NCBI RefSeq assembly: GCF_003171515.1
Contig: NC_089391.1
Location: forward strand, 3,286,001 to 3,350,000
Length of the DNA stretch: 64,000 bases
Reading direction: 5' to 3'
DNA from: Pyrenophora tritici-repentis
Taxonomy: Eukaryota > Ascomycota > Dothideomycetes > Pleosporales > Pleosporaceae
This document shows positions 1 through 64,000 of the stretch, piece after piece. The position numbers were made by a program, and so were the translations under genes. Every line of letters starts with the position of its first letter. Within the stretch, counting starts at the first letter, position 1. The notes under the pieces are model-generated. The model was not told where the DNA came from, did no database searches, and worked only from the letters and a program-made list of their open reading frames with translations.

Positions 1-402
1 AAAGGTAGTTTGGTTTGGACATGCTGAAGGCAATGTATGAGAAGATATATTGGGTCGCAGGCCATTCTCCAAGATGAGTACGACGGCGGTTGACTGAGCC
101 CCATCTTCAGCCTCCCGAAAGAAACGTCATACCAAAAGTTCAACCCGCACCGGAATAGGGCCGTCAAGGCTAGGATGTAGGATCGTAGCTAAGCCGAATC
201 TTGTCCGTATATGATGTAAGTTTGACCAAGTCCAAGCATGACATTGCGAGAGTTGGTAAAGGTTATTCTATGACAAATGTCTACAGTCGTATGAAGAAAA
301 AAATGTTCGGTCGCTGGCGAAAGAGAGGACGAAAGGCATCATAGTGGAAACGTGGAGAAGCGGAGAAGCAGCGGGAGCGCGACGGTTAACACCTGCAAGC
401 AT
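1..402. other. No gene recognised
   Basis: No recognisable coding sequence, RNA gene or repeat was found here. Confidence 0.5.
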
Positions 403-738
403 TCACGTCGGTTCTATCTGGCTGGGACGCATGTAACATGAGGAATGTACATATGGTCGCTCGTATACAGGATCCTTTCGGCAGTAGAAGTGCCGGCAGG
501 CTGCGGTAAGGACATTGCGGGTGCGGAAGGTGGAGAATCCCCACGTGTGAGCGACTGTCTCCAAACGGCGTGTAGCGAAAATCCCTCTGTACAATGACGA
601 CTTACCCATGTGCTTGTGAACGTTTTGCGCTCCGCCAATGTTGCCAGCCGTGTTCGATACAAAGTATTGAATCAGCGCTCTGACCCCCATGCCGGAGACA
701 TTTCTAACTAAGCGAGGAGCTTTGACTTCCGCGGACAT
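403..738 (-). CDS. Hypothetical 111-aa ORF
   Basis: An ATG-initiated open frame of 111 codons. I see no domain, signal peptide or membrane segment, and no supporting neighbour. It is long enough to be worth recording but could be a chance ORF or one exon of a larger gene. Confidence 0.2.
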   Translation of the reverse strand: MSAEVKAPRLVRNVSGMGVRALIQYFVSNTAGNIGGAQNVHKHMGKSSLYRGIFATRRLETVAHTWGFSTFRTRNVLTAACRHFYCRKDPVYERPYVHSSCYMRPSQIEPT

Positions 739-1101
739 GTCAACGATTTCTCCTGAGCAACTGTCAGAACAACAACAGCATATGAACGCCTATCTAGCTA
801 AGCCGGCGAGAAGCTAGCTATGCTTCCTCGCGAGGGTTCTAGCGGCCACATACATGAATCAGAACAAGTTCCGAAGCAGGCTGGACCGCGACTGCTGTAA
901 ACACAGACCACCAACGGCTACCTACCCTTGAGATAACATCAGCCACAAACGATTTTGTTCCGCGGTGTGCCTATGATTTGGAACTGTTGATCGGATGCTG
1001 TGCCCGCATGAAGTGGCATGGAAATAGATCGGAATATTCTCAATATCAGTGCTGGAAAGCAGTATAGACTACCACTTGAATGACGTAGTAAAGAAAAGTT
1101 T
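739..1101. other. Left flank of the copia insertion
   Basis: No gene seen. The sequence ends in the ATCTG target duplication (1102-1106) of the copia element that follows. Confidence 0.5.
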
Positions 1102-1106
1102 ATCTG

Positions 1107-1299
1107 TGTTGGAAGGTCTATAGCACTAGTGCTGAAAGGAAATAACGATAACTAGGAATGCATTCTGTTCGGTGATGGTGATTGATTTTATTACGAACAC
1201 AGCTGCTACGAAGGTATACCTAAGCTCTGCGCAAGGTGGGCCGAAGTCGGGCCGAAGTGTCCAGCAGCCGACGTCTCTACCGATACTCACGATCCGACA
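1107..1299 (-). repeat. Copia 3' LTR
   Basis: 193-bp direct repeat matching 8356-8548. It is the 3' LTR because the element reads on the minus strand. It is preceded by the target duplication ATCTG at 1102-1106. Confidence 0.95.
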
Positions 1300-1318
1300 C
1301 TGGAAGTCTTTTCTTTCT
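1300..1318 (-). other. Polypurine tract of copia element
   Basis: On the minus strand a purine-rich stretch (AGAAAGAAAAGA followed by CTTCCAG) runs up to the 3' LTR. This is where plus-strand priming is expected. The assignment rests on position and composition only. Confidence 0.55.
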
Positions 1319-1383
1319 GGGTAGCTAGTAACTCTGCTTGTATCGGTAGTGACAGTATGTGTTGATGGTAACTGTGTGTAGCA

Positions 1384-4300
1384 TCAACCATCAAAGCTTG
1401 TCGGCCTCTGCACCCATCCCTCTACTCGGACTGTCAGCTTATTGCCGTCAATAAAGCGTTCAAGAGCGCGGTTTGGCGATGCCTTGGTGAAGGCGTCTGC
1501 AGGATTGTCTTCACCATTGATCCAGCGGATCTCCGTGATCTCGCGACGCTCATATGATTGGCGCAGCGCCATGATGTCGATCATGAGACGCTTTTCCTTC
1601 GTCGTCCCAAGCTTTACTAGGCACTCGTACAAGGAGTACGAGTCTGTACAGATAACCAAGGGAATTGCAGGTAGTCTAAGTCGTTCTGTAACTATCCTCA
1701 GCGTGGTTGCAACTGCAATGCCTATGTCAAAGCCGTTGACCATGCCGTAGATCTCTGAGGCCAGTACGCTCCGTGTGATGCGCTTGCATTTTGTAGAGCT
1801 GTAGTGGATCACGTTGCCCTGTATTGTGAAGGTGTTGACGTCAATAGACTCGTTGACGAGCATAAGGACAAAGCCTAGCTGTGAGCTGAGGTCCTTGTTG
1901 TTGGCAAAGGAGCCATCCACAAAGACCATCAACTTGGCCTCCATAAGATTGACAGTGACGTAGCGCAGGCCACGATCGAGATTCTCCATCTGCCATTTCA
2001 GGCGTTTGTTGAGTGCCTTGATGTCCTCGTCTGATGGTTGCTGAGCTTGAGCAGCGACGGACAGGTCAAATGACGCCTCTGGTTGGCATGTTGATGCGAT
2101 GTACGCTCCGCGGGCGCGCTGCTCGGTGTACTGTTGCGCGCGGTCGGGTGCCCTGATATCCACAAGCCTGATCCTTCCTCCTTGTCCTTTCTGCCTAAGG
2201 GTCAAGACTCTGCTGGCGTCCATCGTGAGTGTACATCCATTGAAGTCTAACTGCACTTCTGGTGTCAGTCTTGCTTTTGGCTTTGACCTGAACTCTGCCT
2301 TCTGGATCTTCTTCTCTTCACGTGACGAGAACGCTGGTGTCCCGAGCATGAGAGTGTCGTCTGTCTGCATGCCAACGATGCCGAAGATGCCTGCGTCGTC
2401 TCTGTTCGTGATCAATAGGCATGGGTCGTACGTCGATGTTGCCATGTCCAGTTCCTTGCAATGGTGTCCGTGATACGTTGTCCACCAGTGGACTCCTGCC
2501 TCAGCGATTCCATACAGCGGCTTGATCACATGGAGTAGCGTGCCTTCTGGATATCGATGGACTAGCTCAGTAGGAAGATGTGCGAGTATCGTCCTCTTCA
2601 GGGTTGTCTGCGCCTGGGGATACGCCTGCGTAATGTCACGGAGCTCGATGTTCATTCCGCGTTGTACCATCTCGGGCGCCAGCGACATAATCAGGCGCTG
2701 GCTACATCGCTGTATGGTTGGAGATTGCGTCAGAATAGTCTCCTTGCCGTGGTCCTGGTAGCCTTGGATAACTAGGCGGGATTTCTCATAGGGCTTGGTT
2801 GTCTTTCCCTTGACCTCACGTACTAGGCGTGACTTGAAGATCCGGATCTTGCTGTGTAGCCTCTCGTCGTATTGCTCAAATTTAAAGACTCCACGACCTA
2901 CGAGGTCGCTGATCTCTTGGTCATCAGACGCTTCAAAGGGGGCGCCTGAGGTTGTGATCACTCCATCGTTTCGTAGCTTGATAGCTAGCTCAAGATCGTC
3001 CTGCTCCTTCTTGGTGATGTACGCGTGCGCCTTCCGCTTGTTCTTTGACCCTGGAGGGCGGCCTCTCCTGCGTGGTTGCACTGCCGGTGGTACTGCTACC
3101 GGCTCATGCGGCTCATTCGGCGCGTGTGGCGCATCGGGGTCGCTCCAAAGGTGGTCCGGTCTGTAGTATGGCTTGACGACAGTGGATCTGAATGTCGTTG
3201 GACCATTGACCATGTCAACAGTGACGTTGTGGCCATCTGTACTGGCGATCTTGTACGGGCCATTCCAGCCATCACTCTCTCTCCATACTAAGACTTCGCT
3301 CTGGAGTGGGAGCGCGAGCATGTCTGCAGTGGCTGGTCCATTGCGGGTGTTCAAGGCGTCTGCAACTTGGTGCTCTGCCGTGATCTTGCGTAGGGCTTTC
3401 GTCGCCTTTTGAATAGCCTCGCTGCGCTTGACCATTGACGGGGATGGCGGTGACTCTGCAGTCATTCGTGGGTACGCTCCAAAGACCAGTAGCGTCGGGA
3501 CTAGTCCATCGGGGCCAGCAGTATCGTTGACAGCCTTCACAGCCATCTGGAGAATCGCGTCGTCGGACATAGTGTCAGTGAGTTCTGCATAGAGTATGTC
3601 CCATGCGCGGCGTAGAGGTGCATGGTACCTCTCAGTTTTGCCGATAGACCAGTGCGCCTCCGTAGGTACTTGCTTGCATGTGACTCCCATGATCTTTGCT
3701 TCTGCGCGGAACTCTGTGCTTGCAAAGTTAGTGCCTGCGTCATGCGTGATAATGTCTGGTGGTCCTTGATACGTGTCGATCCATAGTATCCGCAGTGCTT
3801 GCCATGTTTCTTTAGCTGAGATAGCGCTAAGGAACCTCGCGCCTTGAAACGCTGTTGAGGAATCGACCACATGCAGTACAGGTTTGTTGCTCAGGTACAT
3901 CACATCCACCAGGATCTCATAGTTGAAGTGGTGATCATCCTTGAGAGTGAATTTGAATCGGCGCGGTGCGGAGCTGTGGAGCTGGCAGTGGTGGCAGAAC
4001 TTAGTGACTTCTTCTAGGGTTCTTTCTTCGAAGTCGTTATGGCCAGCATCCTTTAAGAGCTTAACAAGTCGCGTGACAGCTGGGTGTCCAAATCGTCGAT
4101 GGAGCCGTCGCAACTCTGTCTCTGTCAGGAACACAGTTGCTCTCTCTCTTTTGTTCAGATGGAACCAAGGATGTCCCCATTTGCGAATTACAGGGATGTG
4201 TACGTCACCCTGGACTAGCTCATCTGTGGTGTTGTTAAAGTAGACCTTTAACCTGTCCATGTCTGCAAGGCACAATAAGAATGGTGTAGGTGCGTCAAGC

Positions 4301-4893
4301 ACCTCAAAGTTGATCGTCCCAATGTCTGTAGAGACCTGTGCAGTGCCAATAGATGATGTAGCCTCGCCCTTGCCGAATTTGATAGATGCCTTTCCTGCTG
4401 TAGACGTATCCATCCTAACTGTAGGATCTTCCCTTGTGAGTGCAAGGTACTGCTCCTTGCCAACTGTGGATACGTTGGCAGCGCCTGTATCCGGTAGGAT
4501 CCCTTGGTACACAGATCTTGTGTAGCGGTCTTCAAGCAGGAACTGTGACGCTGGCGCTGATGGCGCGTCTTGGCGGTATACGTCGTCGCCAGAGATGTGG
4601 TGCAAGAACGCCTGATCTGCAAGGCATTGCTCCGTGAAAAACTGCTGTTCAAGGTATGCTTCCGCGACGTCGTCATCGTCGTCATCCTCGCAGTCTTCCT
4701 CCTCTCTCCAGCCTCTCTGATTGTACTGGCTAGTGTGCTCGATCCCTTCGTATTCTGCAAGATGTACGGAGAAGTCCTTGGGGGCTGTGTACCTGTACAG
4801 TATAGCGTAGAGAAGAACTGTGTACGGGCAGCCTTGCGCTCTTCGTCTGTGTGGTTGGTAGACCAGCATCCTTCCTTCTGGCAAACAAAGCAT
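1384..4893 (-). CDS. Copia pol (protease, integrase, RT, RNase H)
   Basis: Open frame of 1169 codons holding the whole copia Pol. Residue numbers count from the upstream end of the open frame. An aspartic protease with DTG lies near residue 135. A GAG-pre-integrase region with paired Cys and His is near 265-310. The integrase core has Asp in a VVDSSTAF context, Asp in THDAGTNF and Glu in GKTERYH. The reverse transcriptase has KPLYGI and a TDD active site in the context MQTDDTLML. A C-terminal RNase H contains DGSFANN and ends with the NPADAFTK type motif seen at copia C termini. Pol lies in the -1 frame relative to gag, with a long double-open overlap, so expression needs a frameshift unless an indel separated the frames. 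No stop interrupts Pol. Confidence 0.92.
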   Translation of the reverse strand: MLCLPEGRMLVYQPHRRRAQGCPYTVLLYAILYRYTAPKDFSVHLAEYEGIEHTSQYNQRGWREEEDCEDDDDDDVAEAYLEQQFFTEQCLADQAFLHHISGDDVYRQDAPSAPASQFLLEDRYTRSVYQGILPDTGAANVSTVGKEQYLALTREDPTVRMDTSTAGKASIKFGKGEATSSIGTAQVSTDIGTINFEVLDAPTPFLLCLADMDRLKVYFNNTTDELVQGDVHIPVIRKWGHPWFHLNKRERATVFLTETELRRLHRRFGHPAVTRLVKLLKDAGHNDFEERTLEEVTKFCHHCQLHSSAPRRFKFTLKDDHHFNYEILVDVMYLSNKPVLHVVDSSTAFQGARFLSAISAKETWQALRILWIDTYQGPPDIITHDAGTNFASTEFRAEAKIMGVTCKQVPTEAHWSIGKTERYHAPLRRAWDILYAELTDTMSDDAILQMAVKAVNDTAGPDGLVPTLLVFGAYPRMTAESPPSPSMVKRSEAIQKATKALRKITAEHQVADALNTRNGPATADMLALPLQSEVLVWRESDGWNGPYKIASTDGHNVTVDMVNGPTTFRSTVVKPYYRPDHLWSDPDAPHAPNEPHEPVAVPPAVQPRRRGRPPGSKNKRKAHAYITKKEQDDLELAIKLRNDGVITTSGAPFEASDDQEISDLVGRGVFKFEQYDERLHSKIRIFKSRLVREVKGKTTKPYEKSRLVIQGYQDHGKETILTQSPTIQRCSQRLIMSLAPEMVQRGMNIELRDITQAYPQAQTTLKRTILAHLPTELVHRYPEGTLLHVIKPLYGIAEAGVHWWTTYHGHHCKELDMATSTYDPCLLITNRDDAGIFGIVGMQTDDTLMLGTPAFSSREEKKIQKAEFRSKPKARLTPEVQLDFNGCTLTMDASRVLTLRQKGQGGRIRLVDIRAPDRAQQYTEQRARGAYIASTCQPEASFDLSVAAQAQQPSDEDIKALNKRLKWQMENLDRGLRYVTVNLMEAKLMVFVDGSFANNKDLSSQLGFVLMLVNESIDVNTFTIQGNVIHYSSTKCKRITRSVLASEIYGMVNGFDIGIAVATTLRIVTERLRLPAIPLVICTDSYSLYECLVKLGTTKEKRLMIDIMALRQSYERREITEIRWINGEDNPADAFTKASPNRALERFIDGNKLTVRVEGWVQRPTSFDG

Positions 4894-5855
4894 TTCTTCC
4901 TCCAGCGTGGCTTGAATCCTCGTCCGTTGTCGTCGCGCTGCTCGCCTCCTCGATATGCTCCTCTGGATCCGCCTCTGAATCCTCCTCCACCTCGAGATCC
5001 ACCTCGGATTCTTCTATTGCCGTTGTATCGGCGATCTAAGTAATATTGGTCCTCTGTGACCATCTGGGCAGTGTGTTGCCGTGCAAGGTGTGTCTCAACT
5101 GCAGAACGTAGGTCTGAGAAGAGTCCTTCACAGATTGTGGCTGGTTTGAACAGTGCCATCTCAAGCTCTGGTACTCCTCGGCAGGCATTGATGACAGTGG
5201 TACGTAGGGCATCCTCGCCCTCAAAGTTCTTGCCAAGGGCACGCTGGCATAGCTGCAGCTTGTCAAGCAGGATCTGCAGAACCTCGTGTAGTCCCTTGTC
5301 GGGGTTCTCTGTGCGGGTGCGAGCGAAGGTTGTAGTCGTCCAGTCTGTGTAGTAGTGCTGGTGATGGACGTCATGGTCGAAGTGGTTTTTGATTGCCATG
5401 TACGCATCAGCAAAGCTGTCATCTCTCTCTACAACCTGTATGTAGAATGTCTCTGCACGTCCGGTAAGGATACGGGGAAACACTGCGTGAAACTGCTCTT
5501 CTTGGATATCTACCTGCCAGCAGATGCTGAAGAAGATCTTGATCTTATCGTCTAGTAGATCGTACGCATTCCCTGTATACTTGTTGCTATTGTCCCATAG
5601 CTTAGAGAACTGCGTGATCGTATTAGCGTCGAGTCGATCGTTGCGGGACCATCGCGGCGGTAGCGTCTTGTACGGGTCGTATGGTAGTTCGGGTGGTCTG
5701 TTAGGGACGCGGTTCGTTGGCTGTTGCGGAAATGGCGTGACTTCGCGATATGCAGTCGCTGGCGGCCGTGTCTGTAGTTGCGCACGCCCTTGTTGCGGCT
5801 GCGCGGCCTGCTCCCACAGTTGTCGATGCTGAGGCCCTTCCAGCGTACCGCTCAT
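4248..5855 (-). pseudogene. Copia gag, C-terminal part (downstream of LINE)
   Basis: The downstream portion of the copia gag. The first Met of this piece lies inside the LINE target duplication, so it is an internal gag Met and not necessarily a true start. It contains a retrotransposon-gag region, an RGG-rich stretch (GGSRGGGGFRGG) and a zinc-knuckle-like CFVCQKEGC...H motif that gives the nucleocapsid function. The frame stays open to 4248, but the conserved protein moves into the pol frame near 4800, so the last ~180 codons are probably not real gag. Without the LINE, this frame would follow on from the N-terminal part at 7264-8026. Confidence 0.8.
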
Positions 5856-5859
5856 GTGT
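5846..5859. repeat. LINE target-site duplication, left copy
   Basis: TACCGCTCATGTGT, repeated exactly at 7258-7271. The pair brackets the LINE fragment and marks its insertion into the gag reading frame. Confidence 0.9.
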
Positions 5860-7257
5860 TGTTGATGTTGATGTTGATTATGGTTTAACGCCCTATCTGT
5901 AACCTCCCATAGGGTATTCGGGCGGGTCCCGCCGTGGTCTTATAGTGTTGTCGCACTTGCCTCGTGGAACCTATTCCTAGGTGTTTTGTATCTAAGGGGA
6001 GTGATGCCCTGCCTATATACATGTTCGTGAAAAGGACTCCCGCCATTTGAAGCCGTTTTCCTACAATATTCTAGTATTTCGTGGCTTGCGCCTTTGATCG
6101 ATACAGTACAATGACTACTTTTTAGAGAGAGAAACGAAAAAGTAACAAGAGGCAGTTTGAGATATAATGAAAAGTTTGAAAGAGAGCGTGTGGGTTGTGG
6201 CATCTATGCGGCGTTCTGCCGCGAATCCTACACTGAATAATGCCAAGGAATTCAGCGGGTCTTTGTGAAATTCAAAAATAGAAATCACTCGTCATAGAAG
6301 GAGTTCGTTACCTTCACGAAGGTCTCGAACTCTTGTGGCTGGTCTATTAATTGCGCGAGGTACGCTAGGCCTTCCTGTCTTGTGCGAGGGGCACGATGGG
6401 GCGTAGAGGCCACTTCTTGAAGTGTGTTGTGGCTCTCTTGCAGAACACTAGGTGTTCTGGCGTCTTGGGCCTGCCGCATAGGCATTTCGAGGTATCCTCG
6501 TGGTTGAATTTTCGGTGGTACCATTCAAAGTCGCCATGCGTTGAGCGTATCATAAGGACTTTCGCGAGTATCCTTCGGGTAGCCATAACGCTGCGGGCGT
6601 GCGCCTAGTATCGTATGGCAGCTGCCATTGCGTGTACCATGCTGATAGCCTACTGCTCTTATCCTTCCACCAAGTGTCCCTTGTATGTTCGAGGAGGCGG
6701 CGGCCTACTGTTCGTATACCGGATCTTGTGGGGGAGGCGGCCATGCCGTATGGCTGGTGCGGGTCTTTGGCCTCGTTGTCAGCCAGCTGGTCGGCGAGCT
6801 CGTTTCCAACAATCTTCATGTGTCCCGGCGCCCACCGCGTTTTCACGTTGTAGGCCTCCATAGCTCCATGGATTTGGAGGAACGCCCATTGGGAGGAGGT
6901 AGGGGCGGTTCCGCGTATGCCCCATATTACCGAAGTGCTGTCTATGCAGAGTACGATCTCCCTCTGGCTAGGCAGTGAGAGTTGTAGTGCGTGTTTGAGT
7001 CCTCTGCACGCGCCTATAGCCTCCGCATCGAAGACGTGGCTAAGGGCATTTAGTGAGCCTTGTCCAGTCGCCACGGCGGCCTGGCCCTGGTATATAGCGT
7101 ACCCGTAAGTGACCACCCTTGTACCGTTGATTTGTTGTTCAGACCCGTCTGAGAAGACAGTGATTGTCTCCTGTCCAAGAGACTCCCACCAGATGGTGAA
7201 ATTCTGGGCAGCAATGTCCTTTCCTTGCCCTTGCGTTGGATCCTGCCTCGACCCGTC
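5860..7257 (-). mobile_element. 5'-truncated Tad-like LINE fragment inside copia gag
   Basis: A 1.4-kb insertion flanked by a 14-bp duplication. On the minus strand it starts just before an RNase H domain, so it lacks the endonuclease and reverse transcriptase. Its 3' end (5860-5880) is a short repeat of ATCAAC units rather than poly(A). The sequence just inside that tail, GTTTAACG, resembles the 3' end of the larger LINE at 45304-51283, and the protein is also related to that element. Truncation at the 5' end with a short duplication fits target-primed reverse transcription. Confidence 0.9.
6285..7257 (-). pseudogene. LINE RNase H and C-terminal zinc-knuckle remnant
   Basis: The remnant begins with DPTQGQGKD and continues into an RNase H domain (VFSDGSEQ, SHVFDAEA, DSTSVIWG, WAPGHMKIVGNE), clearly homologous to the C-terminal third of the LINE ORF2 at 45678-49505. 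The frame open from 7257 stops at 6550. Homology then continues in a second frame (THGDFEWYHRKF, CLCGRPKTPEHLVFC) and a third frame ending at 6285, so there are at least two frameshifts. It has no catalytic RT and is dead. Confidence 0.85.
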
Positions 7258-7271
7258 TACCGCTCATGTGT
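7258..7271. repeat. LINE target-site duplication, right copy
   Basis: Exact partner of 5846-5859 and the 5' boundary of the LINE fragment. Confidence 0.9.
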
Positions 7272-8026
7272 AGCGGCTGTTGTGGCTCTATTGTTTGGGA
7301 ACGGCTCTGGACGCCTTGTCTCACTCTATACTGCTCTTGTTGCTCGCCCTGCGACGGTCGTTGTAATTGCGACGGCTGTGGTACTTGCGGTGGCTGTTGT
7401 AATTGCGGCGGTTGTTGTAATTGCGGCGGTTGTTGTACTTGCGGTGGTTGTTGTACAGCTGGATAGACTGTGTGCTGAGTGTCCTGTTGGCGTTTATTGC
7501 TCTGCTGGCGCTGGTACGCTTCGGACTGTTGGTCGAATTTCATGGCTCGAAACTCTGCTGGTTCCCATTCAAGAGTATTCTCTATACCTAGAATGTTGTA
7601 GAGAGAGTCCGCCACCCTGGCGTGATTGTTGCCAGTGTATACTCCCCGGTGTCGTAGCACACTCTTAAGAGACCTTAGTGTACCACGCTCAACCTTGCTA
7701 AATAGCTCCTTCGTCAATCCTTCAAAGTCCCATTTGTAGTCAATGAAGAGGTCATCGTCCCAGGCCATTGACACATTGTAGTCGTGGATAGCTTTAGCGA
7801 CCCACGTTGTTGCGTGTGTCTCATTTGCGTCCGCCGGTGCGGGTACACCCCAGAGAGCTGTATTGATGACCTTGAGTGCAACTGTGTATGGACAGTTTTC
7901 CATAAGTTGTTCCGCGGTAAATTTGGCCCATGGTGAGTCTGAGAGGTGTTCTGATTGCTCATTCTGTAGTTGATTCTGAGCTTCAGCAGAGTCTGCAGAG
8001 CTTATTTCGCTTTGGTTATCCGCCAT
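7264..8026 (-). pseudogene. Copia gag, N-terminal part (interrupted)
   Basis: Begins with an ATG at 8026 (MADNQSEISS) and stays in frame to the LINE duplication at 7271. It carries a helical capsid-like region and then a Pro/Gln repeat (QQPPQVQQPPQLQ and similar, about residues 195-230). After 7258 the frame runs into unrelated LINE sequence and stops. Joined across the 14-bp duplication it would read on into the 5855 segment, which shows that the two pieces are one gag gene. Confidence 0.85.
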
Positions 8027-8355
8027 CTTGCTAGCGGGTGTTGACGCGTTGTCGGTGTTGTTGTCTCGCTGGTTGGTCGTGCCAGCGCTTGTTGTTGTAC
8101 GTGATCGGATCGTCCGGAGACGCTCGTACGGTTGAGTTGTATTGCGTTGCTGACGCGCTCTGTGTTCGCGGATTAAGCTAAACCAGCAGCTGTAGAGGGA
8201 GGTTAAGAGTGCTTTGTGTTATCTCTGCCTCGCTCTGTTCTTAGCACAGAATCTTCTCCCGGGAGTATAACGTCGTGCGTCAGGGAGTTCGTCGAAGATG
8301 CGGTCTGTCTCTTCTACCTTGCTGTCTGTGATCGCCTTAAGCAATCACTGATCAG
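8027..8355 (-). other. Copia 5' leader and primer-binding region
   Basis: Untranslated leader between the 5' LTR and gag. The first bases after the LTR on the minus strand (CTGATCAGTGATTGC) occupy the primer-binding position; I could not assign a tRNA. Confidence 0.6.
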
Positions 8356-8548
8356 TGTTGGAAGGTCTATAGCACTAGTGCTGAAAGGAAATAACGATAA
8401 CTAGGAATGCATTCTGTTCGGTGATGGTGATTGATTTTATTACGAACACAGCTGCTACGAAGGTATACCTAAGCTCTGCGCAAGGTGGGCCGAAGTCGGG
8501 CCGAAGTGTCCAGCAGCCGACGTCTCTACCGATACTCACGATCCGACA
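8356..8548 (-). repeat. Copia 5' LTR
   Basis: 193-bp direct repeat matching 1107-1299. It carries the element's promoter side and is followed by the ATCTG duplication at 8549-8553. Confidence 0.95.
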
Positions 8549-9786
8549 ATCTGAGTATATACACAAGCTTGCTGACGACACAGCCTGCACCTTGGACGGC
8601 TTAGTCGAAATTCAACCTCATCTTACCCGCGTTTTCTCCGCAAGCTTCTCTCAAATTTCTATAAGGTTTCGTTAGTGTGCCTTGGAGCTCCTAGCGCGGA
8701 GTCCCTGCAGATAGTGCCCTCCTATGGGTCTACTCCGCAAACCCCCGCAGATCAATTTACGATAGTAGAGAACCACGTGTTCATGACAAGGGAGATTTGC
8801 TCGCTTGGGGCGACATATGGCACCCAACGGACTTCGCTAACCGCCTTGTCAGAGCGAAGAAGGACCGACATCGTCAACCGACATCTCCATCCATCAGGAG
8901 CTTCACGGGACAGCCGATAGCTCCGCGTCACCGCCAAGTCCCCGGCCCATCGCACTGCGAATCGATTGCACGTTCTCCCTCGACATCAAACATGCTCAGT
9001 ACACTCAGCTTGAGTGGTCTAGCATAAACCACAAGGGTGTTCCATGGAGGGATATCCAGTTCATGGGGACTCTGCGGCCAAGTTTCCCAGTGACCAGACT
9101 GACTGAGTAATGTGAGTAAACTAAGATAATAGCCCGTGATCCGTCTTCATTAGTCCGCGGAACGGTTCATCCATTGACGATCCTCGAGGCTTACAGGCTC
9201 GAAACCTCTCCTGGGGGCAATTCTGGTGACCTTCATCCACCACGCCAACGTTTCATCGCTCGCTTCCGCTGTCCATATCGCACACATCGGGATCATCTTT
9301 CTGTTACGTGTTTTGGAGCTAAAAGACGTCCGGTCAGCGCAGCAATATCCTAGTTGATGTTGCGAGTAGATCCACGTCCCACCGAAAGCTTGAAGCAGGA
9401 CCTCACATCAATGCAATAGCCTCTCTAGAGTGTCGTTCGGAGGCGGAGGTATCCAGGCTCTCTGGTTCCCCACCCAGGGAATGCATGGACGGCAATCGAA
9501 CGCAGAGACGGCTGATCTTCGACTACTCAACACGGCTACCAATTACGTGGAAATACTGTGGTGGCGGGACAAGGATCAGGCCAGATTCAACCACGGCCTC
9601 GGATGTCCTAGGGTCGCCTGTCTTTCCTCAATCAAACTGGCTCTTGTTGTCGTCTCTGCCAGCCTGTGTCACCGGTAGTGTCTCAAGCGCGACCCACACC
9701 GGTATCCTTTCGCATTCATAGTTCACCATATCCAGCGGGGATATTAAGTTGCACGGGTCCCTGTGCGTGCAGCTGTTCCTCGTACG
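8549..9786. other. Intergenic, no gene recognised
   Basis: Starts with the copia target duplication. Short ORFs occur but none has a recognisable motif or exon structure. The 3' part should hold the promoter of the gene starting at 9787. Confidence 0.5.
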
Positions 9787-11112
9787 ATGCAAATAGTAAC
9801 TTCCATCGTAAGTAGCTGGAAAGCAACCACTATGGCGGGTATCGCACTAACTGATCACAGGTCCTCCAAGCGCTGCTGCTAGCTTTAGCGTTGTGTGTTA
9901 CGATCCTACGGTTTTGGCTCCGATCCTCTGTAGAACGTCGTAAGTTGACGTTCGCGGACTATCTCGTATGGGGCGGTTGGTTCTGCGCATTAGGATGGGT
10001 GATTTGCTCTTCGAAAGCGCTCGTCATCTTGATCGATCATCCACTGGACGAGGAGACCAGGAGTGATTCCATCGATTACCTCAAGGTATGTAGACTCGAA
10101 AGCATTGCGTTGTAAATGCCAAGGGACGCAAGCTCACGAAATTTCTGGAATTAGACCGTCTTTGCGTCGTGTTTCTTCTTCGACACGGGGTTATACTTCC
10201 CAAAAACTTCTCTCGTCGCCTTCTACTGGTGGTTAATTCCACCGGGATTTCCGCGCCTCCGGTTCTCTGTATACGTCACTGCCGCGGCCATAATCTGTTG
10301 CTGGATAGCAAGTTTGTTGACAAACTTTCTCATTGCGCCTAAGATCACAGACAATTGGTATGGTGCGCCTCCAAATCCGAATCCTCTAAAGCATTTCACT
10401 GACTATCGCATGAATTAGGTCAATTGAGAACCAGCTGCAATCAACATGGAATACGTATGCCAATCTGGTTGTGAACTGGGTGCTCAACTTTGCGACCGAC
10501 TTAATGCGTGAGAGTTCTCTTGTCATATATACTGAATGTGACTGATAGAAGATATCTAGTCTTCATTATCCCGTTCTTCATCATCAACTGTCTGAAACTC
10601 CGGAGACGACAGAAGATAGGATTGGTTGGTGTGTTCTCACTCGGCGTTATTACCATGGCCATTAGTCTCGGGCGCTTCATCGTGTACAACATGGATTACG
10701 ACCTTCCCGACGCAGACGGAAGTGAGTGGCTGTCGCCGCTGTCGCATTCTCGGCCTCGTTTGCTAACATGATGGCAGATCTCTGGTGCACGGCAGAAATG
10801 TGCACGTCCATCATCGTTGTATCCCTTCCATTTTTGAAATCACTCATCATCCGCCCCAACTCCCCAAGCGCGACGAACCGCAGCAACACGGGCTACATAC
10901 ACGCCAGCGACCGTAAGACGGATGATAGTAGAGGACGTGGGCTCAAGGTTCACGCTCTGGGTGATACAATGGACGATGAGATGGAGCTTACATTCCTGGA
11001 CCGCAGGCCCAGTCCTGCCCTCACCGCCGCTACCGACGACACTAGAGGGCGGGAGGGGAAGGATGTTGTAATGGTCAAGACAGAAGTTACAGTCACCAGG
11101 AGTATTGTATGA
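9787..11112 (+). CDS. SAT4-family rhodopsin-like membrane protein
   Basis: A six-exon gene: 9787-9807, 9861-10085, 10155-10357, 10419-10507, 10560-10721 and 10778-11112. The joined exons give 344 aa in frame. Introns are 52-69 bp, and at least two have a clear CTAAC branch site. The protein has several hydrophobic segments (VLQALLLALALCVTILRFWL, the LVWGGWFCALGWV stretch, AAAIICCWIASLLTNFLI, VFSLGVITMAISL) with conserved family features (KTSLVAFYWW, W..Y.NL..N...D). The C-terminal tail is hydrophilic and cytoplasmic-type. This is the fungal rhodopsin-like integral membrane family, a large group without a settled function and related to CFEM-type GPCR-like proteins. Exon 1 is short (MQIVTSI); a further upstream start cannot be excluded. 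Confidence 0.85.
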
Positions 11113-12049
11113 AATTCATGAGAGACGCATTAATGTTTACTAAAAGACTGATACTCACTACCTCGCCCTAATCATAGTATATGGATAGAACAATATAATT
11201 GAAACCTCCGTGTAGCTGTATGGATGGCTCATTAAAGTCTCTAAATAGCGTTTATCTGCCACTATTCGCTTACCAAATGCTCATGCACGTCTGTGAGGTG
11301 GTGCTCTTATGGTGTTCACGTGATTCCCGAGCCAGTCGTCCACTCTTACCCGGTTCCGTACCTCGGCTTCGGTAGTGGTATTTTGGACAACACGGGTATT
11401 TCCCAATTCCTTCTGTACGTACGATATAACGCTAGCAGGCTAGCAGGCTAGCCGCTACCGCATCGTGCTCGCGGATCTAGCTAAACGACACCACCCACGT
11501 CGTCGCCACTACGTTCGCCAAGCAAACTTTCAAGTCGCCGTTAAATTTCCTCTCGAAAATGTTTCTGTTGGAATGATGGCGCAGGCAACAATTCCAGCCT
11601 CCTCGATCCGTCTGATTTTGTTGTATAATGACCAACTTTGAAATATTCACCCCTCTCAGCATTTCCCTAGATGCAATTTTACACATTCTGCAGTTTTGTC
11701 CGCAATGATGCACGGTGAGATAAAAAATGGACTAAAACAAGACCGACTACAGCGGGAGAAGAAACTGAACAGCATAACATCAGTCAATGCATGCATGTAA
11801 GTAATGACTTGTCTTCTCTGCTTCTCATCTAACCAATTGCCCACGACGCCATTGCTCCACCGCTCTGATACATATAGGTACTAACAAATCAAGCATCAAA
11901 GATATACAGTGATGAAATCACAGTCTAAAGAATAAACTACCTTCTCAAACAAAACGGAGTTAGTGCCAGACGTAGTGCAGTTCTTCCAGATTCCGTCTCA
12001 CCTCCCAACTACTGTAAAGCTGCCGCTCGAACGGGTTCTCCACATATGT
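11113..12049. other. Intergenic, no gene recognised
   Basis: No convincing coding exon. A small tandem GCTAGCAG repeat lies near 11430-11452. Otherwise nothing was seen. Confidence 0.5.
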
Positions 12050-12369
12050 CTACCCCTTTGGACAGCACTGATACTAGAATACTGCTAATACTAGTTCAAC
12101 GACGATTTTTGAGAACTTACAATAGTAGAGCAAAACACAGCAGCTTCATGGTCATAAGGGCCAAGTCTTGTGAGGCTGGTTGCTCTCGGCCCAGGATTGC
12201 ATACCACAGTGCCGTAACCATCTCTACAATCATATCGAACATACGCGCTGTTACCATCACTGGGAACTAGCCCAGCAAGTTGATAGACAGTACTCAAAGG
12301 CCGATTGCTACATATGGCATGCACTGTCGTGAAAGTAAGTGCTGCGATGATGGTTGCAGAGTATCTCAT
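12050..12369 (-). CDS. Small secreted cysteine-rich protein (candidate effector)
   Basis: Two exons on the minus strand, 12369-12121 and 12073-12050, joined across a 47-bp intron (GTAAGT donor, TTCTAG acceptor). The product is 90 aa. It has a clear signal peptide (MRYSATIIAALTFTTVHA) and a mature part of about 72 aa with six Cys: ICS, YDC, VVC, VFC and a terminal QCC. Without the splice the frame runs on into an implausible tail. With it the protein ends QCCPKG, a common layout for small fungal cysteine proteins. Six cysteines would allow three disulfides. A TATTTAAG box lies about 140 bp upstream. No known effector family was recognised; an extracellular role is inferred from the signal peptide. 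Confidence 0.75.
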
Positions 12370-12644
12370 GGTATCAATGAAAGGCCGAGGAAGTGCGCGT
12401 AAAAAGTTGATCTGGATGAATTTGAATTGTATTTTTTTCGGTGCGATGCTGATGAACGAAGATCCTGGTAAAGAAACTGTAATAGGACAAGAACCTTACC
12501 CTCCACTTAAATACTGCAAAACCTGGGATTGGGGGCAGTTTCGGTATTATTATCCTAAACTCGGGCTTACTGTTCGGAAATATTAAGCTTTGGGTTGCTT
12601 TTGGCAGTACGTAGTAAGATCGTATCTGGGTGACGTAAAAAACT

Positions 12645-12855
12645 TGACAGTGTGCAGAAGTGGCCTGTGGCACTATTATGTTTAATATTTCATATTACCC
12701 ACACATTACAACCAGAGCCATTAAGCAACCGTCCTATTTATGTGGAGTTAAACCGTATCATCAGACATTAGCAAGCCAACAGCAATTCAGAGTTGTTAAA
12801 CACCTTCCGATAAACTCGATGTATCTATACCGCGAATACTAGCCAGTGCGTAAAC
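12645..12855. repeat. Degenerate direct repeat, copy 1
   Basis: Shares scattered blocks in the same order with 12972-13105: CTTGA.AGTGTG, GTGGCCTG/ATGGCCTG, AACCGTA.CATCAGACA, CAATTCA and ATCTATACCGCGA. The similarity is partial, which suggests an old local duplication. Confidence 0.5.
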
Positions 12856-12971
12856 CAACACTAATAAATTCCTGTCGTCTAGGTATTCAGGGTTGTTCTC
12901 AGTAATATCAAGATCGGGGTTATTTCCGGCAGTTTTAGATTCTCACCTCAGTGATAGTGAAGTACTTGATA

Positions 12972-13105
12972 GTGTGGGTAAGCACCTGTAATGGCCTGAT
13001 AGTTGAACCGTACCATCAGACACAAGCCAATCGCAATTCAATGTCATCAAAAACCTCCGGGTCAACCATCTTATCTATACCGCGATCATCAACTTGTGCG
13101 TAATC
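12972..13105. repeat. Degenerate direct repeat, copy 2
   Basis: Second, shorter copy of the unit at 12645-12855. It includes AACCGTACCATCAGACA and ATCTATACCGCGATC. It lies about 470 bp upstream of the secreted protein gene at 13572. Confidence 0.5.
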
Positions 13106-13571
13106 ATGTAGTGGCCTGATAATGTCAGGTATTTCATGTCAGTCAGATGGTCGGAGTTATTCTCGGCGGCAGGTTTCGAACGCGGGTCTCGACCCAATAT
13201 CGTTGCGGTAGCTCGTCGCGTTTCTCAGGGAGCAACATGCTCTAATAAGCGCGTCTGGTGTTGCAGGTATGGCCGTGAAATATTGTCGAAACGCTGTGAG
13301 AGGTGTCACCCGCCTTTGCCATGGCGGCCGTGCGGGCGAAACGAGGCGGTGCACTCAGCCAACCACGTGGTGCGAACGCCACAGATGACCCACAAATTGG
13401 CCTTGCAACTCCAGTTCTCTCCTGCTGATCCAACGCCGTCACCGAACCCAACCTCACGCCGTTTCCCTCCCTGCGCCGCCTCCCCACACTCGCAACCGCC
13501 CTACTGGACTCGCGTGCTCATCCTTGCGCCTTTCTGGACGAGCGTGTCTATCTGCTCTGGATGCTGGCGAC

Positions 13572-14123
13572 ATGATGATGTCCAGTGGCCGCTTCCTCCC
13601 CTTGTCGACGCTGTTGCTGGCGGCGTGGGCGAACCTCGGGGCCGCCGACGACACCATTACCAGCGGGAAGATCAAGGTGCAGCTGTATGCCGCGCCTTCG
13701 TTTCTTAGCGAGGTGTCTGTAGACGCGTATAATAATCAGTGTTTGTCGCTGGATAATAACTTGTATGTTGTGCCAAACCATTCATAATATACAAGAACCG
13801 GGTTGCTGATAGACAAGCACAGAATCGACGGCCGCGTGCAATCTATCCTAGTCGGCGGCCACGACGTCGCCAGTGTGCTTGCGAGAGACGACTTCTGGAC
13901 TTGTAGATTCTACGAGTAAGTAGGCCGCGCGCGGGCGCGTAAGTCGCCAAATGTAAAGGAAACAAACTAACATATTGGACTCAGTAACTACGACTGCGAG
14001 GGCGACAAGGACATGGATCAGTACCTAATGATCGCAGACGGCGCGAATAACCTCGGTAGCATTGGCTGGGGCACAAATATCCATGGCTTGAAGTGTCGAA
14101 ACATGGATAGCCACGACGATTGA
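13572..14123 (+). CDS. Small secreted protein, four cysteines
   Basis: Three exons: 13572-13762, 13823-13915 and 13985-14123, joined in frame to 140 aa. Introns are 60 and 69 bp; the second has an AACTAAC branch site. A signal peptide (MMMSSGRFLPLSTLLLAAWA...GAA) is followed by a mature domain with four Cys: NQC, WTC, YDC and LKC, enough for two disulfides. The first-intron acceptor was chosen (GCACAG) because the nearer TAG acceptor leads to an early stop, while this one continues in frame into RVQSILVGGHDVASVLARDD. I did not recognise a family. Secretion is predicted and a role in host or environment interaction is only a possibility. Confidence 0.75.
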
Positions 14124-14889
14124 GCTGGATAAATCGAGGATTAAACGAGGAAAACACGTTTATATAAGGCGATATATTGGGCTACGACCATCTACATCGG
14201 ATCTCGACTGTTTACATGGCGACGCTCAGCACCCACCGAGGGTACTAATGCTGGAAGAGCACCTGCGTCGCGGAAATGATTGGGACCGGAAGGGAAAGGG
14301 AAGGAAAAGCAGGTGCAAGGATTGTTCAGCTGCATGATACACCCAAGCGAGGCGCTATCAGATGGAGAGAAGCGTTCCAGAGCGTCCACGCGGGTGTCAT
14401 GAAATACTTGACATACTAGTGTACAAGGGCCACTGTGGTTGCCAGACACGCCTATTACTACACTGTCAAGTATTTGTGACACCCATTTTCGTCCACACAA
14501 ACAGCACTTGAGAGTGCATTGCCAGGGTCATAGGCTTGGCGTTCGCGTGGGGTCATGGCGCATCAATATGGACGATGATATAGAAGCAATGGCGTTCGAA
14601 GCGCTCGACGCCAGGAGTAGTAGTTAGTAGTGTAGTCAATCCATAGGAAGCATAAAGTCAAGGTTCATCTTGGCTTCTTCCACTTTGTAGATGTGTCGTC
14701 AGCATGCGTTTGTTTCGTTCCACCGTGTCGATACGTGTAAACGCCCTCGCTCTATCATGGCAGTACATGTATACACACCCCGGGTATCTCCAGCATCCAA
14801 AACAATAAGACGAATCAGCCCTTGAACGCCCTGCTACACCATGTGAAACTGCTCTCTTTGATACCCACTCCCTGTGCCATAAACCCCCT
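14124..14889. other. Intergenic, convergent gene ends
   Basis: Lies between two genes that end towards each other (13572+ and 14890-). Nothing else was recognised. Confidence 0.5.
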
Positions 14890-15889
14890 CTACAAATCAA
14901 TCAAATCCGGAGCCTCGCCCGACCCCACCCCCCTCAGCAGCACAATCATATTCCCACTCGAACACGACTCGCCAATCTTCTCATTGAACTTGAGCAATCG
15001 TCCGCCCTCGACATGAAAAACCCGTAACTTCTCCTCCTCACCTCCCCCGTGATTATTCACATTCTGCACCTGCAGCGCCTTGGCCGCCATATCCAGCACA
15101 CGGCCAACCGTCCAGTCTTTATTGTAGAAGAACTTGCCCGTCGGATATTTCGCTTTCGTGGTATCCGCCGAGGCCTCTACATGCAAATACACGCGTTTCT
15201 CCTGGGGTACGCTCGCCTCACCCTTCGCCGTTCTCTTCAGAGCATTGAGTTCAGCCTGTGCCGTACTCGCCGCACTACTCGAGCTCTTCCCCAGCCCCAA
15301 AAAGCCGCCTGTTTTCTTTGCTGCACCCCTCCTTTTCTCATCCTCCTTCTTCTTATTCTCAGCCCACAGTTTCAACTTCATCAGCGCGCTCATAGTTTGC
15401 TGTCTCGCGCCGCCCAGGGGAGTGACGCCGCGGCGCGGGATATTTTTGCAATCGTGGTCTTCGGGCATGCGGTGCTTGAGGCAGTAGGAGTGATTGCATG
15501 TTGAGCATTCGTTGGGTGGCATGCGGGGGGTGTTTATGAGGGTTTTGCACGCGCGCTCGTAGCATTGCTGCTCATGGGTGTAGAGGCTGGGTTTCGGGGT
15601 GAGGGGCGTGTTAGTAGAGGTGAGGGCGTTTTGAGCTGCTCTTCGCCGGGCCCAGTCGCCGGCTTTGGTGCAGGCGTGGGCGTGTTCGGTGCGGTGGTCT
15701 AGGCAGAACTTGCTGGTGTTTTGTTAGTGGCGCTATGCGCCATAATGGAGAGATAACTTACCCCTGACAACTCTCGCAGCGAAACGGTAAAAAGTCGAGT
15801 ACATGGCAGTATTCCATCTGGCAGTGTGCCCCGATAGCCTCGACTTCGCCCTTCATCTCGGTGTAGCTTGAATCGTTGGAGGAAGCCAT
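14890..15889 (-). CDS. cuz1: Two-AN1-zinc-finger protein with C-terminal ubiquitin-like region (Cuz1/ZFAND1 type)
   Basis: Two exons, 15889-15762 and 15712-14890, joined over a 49-bp intron to give 316 aa. The intron splits the first AN1 finger: exon 1 ends FRCESCQG and exon 2 begins KFCLDHR. Finger 1 has HCQMEYC, FRCESC, FCLDHR and H.HAC. Finger 2 has CYERAC, CSTCNHSYCLKHR and HDC. A basic, Lys-rich linker follows, then a C-terminal domain from about residue 215 (KRVYLHVEA...GKFFYNKDWTVGRVLDMAAKAL) that resembles a ubiquitin-like fold. This order matches yeast Cuz1 and human ZFAND1, which link Cdc48/p97 and proteasomes during arsenite stress. The name is by architecture, not by search. Confidence 0.88.
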
Positions 15890-16630
15890 GTTGGCGGCAC
15901 AGAAGAAGTAATAAGAGAAAAGTCACCAAGTAGCGATTACAAAGCGATGGTGAGGATGAAGGAAAGTTAAGGATGGACTGAGAAAGTGCAGGAAGCGAAG
16001 AGAAGGCTGTTGGCTTAGGCAACTGAGAGCTGACGATTGCTAAGTCGGCAAGGTCGGAATGGCGCGCGTCAGTTCCGACCGAGGTGGCACGTTAGTAGCG
16101 TCAGGGTCTGGCTTACCTAAGTCGGCTTTTCAGTCCACAGCCTTTGGCCAAAGGCTGTACAAGCATCTTTTCTACAGACAATTCATGGGGAAATATGTCC
16201 GTGGCGAAACCTCCTCTAAGCTCTTTGAGGAGCTGTGGGACTCTATCATTTTTGAGTACCTACAATGATCATGTAGTTTCAAAAGAGAAAAAAATACTTT
16301 TCCGCTGGCTGCCAAAGGTCATCTAGATAAGATGTGATTCCTATCCAGTAAAGCATATGTGTAATAAGCCCACGGCTGTCTATTGGCTCCAGCTCGCGCA
16401 GACTGGAGCTTCCATACTCCCGATAGGACTCTCATTTCCTGTGGTGTCTTTGCAGCCATATTCGACGACTAGCATCGAATTTGTACAAAAGAATAAGTAT
16501 AAGAAGACACCAAGAAGCATAACGTACACATAATTGTCTAACCAATGTTTACTAAATTATTACAGTATATATTCACCCATTTCCAAGCGATTCTTCTCAG
16601 AACAAAAACACGAAAAAGACAACCTCTAAT
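15890..16630. other. Intergenic, no gene recognised
   Basis: Promoter side of the AN1-finger gene. A 69-codon ORF at 16059-16268 has no recognisable features. Confidence 0.5.
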
Positions 16631-17000
16631 GTCGATTCAAGCGTGCCGGGACGCATGGCGTAGCGGGACACATTTCCTTCCGGGCCCTCGGGTTGCCCGC
16701 AGCGCACTTGTATGTAGACAAGCGTAATGCGCATCTACTTTATAGCTCTCGTTCTCTTAGCACATTAGTCGCCGACTCCGAAGAGCGCGTTGTTAACTGT
16801 GCTGTCGCTCGTTCTGTAAACTTTGTCCCTAACTCTCCTCTTCCACTCCCCTGTTTATTCGCGACAGTACATATCTTTAGACAGCTCGGTGGACTAGAAG
16901 GGAAGGTAAGATGGCAAAGACCAAGTCTGCAGCGTCAAAAGGTCGATCTAGGGTAAGGAGTGACATCCCGGCAATTTCTCCGCGCAGACGGCAAGATCGT
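16631..17000. repeat. Dispersed repeat, copy 1
   Basis: About 370 bp with a diverged second copy at 33089-33460 in the same orientation. Shared blocks in order include AAGCGTGCCGGGACGCA, AATGCGCATCTA, AGCTCTCGTTCTCTTAG, GCGTTGTTAAC, GTGCTGTCGCTCGTTCT, CACTCCCCTGTTTATT, AAAAGGTCGAT and TTTCTCCGCGCAGA. Neither copy has a long reading frame. It may be a piece of an unrecognised old transposon. Confidence 0.7.
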
Positions 17001-17609
17001 CAGGATGCAGTTGACGGTCCGTGCGCTATTAATAAATCTTGGCATGTAGTAGCGTGCTGAGATATCTATGCGCCTGCCCGCGCGCTGTGGCTGAGAACTG
17101 CAGCTTTGAGCACCCCGCCCCGGGCAGCTCTTATTCCCGACTTTGCAGGCAGCTGTTGATCCAGACGTGCATGCGCGCATTGCAGACAGCCGCGCTTCGT
17201 ACTCCCTTCACTAGTTTCCTCGCAAAGCAGCTTCCCTACGCCTACACAACTTACATCGCTGCGCACCCTTCCTCGATAACATGAGTCTCGCGAGACGCTA
17301 CGATGGCAGTCTAAGTAGGACTGCTCTATCTGCTGGCACCCTGCCCATGTGCGCAGTAATCTGACGTGAGTTCACACGACGAACGCTGTCGAGCGCAAGT
17401 TATGAGGCGGGACGGCGCAGGATGCTTGATGCTCCCAGCATCCGCTCAGCCTGGTTGCATGCACTGCCTTGACAGGCAGCCTTCACAGCAGCCCAGCGTA
17501 AGCTTCCTCTGCCTGCTTCGCTCTATCGCGACTATTCCTTTCTACTCTCGACACCACTAAATTCGTTCGCGCCTCGCCTTTCCTAGACTAAGCCAAGATT
17601 GCAAACGCT
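17001..17609. other. Upstream region of HET relic
   Basis: No gene recognised. The last part would be the promoter of the HET relic at 17610. Confidence 0.4.
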
Positions 17610-17898
17610 ATGCGGCTTCTCCACCATAACGCGCTGGGAAGGCTTGTCTTAACGGATTTCCGCAGCAAAACGATTCCGCCCTACGCTATTCTATCGCACA
17701 GATAGAGCGACTCCGAGATCCTCATCGAAGACATATCGAACGGGACCTACAAGGAGAAGGAACAAGGCTATTAAAAGCTCTAGTTTTGCGCTGAACAGGC
17801 GGTCTAGGACAAGCTGCAGTATTTCTAGATCGACATATGCTGCATCGACAGGTGGAATAACAATGAGCGCTCGAAGGCGATTAACTCGATGTTCTAGT
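17610..17898 (+). pseudogene. HET-domain (heterokaryon incompatibility) relic
   Basis: Starts with ATG and reads MRLLHHNALGRLVLTDF, TIPPYAILSHR, EILIEDISNGTY, FCAEQA, DKLQYF and CCIDRWNNNERSKAINSMF, the classic N-terminal HET-domain signature. Six in-frame stops fall at sites where this family usually has Trp, Arg or Gln (after LSHR, before KL, before FCAEQA, after QAV, after LQYF, after NSMF). Most are explained by C-to-T or G-to-A changes, as expected from RIP. The gene is cut off at 17899 by the gypsy LTR and I found no continuation on its other side. HET proteins trigger cell death on fusion of unlike hyphae; this copy cannot act. Confidence 0.85.
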
Positions 17899-18065
17899 TG
17901 TTACGGATCCATAGACTCGCTCGGCCCATGGCCCCCATATCGATAAGATCCTTATCTTATCGGACTAGCGCCTTGGCGCCCACAGCATAAGTTCGGGCTC
18001 ACAACGTAGATAGCTCGATAGCTTGTATCTTGTCAAATCCAATCTTTCTTGATCGATCCCTCACA
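17899..18065 (+). repeat. Gypsy 5' LTR
   Basis: 167-bp direct repeat matching 24839-25005, with TG...CA ends. Confidence 0.95.
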
Positions 18066-18215
18066 TTATACAAGCTCCCTTTCAAGACGGGCCCTGGAAG
18101 CTCGTTCGCGAATTGTATTTTCTTGTCGCTGCGAGCGACACGCCAACGACAGAAACACTTACGCGACGAGGATCGCATTGACTATACGTACCGCCGCAGA
18201 AGAGCCGCCGTAGTA

Positions 18216-18351
18216 AAGACACCTGATTGCCCAGCTGCATAGCTGTACCCACCTGCCAGAAAAGACCCGCCGCCGCAGAGTGCCGCCGCGGAAGACACTG
18301 GATTGCCCAGCTGCATAGCTGTACCCACCTGCCAGAAAAGATCCGCCGCCG
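18216..18351 (+). repeat. 76-bp tandem repeat in gypsy leader
   Basis: Two near-identical copies, starting at 18216 and 18292. Each contains GATTGCCCAGCTGCATAGCT followed by GTACCCACCTGCCAGAAAAG and a CCGCCGCCGC run. The repeat lies in the untranslated leader just before gag. Confidence 0.85.
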
Positions 18352-18369
18352 CTTCTAGCGCTGCCGCCG

Positions 18370-20208
18370 ATGATGGCCCGACTAAACGAGACGAGCAAGG
18401 ATGCCCACGACCAGGGTGCTCAGAACGACACACAAACCATTCCAGCAGAGTCGCACCTTGAGTACGGCGACTTTGAGAATGACGACGACCTCACCGAAGC
18501 GGAGAAGGCGACTATTAGACAGAAGTTCGCCACCCGCAAGAGACAGGTCACTTTTGGCCGTGGAGACGGCCAAGGCAACAGCGAGGACGAGGGCAATGAC
18601 GTCAACGCCGCTGAACGCCGACGACAGTCTTGTAGACAGTCTCTTAAGAAAGCCGTTAAGCCAGCGGATAAGACTTCTATAGAACTAGGCTACGACGACG
18701 ACACGGATGACATGTATCTACGTTTTTATGGCATCCACGACAACGATGAGCGCGAGATCCTCGCGGACATGAGGAACGTTGACGACTTCACCGCTTGCAT
18801 CGCTGAACATGCTGAGAGTGTCTTTGGACACCTAGCAGATTTGCTTAGTCAGATAGCTGAACAAGCCGAACAGCTAGACCAAGCACATAATGAAGCCCGT
18901 GTACAACAAGAAGCAGCTGACGCCCGCGTGGAGCGCGCCCAGACGCAAGCTCGCGCTGCCGCCGCAGACGAGCTTGCCCAAGTCACCCAGAAATGCAACC
19001 GCATGATCACTACTAAGAACAGCTACGCTTCACGGCTAGCAGTGCTCGAAGACGAGCTTGCAGCCTCGCGCGAGTCAAACGTGAAGCTCTACTCCCAGAT
19101 TAGCGACCTCTACAACGAGAGGAGTGTCCTGCAACAGCACGCGGGCGTCCCGACGAATGGAAATTTATATGACACGCGCCCAGCTCAGTTCCAGTCGTCC
19201 CCTCCTCCAATGACTGCGAACCCGTTCATTGGCACTGGCACTCACGACTTGATGCTGCCTCCCCCTATGGCACATCATCAGAAAAACCGACCCCTAGCTC
19301 GGTCTGCTGTATCGGACAACCTCACTGCAACGGGTGCAAAGCTGAAGGATATTGACATCTTTCGCGGAGACAGCACCGACAAAGAGGACTACAAGTATTG
19401 GCGCCGCAGCGCCAGGAACTTCTTAAACAAAACTACTATCCACACAACTGTTCAAGATCAGCTCGACTACCTGATTGACCACTTGCGAGGACCAGCCGCT
19501 GCACAGGTGGAATATAGAGCAGCACCCGGAGCTCGTAACGCCTACGTGACAGCGGAAGAAGTCCTCACGGAACTTGATCGCATCTTTGACACGGTCGACA
19601 AGGTCACCGAAGCCAGCGCAGCGCTACACGACAGCGGCTCTGGAGGATTAAAGCAACGCGACAATGAATCGTTTAACACCTGGGTAGCCCGCTTTACCTC
19701 TACAGTCGCACCATTGAACCTGGGCGACAACGAAATGATCCAGCACGCGATCCGACTCATGAAGTTTGGTCGTAACGCAGGTTTACAATTCCGCCATGGT
19801 GATACTTGGGAAGCGTTTGCCCAGAATTGCCGCACTCAGCAACAGCTCTCACGTCTCACCCAGAGCAGCGGAAATAATGGTACCCGAACCGGCCGCAACA
19901 CGTCTAACGCTGGTGGTGGAGGTAATGGCAACGGCAACAGCAATAGCAGCGGCTCCACAACGCGTAACAACTACGGTCGCACGCGCGCGCAACTCAACGC
20001 GTTGAGTAAGCAAGGCGAGTGCTTTAAATGCGGAGGCACGGCAAATGTCAGCGGCAAGAAACATCGTCCGACCGACGCAGACGTCCCAGCAGCCTGCAAG
20101 TCTGGCTCTATCGTGCCAGCTAGCCGCGTCCCTGCCCTCAAAGCTACATTCACCAACGCCGCCCTCCAGGCCACAGTCGTCGATGCCACCGACGAGTCGG
20201 AAAACTAG
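18370..20208 (+). CDS. Gypsy Gag
   Basis: 612 aa from an ATG 304 bp after the LTR. The N-terminal third is acidic. A coiled-coil rich in Gln, Glu and Ala lies at about residues 150-260. A retrotransposon-gag region spans about 330-500 (DIFRGDSTDKEDYKYWRR, FNTWVARFTS, WEAFAQNCRT). A Gly/Asn-rich linker is followed by a zinc-knuckle-like CFKCGG...H...C near residue 555. The gene ends at a TAG at 20208 and overlaps the next frame by about 160 nt. It forms the particle shell and binds the RNA. Pol lies in the +1 frame relative to gag. Confidence 0.9.
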   Translation: MMARLNETSKDAHDQGAQNDTQTIPAESHLEYGDFENDDDLTEAEKATIRQKFATRKRQVTFGRGDGQGNSEDEGNDVNAAERRRQSCRQSLKKAVKPADKTSIELGYDDDTDDMYLRFYGIHDNDEREILADMRNVDDFTACIAEHAESVFGHLADLLSQIAEQAEQLDQAHNEARVQQEAADARVERAQTQARAAAADELAQVTQKCNRMITTKNSYASRLAVLEDELAASRESNVKLYSQISDLYNERSVLQQHAGVPTNGNLYDTRPAQFQSSPPPMTANPFIGTGTHDLMLPPPMAHHQKNRPLARSAVSDNLTATGAKLKDIDIFRGDSTDKEDYKYWRRSARNFLNKTTIHTTVQDQLDYLIDHLRGPAAAQVEYRAAPGARNAYVTAEEVLTELDRIFDTVDKVTEASAALHDSGSGGLKQRDNESFNTWVARFTSTVAPLNLGDNEMIQHAIRLMKFGRNAGLQFRHGDTWEAFAQNCRTQQQLSRLTQSSGNNGTRTGRNTSNAGGGGNGNGNSNSSGSTTRNNYGRTRAQLNALSKQGECFKCGGTANVSGKKHRPTDADVPAACKSGSIVPASRVPALKATFTNAALQATVVDATDESEN

Positions 20209-22981
20209 CCGTCCCCGGCGAAAGACGCCCCGGGGACCGCACCAAAATGGTCCACAGATACAGTTACAGTCACAGTCAAAGCCACAACTACCAGTCCAAC
20301 CCTTGTTAGCGATACCCCCTATTGTTTCACCGACCCTTGATACCCAAACTACCCCGCTCACCGGAGCTACACCTAGCACTTTACGCGTTTGTTTACAAGA
20401 ATTGGAGGACTGGACGCCTCCCCAGGCTATAGAGGACAGACACGTTGTCTTGAGCGCGAACACTATGGTCAAAGGCAAGCAGCTTGTCCAAGGCCAGCAG
20501 TTCGTTTTCAAGTGCAAGGTCGCCACTTCGAATAGCTATATTGATACGGAAGCTTTGACTGACTCTGGTGCTACTGGAAACTGTATCTCCACACTATTTG
20601 CGCAACGACATAACCTGCCGACGTTTCGGCTTAAACAACCTTTGCAACTACGACTTGGCGACGGCAATTTCGCCATGGCGCCTATCACACACGGCGTCCT
20701 AGCCCCCATCTCCCACGCTGAACACGTTAGCGAGGAACTCTTCTACAGTGTACCTATGACGACTTACGACTTTATTTTCGGCACTTCATGGCTAGAAGAG
20801 CATAATCCACACATCGACTGGAGGGAAAAAACTATGCGTTTCAACAGCGAGCATTGCTACGCCAACTGCCTACACAAAGGCGAGCAAGTCACTGTTCGCA
20901 GCAGTCGACACCGACGGGCCGCAGCAAAAGCCAAAGAACGGAACCCGACCTACGCGAACATGGACATACACCATGTGTCAGGTGAGGCCGCTGCCGCACT
21001 GGCATCACGACCAGAGAACGGTACTATCTGGCTGTACCCACATGATTTTGAACAACTCGACAAAGATGACAGCGATGACGCCGACGAGAGAGCCCAGGCT
21101 AGCCGCGTCTTCGCCTCACTATTTGCCATGGACATGAACGCCCTATCTCAGGAAGACATTGATAAGTTCCACCAGAAGCTGAACTCGCCCGCTAAAACTC
21201 GCGACGAGGTCCTAGACAAGTTGCCCGAATGGCTCCACGATCTCGCCCACCGATTTAATCCTGATCCCGCCACGACAGACTTGCCCGCTCGACGAGGCGC
21301 GGTCGACCACAGCATTGACATTATCCCCGGATCAAAACACCCAAACGCTAAGATGTACGGCATAAGTAAGGACGAAGGCCTTGCCGTTAAAGCTTATGTT
21401 GAGGACATGAGAGGACGCGGTGAGATCCGTGAAAGCAAGTCAGACTTCGCTTCGCCTGTGCTCGTCGTCCGCAAATCTGGAGGTGGACTCCGCATTTGCG
21501 TGGACTATAGAGCGCTCAATGCCGTCACTATCAAGAACAGGAACGCTCCTCCGATGATTAAAGAAACGCTCGCGCGGCTAGCTAACGTCGCCTACTTCAC
21601 CGTGGTCGACGTCATCGCCGCCTTTAACAAAATCCGCATCAAGGAAGGCGACGAACATAAGACTGCCTTCCTAACACGGTATGGCCTATTCGAATACTTA
21701 GTGATGCCTTTCGGACTCTGCAACGCACCAGGTACCTTTCAGGCCTACATTAACGAGGTTTTACGCGATTACCTTGACGAGTTCTGCTCTGCATACCTCG
21801 ACGACGTCCTAATCTACAGCGCGTCTTTGGCAGAGCATAAGGTTCATGTCCGCAAGGTTATCGAGAGTCTAGGTGAGGCCGGACTTCATCTAGACATTGA
21901 CAAGTCCGAGTTTGCCGTCCAAGAGGTGAGATACCTGGGCCTCATTCTTACAACTGAAGGCATCAAAATGGACCCCGCCAAGGTTAAGTCAGTGCTCGAC
22001 TGGGGCACCCCAACAACATTGAAAGAGTTGCAAGCATTCCTAGGTTTCGCAAATTTCTACCGAAGGTTTATTGTTGCCTTCTCTTATATCGCGCGGCCGC
22101 TCACGGATCTTACCCGCGGGACAAACGGCGACGTCAAGCTGAACTTTCCTATCGCCCAAGGATCTGCTGCCCACGACGCATTCGAAAAGCTTAAGAAAGC
22201 ATTTACCATCGCCCCGGTCCTCGCGCACTTCAACCCCGCGCTTGAGACCTGGGTCGAAACAGACTCCTCCGACACCGTCACAGCAGCCGTGCTGTCCCAA
22301 GTCCAGACTGACGGAGTGCTAAAACCAGTCGCTTTTATCTCCACAAAGATGTCACCAGCTGAGTGCAACTATGCCATCTACGACAAGGAGCTTATGGCCA
22401 TCGTCCGCGCCTTTGAGGAATGGAGACCAGAGCTGGCCGGCACCTCGGACCCGGTGAAGGTCATCTCAGACCATGCCACCTTACAGACCTTTATGGTCAA
22501 CAAAGCACTCAACAGGCGTCAAGCAAGATGGGCTGAGTTTCTGAGCGAATTCAACTTTAAGATCACTTACCGACCAGGCAGACTAGGCAGCAAACCCGAC
22601 GCCTTGACGAGACGCCCCGGCGACACACCCACGAACCCAAACGATCCACGGATCATACATCAGACCCAGACGATCCTCGGCCCCGACCGCGTCGACGACG
22701 TCATCAAACGAGACACGCACACACACAACGACGCCCGACAAGCAATTCAACTCGCGGCGCTGTTATTCGAATACGCGGAGGAGGTACAAACGCTAGCAGG
22801 CATGCTATATCTAATGAGCGAGGAGGCGTATGGCGTCGATGATTTGGTGGATGACGACTCAACCCCAGACGTAGCCTTGGACAGCCAGCCTAAGGGGGAG
22901 ACAATTGAGATCCCTCACGCTGCTGCGCCAGCTTCCCTGGCACGGGTGCCGGGGAGAACGCGCCTGACGATGGACTTATGA
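20045..22981 (+). CDS. Gypsy protease, reverse transcriptase and RNase H
   Basis: Open frame of 978 codons overlapping gag by 164 nt in the +1 frame. The functional part probably starts after the gag stop. An aspartic protease with DSGAT is near residue 172. The reverse transcriptase lies at about 440-610 with LRICVDYRALN, MPFGLCNAPGTFQ and the active site YLDD (about 583). RNase H follows at about 720-840 (WVETDSSD, YDKELMAIV, SDHATLQTF), with PGRLGSKPDALTRRPG at its end. The first Met of the open frame lies within gag and need not be used. The frame stops with TGA at 22979-22981, overlapping the ATG of the integrase frame by four bases. Confidence 0.92.
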   Translation: MSAARNIVRPTQTSQQPASLALSCQLAASLPSKLHSPTPPSRPQSSMPPTSRKTSRPRRKTPRGPHQNGPQIQLQSQSKPQLPVQPLLAIPPIVSPTLDTQTTPLTGATPSTLRVCLQELEDWTPPQAIEDRHVVLSANTMVKGKQLVQGQQFVFKCKVATSNSYIDTEALTDSGATGNCISTLFAQRHNLPTFRLKQPLQLRLGDGNFAMAPITHGVLAPISHAEHVSEELFYSVPMTTYDFIFGTSWLEEHNPHIDWREKTMRFNSEHCYANCLHKGEQVTVRSSRHRRAAAKAKERNPTYANMDIHHVSGEAAAALASRPENGTIWLYPHDFEQLDKDDSDDADERAQASRVFASLFAMDMNALSQEDIDKFHQKLNSPAKTRDEVLDKLPEWLHDLAHRFNPDPATTDLPARRGAVDHSIDIIPGSKHPNAKMYGISKDEGLAVKAYVEDMRGRGEIRESKSDFASPVLVVRKSGGGLRICVDYRALNAVTIKNRNAPPMIKETLARLANVAYFTVVDVIAAFNKIRIKEGDEHKTAFLTRYGLFEYLVMPFGLCNAPGTFQAYINEVLRDYLDEFCSAYLDDVLIYSASLAEHKVHVRKVIESLGEAGLHLDIDKSEFAVQEVRYLGLILTTEGIKMDPAKVKSVLDWGTPTTLKELQAFLGFANFYRRFIVAFSYIARPLTDLTRGTNGDVKLNFPIAQGSAAHDAFEKLKKAFTIAPVLAHFNPALETWVETDSSDTVTAAVLSQVQTDGVLKPVAFISTKMSPAECNYAIYDKELMAIVRAFEEWRPELAGTSDPVKVISDHATLQTFMVNKALNRRQARWAEFLSEFNFKITYRPGRLGSKPDALTRRPGDTPTNPNDPRIIHQTQTILGPDRVDDVIKRDTHTHNDARQAIQLAALLFEYAEEVQTLAGMLYLMSEEAYGVDDLVDDDSTPDVALDSQPKGETIEIPHAAAPASLARVPGRTRLTMDL

Positions 22982-24744
22982 CAGCGATCGTAAATGCCTA
23001 CCGCGTCGATCCCACACTACAAGAAATAATACGAGCAAAGGCAGACGGCGCCCGTCACCTTCCCCACACTGTCGCCATACAAATGAAGCTGAAGCTAGAG
23101 CTACAGGACTGCGAAATCCGCAACAGTCTGGTTTACTTCCGCGGCAGACTCTTCATCCCCTACGACGACGATCTTCGCAAAGACATCGTCCGTCGGTTCC
23201 ACGACACCGCCACGGCGGGCCACGGCGGCAAGCGCTCTACCTACTACCTAGTTAGCCAACAGTACTACTGGCCGCTCATGACAGACACAGTCGCTCAGTA
23301 TACCCGGAGTTGTGTAGTTTGCCGACGCGCAAAGCCATACAGAGACCGCAAGCAGGGACTGCTGCACCCGCTCCCCGTACCGAAACGATTCTGGACTGAC
23401 ATTTCAGTCGACTTCATCACACCCCTGCCAGACTGTACTAGATTCGGACGCACCTACTCTCATGTCATGGTCGTGATTGACCGGCTAAGCAAGTCGCAAC
23501 GGTTTATCGCCCTAGACAGCCTTGAAGTTGATGCTGTTGTCCGAGCATTTGTCGATTACGTCTGGAGAGAGGAAGGTTTCCCTACTACAATTGTGTCTGA
23601 CCGAGGGTCACAGTTCGTCTCTCATTTCTGGAAGGAGCTGTGTCATCGACTGGGTGTTACACCAAAGCTCTCTACAGCTTACCACCCAGAAACAGACGGC
23701 CAGACTGAAGTCGCCAACGCCGGACTAAAGTGTTACCTGCGTGCTTACACGAACTATATGCAAAACGACTGGGTAGACTGGCTGCCACTAGCCCAGCTCG
23801 CCATCAATAACAGAGAAAACGTGTCCTCTGGCGTCGCACCCGCGCTTGCCACCAAGGGCTACCTACCTCGCATGGGATCGGAACTAGTCACCGAAGACTC
23901 GCCCATTACCGACGCCCGTTCACGCGCAGAACAGTTGCTCCGCGAAGACGCCCGAGGCACGGTGAAAAGGATGACCGACGTTATCCGTTTCATGCAAGAA
24001 AATCTTCGCTGGTCCCAAAACAAGATGGAACACTACGCCAACCAGCACAGACAGCCCGCTCCAGACTACCGCGTCGGTGACAAAGTCTATATTGATGCCC
24101 GCAATATCCCTACGATGCGCCCGAGCCGCGGTCTCAGCGCAAAGAACCTTGGCCCATACAAAGTGCGAGCTTTGCCCAACCGATATGCAGTCGAGCTCGC
24201 ACTACCAGACTGCTACAAACAAGTCCATCCAGTGTTCCACCCATGGTTACTACACCTGGACGCCGATCAAACAGCTCGCCCAAGTGAGGGCGTCATCGCT
24301 GAGAAACACCCTGACGGAGAGCACGACTACTACGTAGACATGGTCGTCGACTGTCGCATAGATAAACGACGCAAGGACACCCTCACAAACAAGAAAGGCA
24401 TGCTCCAGTATAAGGTTAAGTACACCAACTCCCCAGACTGGAATGCCTCGCCCGCATGGCAAGACTATACAGACCTGTGGGGCGCAGAGGAAGCGGTTGA
24501 AGACTTTCACCGTCTCTATCCCGACAAGCCCCCACCTCACGAACTGTATCGAGACCTAGCGTTGTATCTCAACCTAGTCGCCGCATATTCACTTGGTCGC
24601 GATGATGTTGAAGTTGTTAGCGTACTAGACAGTTGTGAGCTTGCCCTATCACCTTCGCATTCACTGATGGCACAGCTTGGACCTGGGAAGGTGGCACAAC
24701 TCAGGACGTCTGTCTCCAAGCAGAAGCAAGGACCCGAAGGATGA
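22978..24744 (+). CDS. Gypsy integrase with chromodomain, separate ORF
   Basis: 588 aa starting at the ATG that overlaps the preceding stop as ATGA. An H2C2 zinc finger (GHGG..., CVVCRRAK) lies at about 75-118. The DDE core has Asp in SVDFITPL (about 142), Asp in IVSDRGSQF (about 207) and Glu in DGQTEVANA (about 243). A GPY/F-type region (GPYKVRALPN, VHPVFHPWLL) comes next. A chromodomain sits at about 450-520 (YYVDMVVDCRID, LQYKVKY, NASPAWQDYTDLW), which targets insertion to modified histones in chromoviruses. In most gypsy elements integrase is fused to RT. Here either the ATGA overlap allows restart or a one-base indel near the GGGG at 22951-22954 broke the fusion. Confidence 0.92.
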   Translation: MTAIVNAYRVDPTLQEIIRAKADGARHLPHTVAIQMKLKLELQDCEIRNSLVYFRGRLFIPYDDDLRKDIVRRFHDTATAGHGGKRSTYYLVSQQYYWPLMTDTVAQYTRSCVVCRRAKPYRDRKQGLLHPLPVPKRFWTDISVDFITPLPDCTRFGRTYSHVMVVIDRLSKSQRFIALDSLEVDAVVRAFVDYVWREEGFPTTIVSDRGSQFVSHFWKELCHRLGVTPKLSTAYHPETDGQTEVANAGLKCYLRAYTNYMQNDWVDWLPLAQLAINNRENVSSGVAPALATKGYLPRMGSELVTEDSPITDARSRAEQLLREDARGTVKRMTDVIRFMQENLRWSQNKMEHYANQHRQPAPDYRVGDKVYIDARNIPTMRPSRGLSAKNLGPYKVRALPNRYAVELALPDCYKQVHPVFHPWLLHLDADQTARPSEGVIAEKHPDGEHDYYVDMVVDCRIDKRRKDTLTNKKGMLQYKVKYTNSPDWNASPAWQDYTDLWGAEEAVEDFHRLYPDKPPPHELYRDLALYLNLVAAYSLGRDDVEVVSVLDSCELALSPSHSLMAQLGPGKVAQLRTSVSKQKQGPEG

Positions 24745-24821
24745 GACACAACATAACTGCTCGGCATCAAGCACAGCGTCATAAAATAAAAGACATTCAC
24801 GGCTTGCAGGTGCAACCGTCT

Positions 24822-24838
24822 TCTGAAAGGGGGGGTAA
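24822..24838 (+). other. Polypurine tract of gypsy element
   Basis: A purine run (GAAAGGGGGGG) lies directly before the 3' LTR, the normal site for plus-strand priming. Confidence 0.75.
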
Positions 24839-25005
24839 TGTTACGGATCCATAGACTCGCTCGGCCCATGGCCCCCATATCGATAAGATCCTTATCTTAT
24901 CGGACTAGCGCCTTGGCGCCCACAGCATAAGTTCGGGCTCACAACGTAGATAGCTCGATAGCTTGTATCTTGTCAAATCCAATCTTTCTTGATCGATCCC
25001 TCACA
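24839..25005 (+). repeat. Gypsy 3' LTR
   Basis: 167-bp direct repeat matching 17899-18065. Confidence 0.95.
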
Positions 25006-25540
25006 ATTGACGCCTGCTGAATATTCTCTTGCTTCTGCCTATTAAGCTAATTAAGAAGCCCTTCTCATCCATATTGTATATATCTTGAGCCTTAAGGTGG
25101 TATTTAGTGATCTTTTAATGCAGCAGCTCGAAGTAGAGTCTATACTTTAACTTAGAATTAGCTAGGTGGCGCGTACAATCCATGGCGCTGGTCTACTTTA
25201 AGATAAGATAGATCTCGTGTTGGTTGATAAAGCGAGTAACCTAGCTCTCGCTGAGCTGCTGATGGGCTACTTCTGATAAGAAATTCCTAATCATCTCTCT
25301 TATAGGAGGAAGGCCTCTCTCTGTAAGCGTTTTGATATATCTCACAAGCTCTAGCTCTTGTTGTGGGCTGATAGCTTGCTGCTGAGCGTATCCATTACTC
25401 CTAGGCCCTGTCACGCGCCTCCACCTCCGCGATAGAGTTGCGCGGCTGACACCCCATTTCCTCGCAAACTCTGCTAATACAATTTTTTCTCCGGGTTCTT
25501 GCGACTCTAAATCTGCAATCGCATCATCAATTGGAGCCAT
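25006..25540 (-). pseudogene. Pogo-type DDE transposase, 5' part only, RIP-damaged
   Basis: Starts at ATG 25540 with a Psq/CENP-B-type helix-turn-helix (LAEFARKWGVSRATLSRRWRR) and continues with the HTH region ending HQQLSES. After a TAG at the place of a conserved Trp, the frame continues VTRFINQHEIYLILK, stop, TSAMDCTRHLANSKLKYRLYF, stop, KITKYHLKAQDIYNMDEKGF. The last part is the start of the DDE domain. Three in-frame stops sit where Trp or Gln is expected, a RIP-like pattern. The reading is cut at 25006 by the gypsy LTR, so the catalytic core is missing. It belongs to the Tigger/Fot1-like pogo group. Confidence 0.85.
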
Positions 25541-25639
25541 AGTTGTTGAGTTATAGCGCGTTGAAGTTATGACGCTGAGACGCGCGTTTGGTGTTCAGCG
25601 TGCACGAGATGAATCCGTGCACGAGGTGCACGGACACGT
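25541..25639 (-). other. Probable outer end of the pogo relic
   Basis: Short region upstream of the pogo ATG. It contains nested copies of GTGCACG/CGTGCAC (25600-25635) that look like a terminal inverted repeat region, and it ends at the TA used by mariner-type copy A. Assignment is by position. Confidence 0.4.
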
Positions 25640-25641
25640 TA

Positions 25642-25739
25642 TGGGTGTTTCTCGAAATACCTTGAGCCACCTGGATCTGGTTGGCTTGGTGGCCAAGAAC
25701 ATCAACTCCTATAGTAATTTGTTAGTAAATCGATGCAGC
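25642..25739. repeat. Copy A terminal inverted repeat, transposase side
   Basis: Begins TGGGTGTTTCTCGAAATACC. Matches the reverse complement of 28933-29029 with scattered mismatches over about 97 bp. Confidence 0.9.
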
Positions 25740-25846
25740 CACGCTTTCTAACACCCACAACGTATTTGAAGTTCATTGTTTGCTGCGATCGCCTCTACTG
25801 ACTCGCGTTTTTGGTGTTGCAATTTTCTCGAGCCCATCTCATCGCG

Positions 25847-26820
25847 ATGCCAGGCACCGGCCACCGCTTGCAGCCCGCTGTTCTCCAGGCTATCCTCGAC
25901 CGAATTGCTGCCTGCGAAAGTGATCGAGCCATCTCTAGAGCTACAGGTGCGAGCCGTAACACAGTAGCAAAGCTGAGGTTGAGCTTAGAGTTTTGGGGCG
26001 TGCCTTATCCGCCGCGCTGCGTTCGACTTGGGCGGCCATCTATACTCCGGCAAGCTCAGCGCGAAGGCCTTCAGGCATACCTCAATGGCTCACCGGGCGC
26101 ATACATGGATGAGATGAGGGACTTCTTGTACGACGAGTACGACGTTAGGATAAGCCTTGCGAGCGTTTACCGAGAGCTAGAGAAGATGAGATGGTCTCGC
26201 AAGCTTGCAACAAAGCGGGCAAAGGAGCAGAGTGAGCCACTCCGCCGCCTCTATCTTGCCAGGATGGCGCAACACTATAAGGCGGAGCAGATCGTTGCGT
26301 TGGACGAGAGCGCCTGCAATGAGCGTACGGGCGACCGCAAGTATGGCTGGTCTCCAATCGGGAGCCGGTGGAGCTATCACACAGCTTCAGGCGATCAGAA
26401 CGGTGGTCGCTGCTGCCAGCCATGACGATAGATGGCTACATAAGCTATAAGATCTTTCAAGGCGCGATTACATCTGAGATCCTAGAAGACTTCTTAGAGT
26501 TTCAAGTGCTGCCGTTCTGCAATCCTCACCCAGGGCCAGCCTCAGTAATCGTGCTTGATAACGCCTCCATCCATCGATCAGAGCGTGTACGGGTGCTTTG
26601 CCAAAGTGCTGGAGTACTCCTTGAGTATCTGCCGCCATACTCACCAGATTTCAACCCCATCGAGAAGAGCTTTAAGCAGCTCAAGGGGTGGATGAAAAGG
26701 AATTCAGCGCAAGCGGAGAACTTCATTGACTTTGGGGTCTTTCTTGAGTATGCAGCGCAGCTGGTGTGCTGTAATATTAACTGCAGAAGCTGGTTCCATA
26801 GGTGTGGCTATCCCTATTAA
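25847..26820 (+). pseudogene. DD34E transposase, frameshifted (copy A)
   Basis: Same gene as the intact transposase at 35714-36688 but with GGG instead of GGGG at 26360-26362. The frame is correct to about residue 171 (KYGWSPIG) and then leaves it. The rest of the domain, including the second Asp and the catalytic Glu, is in another frame and ends at 26820. The first ATG is at 25847. This copy cannot make a full transposase, so it could move only with enzyme from copy B or another copy. Confidence 0.9.
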
Positions 26821-27124
26821 TTGTGCTTTTAAATGGATGCCACAGTACGTTTCTATAGGTAGATGATACCATACAAATGCGAACGATTACACCTTAATGC
26901 GCAACCCACAAAAGCGATTTAATAATTCTAAAAAAATAAGAGCTATTTCTATACATATAGAACTATCTTAGGAAGTTAACCTGTTATAATCGCATAACGT
27001 TGTAGTGTTGTACATAGGGCTATCCAAATAGACTATTGTTGCAGCGCATTTGAAACGCCTGAAAAACCTCAACACTATAGCGGGCACGGGCCGCTGTCAC
27101 CAAAAACGCTCAGGCCACTAAGCT

Positions 27125-28819
27125 TCAAGCATTCTCGCCATCATCCTCCACAACACTGCTAGACGGTTCAACCACCAATTTCTTGCGCGCAATCTCTTCT
27201 CTTTTCTTACAACGTTCGACTCGTCTCCAGTTACGATCTGTGAGACCCTGGTACCCAGCTTGCCATTCTTTTGCAGTGTTTTGTAGCGTGAAAAACCAGC
27301 CAGGAGGCTGCTTGAAATGCTGCGTCCACAACTTCAAGATATCACCAGATGGCTGCATCAAGAGGTTGATATCCATAGCTCCGTCAATAACAAGAGTCTT
27401 ATAAAGCTCGTTAATGTCCTCTCCAACTGTAGGAAATTTTAACTTAAGGTAGTTAAAGAAATTACTAGTATGCTCGTTAATCTCCTGCTCATGATCATAT
27501 CGGATAGGCGCCCACTGAGATGCACTAGATACCTCAGCTCTTGTTATCGTTGGTGCAGCTGCCTGCAAGTTAGACTCCTGTTGAGGTTGCCTGTTCATCC
27601 GCTCAAGCTGTCCAACGATGAGCAGTTTTGTTAAGCTTTTGATATCATCGTCGCCATCTCCAGCCGCCCGCAACTTGCGCGTTTTCTCATGCACCCGTAG
27701 GTCCTTTGCTCTCAAAATTGCAAGCCGTACATCATCAGATGGCTCATCGTACGTTGCCCTTCTCGCTGTAATTGCTCTTGCCCACATGGAGATAATGTTG
27801 CCGTTGACAAAGAGGTGATCTTCGAAGCGCGCTGGCTGCCTCGCTGTTGGCGCCATCCAGCAGCAATAAGGATAGTTCTCGCAATGGGTATCTGTACAGC
27901 GCCATCTATCCCGGATAGCAATAGCATGCCCGCTACCTGCTTGTTCAGCTGCTATTACACCAGCAAGCCCCTCCTCTTGAATCACCGTTGCGGTGCGTCG
28001 ACGAGGACCGTCGACAACCGTTGGCAACGGCTGCTGCTCCCCTGGAATTTCAGCCAAGATGAGCTCGAAATCGACGTTTACTGGCTCGCTGACATAGTTA
28101 TCAACCTCTACAACAAGGCGCTGAAAGCTATTCCACGTTGCATCAACACCTCGCCGCAATCGCTTTATCGCGCGCTCGCGTTTGGCCTGCTTAGCTGGGT
28201 AAACAACAGTGCAAACAGATGAGATCTTCGCTCTTTTTGGCCGTAATTCTGCAACAACGTCATCTACCCACTGCCATAGGTCGTCGAAATGCAGCGAGTA
28301 CAGCCGTACGCCGTGCTCGCTATCGGCAGCTTCAGGAATAAAGTGTTTCTCCATATCACCACCAAGGCAAGCCCTCCACCTAACGCGCAGTACAGGATTA
28401 ACCTCATCCTCTAGCGCTTGCGATGAGCGAGGCAGCCATGGAGTGCCTTCTTGACGTCGGTACGCTGGCTCTCCCTCATCCTCAACACTACCGGCAGCGC
28501 CCTTAGCAGCGATCTCATCCTCATCCTCAGGCAGCGGATCGCCATCTCCATCCTCGAAAGTATCCTCATCCTCGCCAACGATATCTTCAGCTTGCGCGGA
28601 GGCAGCTGTTTGGGTGGCTTGCAGCTCAGGCTCGGACAACGGGCTTTGACGGCGCGGCGGGGCAGTCGCTGGAGGCGACGGCAGCGCCTCACGGCGGACA
28701 CGTTTAGGCGTTAAATGGGTAGGATTTTGTCTAGTTGCTGGCGCTCTACGCTTCTGGGAGGACGGGTTAACGCCTTGATCGAATGGCTGCTTCGGCTTAC
28801 GCTGGCGCTTGGGCGGCAT
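27125..28819 (-). CDS. Companion protein of mariner-type element (copy A), unknown function
   Basis: 564 aa from the ATG at 28819; an open frame continues 14 codons upstream without an ATG. The protein is identical to that of copy B. The N terminus is basic and Pro-rich (MPPKRQRKPKQPFD, TPKRVRRE), nuclear-signal-like. A strongly acidic stretch is at about 75-125. A globular region follows (VLRVRWRACLGGDM, HFDDLWQWVDDVVAEL). A Cys cluster at about 308-320 (RWRCTDTHCENYPYCCW) with a downstream His could bind zinc. The C-terminal part (INEHTSNFFNYLKLKFP, GWFFTLQNTAKEW) is also conserved-looking. I do not recognise a family. It converges with the transposase, with about 300 bp between their stops. 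A DNA-binding or regulatory helper for transposition is speculation. Confidence 0.85.
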   Translation of the reverse strand: MPPKRQRKPKQPFDQGVNPSSQKRRAPATRQNPTHLTPKRVRREALPSPPATAPPRRQSPLSEPELQATQTAASAQAEDIVGEDEDTFEDGDGDPLPEDEDEIAAKGAAGSVEDEGEPAYRRQEGTPWLPRSSQALEDEVNPVLRVRWRACLGGDMEKHFIPEAADSEHGVRLYSLHFDDLWQWVDDVVAELRPKRAKISSVCTVVYPAKQAKRERAIKRLRRGVDATWNSFQRLVVEVDNYVSEPVNVDFELILAEIPGEQQPLPTVVDGPRRRTATVIQEEGLAGVIAAEQAGSGHAIAIRDRWRCTDTHCENYPYCCWMAPTARQPARFEDHLFVNGNIISMWARAITARRATYDEPSDDVRLAILRAKDLRVHEKTRKLRAAGDGDDDIKSLTKLLIVGQLERMNRQPQQESNLQAAAPTITRAEVSSASQWAPIRYDHEQEINEHTSNFFNYLKLKFPTVGEDINELYKTLVIDGAMDINLLMQPSGDILKLWTQHFKQPPGWFFTLQNTAKEWQAGYQGLTDRNWRRVERCKKREEIARKKLVVEPSSSVVEDDGENA

Positions 28820-28932
28820 CCCAACAGCAGCTAGATTGAGCTCGCAACAAGCTCCACACAAACAAAACGCTATACACGAACGATTTAGAGTACAGGACTA
28901 GCTTCATGGGCTTCTGGAGGTGGGAAACGGCT

Positions 28933-29029
28933 GCTGCATTAATTTACTAACAAATTACTATGGGAGTTGATGTTCTTGGGCACCAAGCTAACCAGATCCA
29001 GGCGGCTCAAGGTATTTCGAAAACCACAA
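28933..29029. repeat. Copy A terminal inverted repeat, companion side
   Basis: Outer end reads, on the minus strand, TTGTGGTTTTCGAAATACC, followed by the shared terminal sequence. Confidence 0.9.
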
Positions 29030-29055
29030 TATCATCAATCTTCACGCATTAAAAC

Positions 29056-29997
29056 ATGACATCCTCATCTCCAAGTGCAAAGAGAAAGATTAATGGCGCC
29101 CGTTTTTATTTTGAGTGGCACGGCCATCCCATTAGCGACCTGAACACTTTGCATGACATCACCCTTGCGGAACGACCGGAAAACCCTATCATCTACCTAG
29201 CCGGCGACTCATCCCTGGATAACAAATACTGGGTTGATAAGTCAGCTAGTTGCCTCCCACAACCAATCCCAGATATATACCACAAGACACTTCAAGACCC
29301 CGCAAAACTGAAGCCTGATGTCGCTTGTTGGGTCAATCATCTACTCAAAGATCGCGCGACATGCATTAACGCCGCCGTAGAAGCGACCATGCTACGCGAT
29401 CGTGACAATCGGCTGTTGGATCACGACAAGTTCATCCGCGATAACATCCGCCCGAATGATGTTCTGATTGTCAGCGTTGGTGCAAACGATGTTGCTCTTC
29501 GCCCGAGCTTTTCAACGATGCGACACATGCTTCATTTGGCCTGGCTGAGTTCTCGTAAATCTCTGGAGGATGGTACAGCACTACCTCTGATGTACTTCCG
29601 TGACTTTTTTGGCACTAAAGTACAAGAGTACATTGTGCGTCTTACCGCAAAGACTAGGCCGCGCACAGTGATCGTCTGCATGATCTACTTCCCGTTGGAA
29701 TGGGGCCTAGGACAAGAAAGCTGGGCTGATGCACAGCTTAAGGCTCTAGGATATAATTCTTCCCCAGAACACCTCCAGACTGGTATTCGAGCTATATACG
29801 AGTTAGCAACAAAGCAGATCAGAGTGGAGGATACAGAAATCGTGCCGTGTGCATTGTACAAAGTGCTTGATGGGAAGACCGCAGACGACTATACAGCAAG
29901 AGTGGAACCAAGTGAGCAAGGTGGTCAGAAGATGGCGCAGAAATTTGTGAATATGCTCGAAGAAATTTGGGATTATGATGATCCAGTGGGTTCATGA
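29056..29997 (+). CDS. SGNH/GDSL-hydrolase-like protein
   Basis: A single-exon 313-aa protein starting 25 bp beyond copy A. Block I is IIYLAGDSSLDN (Ser about 52). Block III is VSVGANDVAL (Gly 142, Asn 144). Both are hallmarks of SGNH esterases and lipases. The usual block V Asp-x-x-His near the C terminus is not present; at that place the protein reads RVEPSEQGG. So either the catalytic His is elsewhere or the protein is a non-classical member. No signal peptide, so it is probably intracellular. It lies between two inverted transposon copies, in the same direction as the coiled-coil gene that follows. Confidence 0.75.
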   Translation: MTSSSPSAKRKINGARFYFEWHGHPISDLNTLHDITLAERPENPIIYLAGDSSLDNKYWVDKSASCLPQPIPDIYHKTLQDPAKLKPDVACWVNHLLKDRATCINAAVEATMLRDRDNRLLDHDKFIRDNIRPNDVLIVSVGANDVALRPSFSTMRHMLHLAWLSSRKSLEDGTALPLMYFRDFFGTKVQEYIVRLTAKTRPRTVIVCMIYFPLEWGLGQESWADAQLKALGYNSSPEHLQTGIRAIYELATKQIRVEDTEIVPCALYKVLDGKTADDYTARVEPSEQGGQKMAQKFVNMLEEIWDYDDPVGS

Positions 29998-30256
29998 CGT
30001 TGGGCCGCACCATGACCTCGGTATCTAGGTAAACAAAGGCTTTACAGACAATCCTTGCAGATCTAGACACACGCTCTCGGACATCAGGTTCTTTGTGCGT
30101 TTCGTTGCCAAGGCGCCTTTATCTCAAAATACATCTCGCTCAAACAAAATGCTTCTTTGTGCGTCATGTACCTCATATTATGCCGGTTGCCACATTTCGA
30201 AGTTAACTCCAGGCACACAACTGAGTATCATAGAGACATCACACAACGCAACAATA

Positions 30257-32455
30257 ATGGATACTTACGCTTTCGCGCGACATGCGTTGGACGCAGATCC
30301 CGGCATATCTGGCGACATCATCTTCCTCGTTAGCGTACTCCTCACCTTTGCATTCGGTGCTTTGTTCATCTACTGGTTTCGACAAGAAAATCTTGCCAAG
30401 CAGCTCGAACACTTATCTGCAGAGGGAGTTTCTGTCCAGGCTTTCCGCTTCGACCGCCTTGAGGAGACTTTACGACAGATGTCGCAGCACAGCCTGACGC
30501 AAGTCAATGATCCAACTAATCCACAGGGAGTTCAAGATTTAAGCCCTTTGATGGATGCGATACGCGCTCCCGAAAGAAAGATCGATGCGTTGGAAGCTCG
30601 TTCGACTATACAAGAAAGGGTCCAGACGGAACCACAGCTACAAGCACCATCTTCTTTGTCTTCAACGCAAACTCAAACCATTCAGCCAGTCCAATCCTAC
30701 TCTGAAATTACTGGGGTACATACATAGGCAAGAGCACCTGTTCCGCAAGCAGTCACTATTGGTGCAATAGGAATGCAAGAAACACGCCCAGTTATACCGG
30801 TCCAATCCTACTCTGACTACTCTGAAATTACTGGGGTTCATACAGAGACAAGAGCACCTGTTCCGCAAGCAGTTACCATTGGTGCAATAGGAATGCAGGA
30901 AACGCGACCAGTTATACCAAGCCCTGACCCTGAGATAGAGGATCTCAAGAATAAGCTACGGCAATCCAATGGGATTGCTGGAAATATGGTGGAATGCATT
31001 CGGGCGTTCCAAGCCATAACAGAAGCTGGGGATTTGGTAGCCAAGCAAAGGAATCTCGAGATCGCTTCGCGTTTACATGACATTCGAGACATTGACCGCT
31101 TCGTAAAGAATGCATATAAAGAGATTGATAAGCTGAAGTTGAAGATTAATGTTGATCGTTCTGAGAATAAACGTATGTCTGATGACATAGGGTTACGGAG
31201 TGTTAGGACCACTGATCTTCGGAGTGAGTTGAAAGAGAAGAAACAGACGATTGTAAGCCTAAAGAATCAAGTTGAATCTCTCAATGATAAGCACGCTCAG
31301 AGAACGGAATCCTACGAGCAGGATAGACGGAAACAGAAAGAGACGATTGCTGATCTTACGAGTGAGGTCGAACAGAAAACGCTGAGGATTGGAAGCCTGG
31401 AAGATGAAGTTAAAAAACACAAAAAGCAGCTTGATCGAACCAACGGATTTCTCTCCGGGATCGAGAAAGAAATCAAGGCCTTGAAGCTTCAACGAGAAGA
31501 TATGATGAGTCGCACGGAACAGCTCACCACAACTAACAACAAGCTCAGTGCGGAGATAGATATGAATAAATCTGCTATGATACGAGGAGAGGCTAGGATA
31601 GGACTCCCCCTCGAAACGCTAGTCTCATGGGAACAAGAGCAAAGAGCCGTGTCTGAGGAGATGGAGAGAAACGAGGAGGATTTGATTGAGCGGAGAAGTA
31701 AATATAATAATAAGAAGAAGGCTATGACCAATAACAAGACAGGGAGCAGCAATCGTGAACCTGTTCGGAATATGAAGGATACGGAGGCGATTATGTCGAT
31801 TCGAGAAAAAGAATTCAAAGAAAATGTAAAAGAGTCATACCAATTCTGGGGGCAGAAGGCATCAGAACATGATCCGGACGGGACCCCAAAGGCTACCGAG
31901 ACTACGACTCCAGCTATCACCAATGCTTTCATTTTCACCAATGTGCCTAGAGTGCGAGACTGGAATGATACATCAAACGAGGATGTACGCCGAGCCTCTG
32001 GTACAGAACCAAGTGAGTCCGAAGCCAACACTACAACTTCGGAAACTGATCGTCTCGAGGTGCGTCTAGTTAATCCAGCTATCAACAATCCTGTCGTTTC
32101 CGCTGAGATGCCGGAAGAGCGAAACAGGGAGGATGAAAGCCAATCTTCCGATTCAGGAATGATCGGGTCGGAAGCCGACTCTAAATCTTCTGAACCAAGT
32201 ACTGTCGAGCCGCCTCCAGCTACTTCAGCTATCAAAAATCCTGTCATTCCCACCGAGTCGCCCAAAGAGAAAAACGGGGAAGATGAAAGCCGAATTTCCG
32301 ATTTAAGAACGGTCGAGGCGGAAGCCAGCCCTGAATCTTCTGAGGCTGGTACTTTCGAGACGCCTCCAGAGCGAACAGAGGATGATGAAGTGTCGGATTC
32401 GGAAACTAAGCGAGCTGCCAGTGGCTCATTTCTTCCGTGGAGGTGGTGGTCCTAG
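30257..32455 (+). pseudogene. Membrane-anchored coiled-coil protein, split by in-frame TAG
   Basis: The frame opens with ATG at 30257 (MDTYAFARHALDAD) and, apart from one TAG at 30725-30727, stays open to 32455, about 732 residues. A transmembrane segment lies at about 20-43 (IIFLVSVLLTFAFGALFIYW). A long coiled-coil spans about 260-480, rich in Glu, Lys and Arg. The C-terminal region is acidic and repeats Glu/Ser/Pro blocks (NNPVVSAEMPEERNREDES and KNPVIPTESPKEKNGEDES). The TAG falls in a tandem DNA duplication whose second unit has GAG at the same place, so it is a simple nonsense change. Alternatives are stop readthrough or a separate downstream gene. The function is unknown. Confidence 0.65.
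30689..30919 (+). repeat. Tandem duplication inside coiled-coil gene
   Basis: Unit 1 (30689-30799, 111 bp) and unit 2 (30800-30919, 120 bp) begin GTCCAATCCTACTCTGA and end CCAGTTATACC. Unit 2 has nine extra bases (GACTACTCT). At matching positions unit 1 reads ACATAGGCA and unit 2 reads ACAGAGACA, which creates the stop in unit 1. Confidence 0.9.
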
Positions 32456-32496
32456 ATAGCCCACATCTCCCGTTTGCCGAAACTGTCGAAGCTGGT

Positions 32497-32955
32497 CTAA
32501 TTGTCCCAAGCCTACTTTGTTCCTGGGCAGTATTGCGAGTTGATCGGAGACCCCAAGCTGCCCTCGATACCCCAACAACTCCAGCTCGCTCGCAACCTCC
32601 GCCTCCCAAAGCGAAATCTCCGGTCCTCAATCTCCAGCAAGTCTTCTGCTTCCCTTAACAACAACAACCACCTCACACCCCGCAACACCGGTATCTCCTC
32701 CCCCTTCTCCAATACGCAGGTTTAGCTCTAAGCCCGAAGACTACCGCACCCATCTCGACCCCGAGCGCGACTTCACGTAACCCCAATGACCCGCACTGCA
32801 GCGTAACGTCCGACCAACGCCACATCCGCGCAGTTTGCACAGGCTGTCAAATGTCTATCTATCTGCCCTTTTCAAAGTCTGAGGAAGATACTGTTGTGCA
32901 TTTAGATTGGGATGACCATCTGAGGTATGAGTGTAACAAGATCGATGGTTCTTAG
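32497..32955 (+). pseudogene. Degraded gene fragment
   Basis: Coding-like stretches in different frames: FVPGQYCELIGDPKLPSI early on and, later, RHIRAVCTGCQMSIYLPF followed by WDDHLRYECNKIDGS with a stop. The CTGC, H and C spacing resembles a small zinc-binding motif. Frames do not join cleanly, so I call it a relic. No family was recognised. Confidence 0.25.
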
Positions 32956-33088
32956 TTTGGTACGCCAAGGATAGGTATCGTGGTACCACTAAGGAGGGCG
33001 ATGTTGGCCATCTAGTTAGTTTTGAGAAGATTACGAGTTTTTGGTTCTTTCGCTAATATAGAGTTGGTGTTTTGTTTCTTGTTATAAC

Positions 33089-33460
33089 GTCGGTCCAAGC
33101 GTGCCGGGACGCACGGTGTAACGGGACGCTTTCTCTACCAGACCCTCGGATTGCCCCTAGTGTTCTCGGATACAAACAAGTGCAATGCGCATCTATTCTG
33201 CAGCTCTCGTTCTCTTAGTACGTTAGTCTCCGACGCTCAAAAACGCGTTGTTAACCGTGCTGTCGCTCGTTCTATTAACGCCGCCTCCTAACTCTCCTCT
33301 AGCACTCCCCTGTTTATTTGTGACAGCACATTTCTAAGGAAGGCTCGGTGGGCTAGGAAGGAAGCTAGGATAGCAGAGATTAAGACTACGGTCTTAAAAG
33401 GTCGATTTAGGGTAATAAGGATACATCTCAGCAGTTTCTCCGCGCAGATAGCAAATTCGT
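33089..33460. repeat. Dispersed repeat, copy 2
   Basis: Diverged copy of 16631-17000, same orientation. Weak similarity may continue to the TA at 33503, where transposon copy B begins. Confidence 0.7.
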
Positions 33461-33504
33461 GAAAACGCGTCTAAAAGGCCGTGCGTCTTTGGCAGCTCTT
33501 AGTA

Positions 33505-33601
33505 TTGTGGTTTTCGAAATACCTTGAGCCGCCTGGATCTGGTTAGCTTGGTGCCCAAGAACATCAACTCCCATAGTAATTTGTTAGTAAATTAATGCAG
33601 C
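33505..33601. repeat. Copy B terminal inverted repeat, companion side
   Basis: Begins TTGTGGTTTTCGAAATACC directly after the TA at 33503-33504. Confidence 0.9.
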
Positions 33602-33714
33602 AGCCGTTTCCCACCTCCAGAAGCCCATGAAGCTAGTCCTGTACTCTAAATCGTTCGTGTATAGCGTTTTGTTTGTGTGGAGCTTGTTGCGAGCTCAATC
33701 TAGCTGCTGTTGGG

Positions 33715-35409
33715 ATGCCGCCCAAGCGCCAGCGTAAGCCGAAGCAGCCATTCGATCAAGGCGTTAACCCGTCCTCCCAGAAGCGTAGAGCGCCAGCAAC
33801 TAGACAAAATCCTACCCATTTAACGCCTAAACGTGTCCGCCGTGAGGCGCTGCCGTCGCCTCCAGCGACTGCCCCGCCGCGCCGTCAAAGCCCGTTGTCC
33901 GAGCCTGAGCTGCAAGCCACCCAAACAGCTGCCTCCGCGCAAGCTGAAGATATCGTTGGCGAGGATGAGGATACTTTCGAGGATGGAGATGGCGATCCGC
34001 TGCCTGAGGATGAGGATGAGATCGCTGCTAAGGGCGCTGCCGGTAGTGTTGAGGATGAGGGAGAGCCAGCGTACCGACGTCAAGAAGGCACTCCATGGCT
34101 GCCTCGCTCATCGCAAGCGCTAGAGGATGAGGTTAATCCTGTACTGCGCGTTAGGTGGAGGGCTTGCCTTGGTGGTGATATGGAGAAACACTTTATTCCT
34201 GAAGCTGCCGATAGCGAGCACGGCGTACGGCTGTACTCGCTGCATTTCGACGACCTATGGCAGTGGGTAGATGACGTTGTTGCAGAATTACGGCCAAAAA
34301 GAGCGAAGATCTCATCTGTTTGCACTGTTGTTTACCCAGCTAAGCAGGCCAAACGCGAGCGCGCGATAAAGCGATTGCGGCGAGGTGTTGATGCAACGTG
34401 GAATAGCTTTCAGCGCCTTGTTGTAGAGGTTGATAACTATGTCAGCGAGCCAGTAAACGTCGATTTCGAGCTCATCTTGGCTGAAATTCCAGGGGAGCAG
34501 CAGCCGTTGCCAACGGTTGTCGACGGTCCTCGTCGACGCACCGCAACGGTGATTCAAGAGGAGGGGCTTGCTGGTGTAATAGCAGCTGAACAAGCAGGTA
34601 GCGGGCATGCTATTGCTATCCGGGATAGATGGCGCTGTACAGATACCCATTGCGAGAACTATCCTTATTGCTGCTGGATGGCGCCAACAGCGAGGCAGCC
34701 AGCGCGCTTCGAAGATCACCTCTTTGTCAACGGCAACATTATCTCCATGTGGGCAAGAGCAATTACAGCGAGAAGGGCAACGTACGATGAGCCATCTGAT
34801 GATGTACGGCTTGCAATTTTGAGAGCAAAGGACCTACGGGTGCATGAGAAAACGCGCAAGTTGCGGGCGGCTGGAGATGGCGACGATGATATCAAAAGCT
34901 TAACAAAACTGCTCATCGTTGGACAGCTTGAGCGGATGAACAGGCAACCTCAACAGGAGTCTAACTTGCAGGCAGCTGCACCAACGATAACAAGAGCTGA
35001 GGTATCTAGTGCATCTCAGTGGGCGCCTATCCGATATGATCATGAGCAGGAGATTAACGAGCATACTAGTAATTTCTTTAACTACCTTAAGTTAAAATTT
35101 CCTACAGTTGGAGAGGACATTAACGAGCTTTATAAGACTCTTGTTATTGACGGAGCTATGGATATCAACCTCTTGATGCAGCCATCTGGTGATATCTTGA
35201 AGTTGTGGACGCAGCATTTCAAGCAGCCTCCTGGCTGGTTTTTCACGCTACAAAACACTGCAAAAGAATGGCAAGCTGGGTACCAGGGTCTCACAGATCG
35301 TAACTGGAGACGAGTCGAACGTTGTAAGAAAAGAGAAGAGATTGCGCGCAAGAAATTGGTGGTTGAACCGTCTAGCAGTGTTGTGGAGGATGATGGCGAG
35401 AATGCTTGA
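33715..35409 (+). CDS. Companion protein of mariner-type element (copy B)
   Basis: 564 aa, identical to the product of 27125-28819 and described there. The ATG at 33715 is the first in frame; the open frame begins earlier with TTG. A fully preserved second copy, while the transposase of the other copy is broken, indicates either very recent duplication or selection on this gene. It ends at 35409, 304 bp from the transposase stop at 35714. Confidence 0.85.
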   Translation: MPPKRQRKPKQPFDQGVNPSSQKRRAPATRQNPTHLTPKRVRREALPSPPATAPPRRQSPLSEPELQATQTAASAQAEDIVGEDEDTFEDGDGDPLPEDEDEIAAKGAAGSVEDEGEPAYRRQEGTPWLPRSSQALEDEVNPVLRVRWRACLGGDMEKHFIPEAADSEHGVRLYSLHFDDLWQWVDDVVAELRPKRAKISSVCTVVYPAKQAKRERAIKRLRRGVDATWNSFQRLVVEVDNYVSEPVNVDFELILAEIPGEQQPLPTVVDGPRRRTATVIQEEGLAGVIAAEQAGSGHAIAIRDRWRCTDTHCENYPYCCWMAPTARQPARFEDHLFVNGNIISMWARAITARRATYDEPSDDVRLAILRAKDLRVHEKTRKLRAAGDGDDDIKSLTKLLIVGQLERMNRQPQQESNLQAAAPTITRAEVSSASQWAPIRYDHEQEINEHTSNFFNYLKLKFPTVGEDINELYKTLVIDGAMDINLLMQPSGDILKLWTQHFKQPPGWFFTLQNTAKEWQAGYQGLTDRNWRRVERCKKREEIARKKLVVEPSSSVVEDDGENA

Positions 35410-35713
35410 AGCTTAGTGGCCTGAGCGTTTTTGGTGACAGCGGCCCGTGCCCGCTATAGTGTTGAGGTTTTTCAGGCGTTTCAAATGCGCTGCAACAATA
35501 GTCTATTTGGATAGCCCTATGTACAACACTACAACGTTATGCGATTATAACAGGTTAACTTCCTAAGATAGTTCTATATGTATAGAAATAGCTCTTATTT
35601 TTTTAGAATTATTAAATCGCTTTTGTGGGTTGCGCATTAAGGTGTAATCGTTCGCATTTGTATGGTATCATCTACCTATAGAAACGTACTGTGGCATCCA
35701 TTTAAAAGCACAA

Positions 35714-36688
35714 TTAATAGGGATAGCCACACCTATGGAACCAGCTTCTGCAGTTAATATTACAGCACACCAGCTGCGCTGCATACTCAAGAAAGACCCC
35801 AAAGTCAATGAAGTTCTCCGCTTGCGCTGAATTCCTTTTCATCCACCCCTTGAGCTGCTTAAAGCTCTTCTCGATGGGGTTGAAATCTGGTGAGTATGGC
35901 GGCAGATACTCAAGGAGTACTCCAGCACTTTGGCAAAGCACCCGTACACGCTCTGATCGATGGATGGAGGCGTTATCAAGCACGATTACTGAGGCTGGCC
36001 CTGGGTGAGGATTGCAGAACGGCAGCACTTGAAACTCTAAGAAGTCTTCTAGGATCTCAGATGTAATCGCGCCTTGAAAGATCTTATAGCTTATGTAGCC
36101 ATCTATCGTCATGGCTGGCAGCAGCGACCACCGTTCTGATCGCCTGAAGCTGTGTGATAGCTCCACCGGCTCCCCGATTGGAGACCAGCCATACTTGCGG
36201 TCGCCCGTACGCTCATTGCAGGCGCTCTCGTCCAACGCAACGATCTGCTCCGCCTTATAGTGTTGCGCCATCCTGGCAAGATAGAGGCGGCGGAGTGGCT
36301 CACTCTGCTCCTTTGCCCGCTTTGTTGCAAGCTTGCGAGACCATCTCATCTTCTCTAGCTCTCGGTAAACGCTCGCAAGGCTTATCCTAACGTCGTACTC
36401 GTCGTACAAGAAGTCCCTCATCTCATCCATGTATGCGCCCGGTGAGCCATTGAGGTATGCCTGAAGGCCTTCGCGCTGAGCTTGCCGGAGTATAGATGGC
36501 CGCCCAAGTCGAACGCAGCGCGGCGGATAAGGCACGCCCCAAAACTCTAAGCTCAACCTCAGCTTTGCTACTGTGTTACGGCTCGCACCTGTAGCTCTAG
36601 AGATGGCTCGATCACTTTCGCAGGCAGCAATTCGGTCGAGGATAGCCTGGAGAACAGCGGGCTGCAAGCGGTGGCCGGTGCCTGGCAT
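35714..36688 (-). CDS. DD34E transposase (Tc1/mariner superfamily), intact
   Basis: 324 aa from ATG 36688. N-terminal helix-turn-helix DNA-binding regions span about 1-125 (ATGASRNTVAKLRL, RISLASVYRELEKMRWS). The catalytic DDE_3-type domain has Asp153 in VALDESACNE, Asp238 in VIVLDNASIH and Glu273 in FNPIEKSFKQLK, with 34 residues between the last two. YLPPYSPDFNPIE is the standard IS630/Tc1/mariner signature. The enzyme would cut at the terminal inverted repeats and insert at TA. The 324 aa length is normal for the superfamily. It is the only intact transposase of this type in the window. Confidence 0.93.
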   Translation of the reverse strand: MPGTGHRLQPAVLQAILDRIAACESDRAISRATGASRNTVAKLRLSLEFWGVPYPPRCVRLGRPSILRQAQREGLQAYLNGSPGAYMDEMRDFLYDEYDVRISLASVYRELEKMRWSRKLATKRAKEQSEPLRRLYLARMAQHYKAEQIVALDESACNERTGDRKYGWSPIGEPVELSHSFRRSERWSLLPAMTIDGYISYKIFQGAITSEILEDFLEFQVLPFCNPHPGPASVIVLDNASIHRSERVRVLCQSAGVLLEYLPPYSPDFNPIEKSFKQLKGWMKRNSAQAENFIDFGVFLEYAAQLVCCNINCRSWFHRCGYPY

Positions 36689-36795
36689 CGCGATGAGATG
36701 GGCTCGAGAAAATTGCAACACCAAAAACGCGAGTCAGTAGAGGCGATCGCAGCAAACAATGAACTTCAAATACGTTGTGGGTGTTAGAAAGCGTG

Positions 36796-36893
36796 GCTGC
36801 ATCGATTTACTAACAAATTACTATAGGAGTTGATGTTCTTGGCCACCAAGCCAACCAGATCCAGGTGGCTCAAGGTATTTCGAGAAACACCCA
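36796..36893. repeat. Copy B terminal inverted repeat, transposase side
   Basis: On the minus strand begins TGGGTGTTTCTCGAAATACC, the same as the left end of copy A. TA follows at 36894-36895. Confidence 0.9.
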
Positions 36894-36895
36894 TA

Positions 36896-37532
36896 TGAGC
36901 AGAAGCGCGATGAGACCACAGCGGAGCCAAATGCGACAACGCCACTGCAAGCTTTACTGAGGTGTATACAAGGACAGTTTGCAGTAGCCCGATAATTTTT
37001 GGTGAAAGACGTGAACAAGAGACGCGCTCCGAGCCGCTGCCTGGCGACTTGTATTAGGCAGCAACGACGTCGGTAGTTAATGCTGATTGGCGCACATGCC
37101 TCACGTTAACGATGACATCAAACACGTTCATTTTCTCGTCCAGCAGATGCAGGTCTAGAAGATCACTAGTTCACTAAGTCTATCAGGATGATATCATGAA
37201 GGGAGCTAGGTATAGTAAGTTTTCATGAAAAAAAATCACGTGATAAAGGTCCCGTGAAATTTGAATGTTCGTTCGTAAAGAGACGGTCACGTGATACCTT
37301 AAATCTAGGATGTAGTACGATCTATTTTCTAAACAATAAATTCTGCGCATGATTAAATTAGACTAGAGTTAGGCTATTGTAAGTAACATCTATGCAAGAT
37401 TATTAGTCAAAGCAACCGCAATGATGCAACCGGCACTGACTAAATAAAGAAACAAAGAAGGAAAGAACAAAGCTTACCGTGAAAACGTACCTCACTGCTT
37501 ACCAACCCCTCTCGCTAGCTGAGATAGTGAAT
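36896..37532. other. Intergenic; two TCACGTGA boxes
   Basis: No gene recognised. Palindromic TCACGTGA occurs at 37236-37243 and 37287-37294, a bHLH-type site, but the nearest gene (37533-39122) ends here rather than starts, so a promoter role is doubtful. Confidence 0.4.
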
Positions 37533-39122
37533 CTACAACTGCGACTCCTTCGTCTTGTCCTCGTCCCCGCGAACAAGCGGCTTCTGGGTGAGCAAGTGCA
37601 TCTGAAACTGCGACTCCTTCGCCTCCAGCTCATGCTCACGAGCACGCAGCTTCGACGCCAAATCTCGATGCTCTGAAACCCCACACTTGCCTTGCTTGAT
37701 CGACTCCTTCATCGCATCCACCTCTGCACGATACTCACCAGCCACCTTCTCCCACCGCTTGGCAAGGGACGCCTGGTCAACATGATCCTTCTCAGTCTTC
37801 TCCATTTCATTTACAAACTGTTGAACGAGATGGAGAGGACCGTTAATGTTGATAGAGGAATTCGTAGAGATGGCGTGCTGGACGTATTGGAGCAAGGTCC
37901 AGTTGCGCTTCTCAGATGGCGTGATGTTGATGGTCACGGCCACGTTGGGAAGCGCGTCGGGTTCCTGAATAGACTGATCTGTAGGCGATGAGGTCGCAGA
38001 AGACTTGTCGGAGGCCGGAGTGTCAGCAGAGACATCCGGTGCGGTCGAGACGGCTTGCATGTCGGATTGGCAAAGGACATCATGATGGACGACTGTGGGT
38101 AAAACATCCGATCGAGGTGCCACAGGCTCTGTAGCAGAAACCTGCATGTCAGAGAATTGCAAAGCAGGCTGTTGAGCTGCCACAGGCTCTGTGGCAACGC
38201 CTGAGATCCCGGAGAAACGGAGCTGGGACATCTCCATCCGGATAGCACGCGCGACCATCTCGCCCTGGCCAGAAAGCAATTGGACAATGCGCTCCGAATC
38301 AACTTCGCGACGCTTCATCAACAACTTATTCATCTTGGCCAAATGACGCAAACCATCAGTCTCGGCCTCAGCCGCCTTCTGAGCATCCAGTGCACCAGCC
38401 AACTGCTCGAAAAGCGTGGATTCATATTCCTCACAACTCTGACTGTCATGCATGTTCTCACTTTGACTGCCATGCACGTTCTCCATACGGCTGATCTCCT
38501 TCTCGAGCTTTGCAATGCGGTCAGAGTCGGCCATAGAAGACTGCGCGGGCTTGAGGCGATGCAACTGTGACTGGTAAGGCTCAGCTGCGAACTTTCCGGT
38601 CAACTGACGAGGAAGGGAATAAGCAGCAGGAGTATGACATGTATTAGACCGTTCTTGTTCCCTCTCATTACGCTCCTTGTCAAGATGGTGCTTAATATCT
38701 GCATAACTCTCCTTTAGCTGTCTGATCTCGTCCTCCTTGGTGGCCAAAGCTTGTTGCAATGTGGCAATCTGAAGGTCGGTGTTCTTGTCACGCTTCTCTC
38801 GCTGCTTTGCCTCAAGCCGAAACTTATCTTGCATGGCACAGACTTCCTTGGAAGCCTGGTCGCGCACCCGCTGGACCGTATCGTCTTGAGCCTTGCACTC
38901 ACGTCTAAGCTTGGAAAGCTCTCCAGCGTGGCGGTGGGCCTCGTCCTTAGCCTTCCCATGCTCGGATTGCCAGTGCTTGACCTCCTTGCCCAAGTCGGCG
39001 AGTTCGTTCTCAAGGTATGTAATCTCCGAGGCCTGCTTGGAGATACGGCGCTCTTGTTTCGAAATATTATGCAACATATCCTCTACGCTATCATCAGAAC
39101 GAGAATGGTTGCGGCGAGACAT
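37533..39122 (-). CDS. Coiled-coil protein of unknown function
   Basis: A 529-aa single-exon frame from ATG 39122. The N-terminal 160 residues form a long coiled-coil (ISKQASEITYLENELADLG, LQQALATKEDEIRQLKESY). Shorter coils follow at about 205-300. The middle section (about 305-400) is Ala/Thr/Ser/Pro-rich with repeated TEPVA and SDMQ elements. A short ordered block (NVAVTINITPSEKRNWTLLQ) is followed by a final coil. No membrane segment or signal peptide. I do not recognise the family. In architecture it resembles the coiled-coil gene at 30257-32455 on the other side of transposon copy B, but no sequence similarity is obvious. Confidence 0.75.
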   Translation of the reverse strand: MSRRNHSRSDDSVEDMLHNISKQERRISKQASEITYLENELADLGKEVKHWQSEHGKAKDEAHRHAGELSKLRRECKAQDDTVQRVRDQASKEVCAMQDKFRLEAKQREKRDKNTDLQIATLQQALATKEDEIRQLKESYADIKHHLDKERNEREQERSNTCHTPAAYSLPRQLTGKFAAEPYQSQLHRLKPAQSSMADSDRIAKLEKEISRMENVHGSQSENMHDSQSCEEYESTLFEQLAGALDAQKAAEAETDGLRHLAKMNKLLMKRREVDSERIVQLLSGQGEMVARAIRMEMSQLRFSGISGVATEPVAAQQPALQFSDMQVSATEPVAPRSDVLPTVVHHDVLCQSDMQAVSTAPDVSADTPASDKSSATSSPTDQSIQEPDALPNVAVTINITPSEKRNWTLLQYVQHAISTNSSININGPLHLVQQFVNEMEKTEKDHVDQASLAKRWEKVAGEYRAEVDAMKESIKQGKCGVSEHRDLASKLRAREHELEAKESQFQMHLLTQKPLVRGDEDKTKESQL

Positions 39123-39685
39123 TGTAGTAACTGTAACCTCCGGGGTTTGGCAATGTCTGCTCTATAGGGAGTATAGATAGAACCGATTTTATACTGCTCT
39201 TAGCATACATTGTGAAACTCACTGTTACATAACTATAGTTTTTCTTGTTACTTATTTGTTCATATACAGTGCATTTAATATTCCTCCAACATAACGCTGA
39301 TTGACATTGACTTATGGTTCATTGTTCACACACAGCAGCCTGGAATTAAACTCACTGTAACCCCACATAGCGTATTACATCAACACAGTGCTTTTGGGGG
39401 GAAAGGATAGCCACATGCACCTGGGTAACAGGAATCATTTGACACGCAGTATAGAGGGGTTACTCTAGGCGTGTTCGGCGCCTATAGTATCAAGAATGAT
39501 GAGAGTCAACCACGCTGCCGCTGTCATATATTCTATTGCACTTAGGTGATTCTGTTGAAGAAAGGTCATGCGCATCGAACGGAACCTTGGAAGACACGAT
39601 GCCTTGGCTAGATTGCCACAACCTGTAGATTCATAGCAGTGGTGCTCGCTGCATCGTTGCATACACTAAATTACGGAATGACAGT
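39123..39685. other. Intergenic between coiled-coil gene and transporter
   Basis: Holds the promoter of the minus-strand coiled-coil gene and the 3' end of the transporter. Nothing else was recognised. Confidence 0.5.
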
Positions 39686-41512
39686 TTATGCTGCCCGTTC
39701 AATAGTCCTAGTCTCGTTCTTCTCGTGCATAACGGTTCCCTCTGCACCATGGTTAACGGTCTTTTCGACAGCCCTGACAGCCTCGTCGGCGAGTTCCTTG
39801 TCCTCGAATACTGCCATGGTGTTAGCATACAATCGGGTCATAATACGGGAAGTTGAAACTTACAGAATGCCAACTCCTCGAGCGTGCGGTTGTACGTTTC
39901 AGGGTACATGAAGTAAACGAACGTGAATTCAAACGTGATCCAAGCGCAGTACACGGCGAAATACTTCCACTGGATGGCGTCGATGGCGATGGGATTGACG
40001 TAGACGGAGAAGAATCCTGCCAACTTTCCGAACAGCTGCTCGATACCAATACCCATGGTTCGCTGCGCGTATGGGAACAGTTCGACCAAGTAGGTGTAGG
40101 TAAGCGAGTTGTTGCCGATGTTGTAGCATGGCGAGTAGGCAAAGTAAAAGAAGAGCGACGCAATCTGCGCTGCCTTGTTGGTGGTCCCCTGGCTTTTGGC
40201 AAGCTGGAGACGTTGGAAACAGATTGTCATAGCCATGAAAACCATGGTCATGGAGCCAGCGGAAAGCATAAACATCCAGCGACGGCGGAATCGGGTAACC
40301 ACAAGGGCGATGACAACAGCGTTCATGAGACTCCAGCAGGCGTTGGCAATGTTGATGCGTGTCTTGGCGTAGTTTGACGTATATCCCATCAATCCGAAGA
40401 GAAGATTCTGGTAGTAGGACAGCAGAGTGTTGCCACTCATTTGGGTAAAAAGACCAAGGAACACCGAGATGACAACACGGCGTCGCATTCCTGGAGTGCG
40501 GACCATGTCCATCCACGACTGTTTCGAGTTTTCCATTTCAAGTTTGATTGTCGATCGGATTTGGGCCATCTCTGCTTGCACGAGGATTGAGTCCGCATCG
40601 CCTTCAGCGTGGTACTTGGTTAGGACAGCAAAGGCCTCTTCCTCGCGATCCTTGCTGACCAACCAACGTGGACTTTCGGGTAACAGACTAATAAAGTTAG
40701 CATTTCGTCTCCAGTCTGGACAGGGAGCGCATACAAAACGGTGAAGATCTGCAGCAAAGAAGGGCAGATTTGGAGCAAAGAAGGAACTCGCCAGCCCCAG
40801 TTGCCTGTAATAGTAGTGGTGTGGATAGAGATGGCAGCCGCAACAATCGAACCGATAAAGTACGAGGCGTTAAACAGCGATGTCATGAACGGACGTTCCT
40901 TGGGGTAGGCCAGTTCTCCGATCAATGAGGATCCAGAGACAATCGCGAAAAGGATTCCGAAACCGAGCAGCATACGTGCAATGATGTACATGCCAACTGT
41001 GAAATTATTAGCGATGATAGCACGCAGCCGGAAGAATCTTGGGCTTACTGTGTTGAGCGAATCCCTGCATAAGAGCGCCAACAACCATGATGACAGAGCC
41101 GATAAAGACAGACATACGTCTTCCGTATTTTTGGCTCAACCATGGAGCGACTGGAACGGCGCAAATGGAACCCAGTTGGTAGCAAGACGACATGATGCCA
41201 ATGATACTCGGTTTAATGGATGCTTTGCCATCCTTGTCCTTGTATCCTTCGCCGAAGACTGCGACCGTTAGAGACACATTGACAAGAGGCCTAGGTATGG
41301 ATCTTACAGGTGTTGAACGGCGTTGAGAACTGGAGTGTGCCGATGAGCTGAGAGTCGAAGCCGGAGGTGATCTCGACGCCCATGCAGCAGCAAAAGAGCC
41401 AGATGTACATCAACCGCAGGTTTGGCTTATTCCACCACCGCACCTTGTCCTGCTCCACCATGCGGGTGATGATGGGGTCGGAAGTGCCATCTTGAGCTTT
41501 GAGGATAGCCAT
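39686..41512 (-). CDS. MFS sugar transporter
   Basis: Five exons on the minus strand: 41512-41308, 41258-41049, 40996-40735, 40687-39864 and 39810-39686. They join in frame to 541 aa. Introns are 47-53 bp and the first and third have clear CTAAC branch sites. Family features: GFDSQLIGTLQ in helix 1, KYGRRMSVFIGS, IARMLLGFGI, ESPRWLVSKDREEEA, SYYQNLLF, and FVYFMYPETYNRTLEELAF near the end. These identify the sugar-porter branch of the major facilitator superfamily (hexose or lactose-type permease), with 12 expected helices in the plasma membrane. The exact sugar cannot be told. A further ATG 45 bases upstream is in frame; I prefer 41512 (MAILKAQDG). Confidence 0.93.
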
Positions 41513-44500
41513 GATGGTGAAGTTGGAGCGATGAAGGCTGCTTGAGCTCAAGCGCAATTGGGGATTTTACCCTTTATAATACTGCACACCATAACGGCAG
41601 CGCGCTACCCCGGCTCATTACCCCAGATACTCCGCGACCTGACTAGGCTAAGGCGGAGAGACAGACCGTAATACCGAATTAGCATCTTATATTGGGTAAG
41701 CGTCTCGGCAGGTTTTCGGCATGCCTTGGCAGCCGGTTAAATAGGGCTCGTCCTCCAATGACCGGGTCGTGATGCACCGAGCGATGCTGAAAACGGGACG
41801 AACAAACGCCTGCATTCTGGCAAGCGCGCTGTTTTCGCTTCTCTTTATCCTGTTCACCGTCGAATGACCTGGTTTTCCATGTCGCACCGCGAAGTTGCAG
41901 CAACACAGCTGGCGTTGTGGCGTCTCGTACCCGTCGATACGGTCAGAATCTTGAACAGCGACCCGGACGTCTGGATTTCATCCGGTGTTGATTCGATAAC
42001 GAACCTGGCCGAAGTTGCGTGAGGGTGGGGTATGAAGTGAAGGATTGGGGGTTAGTCAGACTTCGCCCTGCGAAGACCGGCATTCCGACCCAAAGGCCCA
42101 TTGGACGAACCTGGTGCCAAGTGCAGAAAAACAATGTTGTTGCAATCTACATTGATACCCCAGACGATGCAACGGCGGCTTGCATATCCTGTACGGTAAA
42201 CCCTCGTGACGCAGTTACCGGCGGTGCGACAGGCGTCCCGTGTATTGCAGCAACTGTGCCTCACGGTCTCGCCGTCACCTCGTATCGATCCATACCTAAG
42301 CCCGTAGCTTGACTTATAGGACCGTGCATTGAGATGGACAAAGCGCAGGGTTGCTCCGGCGCAAGCGACAACGTGGGTCACTGCCAGCACGAGCTAGCGG
42401 CTGCTGTAGTTCAAACATCCGACCGTCTCCGTAGTGGTTGCTCTATCAAACTCCAACGTGCGTCTGGAAAAGTCGGGACGGGATTATATAGCCAAGAAGT
42501 CCTTGCGCATGGGATTTGTGTAAGGCGTACTCGGCACATGAAGATGGAGCTTCGGAGTGATATCGAACGCATCCGTTATAGGTTCGGAGGTTGGGTCACG
42601 GCTGGCTAGAGGCACGCCTGGTATTGATTAACAAGCCCGTAGTCATGGTTTTGGCGTTTGCCCAAGCAAGCCGAAATATAAGGACAGCCGAAGGAGGTGA
42701 GGAAAAAGGATAAGTTTTGTTGCTGATTCAGAACGCAGCTTCTGTGATGGAAGGATGACTCGCATTAGGTAAGTAGCGCGGTGCATCCAGCGTCAAGCAG
42801 GAAGAGGAACAGCGACCTTTGAGGTTCGACGCATGTCGCCAATGCCATATGTCCACGATTCGTAGGATTGGAGTGAGGTCGTATGAAAGGGCTTGAAGTT
42901 AGATGAGCAGGGAGCACTGTTCATCATCAGTACCGCAGATGTCCGGAAAAGTGGAGTCTGTCCTGAAGTCGCTAGGTGATTAGCCATCCCAACCATCCCA
43001 ACCACCCCAAAAGATGCCAGCGCATTTTCAGCGGAATATGATCCTTCAGCACCTGGTTTGCATTCAACTTTCTTGCCTGTATGCGTGCATGTGCAAGCCT
43101 CCCGCCTAGCATAGCGTACCGCCGTTACGGTACAAGGGCATTTTCCGGAAGACCCCCACTGATGTCGCCACAGCCAGCGTTGAGTCTTTATTTGTCTTTT
43201 CTTGGTCACAAAAATGTTCTTGTTCACGTATCTCTTCCTTTGTAGGTGTAGACCATGCTCTTAGACAACATCTCGATGACCATGTACTCCGCAACGATCC
43301 GTTTTTGGCTACTGTACTGATTTGGCTCTCCGACAGGATCAGCGTCAGTATATTTTCAGAGATTGGAGGTTGACTATACCCAGTCGCCCTGCCCGCTCTA
43401 AAACGATATGATTGCGGAGTCTTGTCATGTGATTACGTGTAGAAGCTGTCGCGTGACTGCATGAAACATGGATTATGCCGATGTAGCTTACCCTACCCGC
43501 CATCTAGCCCGGTAGACTCTATCGTTTCGTACAACTCGCAGAAGCTGATGATTACAGTCTTTCGTCAAAGCATTGTCAAGCTGTTGGTTTCGAGATCCGC
43601 GAGTGAAAGGGTATTTCTAGATGTTTGCCAGGGTATGCTGTGTGGGATCTTTGGATTTTCCAATTCCATTCCATGATGAAATCACAACGGATCTGCCTGG
43701 GACGATACGCCCGATAGCGAGATGTGGGAAAGCTTAGAGTGGTGCGGGAGCAAAAGCAGCGACGACGGTGAGTGGCGTGCATTTGGGCATACGGATGCGA
43801 AGGAAGGGGCAAAATCCAGTTGTAGGCTGCTGTCTTAACATCGGTATCGTGTTGATTGGTGGCAGAGAGGTCGAAAATGGAGGCGTTACGTTAGTTTGCG
43901 TGTCCGCGGCAGTGGTAGCCTGGGCGGCAGGCGTGATTACGTCAGCTACTCCAGACTTCAAATGTCAATCAAACAGTGCTTAATGATCATGAAAATATCG
44001 AAGCAGTCCATAAACCCGATATAAAACATCCTTTGCGCACTGCATCTTTTCAGTTGCCTTGAGGTTCATGCAAGTAGATCTTGTCCTTGTCGAGGGCAGC
44101 ATCGCGCTCGATACAACACACCACTACGACCACCTGCGGGCCCTTCTATGTTATCTCCATCAGACCGAGGATGTCTGGCCGCCGGGTTTCACTTGGCTCG
44201 ACAGTATGTGGCACTCGATCTATACGAAGCGACCAAGAAATTGCAGCATACGCTGCTCGTCGATAAACTTGCTGGACGCCTCTGTGCCTGCGCTTTTAGC
44301 CGTCAGCACAACGAGAGTCCATTACCGCACCCTTCTCCCGTCCCAAATCGCGTAGGGAACGCCCGGATAGTTGCAGTGGTTCAGCAGGCTGTCTTACAAC
44401 ACACTGCGCGGCGCGATAGCGACAGTAACACCGTTCAGCGAGAGGGATGCAGGAAGGTATGAGCAGCATATTCTTCCATGTGCGCGTATCAATCAGTGTC

Positions 44501-45303
44501 AGGATACATAGTTGTCCCCGCATCATTGTCCTGAGCCATTCCTTCCGCTTGTGCCGATACTCGGCGTCTGGGCGCTAGCTTGAGATCTGTTGTGACGAGA
44601 GTCGGCCAGCGCTTGAGCGACGGCTTCTCGTACTGCGCTATTATATCTACTCAGAGTCTAGGACACTTGTGGCCGTCCCTCCTAGACAGAAGCAAACTGG
44701 AATATCTAGTTTCGATCCATGCTGACCTAGCCGAACCCCAACCGCTCTTCCATGGGCCCACAAAGCTGTCCCCATCATTAAGGCTTTTTATCTCATCTAC
44801 TCTGATTACATCAGGTAACCCTCTGACTGCTGTCCAGCTTTGTATCTATCGACTCATCCCACAGGGCTTGTGTAGAAAGAGCCTCCCCTCGTGCCTTTTC
44901 CTGCACAACTGGATGAATGGCTGCGCTCAAACTGCGAAGAGGCGTTCGCAATGAGCCGGTCGCAATGAGCCGAAGTATAAATGAAGCTTCTTTTTTTTCA
45001 GGTCTTCTGAAGTAGTGACTTGGTACTGCCCAGTAGCTCCGAAAGTACTCCAAAATGGCACTATCTGCACATGCGAGTAACTTTGTGCTAATCTAACAAT
45101 GTCGATATTTGCACCAAATGACTATAGCGACCTGCTAACTTCGCAATCACAAAAGGGTTCATACATTGTAAGGTGCAAGAATCTGCTCGGCTGACATTCA
45201 ATACTCGGACTTTTACGCGTATTGATTACGCGTGCGTAGTAGGGTTGTTCGAGATAGGAAATTGTGGGGGATAGTGGGTGCTGGAAGAATTGAAGGATTG
45301 AAC
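41513..45303. other. 3.8 kb without a recognised gene
   Basis: Several short ORFs on both strands (for example 42793-43227 minus and 44580-44954 plus) show no motif, signal peptide or consistent exon pattern. No repeat shared with the rest of the window was noticed. It may be old degraded sequence. Confidence 0.45.
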
Positions 45304-45320
45304 TGAGGTGGTATTGTATG
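45304..45320. repeat. LINE target-site copy 1
   Basis: TGAGGTGGTATTGTATG, also found at 51284-51300 and 52378-52394. Confidence 0.85.
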
Positions 45321-45677
45321 TATGTATGTATGTATGTATTGTTTAACGTCCTATGAAAGCCTCCCAGGGGGCATGAAAGACGGGTAGCGCCCTGTATGGT
45401 ACTCAGGTGCTCCTATTCTTTGGGTGTTGGCAGTGTGTGCAGTCTGGTAGGGTAATTTCCGCCAGTTGAAAAGACTCTATCTAGGTTCCGGGCTGTGGGG
45501 CTGTGGATGTGTTGAGCAATGAAGCAGAGCTCTTATTCTGGGGCTAGTAGGCCTAGGGCGTTAGCGTTGAAGCTGGGGGAGGAGGTGTAGAGGTGGTAAA
45601 TGAGCGAGGGACTGATGACATAGACATAAGCGGCTAAAGGCCGCCTAGTACTGTGTTTTGTAATGCCAAAACTGAAA

Positions 45678-48600
45678 TTATCGCCGGCAGATTGTTGTGA
45701 AGTACTTGGTGAGCTCCAAGAGTGACTCGAAGTGTTCAGGCTCAGTGAGTAGAGCCTTGAGGTACCTGACGGCCTCTTTCATATTGCTTGGGGGGCTGGA
45801 GGGTCGGAGCGGCCATCTGCTAAAGGAGCGTCTTGTCTTTCTGCAGAAGAGCATGTGCTCAGGTGTTTTAAGTCGCCCGCAAGAACAATTCAATTCTGCT
45901 GTGTCGTGTCTGAATTTGTTGTGGTACCATGCAAAGTCCCCATGTCGTGACCGGATAGCCAGCAGATGCGCGAGAACAGGGCGTGGAAGCGTCAGTTCGA
46001 TTGGTGTCTTTGTGGTTTGGTAGGGTAGTTCCCATTGCCGGTACCAGGCCGACATTTGGGTCCGAGTTTGGTCCCACCAGCGCTGCCTGGCAGCGTTGAG
46101 CAAGGACTTAGCGATTGAACGCACCCCAGATGCTGTCGGTTCCGCGGCCATGCCGTAAGGCTGGCTGGGTGCTTTTGCTTCGGCATCGGCAAGGCGGTCT
46201 GCTGCCTCATTCCCAATAATCCCGGTGTGGCCTGGCGACCAGCGTACTTGTATGTTGAAGACTGCCATTGCTGCCTGGCACTCAAGGAATGCCCATTGCG
46301 ACGATGTGGGGGCGTTGCCCCGTATACCCCAGATAACTGACGTTGAGTCAATACACATCCATAGCCTGCGGTGGCCATGGGGGGCTAGTCTGATGGCGTG
46401 CTGGAGACCTCTCCAAGCACCCACTGCTTCGGCATCGAATACATGGGATTGGGGATTAAGCGATCCCCTCCCTATGGCAATCTGGGTCTGGGCCTGGTAT
46501 ATCGCGTAGCCGTAGGTGACAAAGCGTTCGCCGTCAGTGCGCTGTTCTGATCCATCAGAGAAGATGGTGACGTCCTGGTTGGTAAGGGTGTCCCACCACT
46601 TCGTAAATAATTTGGCAGCCTCAGCCTTGGCTATACCGTTTGTTGGGTCAGTGCGGCACCCTGGAGAGTAGTGCGGCGCTATGAGGGTGTGTCTGGGAAT
46701 GGTAGGAAGAATCAACCCAAGTCGCTGGACTTTGGAGTGTGGCTTCTGCAAACCTCCAGCTCCCCTGCCCTTCGGTATCACCGAGATCTTGATCCTGGCT
46801 GTAAGTGGGTGGTTCTTATCGACTACTTGCAGATGCAGAGCGAATCTCAGCTTTGCTTCTTCTAGCATAATGAGTGCTGATGGTAAGCCGGCGTCTCGAA
46901 AGAGTGCCCATCCTGGATAGGTTTTCCAGGCAGGGAGGATGGCGCGAGCCGCGATGGTGAGTGTCTGGTTGAGGGCTTTGAGGTGCCAGCTAATCCTAGT
47001 GCTGACTACGGGCGGTTGGTCTGATCGGTTGGTCAGAGGGTTCTTGGTGCGGCCTTCAAACCATGCTTCTGCTCCGTAGAGGAGACATGGCATTATGCAG
47101 GTAGTGACTGCTTTGCGGAGGGCTGAGGCTGGGGGGCCATTAACTGTGTTGGCAAGACTACGGATGTGATGGGCAACTTTGCGGGCTGTCGCTGCTCTCG
47201 TTTCAACGTGTCTTTTGAAGTTGAGCTTTCGATCAAACCAGACCCCCAGCCATCGGCAGGCGGGTTGGACTCCGTCGTCCTGATCTGTGATTGGTGTAAT
47301 GGTGAGGGAGTCGTCCACAACACAGGGCGGGGAATAGTTATCCCATTGCCTAGTAAGGTGCATCATTTCCAACTTTTCTGGTGCGAAGGCAACCTTGTTT
47401 GCTGCACCCCACTCGTTGATAGCTCTGACATCTTCTGCCAGCAGGCGAACGTTTTCATCCAGAGAGTTCGAGGCCCGGTATATGCAGACGTCGTCAGCAT
47501 ACCCGAAGCGGCGGGTTGTGTCCTGGTTTAGAAGCTCTGCTAGGTATAGTGTGTAGAGGACTGGGGACAGTGGTGATCCTTGGGGTGTTCCGCAGGCCAC
47601 GGTGTAGCACTGGGTGGTTGCCTTGCCTAATCTAACCCTGACTTTGCGATCTGTGAGGAAACTGTTGACAAATTTGAGCACTAGGTCTGGCCAGCCCTGC
47701 TTTGCCATGCGGACGAGTAGCCGGTTCTTAAGAAGTGCGTCAAAGGCTCCTTGAACGTCCATAGTAACCATAGTCACCTTCTTGCCCAATGCCCAAGCTC
47801 TTTGTGTATCGTGTGTGAAGGAGGCCAGCAGGTCCATTGCAGAGCGTTTCGGGAGCGCGCCTACATGCTGGGGGCTGAGTATCTCGTGAGTCATTGCGGT
47901 CCAGGCCAGCCGTCTTGCTACAACCCGTTCAAGTCCTTTGCCTAGGCAGGATAGGAGGGCTATTGGACGCATGGATCTTGGGGAGGTGCGGTCCTTCTTG
48001 CCGACCTTTGGTATCATGGCGACTTCGGCCGTTTTCCAGGCTGTGGGGAAGTAGCAGAGCTCAAGGCACTTCTGAAAGATAGAGCGGATGTGGGTCCTGA
48101 CCTGAGCCCAGCAGGTCTTGAGAAGCCGGACGGTGATTCGATCGGTGCCTGGCGAGGTGCTGGACACCCCAATAGTGCTTCTCTCGACTTCTTCCATAGG
48201 GATGTGGGTGTCCCATGGCAGTGTACCCGCCGGTGTTTCGGTAGGCCATACTGGTTCCGGCAGGTCGTCCTCAGCGCTGAACCGGTCCAGGATTTCCACC
48301 CGCAGGGCTTCGGCTTTTTCTAGTGGGTCTGAGATGGTTTGGTTGTTCACGATAAGTGGGATGTCCTGCTGTCCTGGGGTAAGTTTATGCCAACCTAGCA
48401 GGCTATATAACTCCTCATCTGTAGTGATATTGTTAATCCGGTTCGCCCAGTACTCCTTCTTCGCTTTCCGCACGACGGCAAGGAACTCCCTGGTTTCGAT
48501 TGGGACCGTCCCTGGTTCTGCTAAGTTCCTGGCAGCCCGGTGCCGGCTGTGGGCTTCTACGCAATCTTCTGTCCACCATGGTGCTGAGTGACCTTTTGCC

Positions 48601-49505
48601 CTGTCTGGTGTGCCAGCGCCCTTGAGCGCGGCCCATAGGGTTCTTTCTAAGCTGGCAATAGATGACTCAATGTCTGCTTTCGTGTTGATAGGGCTGATTG
48701 GGTGTGCTTGGAGGTGAAGTTCAACTAGAGCGTTAAACTGGTGCAGGCGTCTTGTTGGCACCCTGTAGTGGAATTGGTCTAGAGGTTGGCGCCCTCTAGC
48801 GGGGATTGTGGTGAGTAAGGTAAAGTGGTCAGAGCCACAGTGTAGGTCCTCTGCTACTTCAGTTGTGGCAAAGGGGATATTCGAGAAGGTAAGGTCTATG
48901 ACATGCCCAGCCTGGTGTGTGGCTTCGCCCGGCTCTCCAATGAAGCTCATGTTGTTGTTAATTGACCACTGATTCAGTTCAATGCCCCCGTTGCGGGCGT
49001 CTGTGCCAGGCTCAAAGGCTGGGTGGCGGGCGTTGAAGTCCCCCCCTACAATAGATAAGGGTGGGGGAGTGCAGTTAGTGATGTATTGTAAGACTCCAGT
49101 GCTGGCAGGTTGGCGGTAAGCGTTAAGAATTGAGTAGCCGTTCACCTTAACCCAGAGCAGGTCTCGGTTAATTTTTGGGAAGATGACTTCAGACTCAAGT
49201 CTATAGTCTTTACGGACATAGGTCATAACCCGAGGGCGGAGTGCTCTTCTAGTTTTAGGGTCATTATGGCCCCAGTTAGTCACTGGGGCGTGCAAGTTAT
49301 ACCCAGGGTGTGTTGAGGTTTTAGAGTCTAAGCAGGTGAAAGGTTCTTGGACGCATACAACGTCTACTTTTGTTTCCCATGCAAGTTGCAAGATTGCGAT
49401 GTGGCTAGGTGATCTCCTACCAACGTTGGCCCAGGCAATCAATATACCTTGGGCTGGTGTGTGCGGCTGGTTACCGCCGGCGTTGTGTGGGTGTTGTCCT
49501 ACCAT
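45678..49505 (-). CDS. LINE ORF2: endonuclease, reverse transcriptase, RNase H
   Basis: 1275 aa. An N-terminal APE-type endonuclease spans about 1-230 (VVCVQEPF, GGDFNARHPAF, GSDHFTLL). The reverse transcriptase is at about 470-750 with RPIALLSCLGKGLERVV, VTMDVQGAFDALL, GTPQGSPLSP and the active site YADD near 667. An RNase H domain lies at about 980-1110 (IFSDGSEQ, HVFDAEAVGAW, CIDSTSVIWG, WSPGHTGIIGNEAAD). A zinc-knuckle-like CSCGRLKTPEHMLFC sits near 1205. The enzyme nicks the target and copies the element RNA in place. Its ATG lies within the last codons of ORF1 (ATGGTAG), which suggests coupled restart after ORF1. Confidence 0.95.
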   Translation of the reverse strand: MVGQHPHNAGGNQPHTPAQGILIAWANVGRRSPSHIAILQLAWETKVDVVCVQEPFTCLDSKTSTHPGYNLHAPVTNWGHNDPKTRRALRPRVMTYVRKDYRLESEVIFPKINRDLLWVKVNGYSILNAYRQPASTGVLQYITNCTPPPLSIVGGDFNARHPAFEPGTDARNGGIELNQWSINNNMSFIGEPGEATHQAGHVIDLTFSNIPFATTEVAEDLHCGSDHFTLLTTIPARGRQPLDQFHYRVPTRRLHQFNALVELHLQAHPISPINTKADIESSIASLERTLWAALKGAGTPDRAKGHSAPWWTEDCVEAHSRHRAARNLAEPGTVPIETREFLAVVRKAKKEYWANRINNITTDEELYSLLGWHKLTPGQQDIPLIVNNQTISDPLEKAEALRVEILDRFSAEDDLPEPVWPTETPAGTLPWDTHIPMEEVERSTIGVSSTSPGTDRITVRLLKTCWAQVRTHIRSIFQKCLELCYFPTAWKTAEVAMIPKVGKKDRTSPRSMRPIALLSCLGKGLERVVARRLAWTAMTHEILSPQHVGALPKRSAMDLLASFTHDTQRAWALGKKVTMVTMDVQGAFDALLKNRLLVRMAKQGWPDLVLKFVNSFLTDRKVRVRLGKATTQCYTVACGTPQGSPLSPVLYTLYLAELLNQDTTRRFGYADDVCIYRASNSLDENVRLLAEDVRAINEWGAANKVAFAPEKLEMMHLTRQWDNYSPPCVVDDSLTITPITDQDDGVQPACRWLGVWFDRKLNFKRHVETRAATARKVAHHIRSLANTVNGPPASALRKAVTTCIMPCLLYGAEAWFEGRTKNPLTNRSDQPPVVSTRISWHLKALNQTLTIAARAILPAWKTYPGWALFRDAGLPSALIMLEEAKLRFALHLQVVDKNHPLTARIKISVIPKGRGAGGLQKPHSKVQRLGLILPTIPRHTLIAPHYSPGCRTDPTNGIAKAEAAKLFTKWWDTLTNQDVTIFSDGSEQRTDGERFVTYGYAIYQAQTQIAIGRGSLNPQSHVFDAEAVGAWRGLQHAIRLAPHGHRRLWMCIDSTSVIWGIRGNAPTSSQWAFLECQAAMAVFNIQVRWSPGHTGIIGNEAADRLADAEAKAPSQPYGMAAEPTASGVRSIAKSLLNAARQRWWDQTRTQMSAWYRQWELPYQTTKTPIELTLPRPVLAHLLAIRSRHGDFAWYHNKFRHDTAELNCSCGRLKTPEHMLFCRKTRRSFSRWPLRPSSPPSNMKEAVRYLKALLTEPEHFESLLELTKYFTTICRR

Positions 49506-51154
49506 GCAGAAGAGGACTCGCTCATTTCAACGTCTGTCGCTTCTGACGACGAACTAGTGTGGTCCGGTTTACGGGTAACGCTCTGCTGTGAGAGTTGGCG
49601 CAGGTTGAGGTTAGTAGTTTTGTGGGTTTTGCGTGTAGGCCTTTTGGCTGGTCCTAGAGTGGACCCAGCCTCGGAGGTAGAGGTTGCTGGGGTTCGGTTT
49701 CTCTTGGCCGGTGCTTGTGTTGGGACCTCAGTGGGTTCATCTGCGGTTGTGGGTCGGGGGAGGTCTGGTGCTGCTTCATCTACGCTACCTCCAGAAGCGT
49801 TGGCTTGGAGGCTTTCCTGGAGGTAGGCTAGGTGTCCTGCCCGGCGGGCTGCGTTCAGCTCTTTCTTTGTAGGTCTGACAACCCGGCCAGCGGTTCTCCA
49901 GGGAGCTGCAGCGCAGTTGGAGTATGAGGCCCAGTGGGGCCCGTGACAATTGGCGCATCTAGGGCGGCCTTCGCACAAGTCCCCATGGGGGCCGGTGTGT
50001 TTCGCTATAGGAATGCTGCAGGTGCCGCAACGAGGGTCTCGGGTACATCTGGTGGGGTTACAGAAGCCCTGGCAGCCAGGATTATGTCGTTCGATAATGG
50101 GGGCCTTCTTGATTTCCTTAGACCAGTTGCTGTCAAAGAGCTGGAATGAGGGGACCCTCTCGGTGAAGGATATAATCCAGGTAGTCAGCATGTTTGCTCC
50201 AGGACCGTGCCTAGAAGGCCGGCAGCTAACCGGCTCTTTCTGTGTCTGTGCGAGCACTTCTTCCTTAATTAACTCAGTAGTGACATTAATAGGTGTTCCG
50301 TCGAGAGCTGTAAAGGCGCTAGCTAGTCCCTGGACCGCGTAGTTAGTCCAGACGGTGGGGAGTTTTGCGCTGTCTCCAGCGACTGCCTGGATCATAAGCT
50401 GGCGGTTCTCCTCCTCCATGAGGCGTGATTGTATTTCGAGGCTGGCTGGGGTGATTGCCCAGCCCGTCTTTGTTGCGGTGGCCTTGAGCACGTCAGCCAA
50501 AGTGATATTTGGGACTGCCTGGCAGATGGCCTGCCGAACTGCGTATCCAGAGGGTCGCGCGAGGCGTGCCTCTGCTGGGGTGGTGATCAGGATGCGCTGA
50601 TCAGTTGGTCTGTTATTGTGTGGAGCATTCTTTTGGGCGATTGCTGCCGGATAGGTCTTAGCCCCACCCCTGGCCAGGGGGGCCGAGTTTTTCGGGGCTT
50701 TGGCCACCTCCGCCCAGGATTGATAGGGGGATTCAGAATTGTTTGCGTTGGGTGTAGTCCTGGGAGTGGTGCCCTGGGAGGGACTAAGGGTGCTGGTCAG
50801 GGCCTCTATGACTTGTTTGCAGAGGGCTTTGGCAATTGGAGCTTCTTCTGGGCTCGTGTATTGGCCCATAAAGGCGTCGATAGTGCTAGCGAGTGCTGAG
50901 ATCATGTTGTACTTGGTTTGGAGGGCCTGGAGTGCTGGTGCAATCTTCTGGGTTACCACACCTGTTAAACTGGCTGATGCCTGGTTGCGTATTCCTCTAC
51001 CGGTATTCAGAGAGAAGCCAGACTGAGGAGTCATCTGGGACCATCTGGAGGAGCGTAAAAGGTTCTGGTGATTGGGTGAGGCGGGCTCATCTGGTCGTGT
51101 TGCAGCCGGATTCCCAGGCGCCAAAGGACGATCTGGGGTCCCTACGTCCGCCAT
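49499..51154 (-). CDS. LINE ORF1: Gag-like RNA-binding protein
   Basis: 551 aa from ATG 51154. The N-terminal half contains a helical region and Ala/Ser/Pro-rich linkers. At about 360-415 lies a cysteine-rich array (CNPTRC, CRDPRC-type CTRDPRCGTC, H, C, CANCHGPH...C) of zinc knuckles as in Tad-type ORF1. The C-terminal tail is basic and Thr-rich. The protein binds element RNA to form the particle used for retrotransposition. It stops with TAG at 49499-49501, seven bases inside ORF2. Confidence 0.9.
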   Translation of the reverse strand: MADVGTPDRPLAPGNPAATRPDEPASPNHQNLLRSSRWSQMTPQSGFSLNTGRGIRNQASASLTGVVTQKIAPALQALQTKYNMISALASTIDAFMGQYTSPEEAPIAKALCKQVIEALTSTLSPSQGTTPRTTPNANNSESPYQSWAEVAKAPKNSAPLARGGAKTYPAAIAQKNAPHNNRPTDQRILITTPAEARLARPSGYAVRQAICQAVPNITLADVLKATATKTGWAITPASLEIQSRLMEEENRQLMIQAVAGDSAKLPTVWTNYAVQGLASAFTALDGTPINVTTELIKEEVLAQTQKEPVSCRPSRHGPGANMLTTWIISFTERVPSFQLFDSNWSKEIKKAPIIERHNPGCQGFCNPTRCTRDPRCGTCSIPIAKHTGPHGDLCEGRPRCANCHGPHWASYSNCAAAPWRTAGRVVRPTKKELNAARRAGHLAYLQESLQANASGGSVDEAAPDLPRPTTADEPTEVPTQAPAKRNRTPATSTSEAGSTLGPAKRPTRKTHKTTNLNLRQLSQQSVTRKPDHTSSSSEATDVEMSESSSAW

Positions 51155-51283
51155 TCTTGTCCTTCGCAGTGCTCTGCACGGCTGGAGGATGGCGGAGGTA
51201 GGATCGGAGCTGTGTTGCGATCAATCTGACGGGTTTTGGGACTGTTTTGAAGGGTACCATAAAATTGAAAAGTTGGTGTTCGG

Positions 51284-51300
51284 TGAGGTGGTATTGTATG
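51284..51300. repeat. LINE target-site copy 2
   Basis: Same 17 bases as 45304-45320. The match to copy 3 extends upstream to 51267 with one mismatch (51276). Confidence 0.85.
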
Positions 51301-52360
51301 TATGTATGTATGTATGTATTGTTTAACGTCCTATGAAAGCCTCCCAGGGGGCATGAAAGACGGGTAGCGCCCTGTATGGTACTCAGGTGCTCCTATTCTT
51401 TGGGTGTTGGCAGTGTGTGCAGTCTGGTAGGGTAATTTCCGCCAGTTGAAAAGACTCTATCTAGGTTCTGGGCCGTGGGGCCAGGGATGTGTTGAGCAAT
51501 GAAGCAGAGCTCTTGTTCTGGGGCCAGTAGGCATTAGGGTGGATCCCTTGTGTTCTGAGGCAGCTAAGTGCCGTAAGAGAGAGTAAGAAAAAGGTACGTG
51601 GGTGTGGAGAGCCGGTGCTCTGTCGAATCGGAGCCGTGGCTCTGCGCGAGGAGAGCCTTTGTACTAGGCTTGGCGATGCCTGTGTCGAAGGAGATAGGTG
51701 TAGTAGGGAGGCAGAGCCAGGCCTGTCCTTCTTCTTTATCTCTTAAAGTTGCGAATCTGTAAGGCCATGCTGGCTGCCTTATTTGCGGTCAAGAGCCAGT
51801 GCTCTGTCGTGTAGGTGTCATGGCCCTGCATGAAGCAGGGACAGGGCCTTCGAGGTGTAGGAGAGGTGGGTGTGAAGGCAAGGCGATGCCAGAAGTTGTC
51901 CTTCCCGTCTCCAATTTGTATGTAAGGCTATGCTGGCTGCCTTATTTGCGTGTTGTGTCAGGTCGGGGACTCTGACCGTTGGTCTTTAGAGAGCTGCGGG
52001 CAGCTCTCGTCGTTGTAGGTGTGGAGAGCCGGTGCTCTGTCGGGTCGTGCCGTAGCTCTGCGCATGGAGAGCCTTTGTATTTAGGCCTGGCAGATGCCTG
52101 TATCTTGCAAGAACAAGGAGTGTCAAGGCTGTCTCCTTGTCTTAGCGGTGGTTGTGGCCTTCGACCGAACGTGAAAATCTGAGTAGCGCACGGGCCATTT
52201 TGAAGACATCTCAGCTCACCAGGGAGATGAAAGACAAAAGAGGCCAGCGCGCCTGCCACAGCGCCTGCAGCCGGAAGAGGACGCTGGAAAACAGATTTAA
52301 GAAGGCATTTGAGTCTTGTTTTGATGAAAAATCGATGGATATCGACCTTTCGTTGACCTG
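51301..52360 (-). mobile_element. Non-autonomous hairpin-rich retroelement with LINE 3' end
   Basis: The first 235 bp (51301-51535) match the 3' end of the neighbouring LINE (45321-45555), including the CATA tail. The remaining ~825 bp is unrelated to the LINE and has no convincing long frame. It contains repeated modules and several hairpins (listed separately). It is bounded by target-site copies 2 and 3. A short element that shares only the 3' tail of a LINE and sits in its target site is what a LINE-mobilised, SINE-like parasite would look like. A chimeric or internally replaced LINE copy is the alternative. Confidence 0.7.
51596..52104. repeat. Repeated hairpin modules
   Basis: The sequence AGAGCCRGTGCTCTGTCG, a 5-bp stem with a 4-base loop, occurs at 51608, 51792 and 52025. 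Two of the copies are followed by similar 80-bp modules (51601-51690 and 52018-52104). AAGGCYATGCTGGCTGCCTT, also a hairpin, occurs at 51761 and 51924. Further hairpins are GAGCC-GT-GGCTC (51631-51642), a perfect 8-bp stem AGAGCTGC/GCAGCTCT (51990-52007), and GGCCCTG/CAGGGCC (51822-51848). Confidence 0.8.
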
Positions 52361-52377
52361 GAAAAGTTGATGTTCGG

Positions 52378-52394
52378 TGAGGTGGTATTGTATG
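52378..52394. repeat. LINE target-site copy 3 (presumed original site)
   Basis: TGAGGTGGTATTGTATG followed by non-repeat sequence (AGGCTACG), so this is probably the undisturbed side of the original target. Confidence 0.85.
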
Positions 52395-53179
52395 AGGCTA
52401 CGAACTGTATATGTATGTGGGTGACCATCAACAGCACTAGCCCTTAATAGGCATCGCGCCTTTACCATAAGTGAGTTGCGACTGCAGACGCAGAACAGGA
52501 TAGACCCCAAACCGTGACAGAAATTAAGGCGAGTTACGATTTGTGGCGGTAAAATGGTTCATCACGGCCTGTACCCGGGCCGATAATCCCAACACTAGCA
52601 AGTCAGCACTATGAATTGGCTCACACATAGGTAGGTATGCACATACTCACATTTTAGGTCCCATTTCTCCACAGGCAGCGAAAATACCGTCATCGCCATC
52701 GATCGTGTGACCGCCCGACCTATGATAGACCGGGTGTTGTGGAGAGCTATCCTTGGCGTATCAGACTGAAGAACCATCGATTACTCGATTTGACGAGAGC
52801 TCTACCAAGCTTCTTCATATACTTGCCTATCGTGGAGAGAACCAACAAACAAAAATCATGGCGAACTCCCAACACTGGATGATCAGTAGGGAGTCGTATC
52901 CGCCTCCTTCCTATCGGCTAGATTCCCTTGTGTAGCACTGAACAAAGGCTATCAAGCTCTTTTTCAGAAAACCACAGACTAGACACTTGGATCAGCATTT
53001 TTACTATATATTCCTGTCTCACCCGCTCCAATCTTCTCATCCTCAAGCTTCCATCGTCACACGTCCTGTCACCTAAGTCCAGAAACATCCCGAGATCTGC
53101 ATCCTACACGCACGAACCGATCACGGCTATAAATCAAATCCCAAAGAAACTGAACAGCTTCCCTCTGTACACCGCCAAA
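52395..53179. other. Intergenic, promoter of secreted-protein gene
   Basis: Contains a TATA-like CTATATATT at 53004-53012 and a CT-rich stretch before the gene at 53180. No other feature was recognised. Confidence 0.5.
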
Positions 53180-53518
53180 AGTAAGTCTCAAGTGTCTTGG
53201 GATATCTTACACGGGCCACACAACTAACGCCTTCCTTTCTTAGTGAAATCGATCCTCTTTGCAACGCTCGTTGCGATTACGTCCGTTACTGCCCAGGAAG
53301 ACTACAAAAACTGCACGATATTTTATGACAACACCGAAGGCAGAATACCCGCCGCAACGTTTCTGGACGAAAGGAAAAATATATGTGCTTCTCTTGGTGG
53401 AAGTGTCTTTCACACTGTCAACAATGACATCACGTGCAAAGCGCCTCTGTCGTATCCCTGCTACAACAACAAGGTGCGCGTAGAGAGAATCCAGGTCCCG
53501 TTTAACTGCACATGCTAG
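53180..53518 (+). CDS. Small secreted cysteine-rich protein with intron-split start codon
   Basis: The only in-frame start available is ATG made from A at 53180 and TG at 53244-53245, joined across a 63-bp intron (53181-53243: GTAAGT donor, CTAAC branch, TTCTTAG acceptor). The unspliced upstream frame is open but has no ATG. The product is 91 aa with a signal peptide (MKSILFATLVAITSVTA, then QED). The mature part of about 74 aa has six Cys: KNC, NIC, ITC, YPC and a terminal NCTC, enough for three disulfides. It is a candidate effector by layout; no family was recognised. Confirmation of the splice needs transcript data. Confidence 0.75.
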
Positions 53519-54135
53519 CCGCCTGAGCAATTGCAGTAAATATGGGTCTTCGGTCGACAAGCTTGATGTTGGCCGATAGAAGACAGCACAACGTTTGCAA
53601 TTGGCTGGAGATACAATATTGCACGAACCAGTCACCCTTTCTTGGGCACAACGCGGGGCACGACACAAACCGGCTAGGGGTTTTCCTGCGATCACGAATG
53701 GGCTGCGTCGCTGTAATTGTTCCAAGTCTTTTGGATGCGATAGTTTGGGATGCCTCGTTGAGTCGACTGTACGTAGTTCACAATACAAACCATCATCATT
53801 AAATTATCGTGTGCAACATAAAAATGAGCCGAGACACTTTGCGTGAATACATGGTTGACCAGCGATGTTCACGTAGATTCAATGTGCAGCGTTAAGAGCA
53901 ATGTCTGAAAATTATCGTGTCATTATGCGTAAACTATCTCTCTTGAGATGAGGAAAGTAACCAGGATATCGAGCCGACTTCACGAACCACCAACGCCGCG
54001 CCGCATCCCATTCCGGGCGCCAATATATTGCATATGGAAATAAGAGATAGATGGGGTATCATTGAGTGCAAGACGGATCCTTGTCCTGCATCGCATTGCG
54101 TCATCGACGAGTAGATTTCACCAGCCAAGTGACGC
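53519..54135. other. Intergenic
   Basis: Between convergent genes. No feature recognised. Confidence 0.5.
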
Positions 54136-54701
54136 TTAGGCCATGGCCATGCTGGGAGAAGCAGTGGTGTCGCTCTTAGGGCTGCTGCGAATATGTAGTG
54201 CAGCGAGCACGGTGGTAGCCACGAATGTCAACCTATATCAAGTTAGTAATGCGTCACGCCACCAAGAAAGATGGGTCAACATACCAGGCAAAGGCTCCAA
54301 AGACGATAGCAGCAACACCGCAGTTGTGGAAGGTGCTATGCCTGCCCACCCACCAGTAGCCACCCCAGCGCGTAGCTACAGAGACGAAAGCAGCAAACCA
54401 GAAGACCATGGTGATGAATTCAACGCCAATAATGGCGTATTTGTGGGCTGCGGCAGGGAATCGCATGGGCGCGAGAACAAGATATGCGACGACAAGCAGA
54501 GTCCAGATAGACGTGAAGAGCATAAAAGCCACACTCGCCGGGGTCCAGGCGACATAGGCATCGACCACTGTTGCATCGTTAGTAGGGAGTTGAGAAAGAT
54601 ATTGCTCTTGGCGACATACGATATGCGCTAAGACCCAGCACAATGATGCTGAAGACGACCTGGGCGCCACGCAGGCCCATGACGATAGCTGGAGCAACCA
54701 T
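54136..54701 (-). CDS. MARVEL-domain membrane protein
   Basis: Three exons on the minus strand, 54701-54620, 54567-54285 and 54232-54136, giving 153 aa in frame. Introns are 52 bp each with TACTAAC-type branch sites. Four hydrophobic segments: GAQVVFSIIVLGLSAY; SVAFMLFTSIWTLLVVAYLV; AIIGVEFITMVFWFAAFVSV; and CGVAAIVFGAFAW running into LTFVATTVLAAL. The conserved FW.AF in helix 3 and the four-helix layout match small fungal MARVEL proteins, which sit in plasma-membrane domains or vesicles. The tail is short and Ser-rich. The substrate or partner is unknown. Confidence 0.88.
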
Positions 54702-55065
54702 GTTTCTGGAACTGGATATTGATGATGTGTGAAATTGATGGGCGTAGGGGTGTGCGGATAAGGACGAGTTTTAGCAGCGAAGATCAATAGCGGAGGTTTT
54801 GCAGTGGAGAGACAGAATAAGAGAAGTGCGACACAGCAGCTCCCTTGTCCTTTATGCCTGTGGAATGGCCAGGCTGTGCGATGATGCTGTCGCCGCGACT
54901 TCTTTCCCTGGCAAGGCCTGAAACGACGTCACCGCAAAGTGGCGCATGACCATGCTGCCACCTGCTGTCGTCTGATTGGCTTCTTCCGTTCTTTATTGTC
55001 TTAGCGCCGTGCCCGATGCGACGCGTTGCCAAACCTTCGCGCATCTTCTCCTCTTTGTGCTGGTC

Positions 55066-55272
55066 ATGTCACCGCTTATTCTCACTTTTTTTCCTCTTGT
55101 CCCTTTCATCTCCATTGCTTCTGTAACTGACATTTCTATTCTTGGGACGAACGTGTTGTTTACAAGTCTTGTTTCGCGCGTCGTCATGCACTCGGTGTTT
55201 TGGGCGACAGGTGTGGCGGTGCACGTTTCATTTTTTACAGCCCACATTCTGACGCGGCTGCTAAGCATATGA
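55066..55272 (+). CDS. Possible small membrane protein
   Basis: A 68-codon ATG frame, very hydrophobic (PLILTFFPLVPFISIASV, HSVFWATGVAVHVSFF), with two possible membrane segments. It is divergent from the MARVEL gene. Hydrophobic chance ORFs are common and an overlapping frame on the minus strand is also open, so this is weak. Confidence 0.2.
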   Translation: MSPLILTFFPLVPFISIASVTDISILGTNVLFTSLVSRVVMHSVFWATGVAVHVSFFTAHILTRLLSI

Positions 55273-55628
55273 CGGCAAACACGGCACTCGGACAGTGTAC
55301 AACTACGTGATATTACACTCACATCGATCGATGGAACTGGTTTTTTCGCTCTTCTCAAGACCTCCCAAGAGCCGCCTTCTACGTAGACGCATAATAGCAA
55401 GCCACAACCCTGTCAACGCGACCGGGTATCCGAGTTTCAGAAAGGCGGTATTTGGCGAATACTCGTGCGTTGTAGAAATTTAAGGATATAGCCTGCGGAG
55501 CATATTGGAATCATGTATTTGCACACATGCTGCTTCCGCGGCTACCAGTACTTACAGTAAGTGTCGTCTCCATAGCCGATATGGCATGGATGTAAGGGTC
55601 TCCAGCTACCCACTCTCTTCACCGCCGA

Positions 55629-56095
55629 CTACCTCCAATACCGCTTGTAGTCTCTCCAGGCCCACCTCAACTCATCCCTGGCCTTCTCGCTCCACTTTCT
55701 CTTTCCAGTGGTCTTGACGACTACCAGCAGCTTCTGGAGGATTCGAGCGACCTTGGCCTCTTCCACCCCGGCCACAAACCTCCTCGTCCACCACGATACC
55801 GTCTGTCTCCTCCCCAAACTCACCGCCGTCCTCCATGTCTCCGTCTTGCGACTCTGTCGCCTCGTAGTCCTCGCCTTAGACGGTGACGTTGGCGAGCCGC
55901 CATCACGGTCTCAATCGCCTCAGTGTAGAGAAGCATACGCGTGGAAGCAATCAGAACTTCCATCGTCTTCTTCTCTTTCTTGACTTCCACCTCCGCATCT
56001 TTTTTAATCGCTTTCTTCTTCGCCTCCCCCCTCGTCACCCGCACAGGTATGAGCTCCTCAGTCAAAGAGTCAGGCCGTCCAGATCCACTTTCCAT
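55629..56095 (-). CDS. Hypothetical basic protein, gene model uncertain
   Basis: A coding-like frame starts at ATG 56095 (MESGSGRPDSLTEELIPVRV) with a Lys-rich region (GEAKKKAIKKDAEVEVKKEKK). It stops near 55820, while a second frame from about 55823 (RRFVAGVEEAKVARILQKLL, ARDELRWAWRDYKRYWR) looks like its continuation. A GTGAGT donor is at the end of the first frame but I see no good acceptor. Either an intron that I cannot place or a frameshift separates them. Confidence 0.3.
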
Positions 56096-56629
56096 ACAGC
56101 AAGCCTTCCAGGGCAAAGAATTACTTTTTGAATTGAAGATGGTACCTCTTTGCGGCATCCTTTTCATTATTACGCAAAGCTGAACGCTTGTTAGCGAGCT
56201 GACACGCGTGACCGGGTTATGGCCATCTGATCCACTGTGCATGACCTCAGCAATGCAAATACATAGCTGCCTATGTGCGTATATATCTCTACTGACCACA
56301 CGTCGAGTCACAATGAAGCATTATATCACATAAACTTCTGCAGTCCTGCTCCTCGGTATTCGCCAACTGAGTGATATTGGCTATGCCCGTCTAATATATA
56401 CATGTCTTTACCGAATCCAATGCATCAAACTCCGTCTCATCATAACCAAAAGAATCCTTGAAGGCCAACATCCCGCGTTCTGTGCCTCAGTGTCCTCCAC
56501 CGTTGCCACGCCCCTTACCGCCTACTCCCCTTTAGCTTTATCCTTCGCAGTCTTCTTCCTCATCGCAGTATACTCCGCCAAGGAGATTCTCTTTGCGCCC
56601 GAATTACTGGCTTTGTGTCCAAGGCCATC
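56096..56629. other. Intergenic, no gene recognised
   Basis: Nothing supported here. Confidence 0.4.
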
Positions 56630-56941
56630 CTATGCCGTAGCACCCGCAGTGTTAATGCGCCTAGCTGGCGGTGTCGGTGTCGGTTCGCGCGAAATCGTCT
56701 CCGCGGCCGACACTGTCGCCTGTGAGTCTGCCGCAGACAGTGTAGATACGGCCCTCGCGCGTGCGTCGGTACGCTCGTTGTAGTTGCCAGGGTCTTGGTT
56801 GCTGTTGGCGAAGACCACCGGCTGACGCAATGTCAGCATGGTGGCTGCAGCTTCGATGTCTTCCTTTATAGGGCTGTTAGTAAATGTGCTGAATACGTCA
56901 GTGCGATGCATACGTACGGGTGTAGTCTTTTGTCTAGACAT
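56630..56941 (-). CDS. Hypothetical 103-aa protein
   Basis: ATG-initiated frame at 56941 (MSRQKTTPVRMHRTDVFSTF). Predicted to be hydrophilic, with a Thr/Ala/Pro/Glu-rich C-terminal half (ISREPTPTPPARR). No signal peptide, membrane segment or known motif. The AT-rich sequence upstream is promoter-like. Moderate support only. Confidence 0.4.
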   Translation of the reverse strand: MSRQKTTPVRMHRTDVFSTFTNSPIKEDIEAAATMLTLRQPVVFANSNQDPGNYNERTDARARAVSTLSAADSQATVSAAETISREPTPTPPARRINTAGATA

Positions 56942-57381
56942 GTTGGCTTTAGTGTTGTTGTTATTGTGTAATGTGAGTGTGTGGTATTTAGTGGTGCCTG
57001 GACGTAGGTTGGTGAGGCAGCATCAAGGTGTAAACAAGTTGATGATGGTCAGTCGAAATCAGGACTAGCGTAGTTTTGGGGGTAGTAAGTAAAGTTGAGT
57101 ATCAGTTATTGTGCAGGGTCAAGGGAAAGGCACTTTCCCGTCAGTAGAAAGAGAGAGAGTATGTGGATAGCAATTACATCCTTAAGGGTGGTCACTTGTA
57201 TAACTGGAGTCTCCAAAGGGAAATCACTTCACGAACGAGGGCATGATTTGAACATGGAAGGAATGAAGCTAAATCGCAAAAATCTTGGATTCATGCTGTG
57301 ATACTACAACACATCCGTAGATGAAGATAGGGTGGGACATCTATTAACTCACATTTTCCCTGAACCCGGTTCTCATATCCC
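56942..57381. other. Intergenic, no gene recognised
   Basis: Nothing supported here. Confidence 0.4.
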
Positions 57382-58122
57382 CTACTTCGTCTGTCGCTTT
57401 GCCGGGCGAGCCTCATCAGACTCATCATCGTCCTCTGTAGCCTTCGTACCAGCCTCATCATCATCCTCCATGGCCTTCTTCTGTCGCTTTCCCGGACGAG
57501 CCTCAATAGTCTCATCATCCTCCTCCGTGGCCTTCGCCTGTTGCTCCCCCTCGTCTAGCTCATCATACATATCATTCCGCTCCTCGAGCTTCTTCGCATC
57601 TTTCGCCTGCTGCTGCTCCATCCCATGCACCAAATCATATGGTAGACCCAGCTTCGGCTTTATCCCTAGCCACATGAAAGACTTAGCTATACCTTCAGTC
57701 TTCAAGCTAGCAAGATCGCGAGGATCATTCTTAGGACGAGGGGGTAGCTTGAACAACGCGTTGAGTTCCTCGGCATCCAGACCGGTGGGGCTGTCATACT
57801 CGAACTGTAAGTCATTGGAAGCCGAGGGCATAAAGCCTGAGGTGTCAAGGTTGGGTGACTATTGCTCTTCCTCTGAGTCGGATGAGGAAGTAGCAAAGAT
57901 AGAGGGAGAGCGCGGAGGTGTAGCAACAGGCTCATGGTTGTCTGAAGCAGAAGTGTCAGTAACCTCTCCGTCAAGCTCTGGAAAAATTTCTTCCATGACC
58001 TCCTCCTCATGAACAGAAATGTCTTCCATGACCTCCTCCTCGTGAACAGGAAGGAGCGTAGGGGACGATGTAAGCTTTGATTGCTTGCGCGTAGAACGGC
58101 GATCCTCGTTTTCCGAACCCAT
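57382..58122 (-). pseudogene. Acidic, repeat-containing nuclear-like protein split by in-frame TAG
   Basis: From ATG 58122 (MGSENEDRRSTRKQ) the frame runs to TAG at 57861-57859, and in the same frame continues SPNLDTSGFMPSASNDLQFE to 57382, 246 codons in all including the TAG. The stop follows EEEQ and may be a former CAG. The N-terminal part has a tandem 11-residue repeat (VHEEEVMEDIS, VHEEEVMEEIF). The middle has a compact conserved-looking region (GLDAEELNALFKLPPRPKND, IAKSFMWLGIKPKLGLPYDL). The C terminus repeats acidic blocks ending in ARPGKRQKK or ARPAKRQTK, nuclear-signal-like. It may be two genes, a nonsense allele or readthrough. No family recognised. Confidence 0.55.
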
Positions 58123-58557
58123 TGTGCTGTTGAAGGTTGGAGTTGAGATCTCGAGCAAACTCAGTCGTGCTGGTATAGTTAGGGGAATTAAGCAGAGAAT
58201 ATATAGGCGTGGTCCAGGTCTATAGCTATACATTCACACAGTACGCGGGCACTGTAAGTGAATGATTCATTTTGTTGACAGTGAATTGGTATTCTATACT
58301 TTCACTTTGACGCCCGCTGGTTTTGTGCCCTTTCACACTCTGTATCAATTCTCTCCCGGCCCTGGCAACAAAAATCAGCAGTTGCTAGAACTCGCAATTT
58401 TGCTAACTTACAATTCCAGGTGCCATCTGCCATTCATTCCCTTCCAAATGGAAGCCAAAATACACTCAACTTTTGCTCTAAGCACTTCCTAGCTTGTGCC
58501 AATCAATGACGTACGCATCTACTCATCCCAGTATCCCATTTGTGTATGAGTTCTCTT
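58123..58557. other. Intergenic
   Basis: Promoter side of the acidic-protein gene and 3' side of the next. Nothing else was seen. Confidence 0.4.
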
Positions 58558-59331
58558 TCACTTTCGCACTATCTTCATTCCCTCACGACCGCTCATTGAG
58601 TCCTCCCAATCCTCCTCGTCCAACTTCCACCTCTCCTCTCCTACTTCTAGTGTCCTGTTTTTCATAACTCTCTCACGCTTCATGGCCTCTACCGGTAGGA
58701 ACAGCGGCCAGCGGTCTTTCCTCCAAGCATTCAGCCTCCATTGCGCGTGGCGTCCGTATGGATCTTTGTTGTACTCGATCCGGGGGCCTGCATACATGGG
58801 CTCGAGGGGCGGCAGTATACCCTGTTTGAAAGCAGGATCAGTACACCTAACTTTGTTCAGGCCGATGATGATGTTGATCTTGGATTTGGCTTCGACATAG
58901 ATGTTGAGGTGGTTGTTGGCAGAGATGTGCGAGAGGGCTGTGTCATATACCAAAATGACAGCAGACCGATCCGGAGGATAACAGAGTGTGCTGTTCAGGT
59001 CAACAGGCACCTTGTTTAGAAATCTAGTGCGTTCTTTTCGAAGAAGGTCCGCGGTTTCGGCAAGGGTTGTAGGTGGCGTGCTTTCGGCAGTAGACGCGGG
59101 CTCATCCATGGAATCACAGTGTTGGAAGTCGCTCCAGGAGAGGTTCTTTCTTCTATTCGGTAGGTTTCCAGGTGGTGTGCCATGAGATCCTGGTTCTGAT
59201 TCTGTTTCTGCTTCTGATCGCGATTGTGACTGTAGTACGCTTTCGCTAACACTCGCATTGCCGCCCGCGCTGACAGTTGCGCTAGAGTCGCTGACAGTCG
59301 CGCTGGAGTAGGCGCCAGAACTGGATTCCAT
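58558..59331 (-). CDS. Hypothetical 257-aa protein
   Basis: Single-exon frame from ATG 59331. The first 60 residues are Ser-rich (MESSSGAYSSATVSDSS). A more ordered part follows at about 95-200 (LAETADLLRKERTRFLNKVP, AVILVYDTALSHIS, IYVEAKSKINIIIGLNKVRC, AQWRLNAWRKDRWPLF). The C terminus is charged. No signal peptide, membrane segment or recognised domain. The codon pattern and uninterrupted length favour a real gene. Function unknown. Confidence 0.65.
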   Translation of the reverse strand: MESSSGAYSSATVSDSSATVSAGGNASVSESVLQSQSRSEAETESEPGSHGTPPGNLPNRRKNLSWSDFQHCDSMDEPASTAESTPPTTLAETADLLRKERTRFLNKVPVDLNSTLCYPPDRSAVILVYDTALSHISANNHLNIYVEAKSKINIIIGLNKVRCTDPAFKQGILPPLEPMYAGPRIEYNKDPYGRHAQWRLNAWRKDRWPLFLPVEAMKRERVMKNRTLEVGEERWKLDEEDWEDSMSGREGMKIVRK

Positions 59332-61446
59332 TGGAAAGCGTAGGTAGGTAAACGAAGAGGAAGAGGTGTAAGGGAGGGTTCTTGTTTAGTCAGTGGGTTG
59401 ATGTTGCTATAGGGTCTCGTGCGCCAAGATGGCAACCTAGAGCAGATACGTACCGTATAACACTGGCAGTGTACACAATCAAGGAGATAGCTAAGCTGTT
59501 TGCCGCAGTGCTGCAGGTGCTATAAGCGCGTAAGGTGAGCTTAAAGCACGTGTAGAAGCCTTGTGGTGGTCGCTTATAAGCAAGGAGAATGACCCCAAGC
59601 AAGCGCGCTTACACTACCCCACTTTATTTTCAAACAGACTAAGCGCAACTCTTGATATGTGTTGTAATGGAATATTCGAGTCAACATGGGAATGCGGAAG
59701 GGAGAAACCTAGCTTAAACCACGTCATCATAATGGCAAACGCTTCTGCCTAACAGAGGCGAGACCCCTAGCTAACCGCCCTCTTTCACATCAACATCACC
59801 TTCTTCTGATCTGACCTTTACCTAATGACCCAAATTCCCTTCCAGTAATTTATAAGATTAAGAAGAGCTAAGCTTCCATATCTGCCTCAATTCGATGTGT
59901 TCCCTATGCAGTACAACATTTCCTCTGCCCTTCAGGTTTGCGCCGGACCGCTAACTTATATTTCACTTGCCTGTTTTGCGATTGTAGTAAATAGCTTTTT
60001 TTTATCCTTGCTACCCTCATCTTTGGTGATTTTTTTGAGCTTAGGATGACCTTAAAGCCTTGCAGCGAGAGTGGACACCTCTGGTTTCCACCTCATCAGG
60101 CCTTGGTTCCTCATACTATATGCAACACCATCAGTACTTTTATCTTTATTCGGGTACCGATTCTAGGCGTAGCTTATCCCATCTGGAAAACGTGGCTGGT
60201 GTGGGCCTTATCTGAGTTTAACGACTGGGCACGTATCGGAGCGTGTTGAGTTACTGAACTACAGCGATTGTTGATGTCTGCACCTAAGATCTGTCAAGAC
60301 TTGTCTGCGATAATGGGGAACTGCTGTGCCTATGGGGTTTCGTTGTTTCCGCCACTGTCGTTGCTAATCCTCAACATCTTGCTTAAAACTGGAACATGCG
60401 TCCCAGAACCTGCTCTCCTACTCCTTCCACTGTGAGCCCATCATTTGGGTGGCCATGCATCTGATACGGATCTTAGGAAGGAGACTTGCATTCAAGAGTT
60501 AGAGAAGGCGTCTTAACGCCCAATGGTATGCTTGAGCAGATTTTGTAAAGTTGTTGAGATTTTGTGCCACAGAATTTACCAGTGTACATATGAAGCAGGT
60601 TGAGCTGTGCGTCAAAGCCAAGTAATATATCATTTGTGTAGCCCGTCTCGAAGTCTAAGTCTAAGCCCATTATCACTCTCGTAGTGATATATGTGATTAA
60701 AACAGCGATAAACAGCCCTCGCAGCTCTATCGAAGAGATACATTGGATGCCGCACTTTAGTAGTGGTCAGCTATATGAGCTCGATACAATGCGCATAGTG
60801 TCTGGAGTATCTGACCTGGCTCCAGGAGGGGAAGCCCAGTCTTGCTAAGGTTTTCTATAGTCCGAAGAGCTGGGGAGGAAAATCGCCGAGGCAAAGATAC
60901 CTATGCATGGTAACAGTGAACGCGAGTGAAGTGCGCGTTTCACATGGAAAGAATTGCTGGCATGTGCCTGCACCTGTGAACGCTGTCTTTATGCTTAGTA
61001 ATGTAACTACGTCATCGACTTGGAGCTACCCCGCATCCCGGATAGTGAGGTACCACTTATTGTTCCGAACACTAAACACCAAGCGGGGCCCCGCACGACC
61101 ATAGTCCAAACTTTAAGATCCACCTTCAGATACGTAGGAAACGGGAAACATTGCAGGAAGACTGCCGTCAAGCGGGACCTCATCGTTTGAGGGGTATTCA
61201 GGGCATAGCCCTGCGCCCTCGGCCTCTGGGCCCCACGCCTCAGCTGGCAGTACTACGGCGGCGCATCGTCGGCTAGTCTCGAAGCAGCGATTGATTGGCA
61301 AAAGCTACGGCCATGCGATGAGCACAGAAGATATAAGTAAGACTAGTCGCGCATTGATGGTGCTCGTCGATAGCCTAGGGACTACTTGAGCCGCTTGACC
61401 GTCCTGTTTTTCACGCATGTCCTCTTAGCTTTGCATCGTCAATACA
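59332..61446. other. 2.1 kb without a recognised gene
   Basis: Short ORFs only (for example 60046-60249). No motif, repeat or RNA gene recognised. The 3' end should contain the promoter of the transporter at 61447. Confidence 0.45.
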
Positions 61447-63330
61447 ATGATGGATACAGGGAGATCATCCAGTCGTTCTGAAGACTTTGAGAAGCGTGAG
61501 GGACATCCACTCGAGACAATTACCAGTAAAACGCCAGTCAACGAGAGCGATGAACAACATGCTGTCGCTAACCCAGGCCCGGGGCCTGAGGTTCATCAAC
61601 AGGTGAATACATCTTTGATCCCCCTACGGAATACCGCTGACTAAACCACTAGATGAACCCGCGATTGTTCATGACACTTACGTGCATGTCATTTCTCTTC
61701 ATTGGCTCTCAAATTGCGCTCTACCTCTACGGCTCCGTCTTCTCACTCATTACTGCAGACATTGGTGGAGCAGACCGATACATCTGGCTGGTCATCGGAT
61801 ACCTTATTCCCAATGCCGCTCTCTGTCCGTTCGTGGGCGCCTTGTCGGATCTCTACGGGCGACAGAAGGTAGCCATCGCTGGTCAAATCTTCCTCATTAT
61901 CGGCCCCATCATTACGTCAACCGCGAATACTATGAACATCGCCATTGCTGGACAGGTATTTTCTGGTGTCGGTGCAGGCCTCAATGAACTCATTGCTCTC
62001 GCCGGTACTGGGGAAGTTGTTCCTATCAAGGACCGCAGTTTTTACGTCGGCTGTGTCATTTTGACCATGATTCCCTTTCTGCCATGTTCCTTGTACGCCC
62101 ACTGGATTTCCGAGGCAGCCAGCTGGCGCTACAACGGCATCTTCATCGGTGTTTGGAACTTCATCGGCCTGGTTCTCTGCATCCTCTTCTACAAGGACCC
62201 GTCTCGTATTACCGACACCTACACTAGACGTGATGTTCTCCGCAAGGTCGACTTCATTGGCGGTTTCCTGAGTACCGCCGGCGTCACTCTCTTCATGATG
62301 GGCCTGCAGTGGTCTTCTCTACAGTACAAGTGGGGCAGTGCGCACAACGTTGCCCCCTTCACCATCGGCCTGATTTTCATTATCGCATTCTTCATCTGGG
62401 AGTTCAAGGCACCGTACCCCATGTGCCCACGCGAGCTGTTCAGCAAATCGAAGCGCACCACAATCTCTATCCTTCTCATCACTTTCTTCAGCGGTGGAAA
62501 CTACTTTGTCATGTTGCTCCTATGGCCTAGTGAGCTGACCGCTGTATGGGGTAAGTTTGACAGTGCGTATGTGCCGACACGGAGGCTAACAGTACACAGG
62601 TGGTGACGAGAAAACAATCGGTATCCGAACTCTTCCCGTCGGTTTCTGCATCATTGGCGGCGCAGCCATATGTCTAGGCCTGATCATTGCCACCAAGGGC
62701 CGTATCAGGGAATTGATGATCTTCTTCACGGCCCTGATGACTGCAGCTACCGGTGCCATGTCCATCGGTCGGCCCGATAATATCAACGAAACCCTTGTCG
62801 TCGTCTCATTCGCGTGCTTGGGCGTCGGTGGCATTTTGATTCCCACGTCCATCATCGCGCAAACAATCGTTCCAGACGAGTATATCGCGACAATTACAGC
62901 CATCACGCTCAGTATCCGTTTCGTCGGCGGTGCAATCGGTTTCTCAATCTACACCAACGTCCTAACGCACAAGACGACCGAGTACTTCACGAAATACGTC
63001 GCCATCGATACGCTCGTTACCAAGTCTATTGTCAATTTCCTGAACCCTGATGGCCAGGCCACGATTGCAGCAATCGCATCAGCACTCGGCAACTCGCGGT
63101 TCGCAGAGGTAAAGCACATTTTGGCTACCAGCCCGTCCGTCATTAACAGGGAGGCCTACCCCGAGATTCTCGCCGCCACACAGAAGTCGTGGGCCCTGGC
63201 TTACCGGTACCCATACTGGATCTCCATTGCCTTTGGTGGAGTCTGCTTTATCTCCAGTTTCTTCATTGCCGATGTTAGGCCGATGATGATGACAAAGAGG
63301 GTCACCAACCCGCTCAAGCTGAGTAGATGA
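61447..63330 (+). CDS. MFS transporter, TRI12 type
   Basis: Three exons, 61447-61602, 61653-62550 and 62600-63330, joined in frame to 594 aa. Introns are 50 and 49 bp. Exon 1 encodes a hydrophilic cytoplasmic N terminus (SSSRSEDFEKREGHPLETI). The membrane part has 14 expected helices. Family features: SDLYGRQKVAIAGQ (motif A), FSGVGAGLNELIALAGTGEV, KVDFIGGFLSTAGVTLFMMG, FVGGAIGFSIYTNVL and YPYWISIAFGGVCF. This matches the TRI12/siderophore-type group of drug:H+ antiporters, which export toxins or move siderophores. The substrate cannot be told; no biosynthetic cluster is visible in the window. It ends at 63330 with a short cytoplasmic tail. Confidence 0.9.
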
Positions 63331-64000
63331 TAATGGAACACGGGATGGGATGTAAGAAGCGGGGAGGGGGAAATTCCGTCGCGCATCGATTGCTGTATAT
63401 ACCCGCCGACGGACCGACTCGGTTTCTCCTAGTGTCTGACTAAGCTTACTCTTCTTTAATTTAATTTGTCCTTGTACCTTTCATCTTCTTGGCCGCTTGG
63501 GTTCTCGTGTTGGGTTCATTCAATTTGGCGGCAAATTCCGTCTTACAGGTCTGGATGCCGGTCCTTGTTTGAGGGAGTTTCGCGATCCGCAGCATCCGCC
63601 TTGGGATGGTTCGCGGTTTAGCAAAGCCGAGGCCCGGGTATCAGGACCACGTGGTTCTCTATTTGCCGGATATACGTACTTAGAATGCCATCGAATTTTT
63701 CTATTCTGGTTCTTTATCGGTTTGCGATGTGCGTGTAAGGTACTCAGGACCAGGTATCATGTCCAGAAACGGTATGATTCGCTTCCATTCCCCAATCTAG
63801 GTTAGCAGTACGGTCACCTTGTCTCGTGCGATCATTTCGTCCGCCTGTCGTTTCCCAATACGAGTATGACTTATCTTCGATTTTATACATGGGCATTCTG
63901 CATGTCGGTAGTTCGGTCACGTACACGCTATTAATAACCGGCGCGGTGTGTCCGGATGCACCTGCAGTGCACCTGGCATAGAGCCAAGCGCCTTACATCA
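63331..64000. other. Downstream region, no gene recognised
   Basis: No supported feature between the transporter stop and the end of the window. Confidence 0.45.

Follow-up and report, generated by a model that had tools for sequence, protein, structure and literature searches.

Described relatives of the element pair

Tc1/mariner elements generally carry a transposase alone. A two-ORF Tc1/Mariner family is nevertheless already in print for Pyrenophora tritici-repentis (Manning et al. 2013, PMC3538342) and comprises 46 members, 31 of them almost identical and with both coding regions. The two elements described here, A and B, share with that family the species, the Tc1/Mariner assignment and a further full-length ORF enclosed by the inverted repeats, and probably belong to it. 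They differ in that the extra ORF is said in the same text to hold a PF08946 coiled-coil domain, whereas the second ORF of A and B (ORF2) has no Pfam match. The current PF08946 model is absent from ORF2 and gives three sub-threshold matches in the genome; the published analysis relied on an older library. New here is a silent variant that, of 50 copies, A and B alone carry.

A composite transposon associated with IS630 was reportedly described by Tenzen and Ohtsubo in 1991. It resembles the present layout in being a composite formed from a Tc1/mariner relative and differs in being bacterial. Two complete inverted elements around a load also make up the Sleeping Beauty sandwich vectors (PMC2874221 and PMC5715130), but those are engineered, and movement of the A-B block was not found in this genome. 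For cut-and-paste elements, both hops to nearby sites and the restoration of a copy through homologous repair have been described (PMC7827188 and PMC2874221). Sleeping Beauty and P elements likewise leave a new copy near its donor (PMC7827188); for A and B such a hop is read from one shared variant, and conversion would look alike. A literature search, in which most matches were judged at title level, found no paper on the A-B pair, and the accessible parts of PMC9594970 and PMC6710886 add nothing on it.

Structure of the pair

The window, meaning the whole 64-kb stretch of DNA that was analysed, belongs to contig 2 of a 40.9-Mb genome and contains two 3.39-kb elements in opposite orientations, each with two ORFs, spaced 4471 bases apart.

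25640..29031, + strand: element A, two-gene Tc1/mariner-type transposon (TA included at both ends; transposase side left)
33503..36895, - strand: element B, inverted copy (TA included at both ends; transposase side right)
29032..33502, no strand: intervening DNA (in this genome single copy except short repeats and the last 418 nt)
25811..26820, + strand: transposase gene of A (frame broken by one missing C-run base near 26362)
35714..36724, - strand: transposase of B (336 aa; DDE_3 domain; D165-D250-E285, 34 residues between the last two)
27125..28861, - strand: ORF2 of A (578-aa open frame, 564 aa from an internal ATG; no Pfam match)
33673..35409, + strand: ORF2 of B (578-aa open frame; no Pfam match)

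Alignment of A with the reverse complement of B gives 3393 columns that contain no mismatch and a single gap of one base, which bears out both the inverted geometry and the one-base difference that an earlier note, made from the sequence alone, had followed by eye. All four ends of the two elements are TA. The terminal inverted repeats proposed in that note are present, although their alignment spans 93 columns at 92.5% identity and not ~97 bp. Within each element the transposase gene lies at one end and ORF2 at the other, the two being read convergently, and the positions and orientation of the ORFs confirm that in both A and B the transposase end is the outer one and the ORF2 end the inner one. 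The description of two-gene Tc1/mariner-type elements around host-like DNA therefore holds. The ORF lists were made in bacterial style and serve as a guide only, the host being eukaryotic. Rfam and tRNA scans of the 64-kb window returned no matches.

Transposase and ORF2

The transposase matches DDE_3 at 102 bits (Pfam cut-off 28.6) and HTH_33 at 26.6 bits (cut-off 25), and the elements have the features that mark the IS630-Tc1-mariner group, namely a DDE/D triad with 34-residue spacing, TA ends, terminal inverted repeats and a helix-turn-helix. They depart from the usual, though not obligatory, pattern in which the transposase is the sole gene; a second ORF of 564-578 aa occurs in every fully compared copy and is interrupted in some. 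A PDB sequence search with the transposase produced weak integrase matches only (best E 0.0064).

The transposase region of A is divided into two open frames, 204 and 150 aa long, where B has one of 336 aa, and the C-run gap near 26362 that divides it was found in no other copy. Nine of ten gap positions among the copies lie in or beside runs of at least three identical bases, the exception being position 2540 and the count leaving out a two-base gap in one copy (L064). Because most of the gaps examined sit at single-base runs, the missing base in A may be a sequencing or assembly error, and the broken frame is perhaps not real.

ORF2 has no match in Pfam at E values up to 10. Its profile gave three weak matches in PDB, the best of which (E 0.0039) is a transcription factor IIA chain matched over its N-terminal part. 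A protein search recovered 71 proteins among 8000 scored candidates. The named relatives are from P. tritici-repentis and other Pleosporales only, with Setomelanomma, Ophiobolus, Alternaria and Clathrospora among the latter; those outside P. tritici-repentis are at 34-66% identity, and an alignment of 18 rows has a mean column identity of 47%. These Pleosporales relatives, together with the column identity, suggest that ORF2 is old and was not captured recently. A model of poor quality for ORF2 contains hints of PB1-like and SAM-like parts. Among viral contigs there were 0 exact matches to the transposase-side end, and 31 pattern matches to ORF2 of which 0 were confirmed.

The family in the genome

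End patterns tolerating up to three mismatches detected 52 transposase-side ends in the genome (52/52 exact) and 50 ORF2-side ends (49/50 exact). By position these ends pair into 50 elements, 45 of 3386-3398 nt and five longer. A full-length element search of the genome scored 40 among 57 candidates, and full-length comparison covered 16 copies, comprising A, B and 14 others. Ten of those 14 are mutually identical and differ from B at one site only, element position 1334. In 11 of the 14 the full-length ORF2 frame is intact, and in 13 that of the transposase. Across the final 1500 nt no difference appears at 13 of 30 loci, B among them. These elements form a two-gene family of ~50 near-identical copies that multiplied very recently.

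Two observations concern one TA within the element, at position 1954. Four copies on three contigs (L026, L036, L049 and L054) have a 5-nt insertion there that turns TA into TA-AGT-TA and resembles an excision footprint, and in a fifth copy (L058) that TA is the insertion point of a 2.1-kb repeat.

Three 6.13-kb copies on contigs 10 and 13 (L063, L067 and L068), all within a duplicated region, have a common 2.73-kb insert at one position inside ORF2, which by reading is a putative hAT-like element (8-nt duplication, 784-aa open frame). They were considered as a case of cargo movement and set aside, since their 400-nt flanks are 99-100% identical and indicate one insertion in a duplicated region.

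A and B as sister copies

27698, - strand: silent private variant in A (element position 1334)
34836, + strand: silent private variant in B (element position 1334)

A genome pattern search over 50 copies showed the base A at element position 1334 in 2/50, which are exactly elements A and B, and G in the remaining 48/50; the variant is silent in ORF2. Other variants are shared by distant copies, including a 5-nt insertion common to 4/30 loci on three contigs, a missing base at 2295 in 2/30 loci on two contigs, and a missing T-run base at 2096 in 3/30 loci, all on contig 1 and 0.3-1.7 Mb apart. Variant sharing among the copies is thus not generally linked to proximity, yet in A and B the two coincide. 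On this sequence comparison A and B are sister copies, each the closest relative of the other.

The physical closeness of A and B proves little by itself. Of 5000 simulated layouts of 52 points on 40.9 Mb, ~25% held one or more gaps no longer than 4471 nt, and ~4% matched the observed situation of two or more gaps no longer than 4792 nt. A second pair of neighbors, at C10:3920975 and C10:3925796 with 4792 nt between them, was examined as a parallel to A and B and rejected because one member is truncated and the two have no informative variant in common. A third close pair of copies lies inside a duplicated region. It is the closeness and the private silent variant together that argue for a shared local origin of A and B.

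DNA between the elements and the insertion site of B

29056..29997, + strand: GDSL/SGNH-like gene, 313 aa (24 nt lie between A and the start codon)
30257..32722, + strand: coiled-coil-like gene region (matches the 726-aa A1F97_10908 of the same species, with gaps)
33085..33502, no strand: diverged repeat family fragment, 418 nt (ends at the inner TA of B)

Between 29032 and 33084, matches elsewhere in the genome are short only (39-57 nt, near 32940-32996). The GDSL match of the 313-aa protein falls under the curated Pfam cut-off. This protein is 99.7% identical to one named from other isolates (TUN199, Alg130) and has relatives at 60-70% identity in many Pleosporales. The coiled-coil-like gene matches A1F97_10908 at 82% over 822 columns in a gapped alignment.

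The repeat fragment next to B bears on how B arrived. Against the joined flanks of B, the repeat profile runs on for ~20 nt past the TA, with an 8-nt gap. Control joins scored as high in 29 of 3000 cases (p about 0.01), and by reading at least five of those 29, among the 15 matches listed, are the repeat family itself; for controls beginning TATG the figure is 4/166. Local alignments across the site with four family members gave p values of 0.009, 0.018, 0.086 and 0.94, the last belonging to the closest repeat copy (L010), which shows no continuation across B. When the joined query was searched against the genome, other repeat copies mostly ended at or before the junction, one reaching 14 nt and another 7 nt past the TA. 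Because the repeat continues weakly across the site, B probably entered alone, and the comparison weakly favors a simple lone insertion into resident DNA.

Flanking landscape

25006..25641, no strand: terminus of a further TA-flanked repeat (one TA in common with A)

The repeat adjoining A on the left is one which we take, from its open frame, to be Fot1-like. Exactly such a neighbor is present at 3/52 transposase ends (window position 25640, G000:C1:455443 and G000:C2:4913288). To the left of it is a gypsy-type retrotransposon (17893-25010) with identical 167-nt terminal repeats and mismatching outer 5-nt flanks (CTAGT and ATTGA); the landscape left of A has thus been rearranged. Further left again is coding-like DNA that appears HET-like by eye. 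On the other side, the right flank (36894-39300) is unique in the genome, and 21 contigs are on record for the 529-aa protein that it encodes. Elsewhere in the window, adjoining long open frames occupy 45678-51154, where the frame at 45678-49505 contains endonuclease, reverse transcriptase and RNase H domains and is LINE-like; an adjoining pair of long frames at 1384-5855 is similar to these by layout only.

Origin of the pair

We consider it probable, at roughly 0.78, that A and B are members of the ~50-copy family that share a local origin, by hop or by conversion, and that the DNA between them is resident chromosome which they happen to bracket. In the case of a hop, one copy would have moved a short distance by cut-and-paste to produce the other, and restoration of the donor site from the sister chromatid would have left two copies in place. 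Alternatively, two independent nearby insertions may later have been made alike by gene conversion. Either way A and B would each be a transposon in its own right, with the intervening DNA bracketed by chance. We place the local hop somewhat ahead of gene conversion, although both give the same picture. Gene conversion with crossing over between the inverted copies would also flip the middle, and inversion of the middle by recombination between A and B, as put forward in the earlier note, is possible in principle.

That note had also suggested that the whole 11-kb block could move as one unit; such a move would use the outer, transposase-side end of A together with that of B. The near-identical inverted copies with like ends outward fit such an arrival, and the engineered Sleeping Beauty vectors of this layout, which carry larger loads (PMC2874221 and PMC5715130), show that such an arrangement is workable. 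The longest contigs recorded for the two passenger proteins in other isolates, 4549 and 4603 nt against a passenger of 4471 nt, are only a hint that repeats bound the passenger there too, and favor neither reading. Arrival of the block as a unit is nonetheless highly improbable. Each copy has complete ends and closes a 3.39-kb unit that is present at ~50 other places, and the inner and outer flanks of B look once contiguous, which argues weakly in the same direction. The block was not found at a second site in this genome, where its passenger is single copy; this too counts weakly and cannot alone exclude a past move, because cut-and-paste leaves no donor. The TA at the outer ends is uninformative on the arrival of the block, because the target of the family is always TA and the same dinucleotide occurs on inner and outer sides alike. 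With a single-copy passenger, a gap that chance yields in ~25% of layouts and a repeat continuing weakly across B, movement of the whole block is not supported, and this genome provided no positive evidence for it. We regard as very unlikely the fuller version in which A and B form a natural sandwich whose outer ends pair to carry the 4.5-kb block and whose arms recombine to flip it; if it were true, a flip would change the DNA 24 nt upstream of the GDSL-like gene.

Two unrelated insertions lying side by side, with no special kinship between A and B, would account for the spacing well enough, given that about a quarter of the simulated layouts of 52 elements on 40.9 Mb contained a gap as small. 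The silent variant of A and B occurs in none of the other 48 copies holding the site, whereas the other shared variants join distant copies (4/30 loci on three contigs, 2/30 on two), so that this explanation is strongly disfavored and in our view very unlikely. The least credible of the explanations weighed here is an assembly artefact, in which collapse or misplacement of repeat reads would have created a second copy, set its orientation or generated the variant common to both. The single-base gaps examined do mostly fall at single-base runs, as in an uncorrected long-read consensus, but the two sets of junctions differ, their flanks are single copy, and the shared variant is a substitution rather than a change in run length.

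Under a shared local origin, the pair shows how a composite-looking inverted layout can arise inside a high-copy family. The silent marker shows the sister status of A and B, and hop and conversion could be told apart at one site across isolates. ORF2, whose named matches are confined to the Pleosporales, is for its part a possible partner of a Tc1-like transposase.
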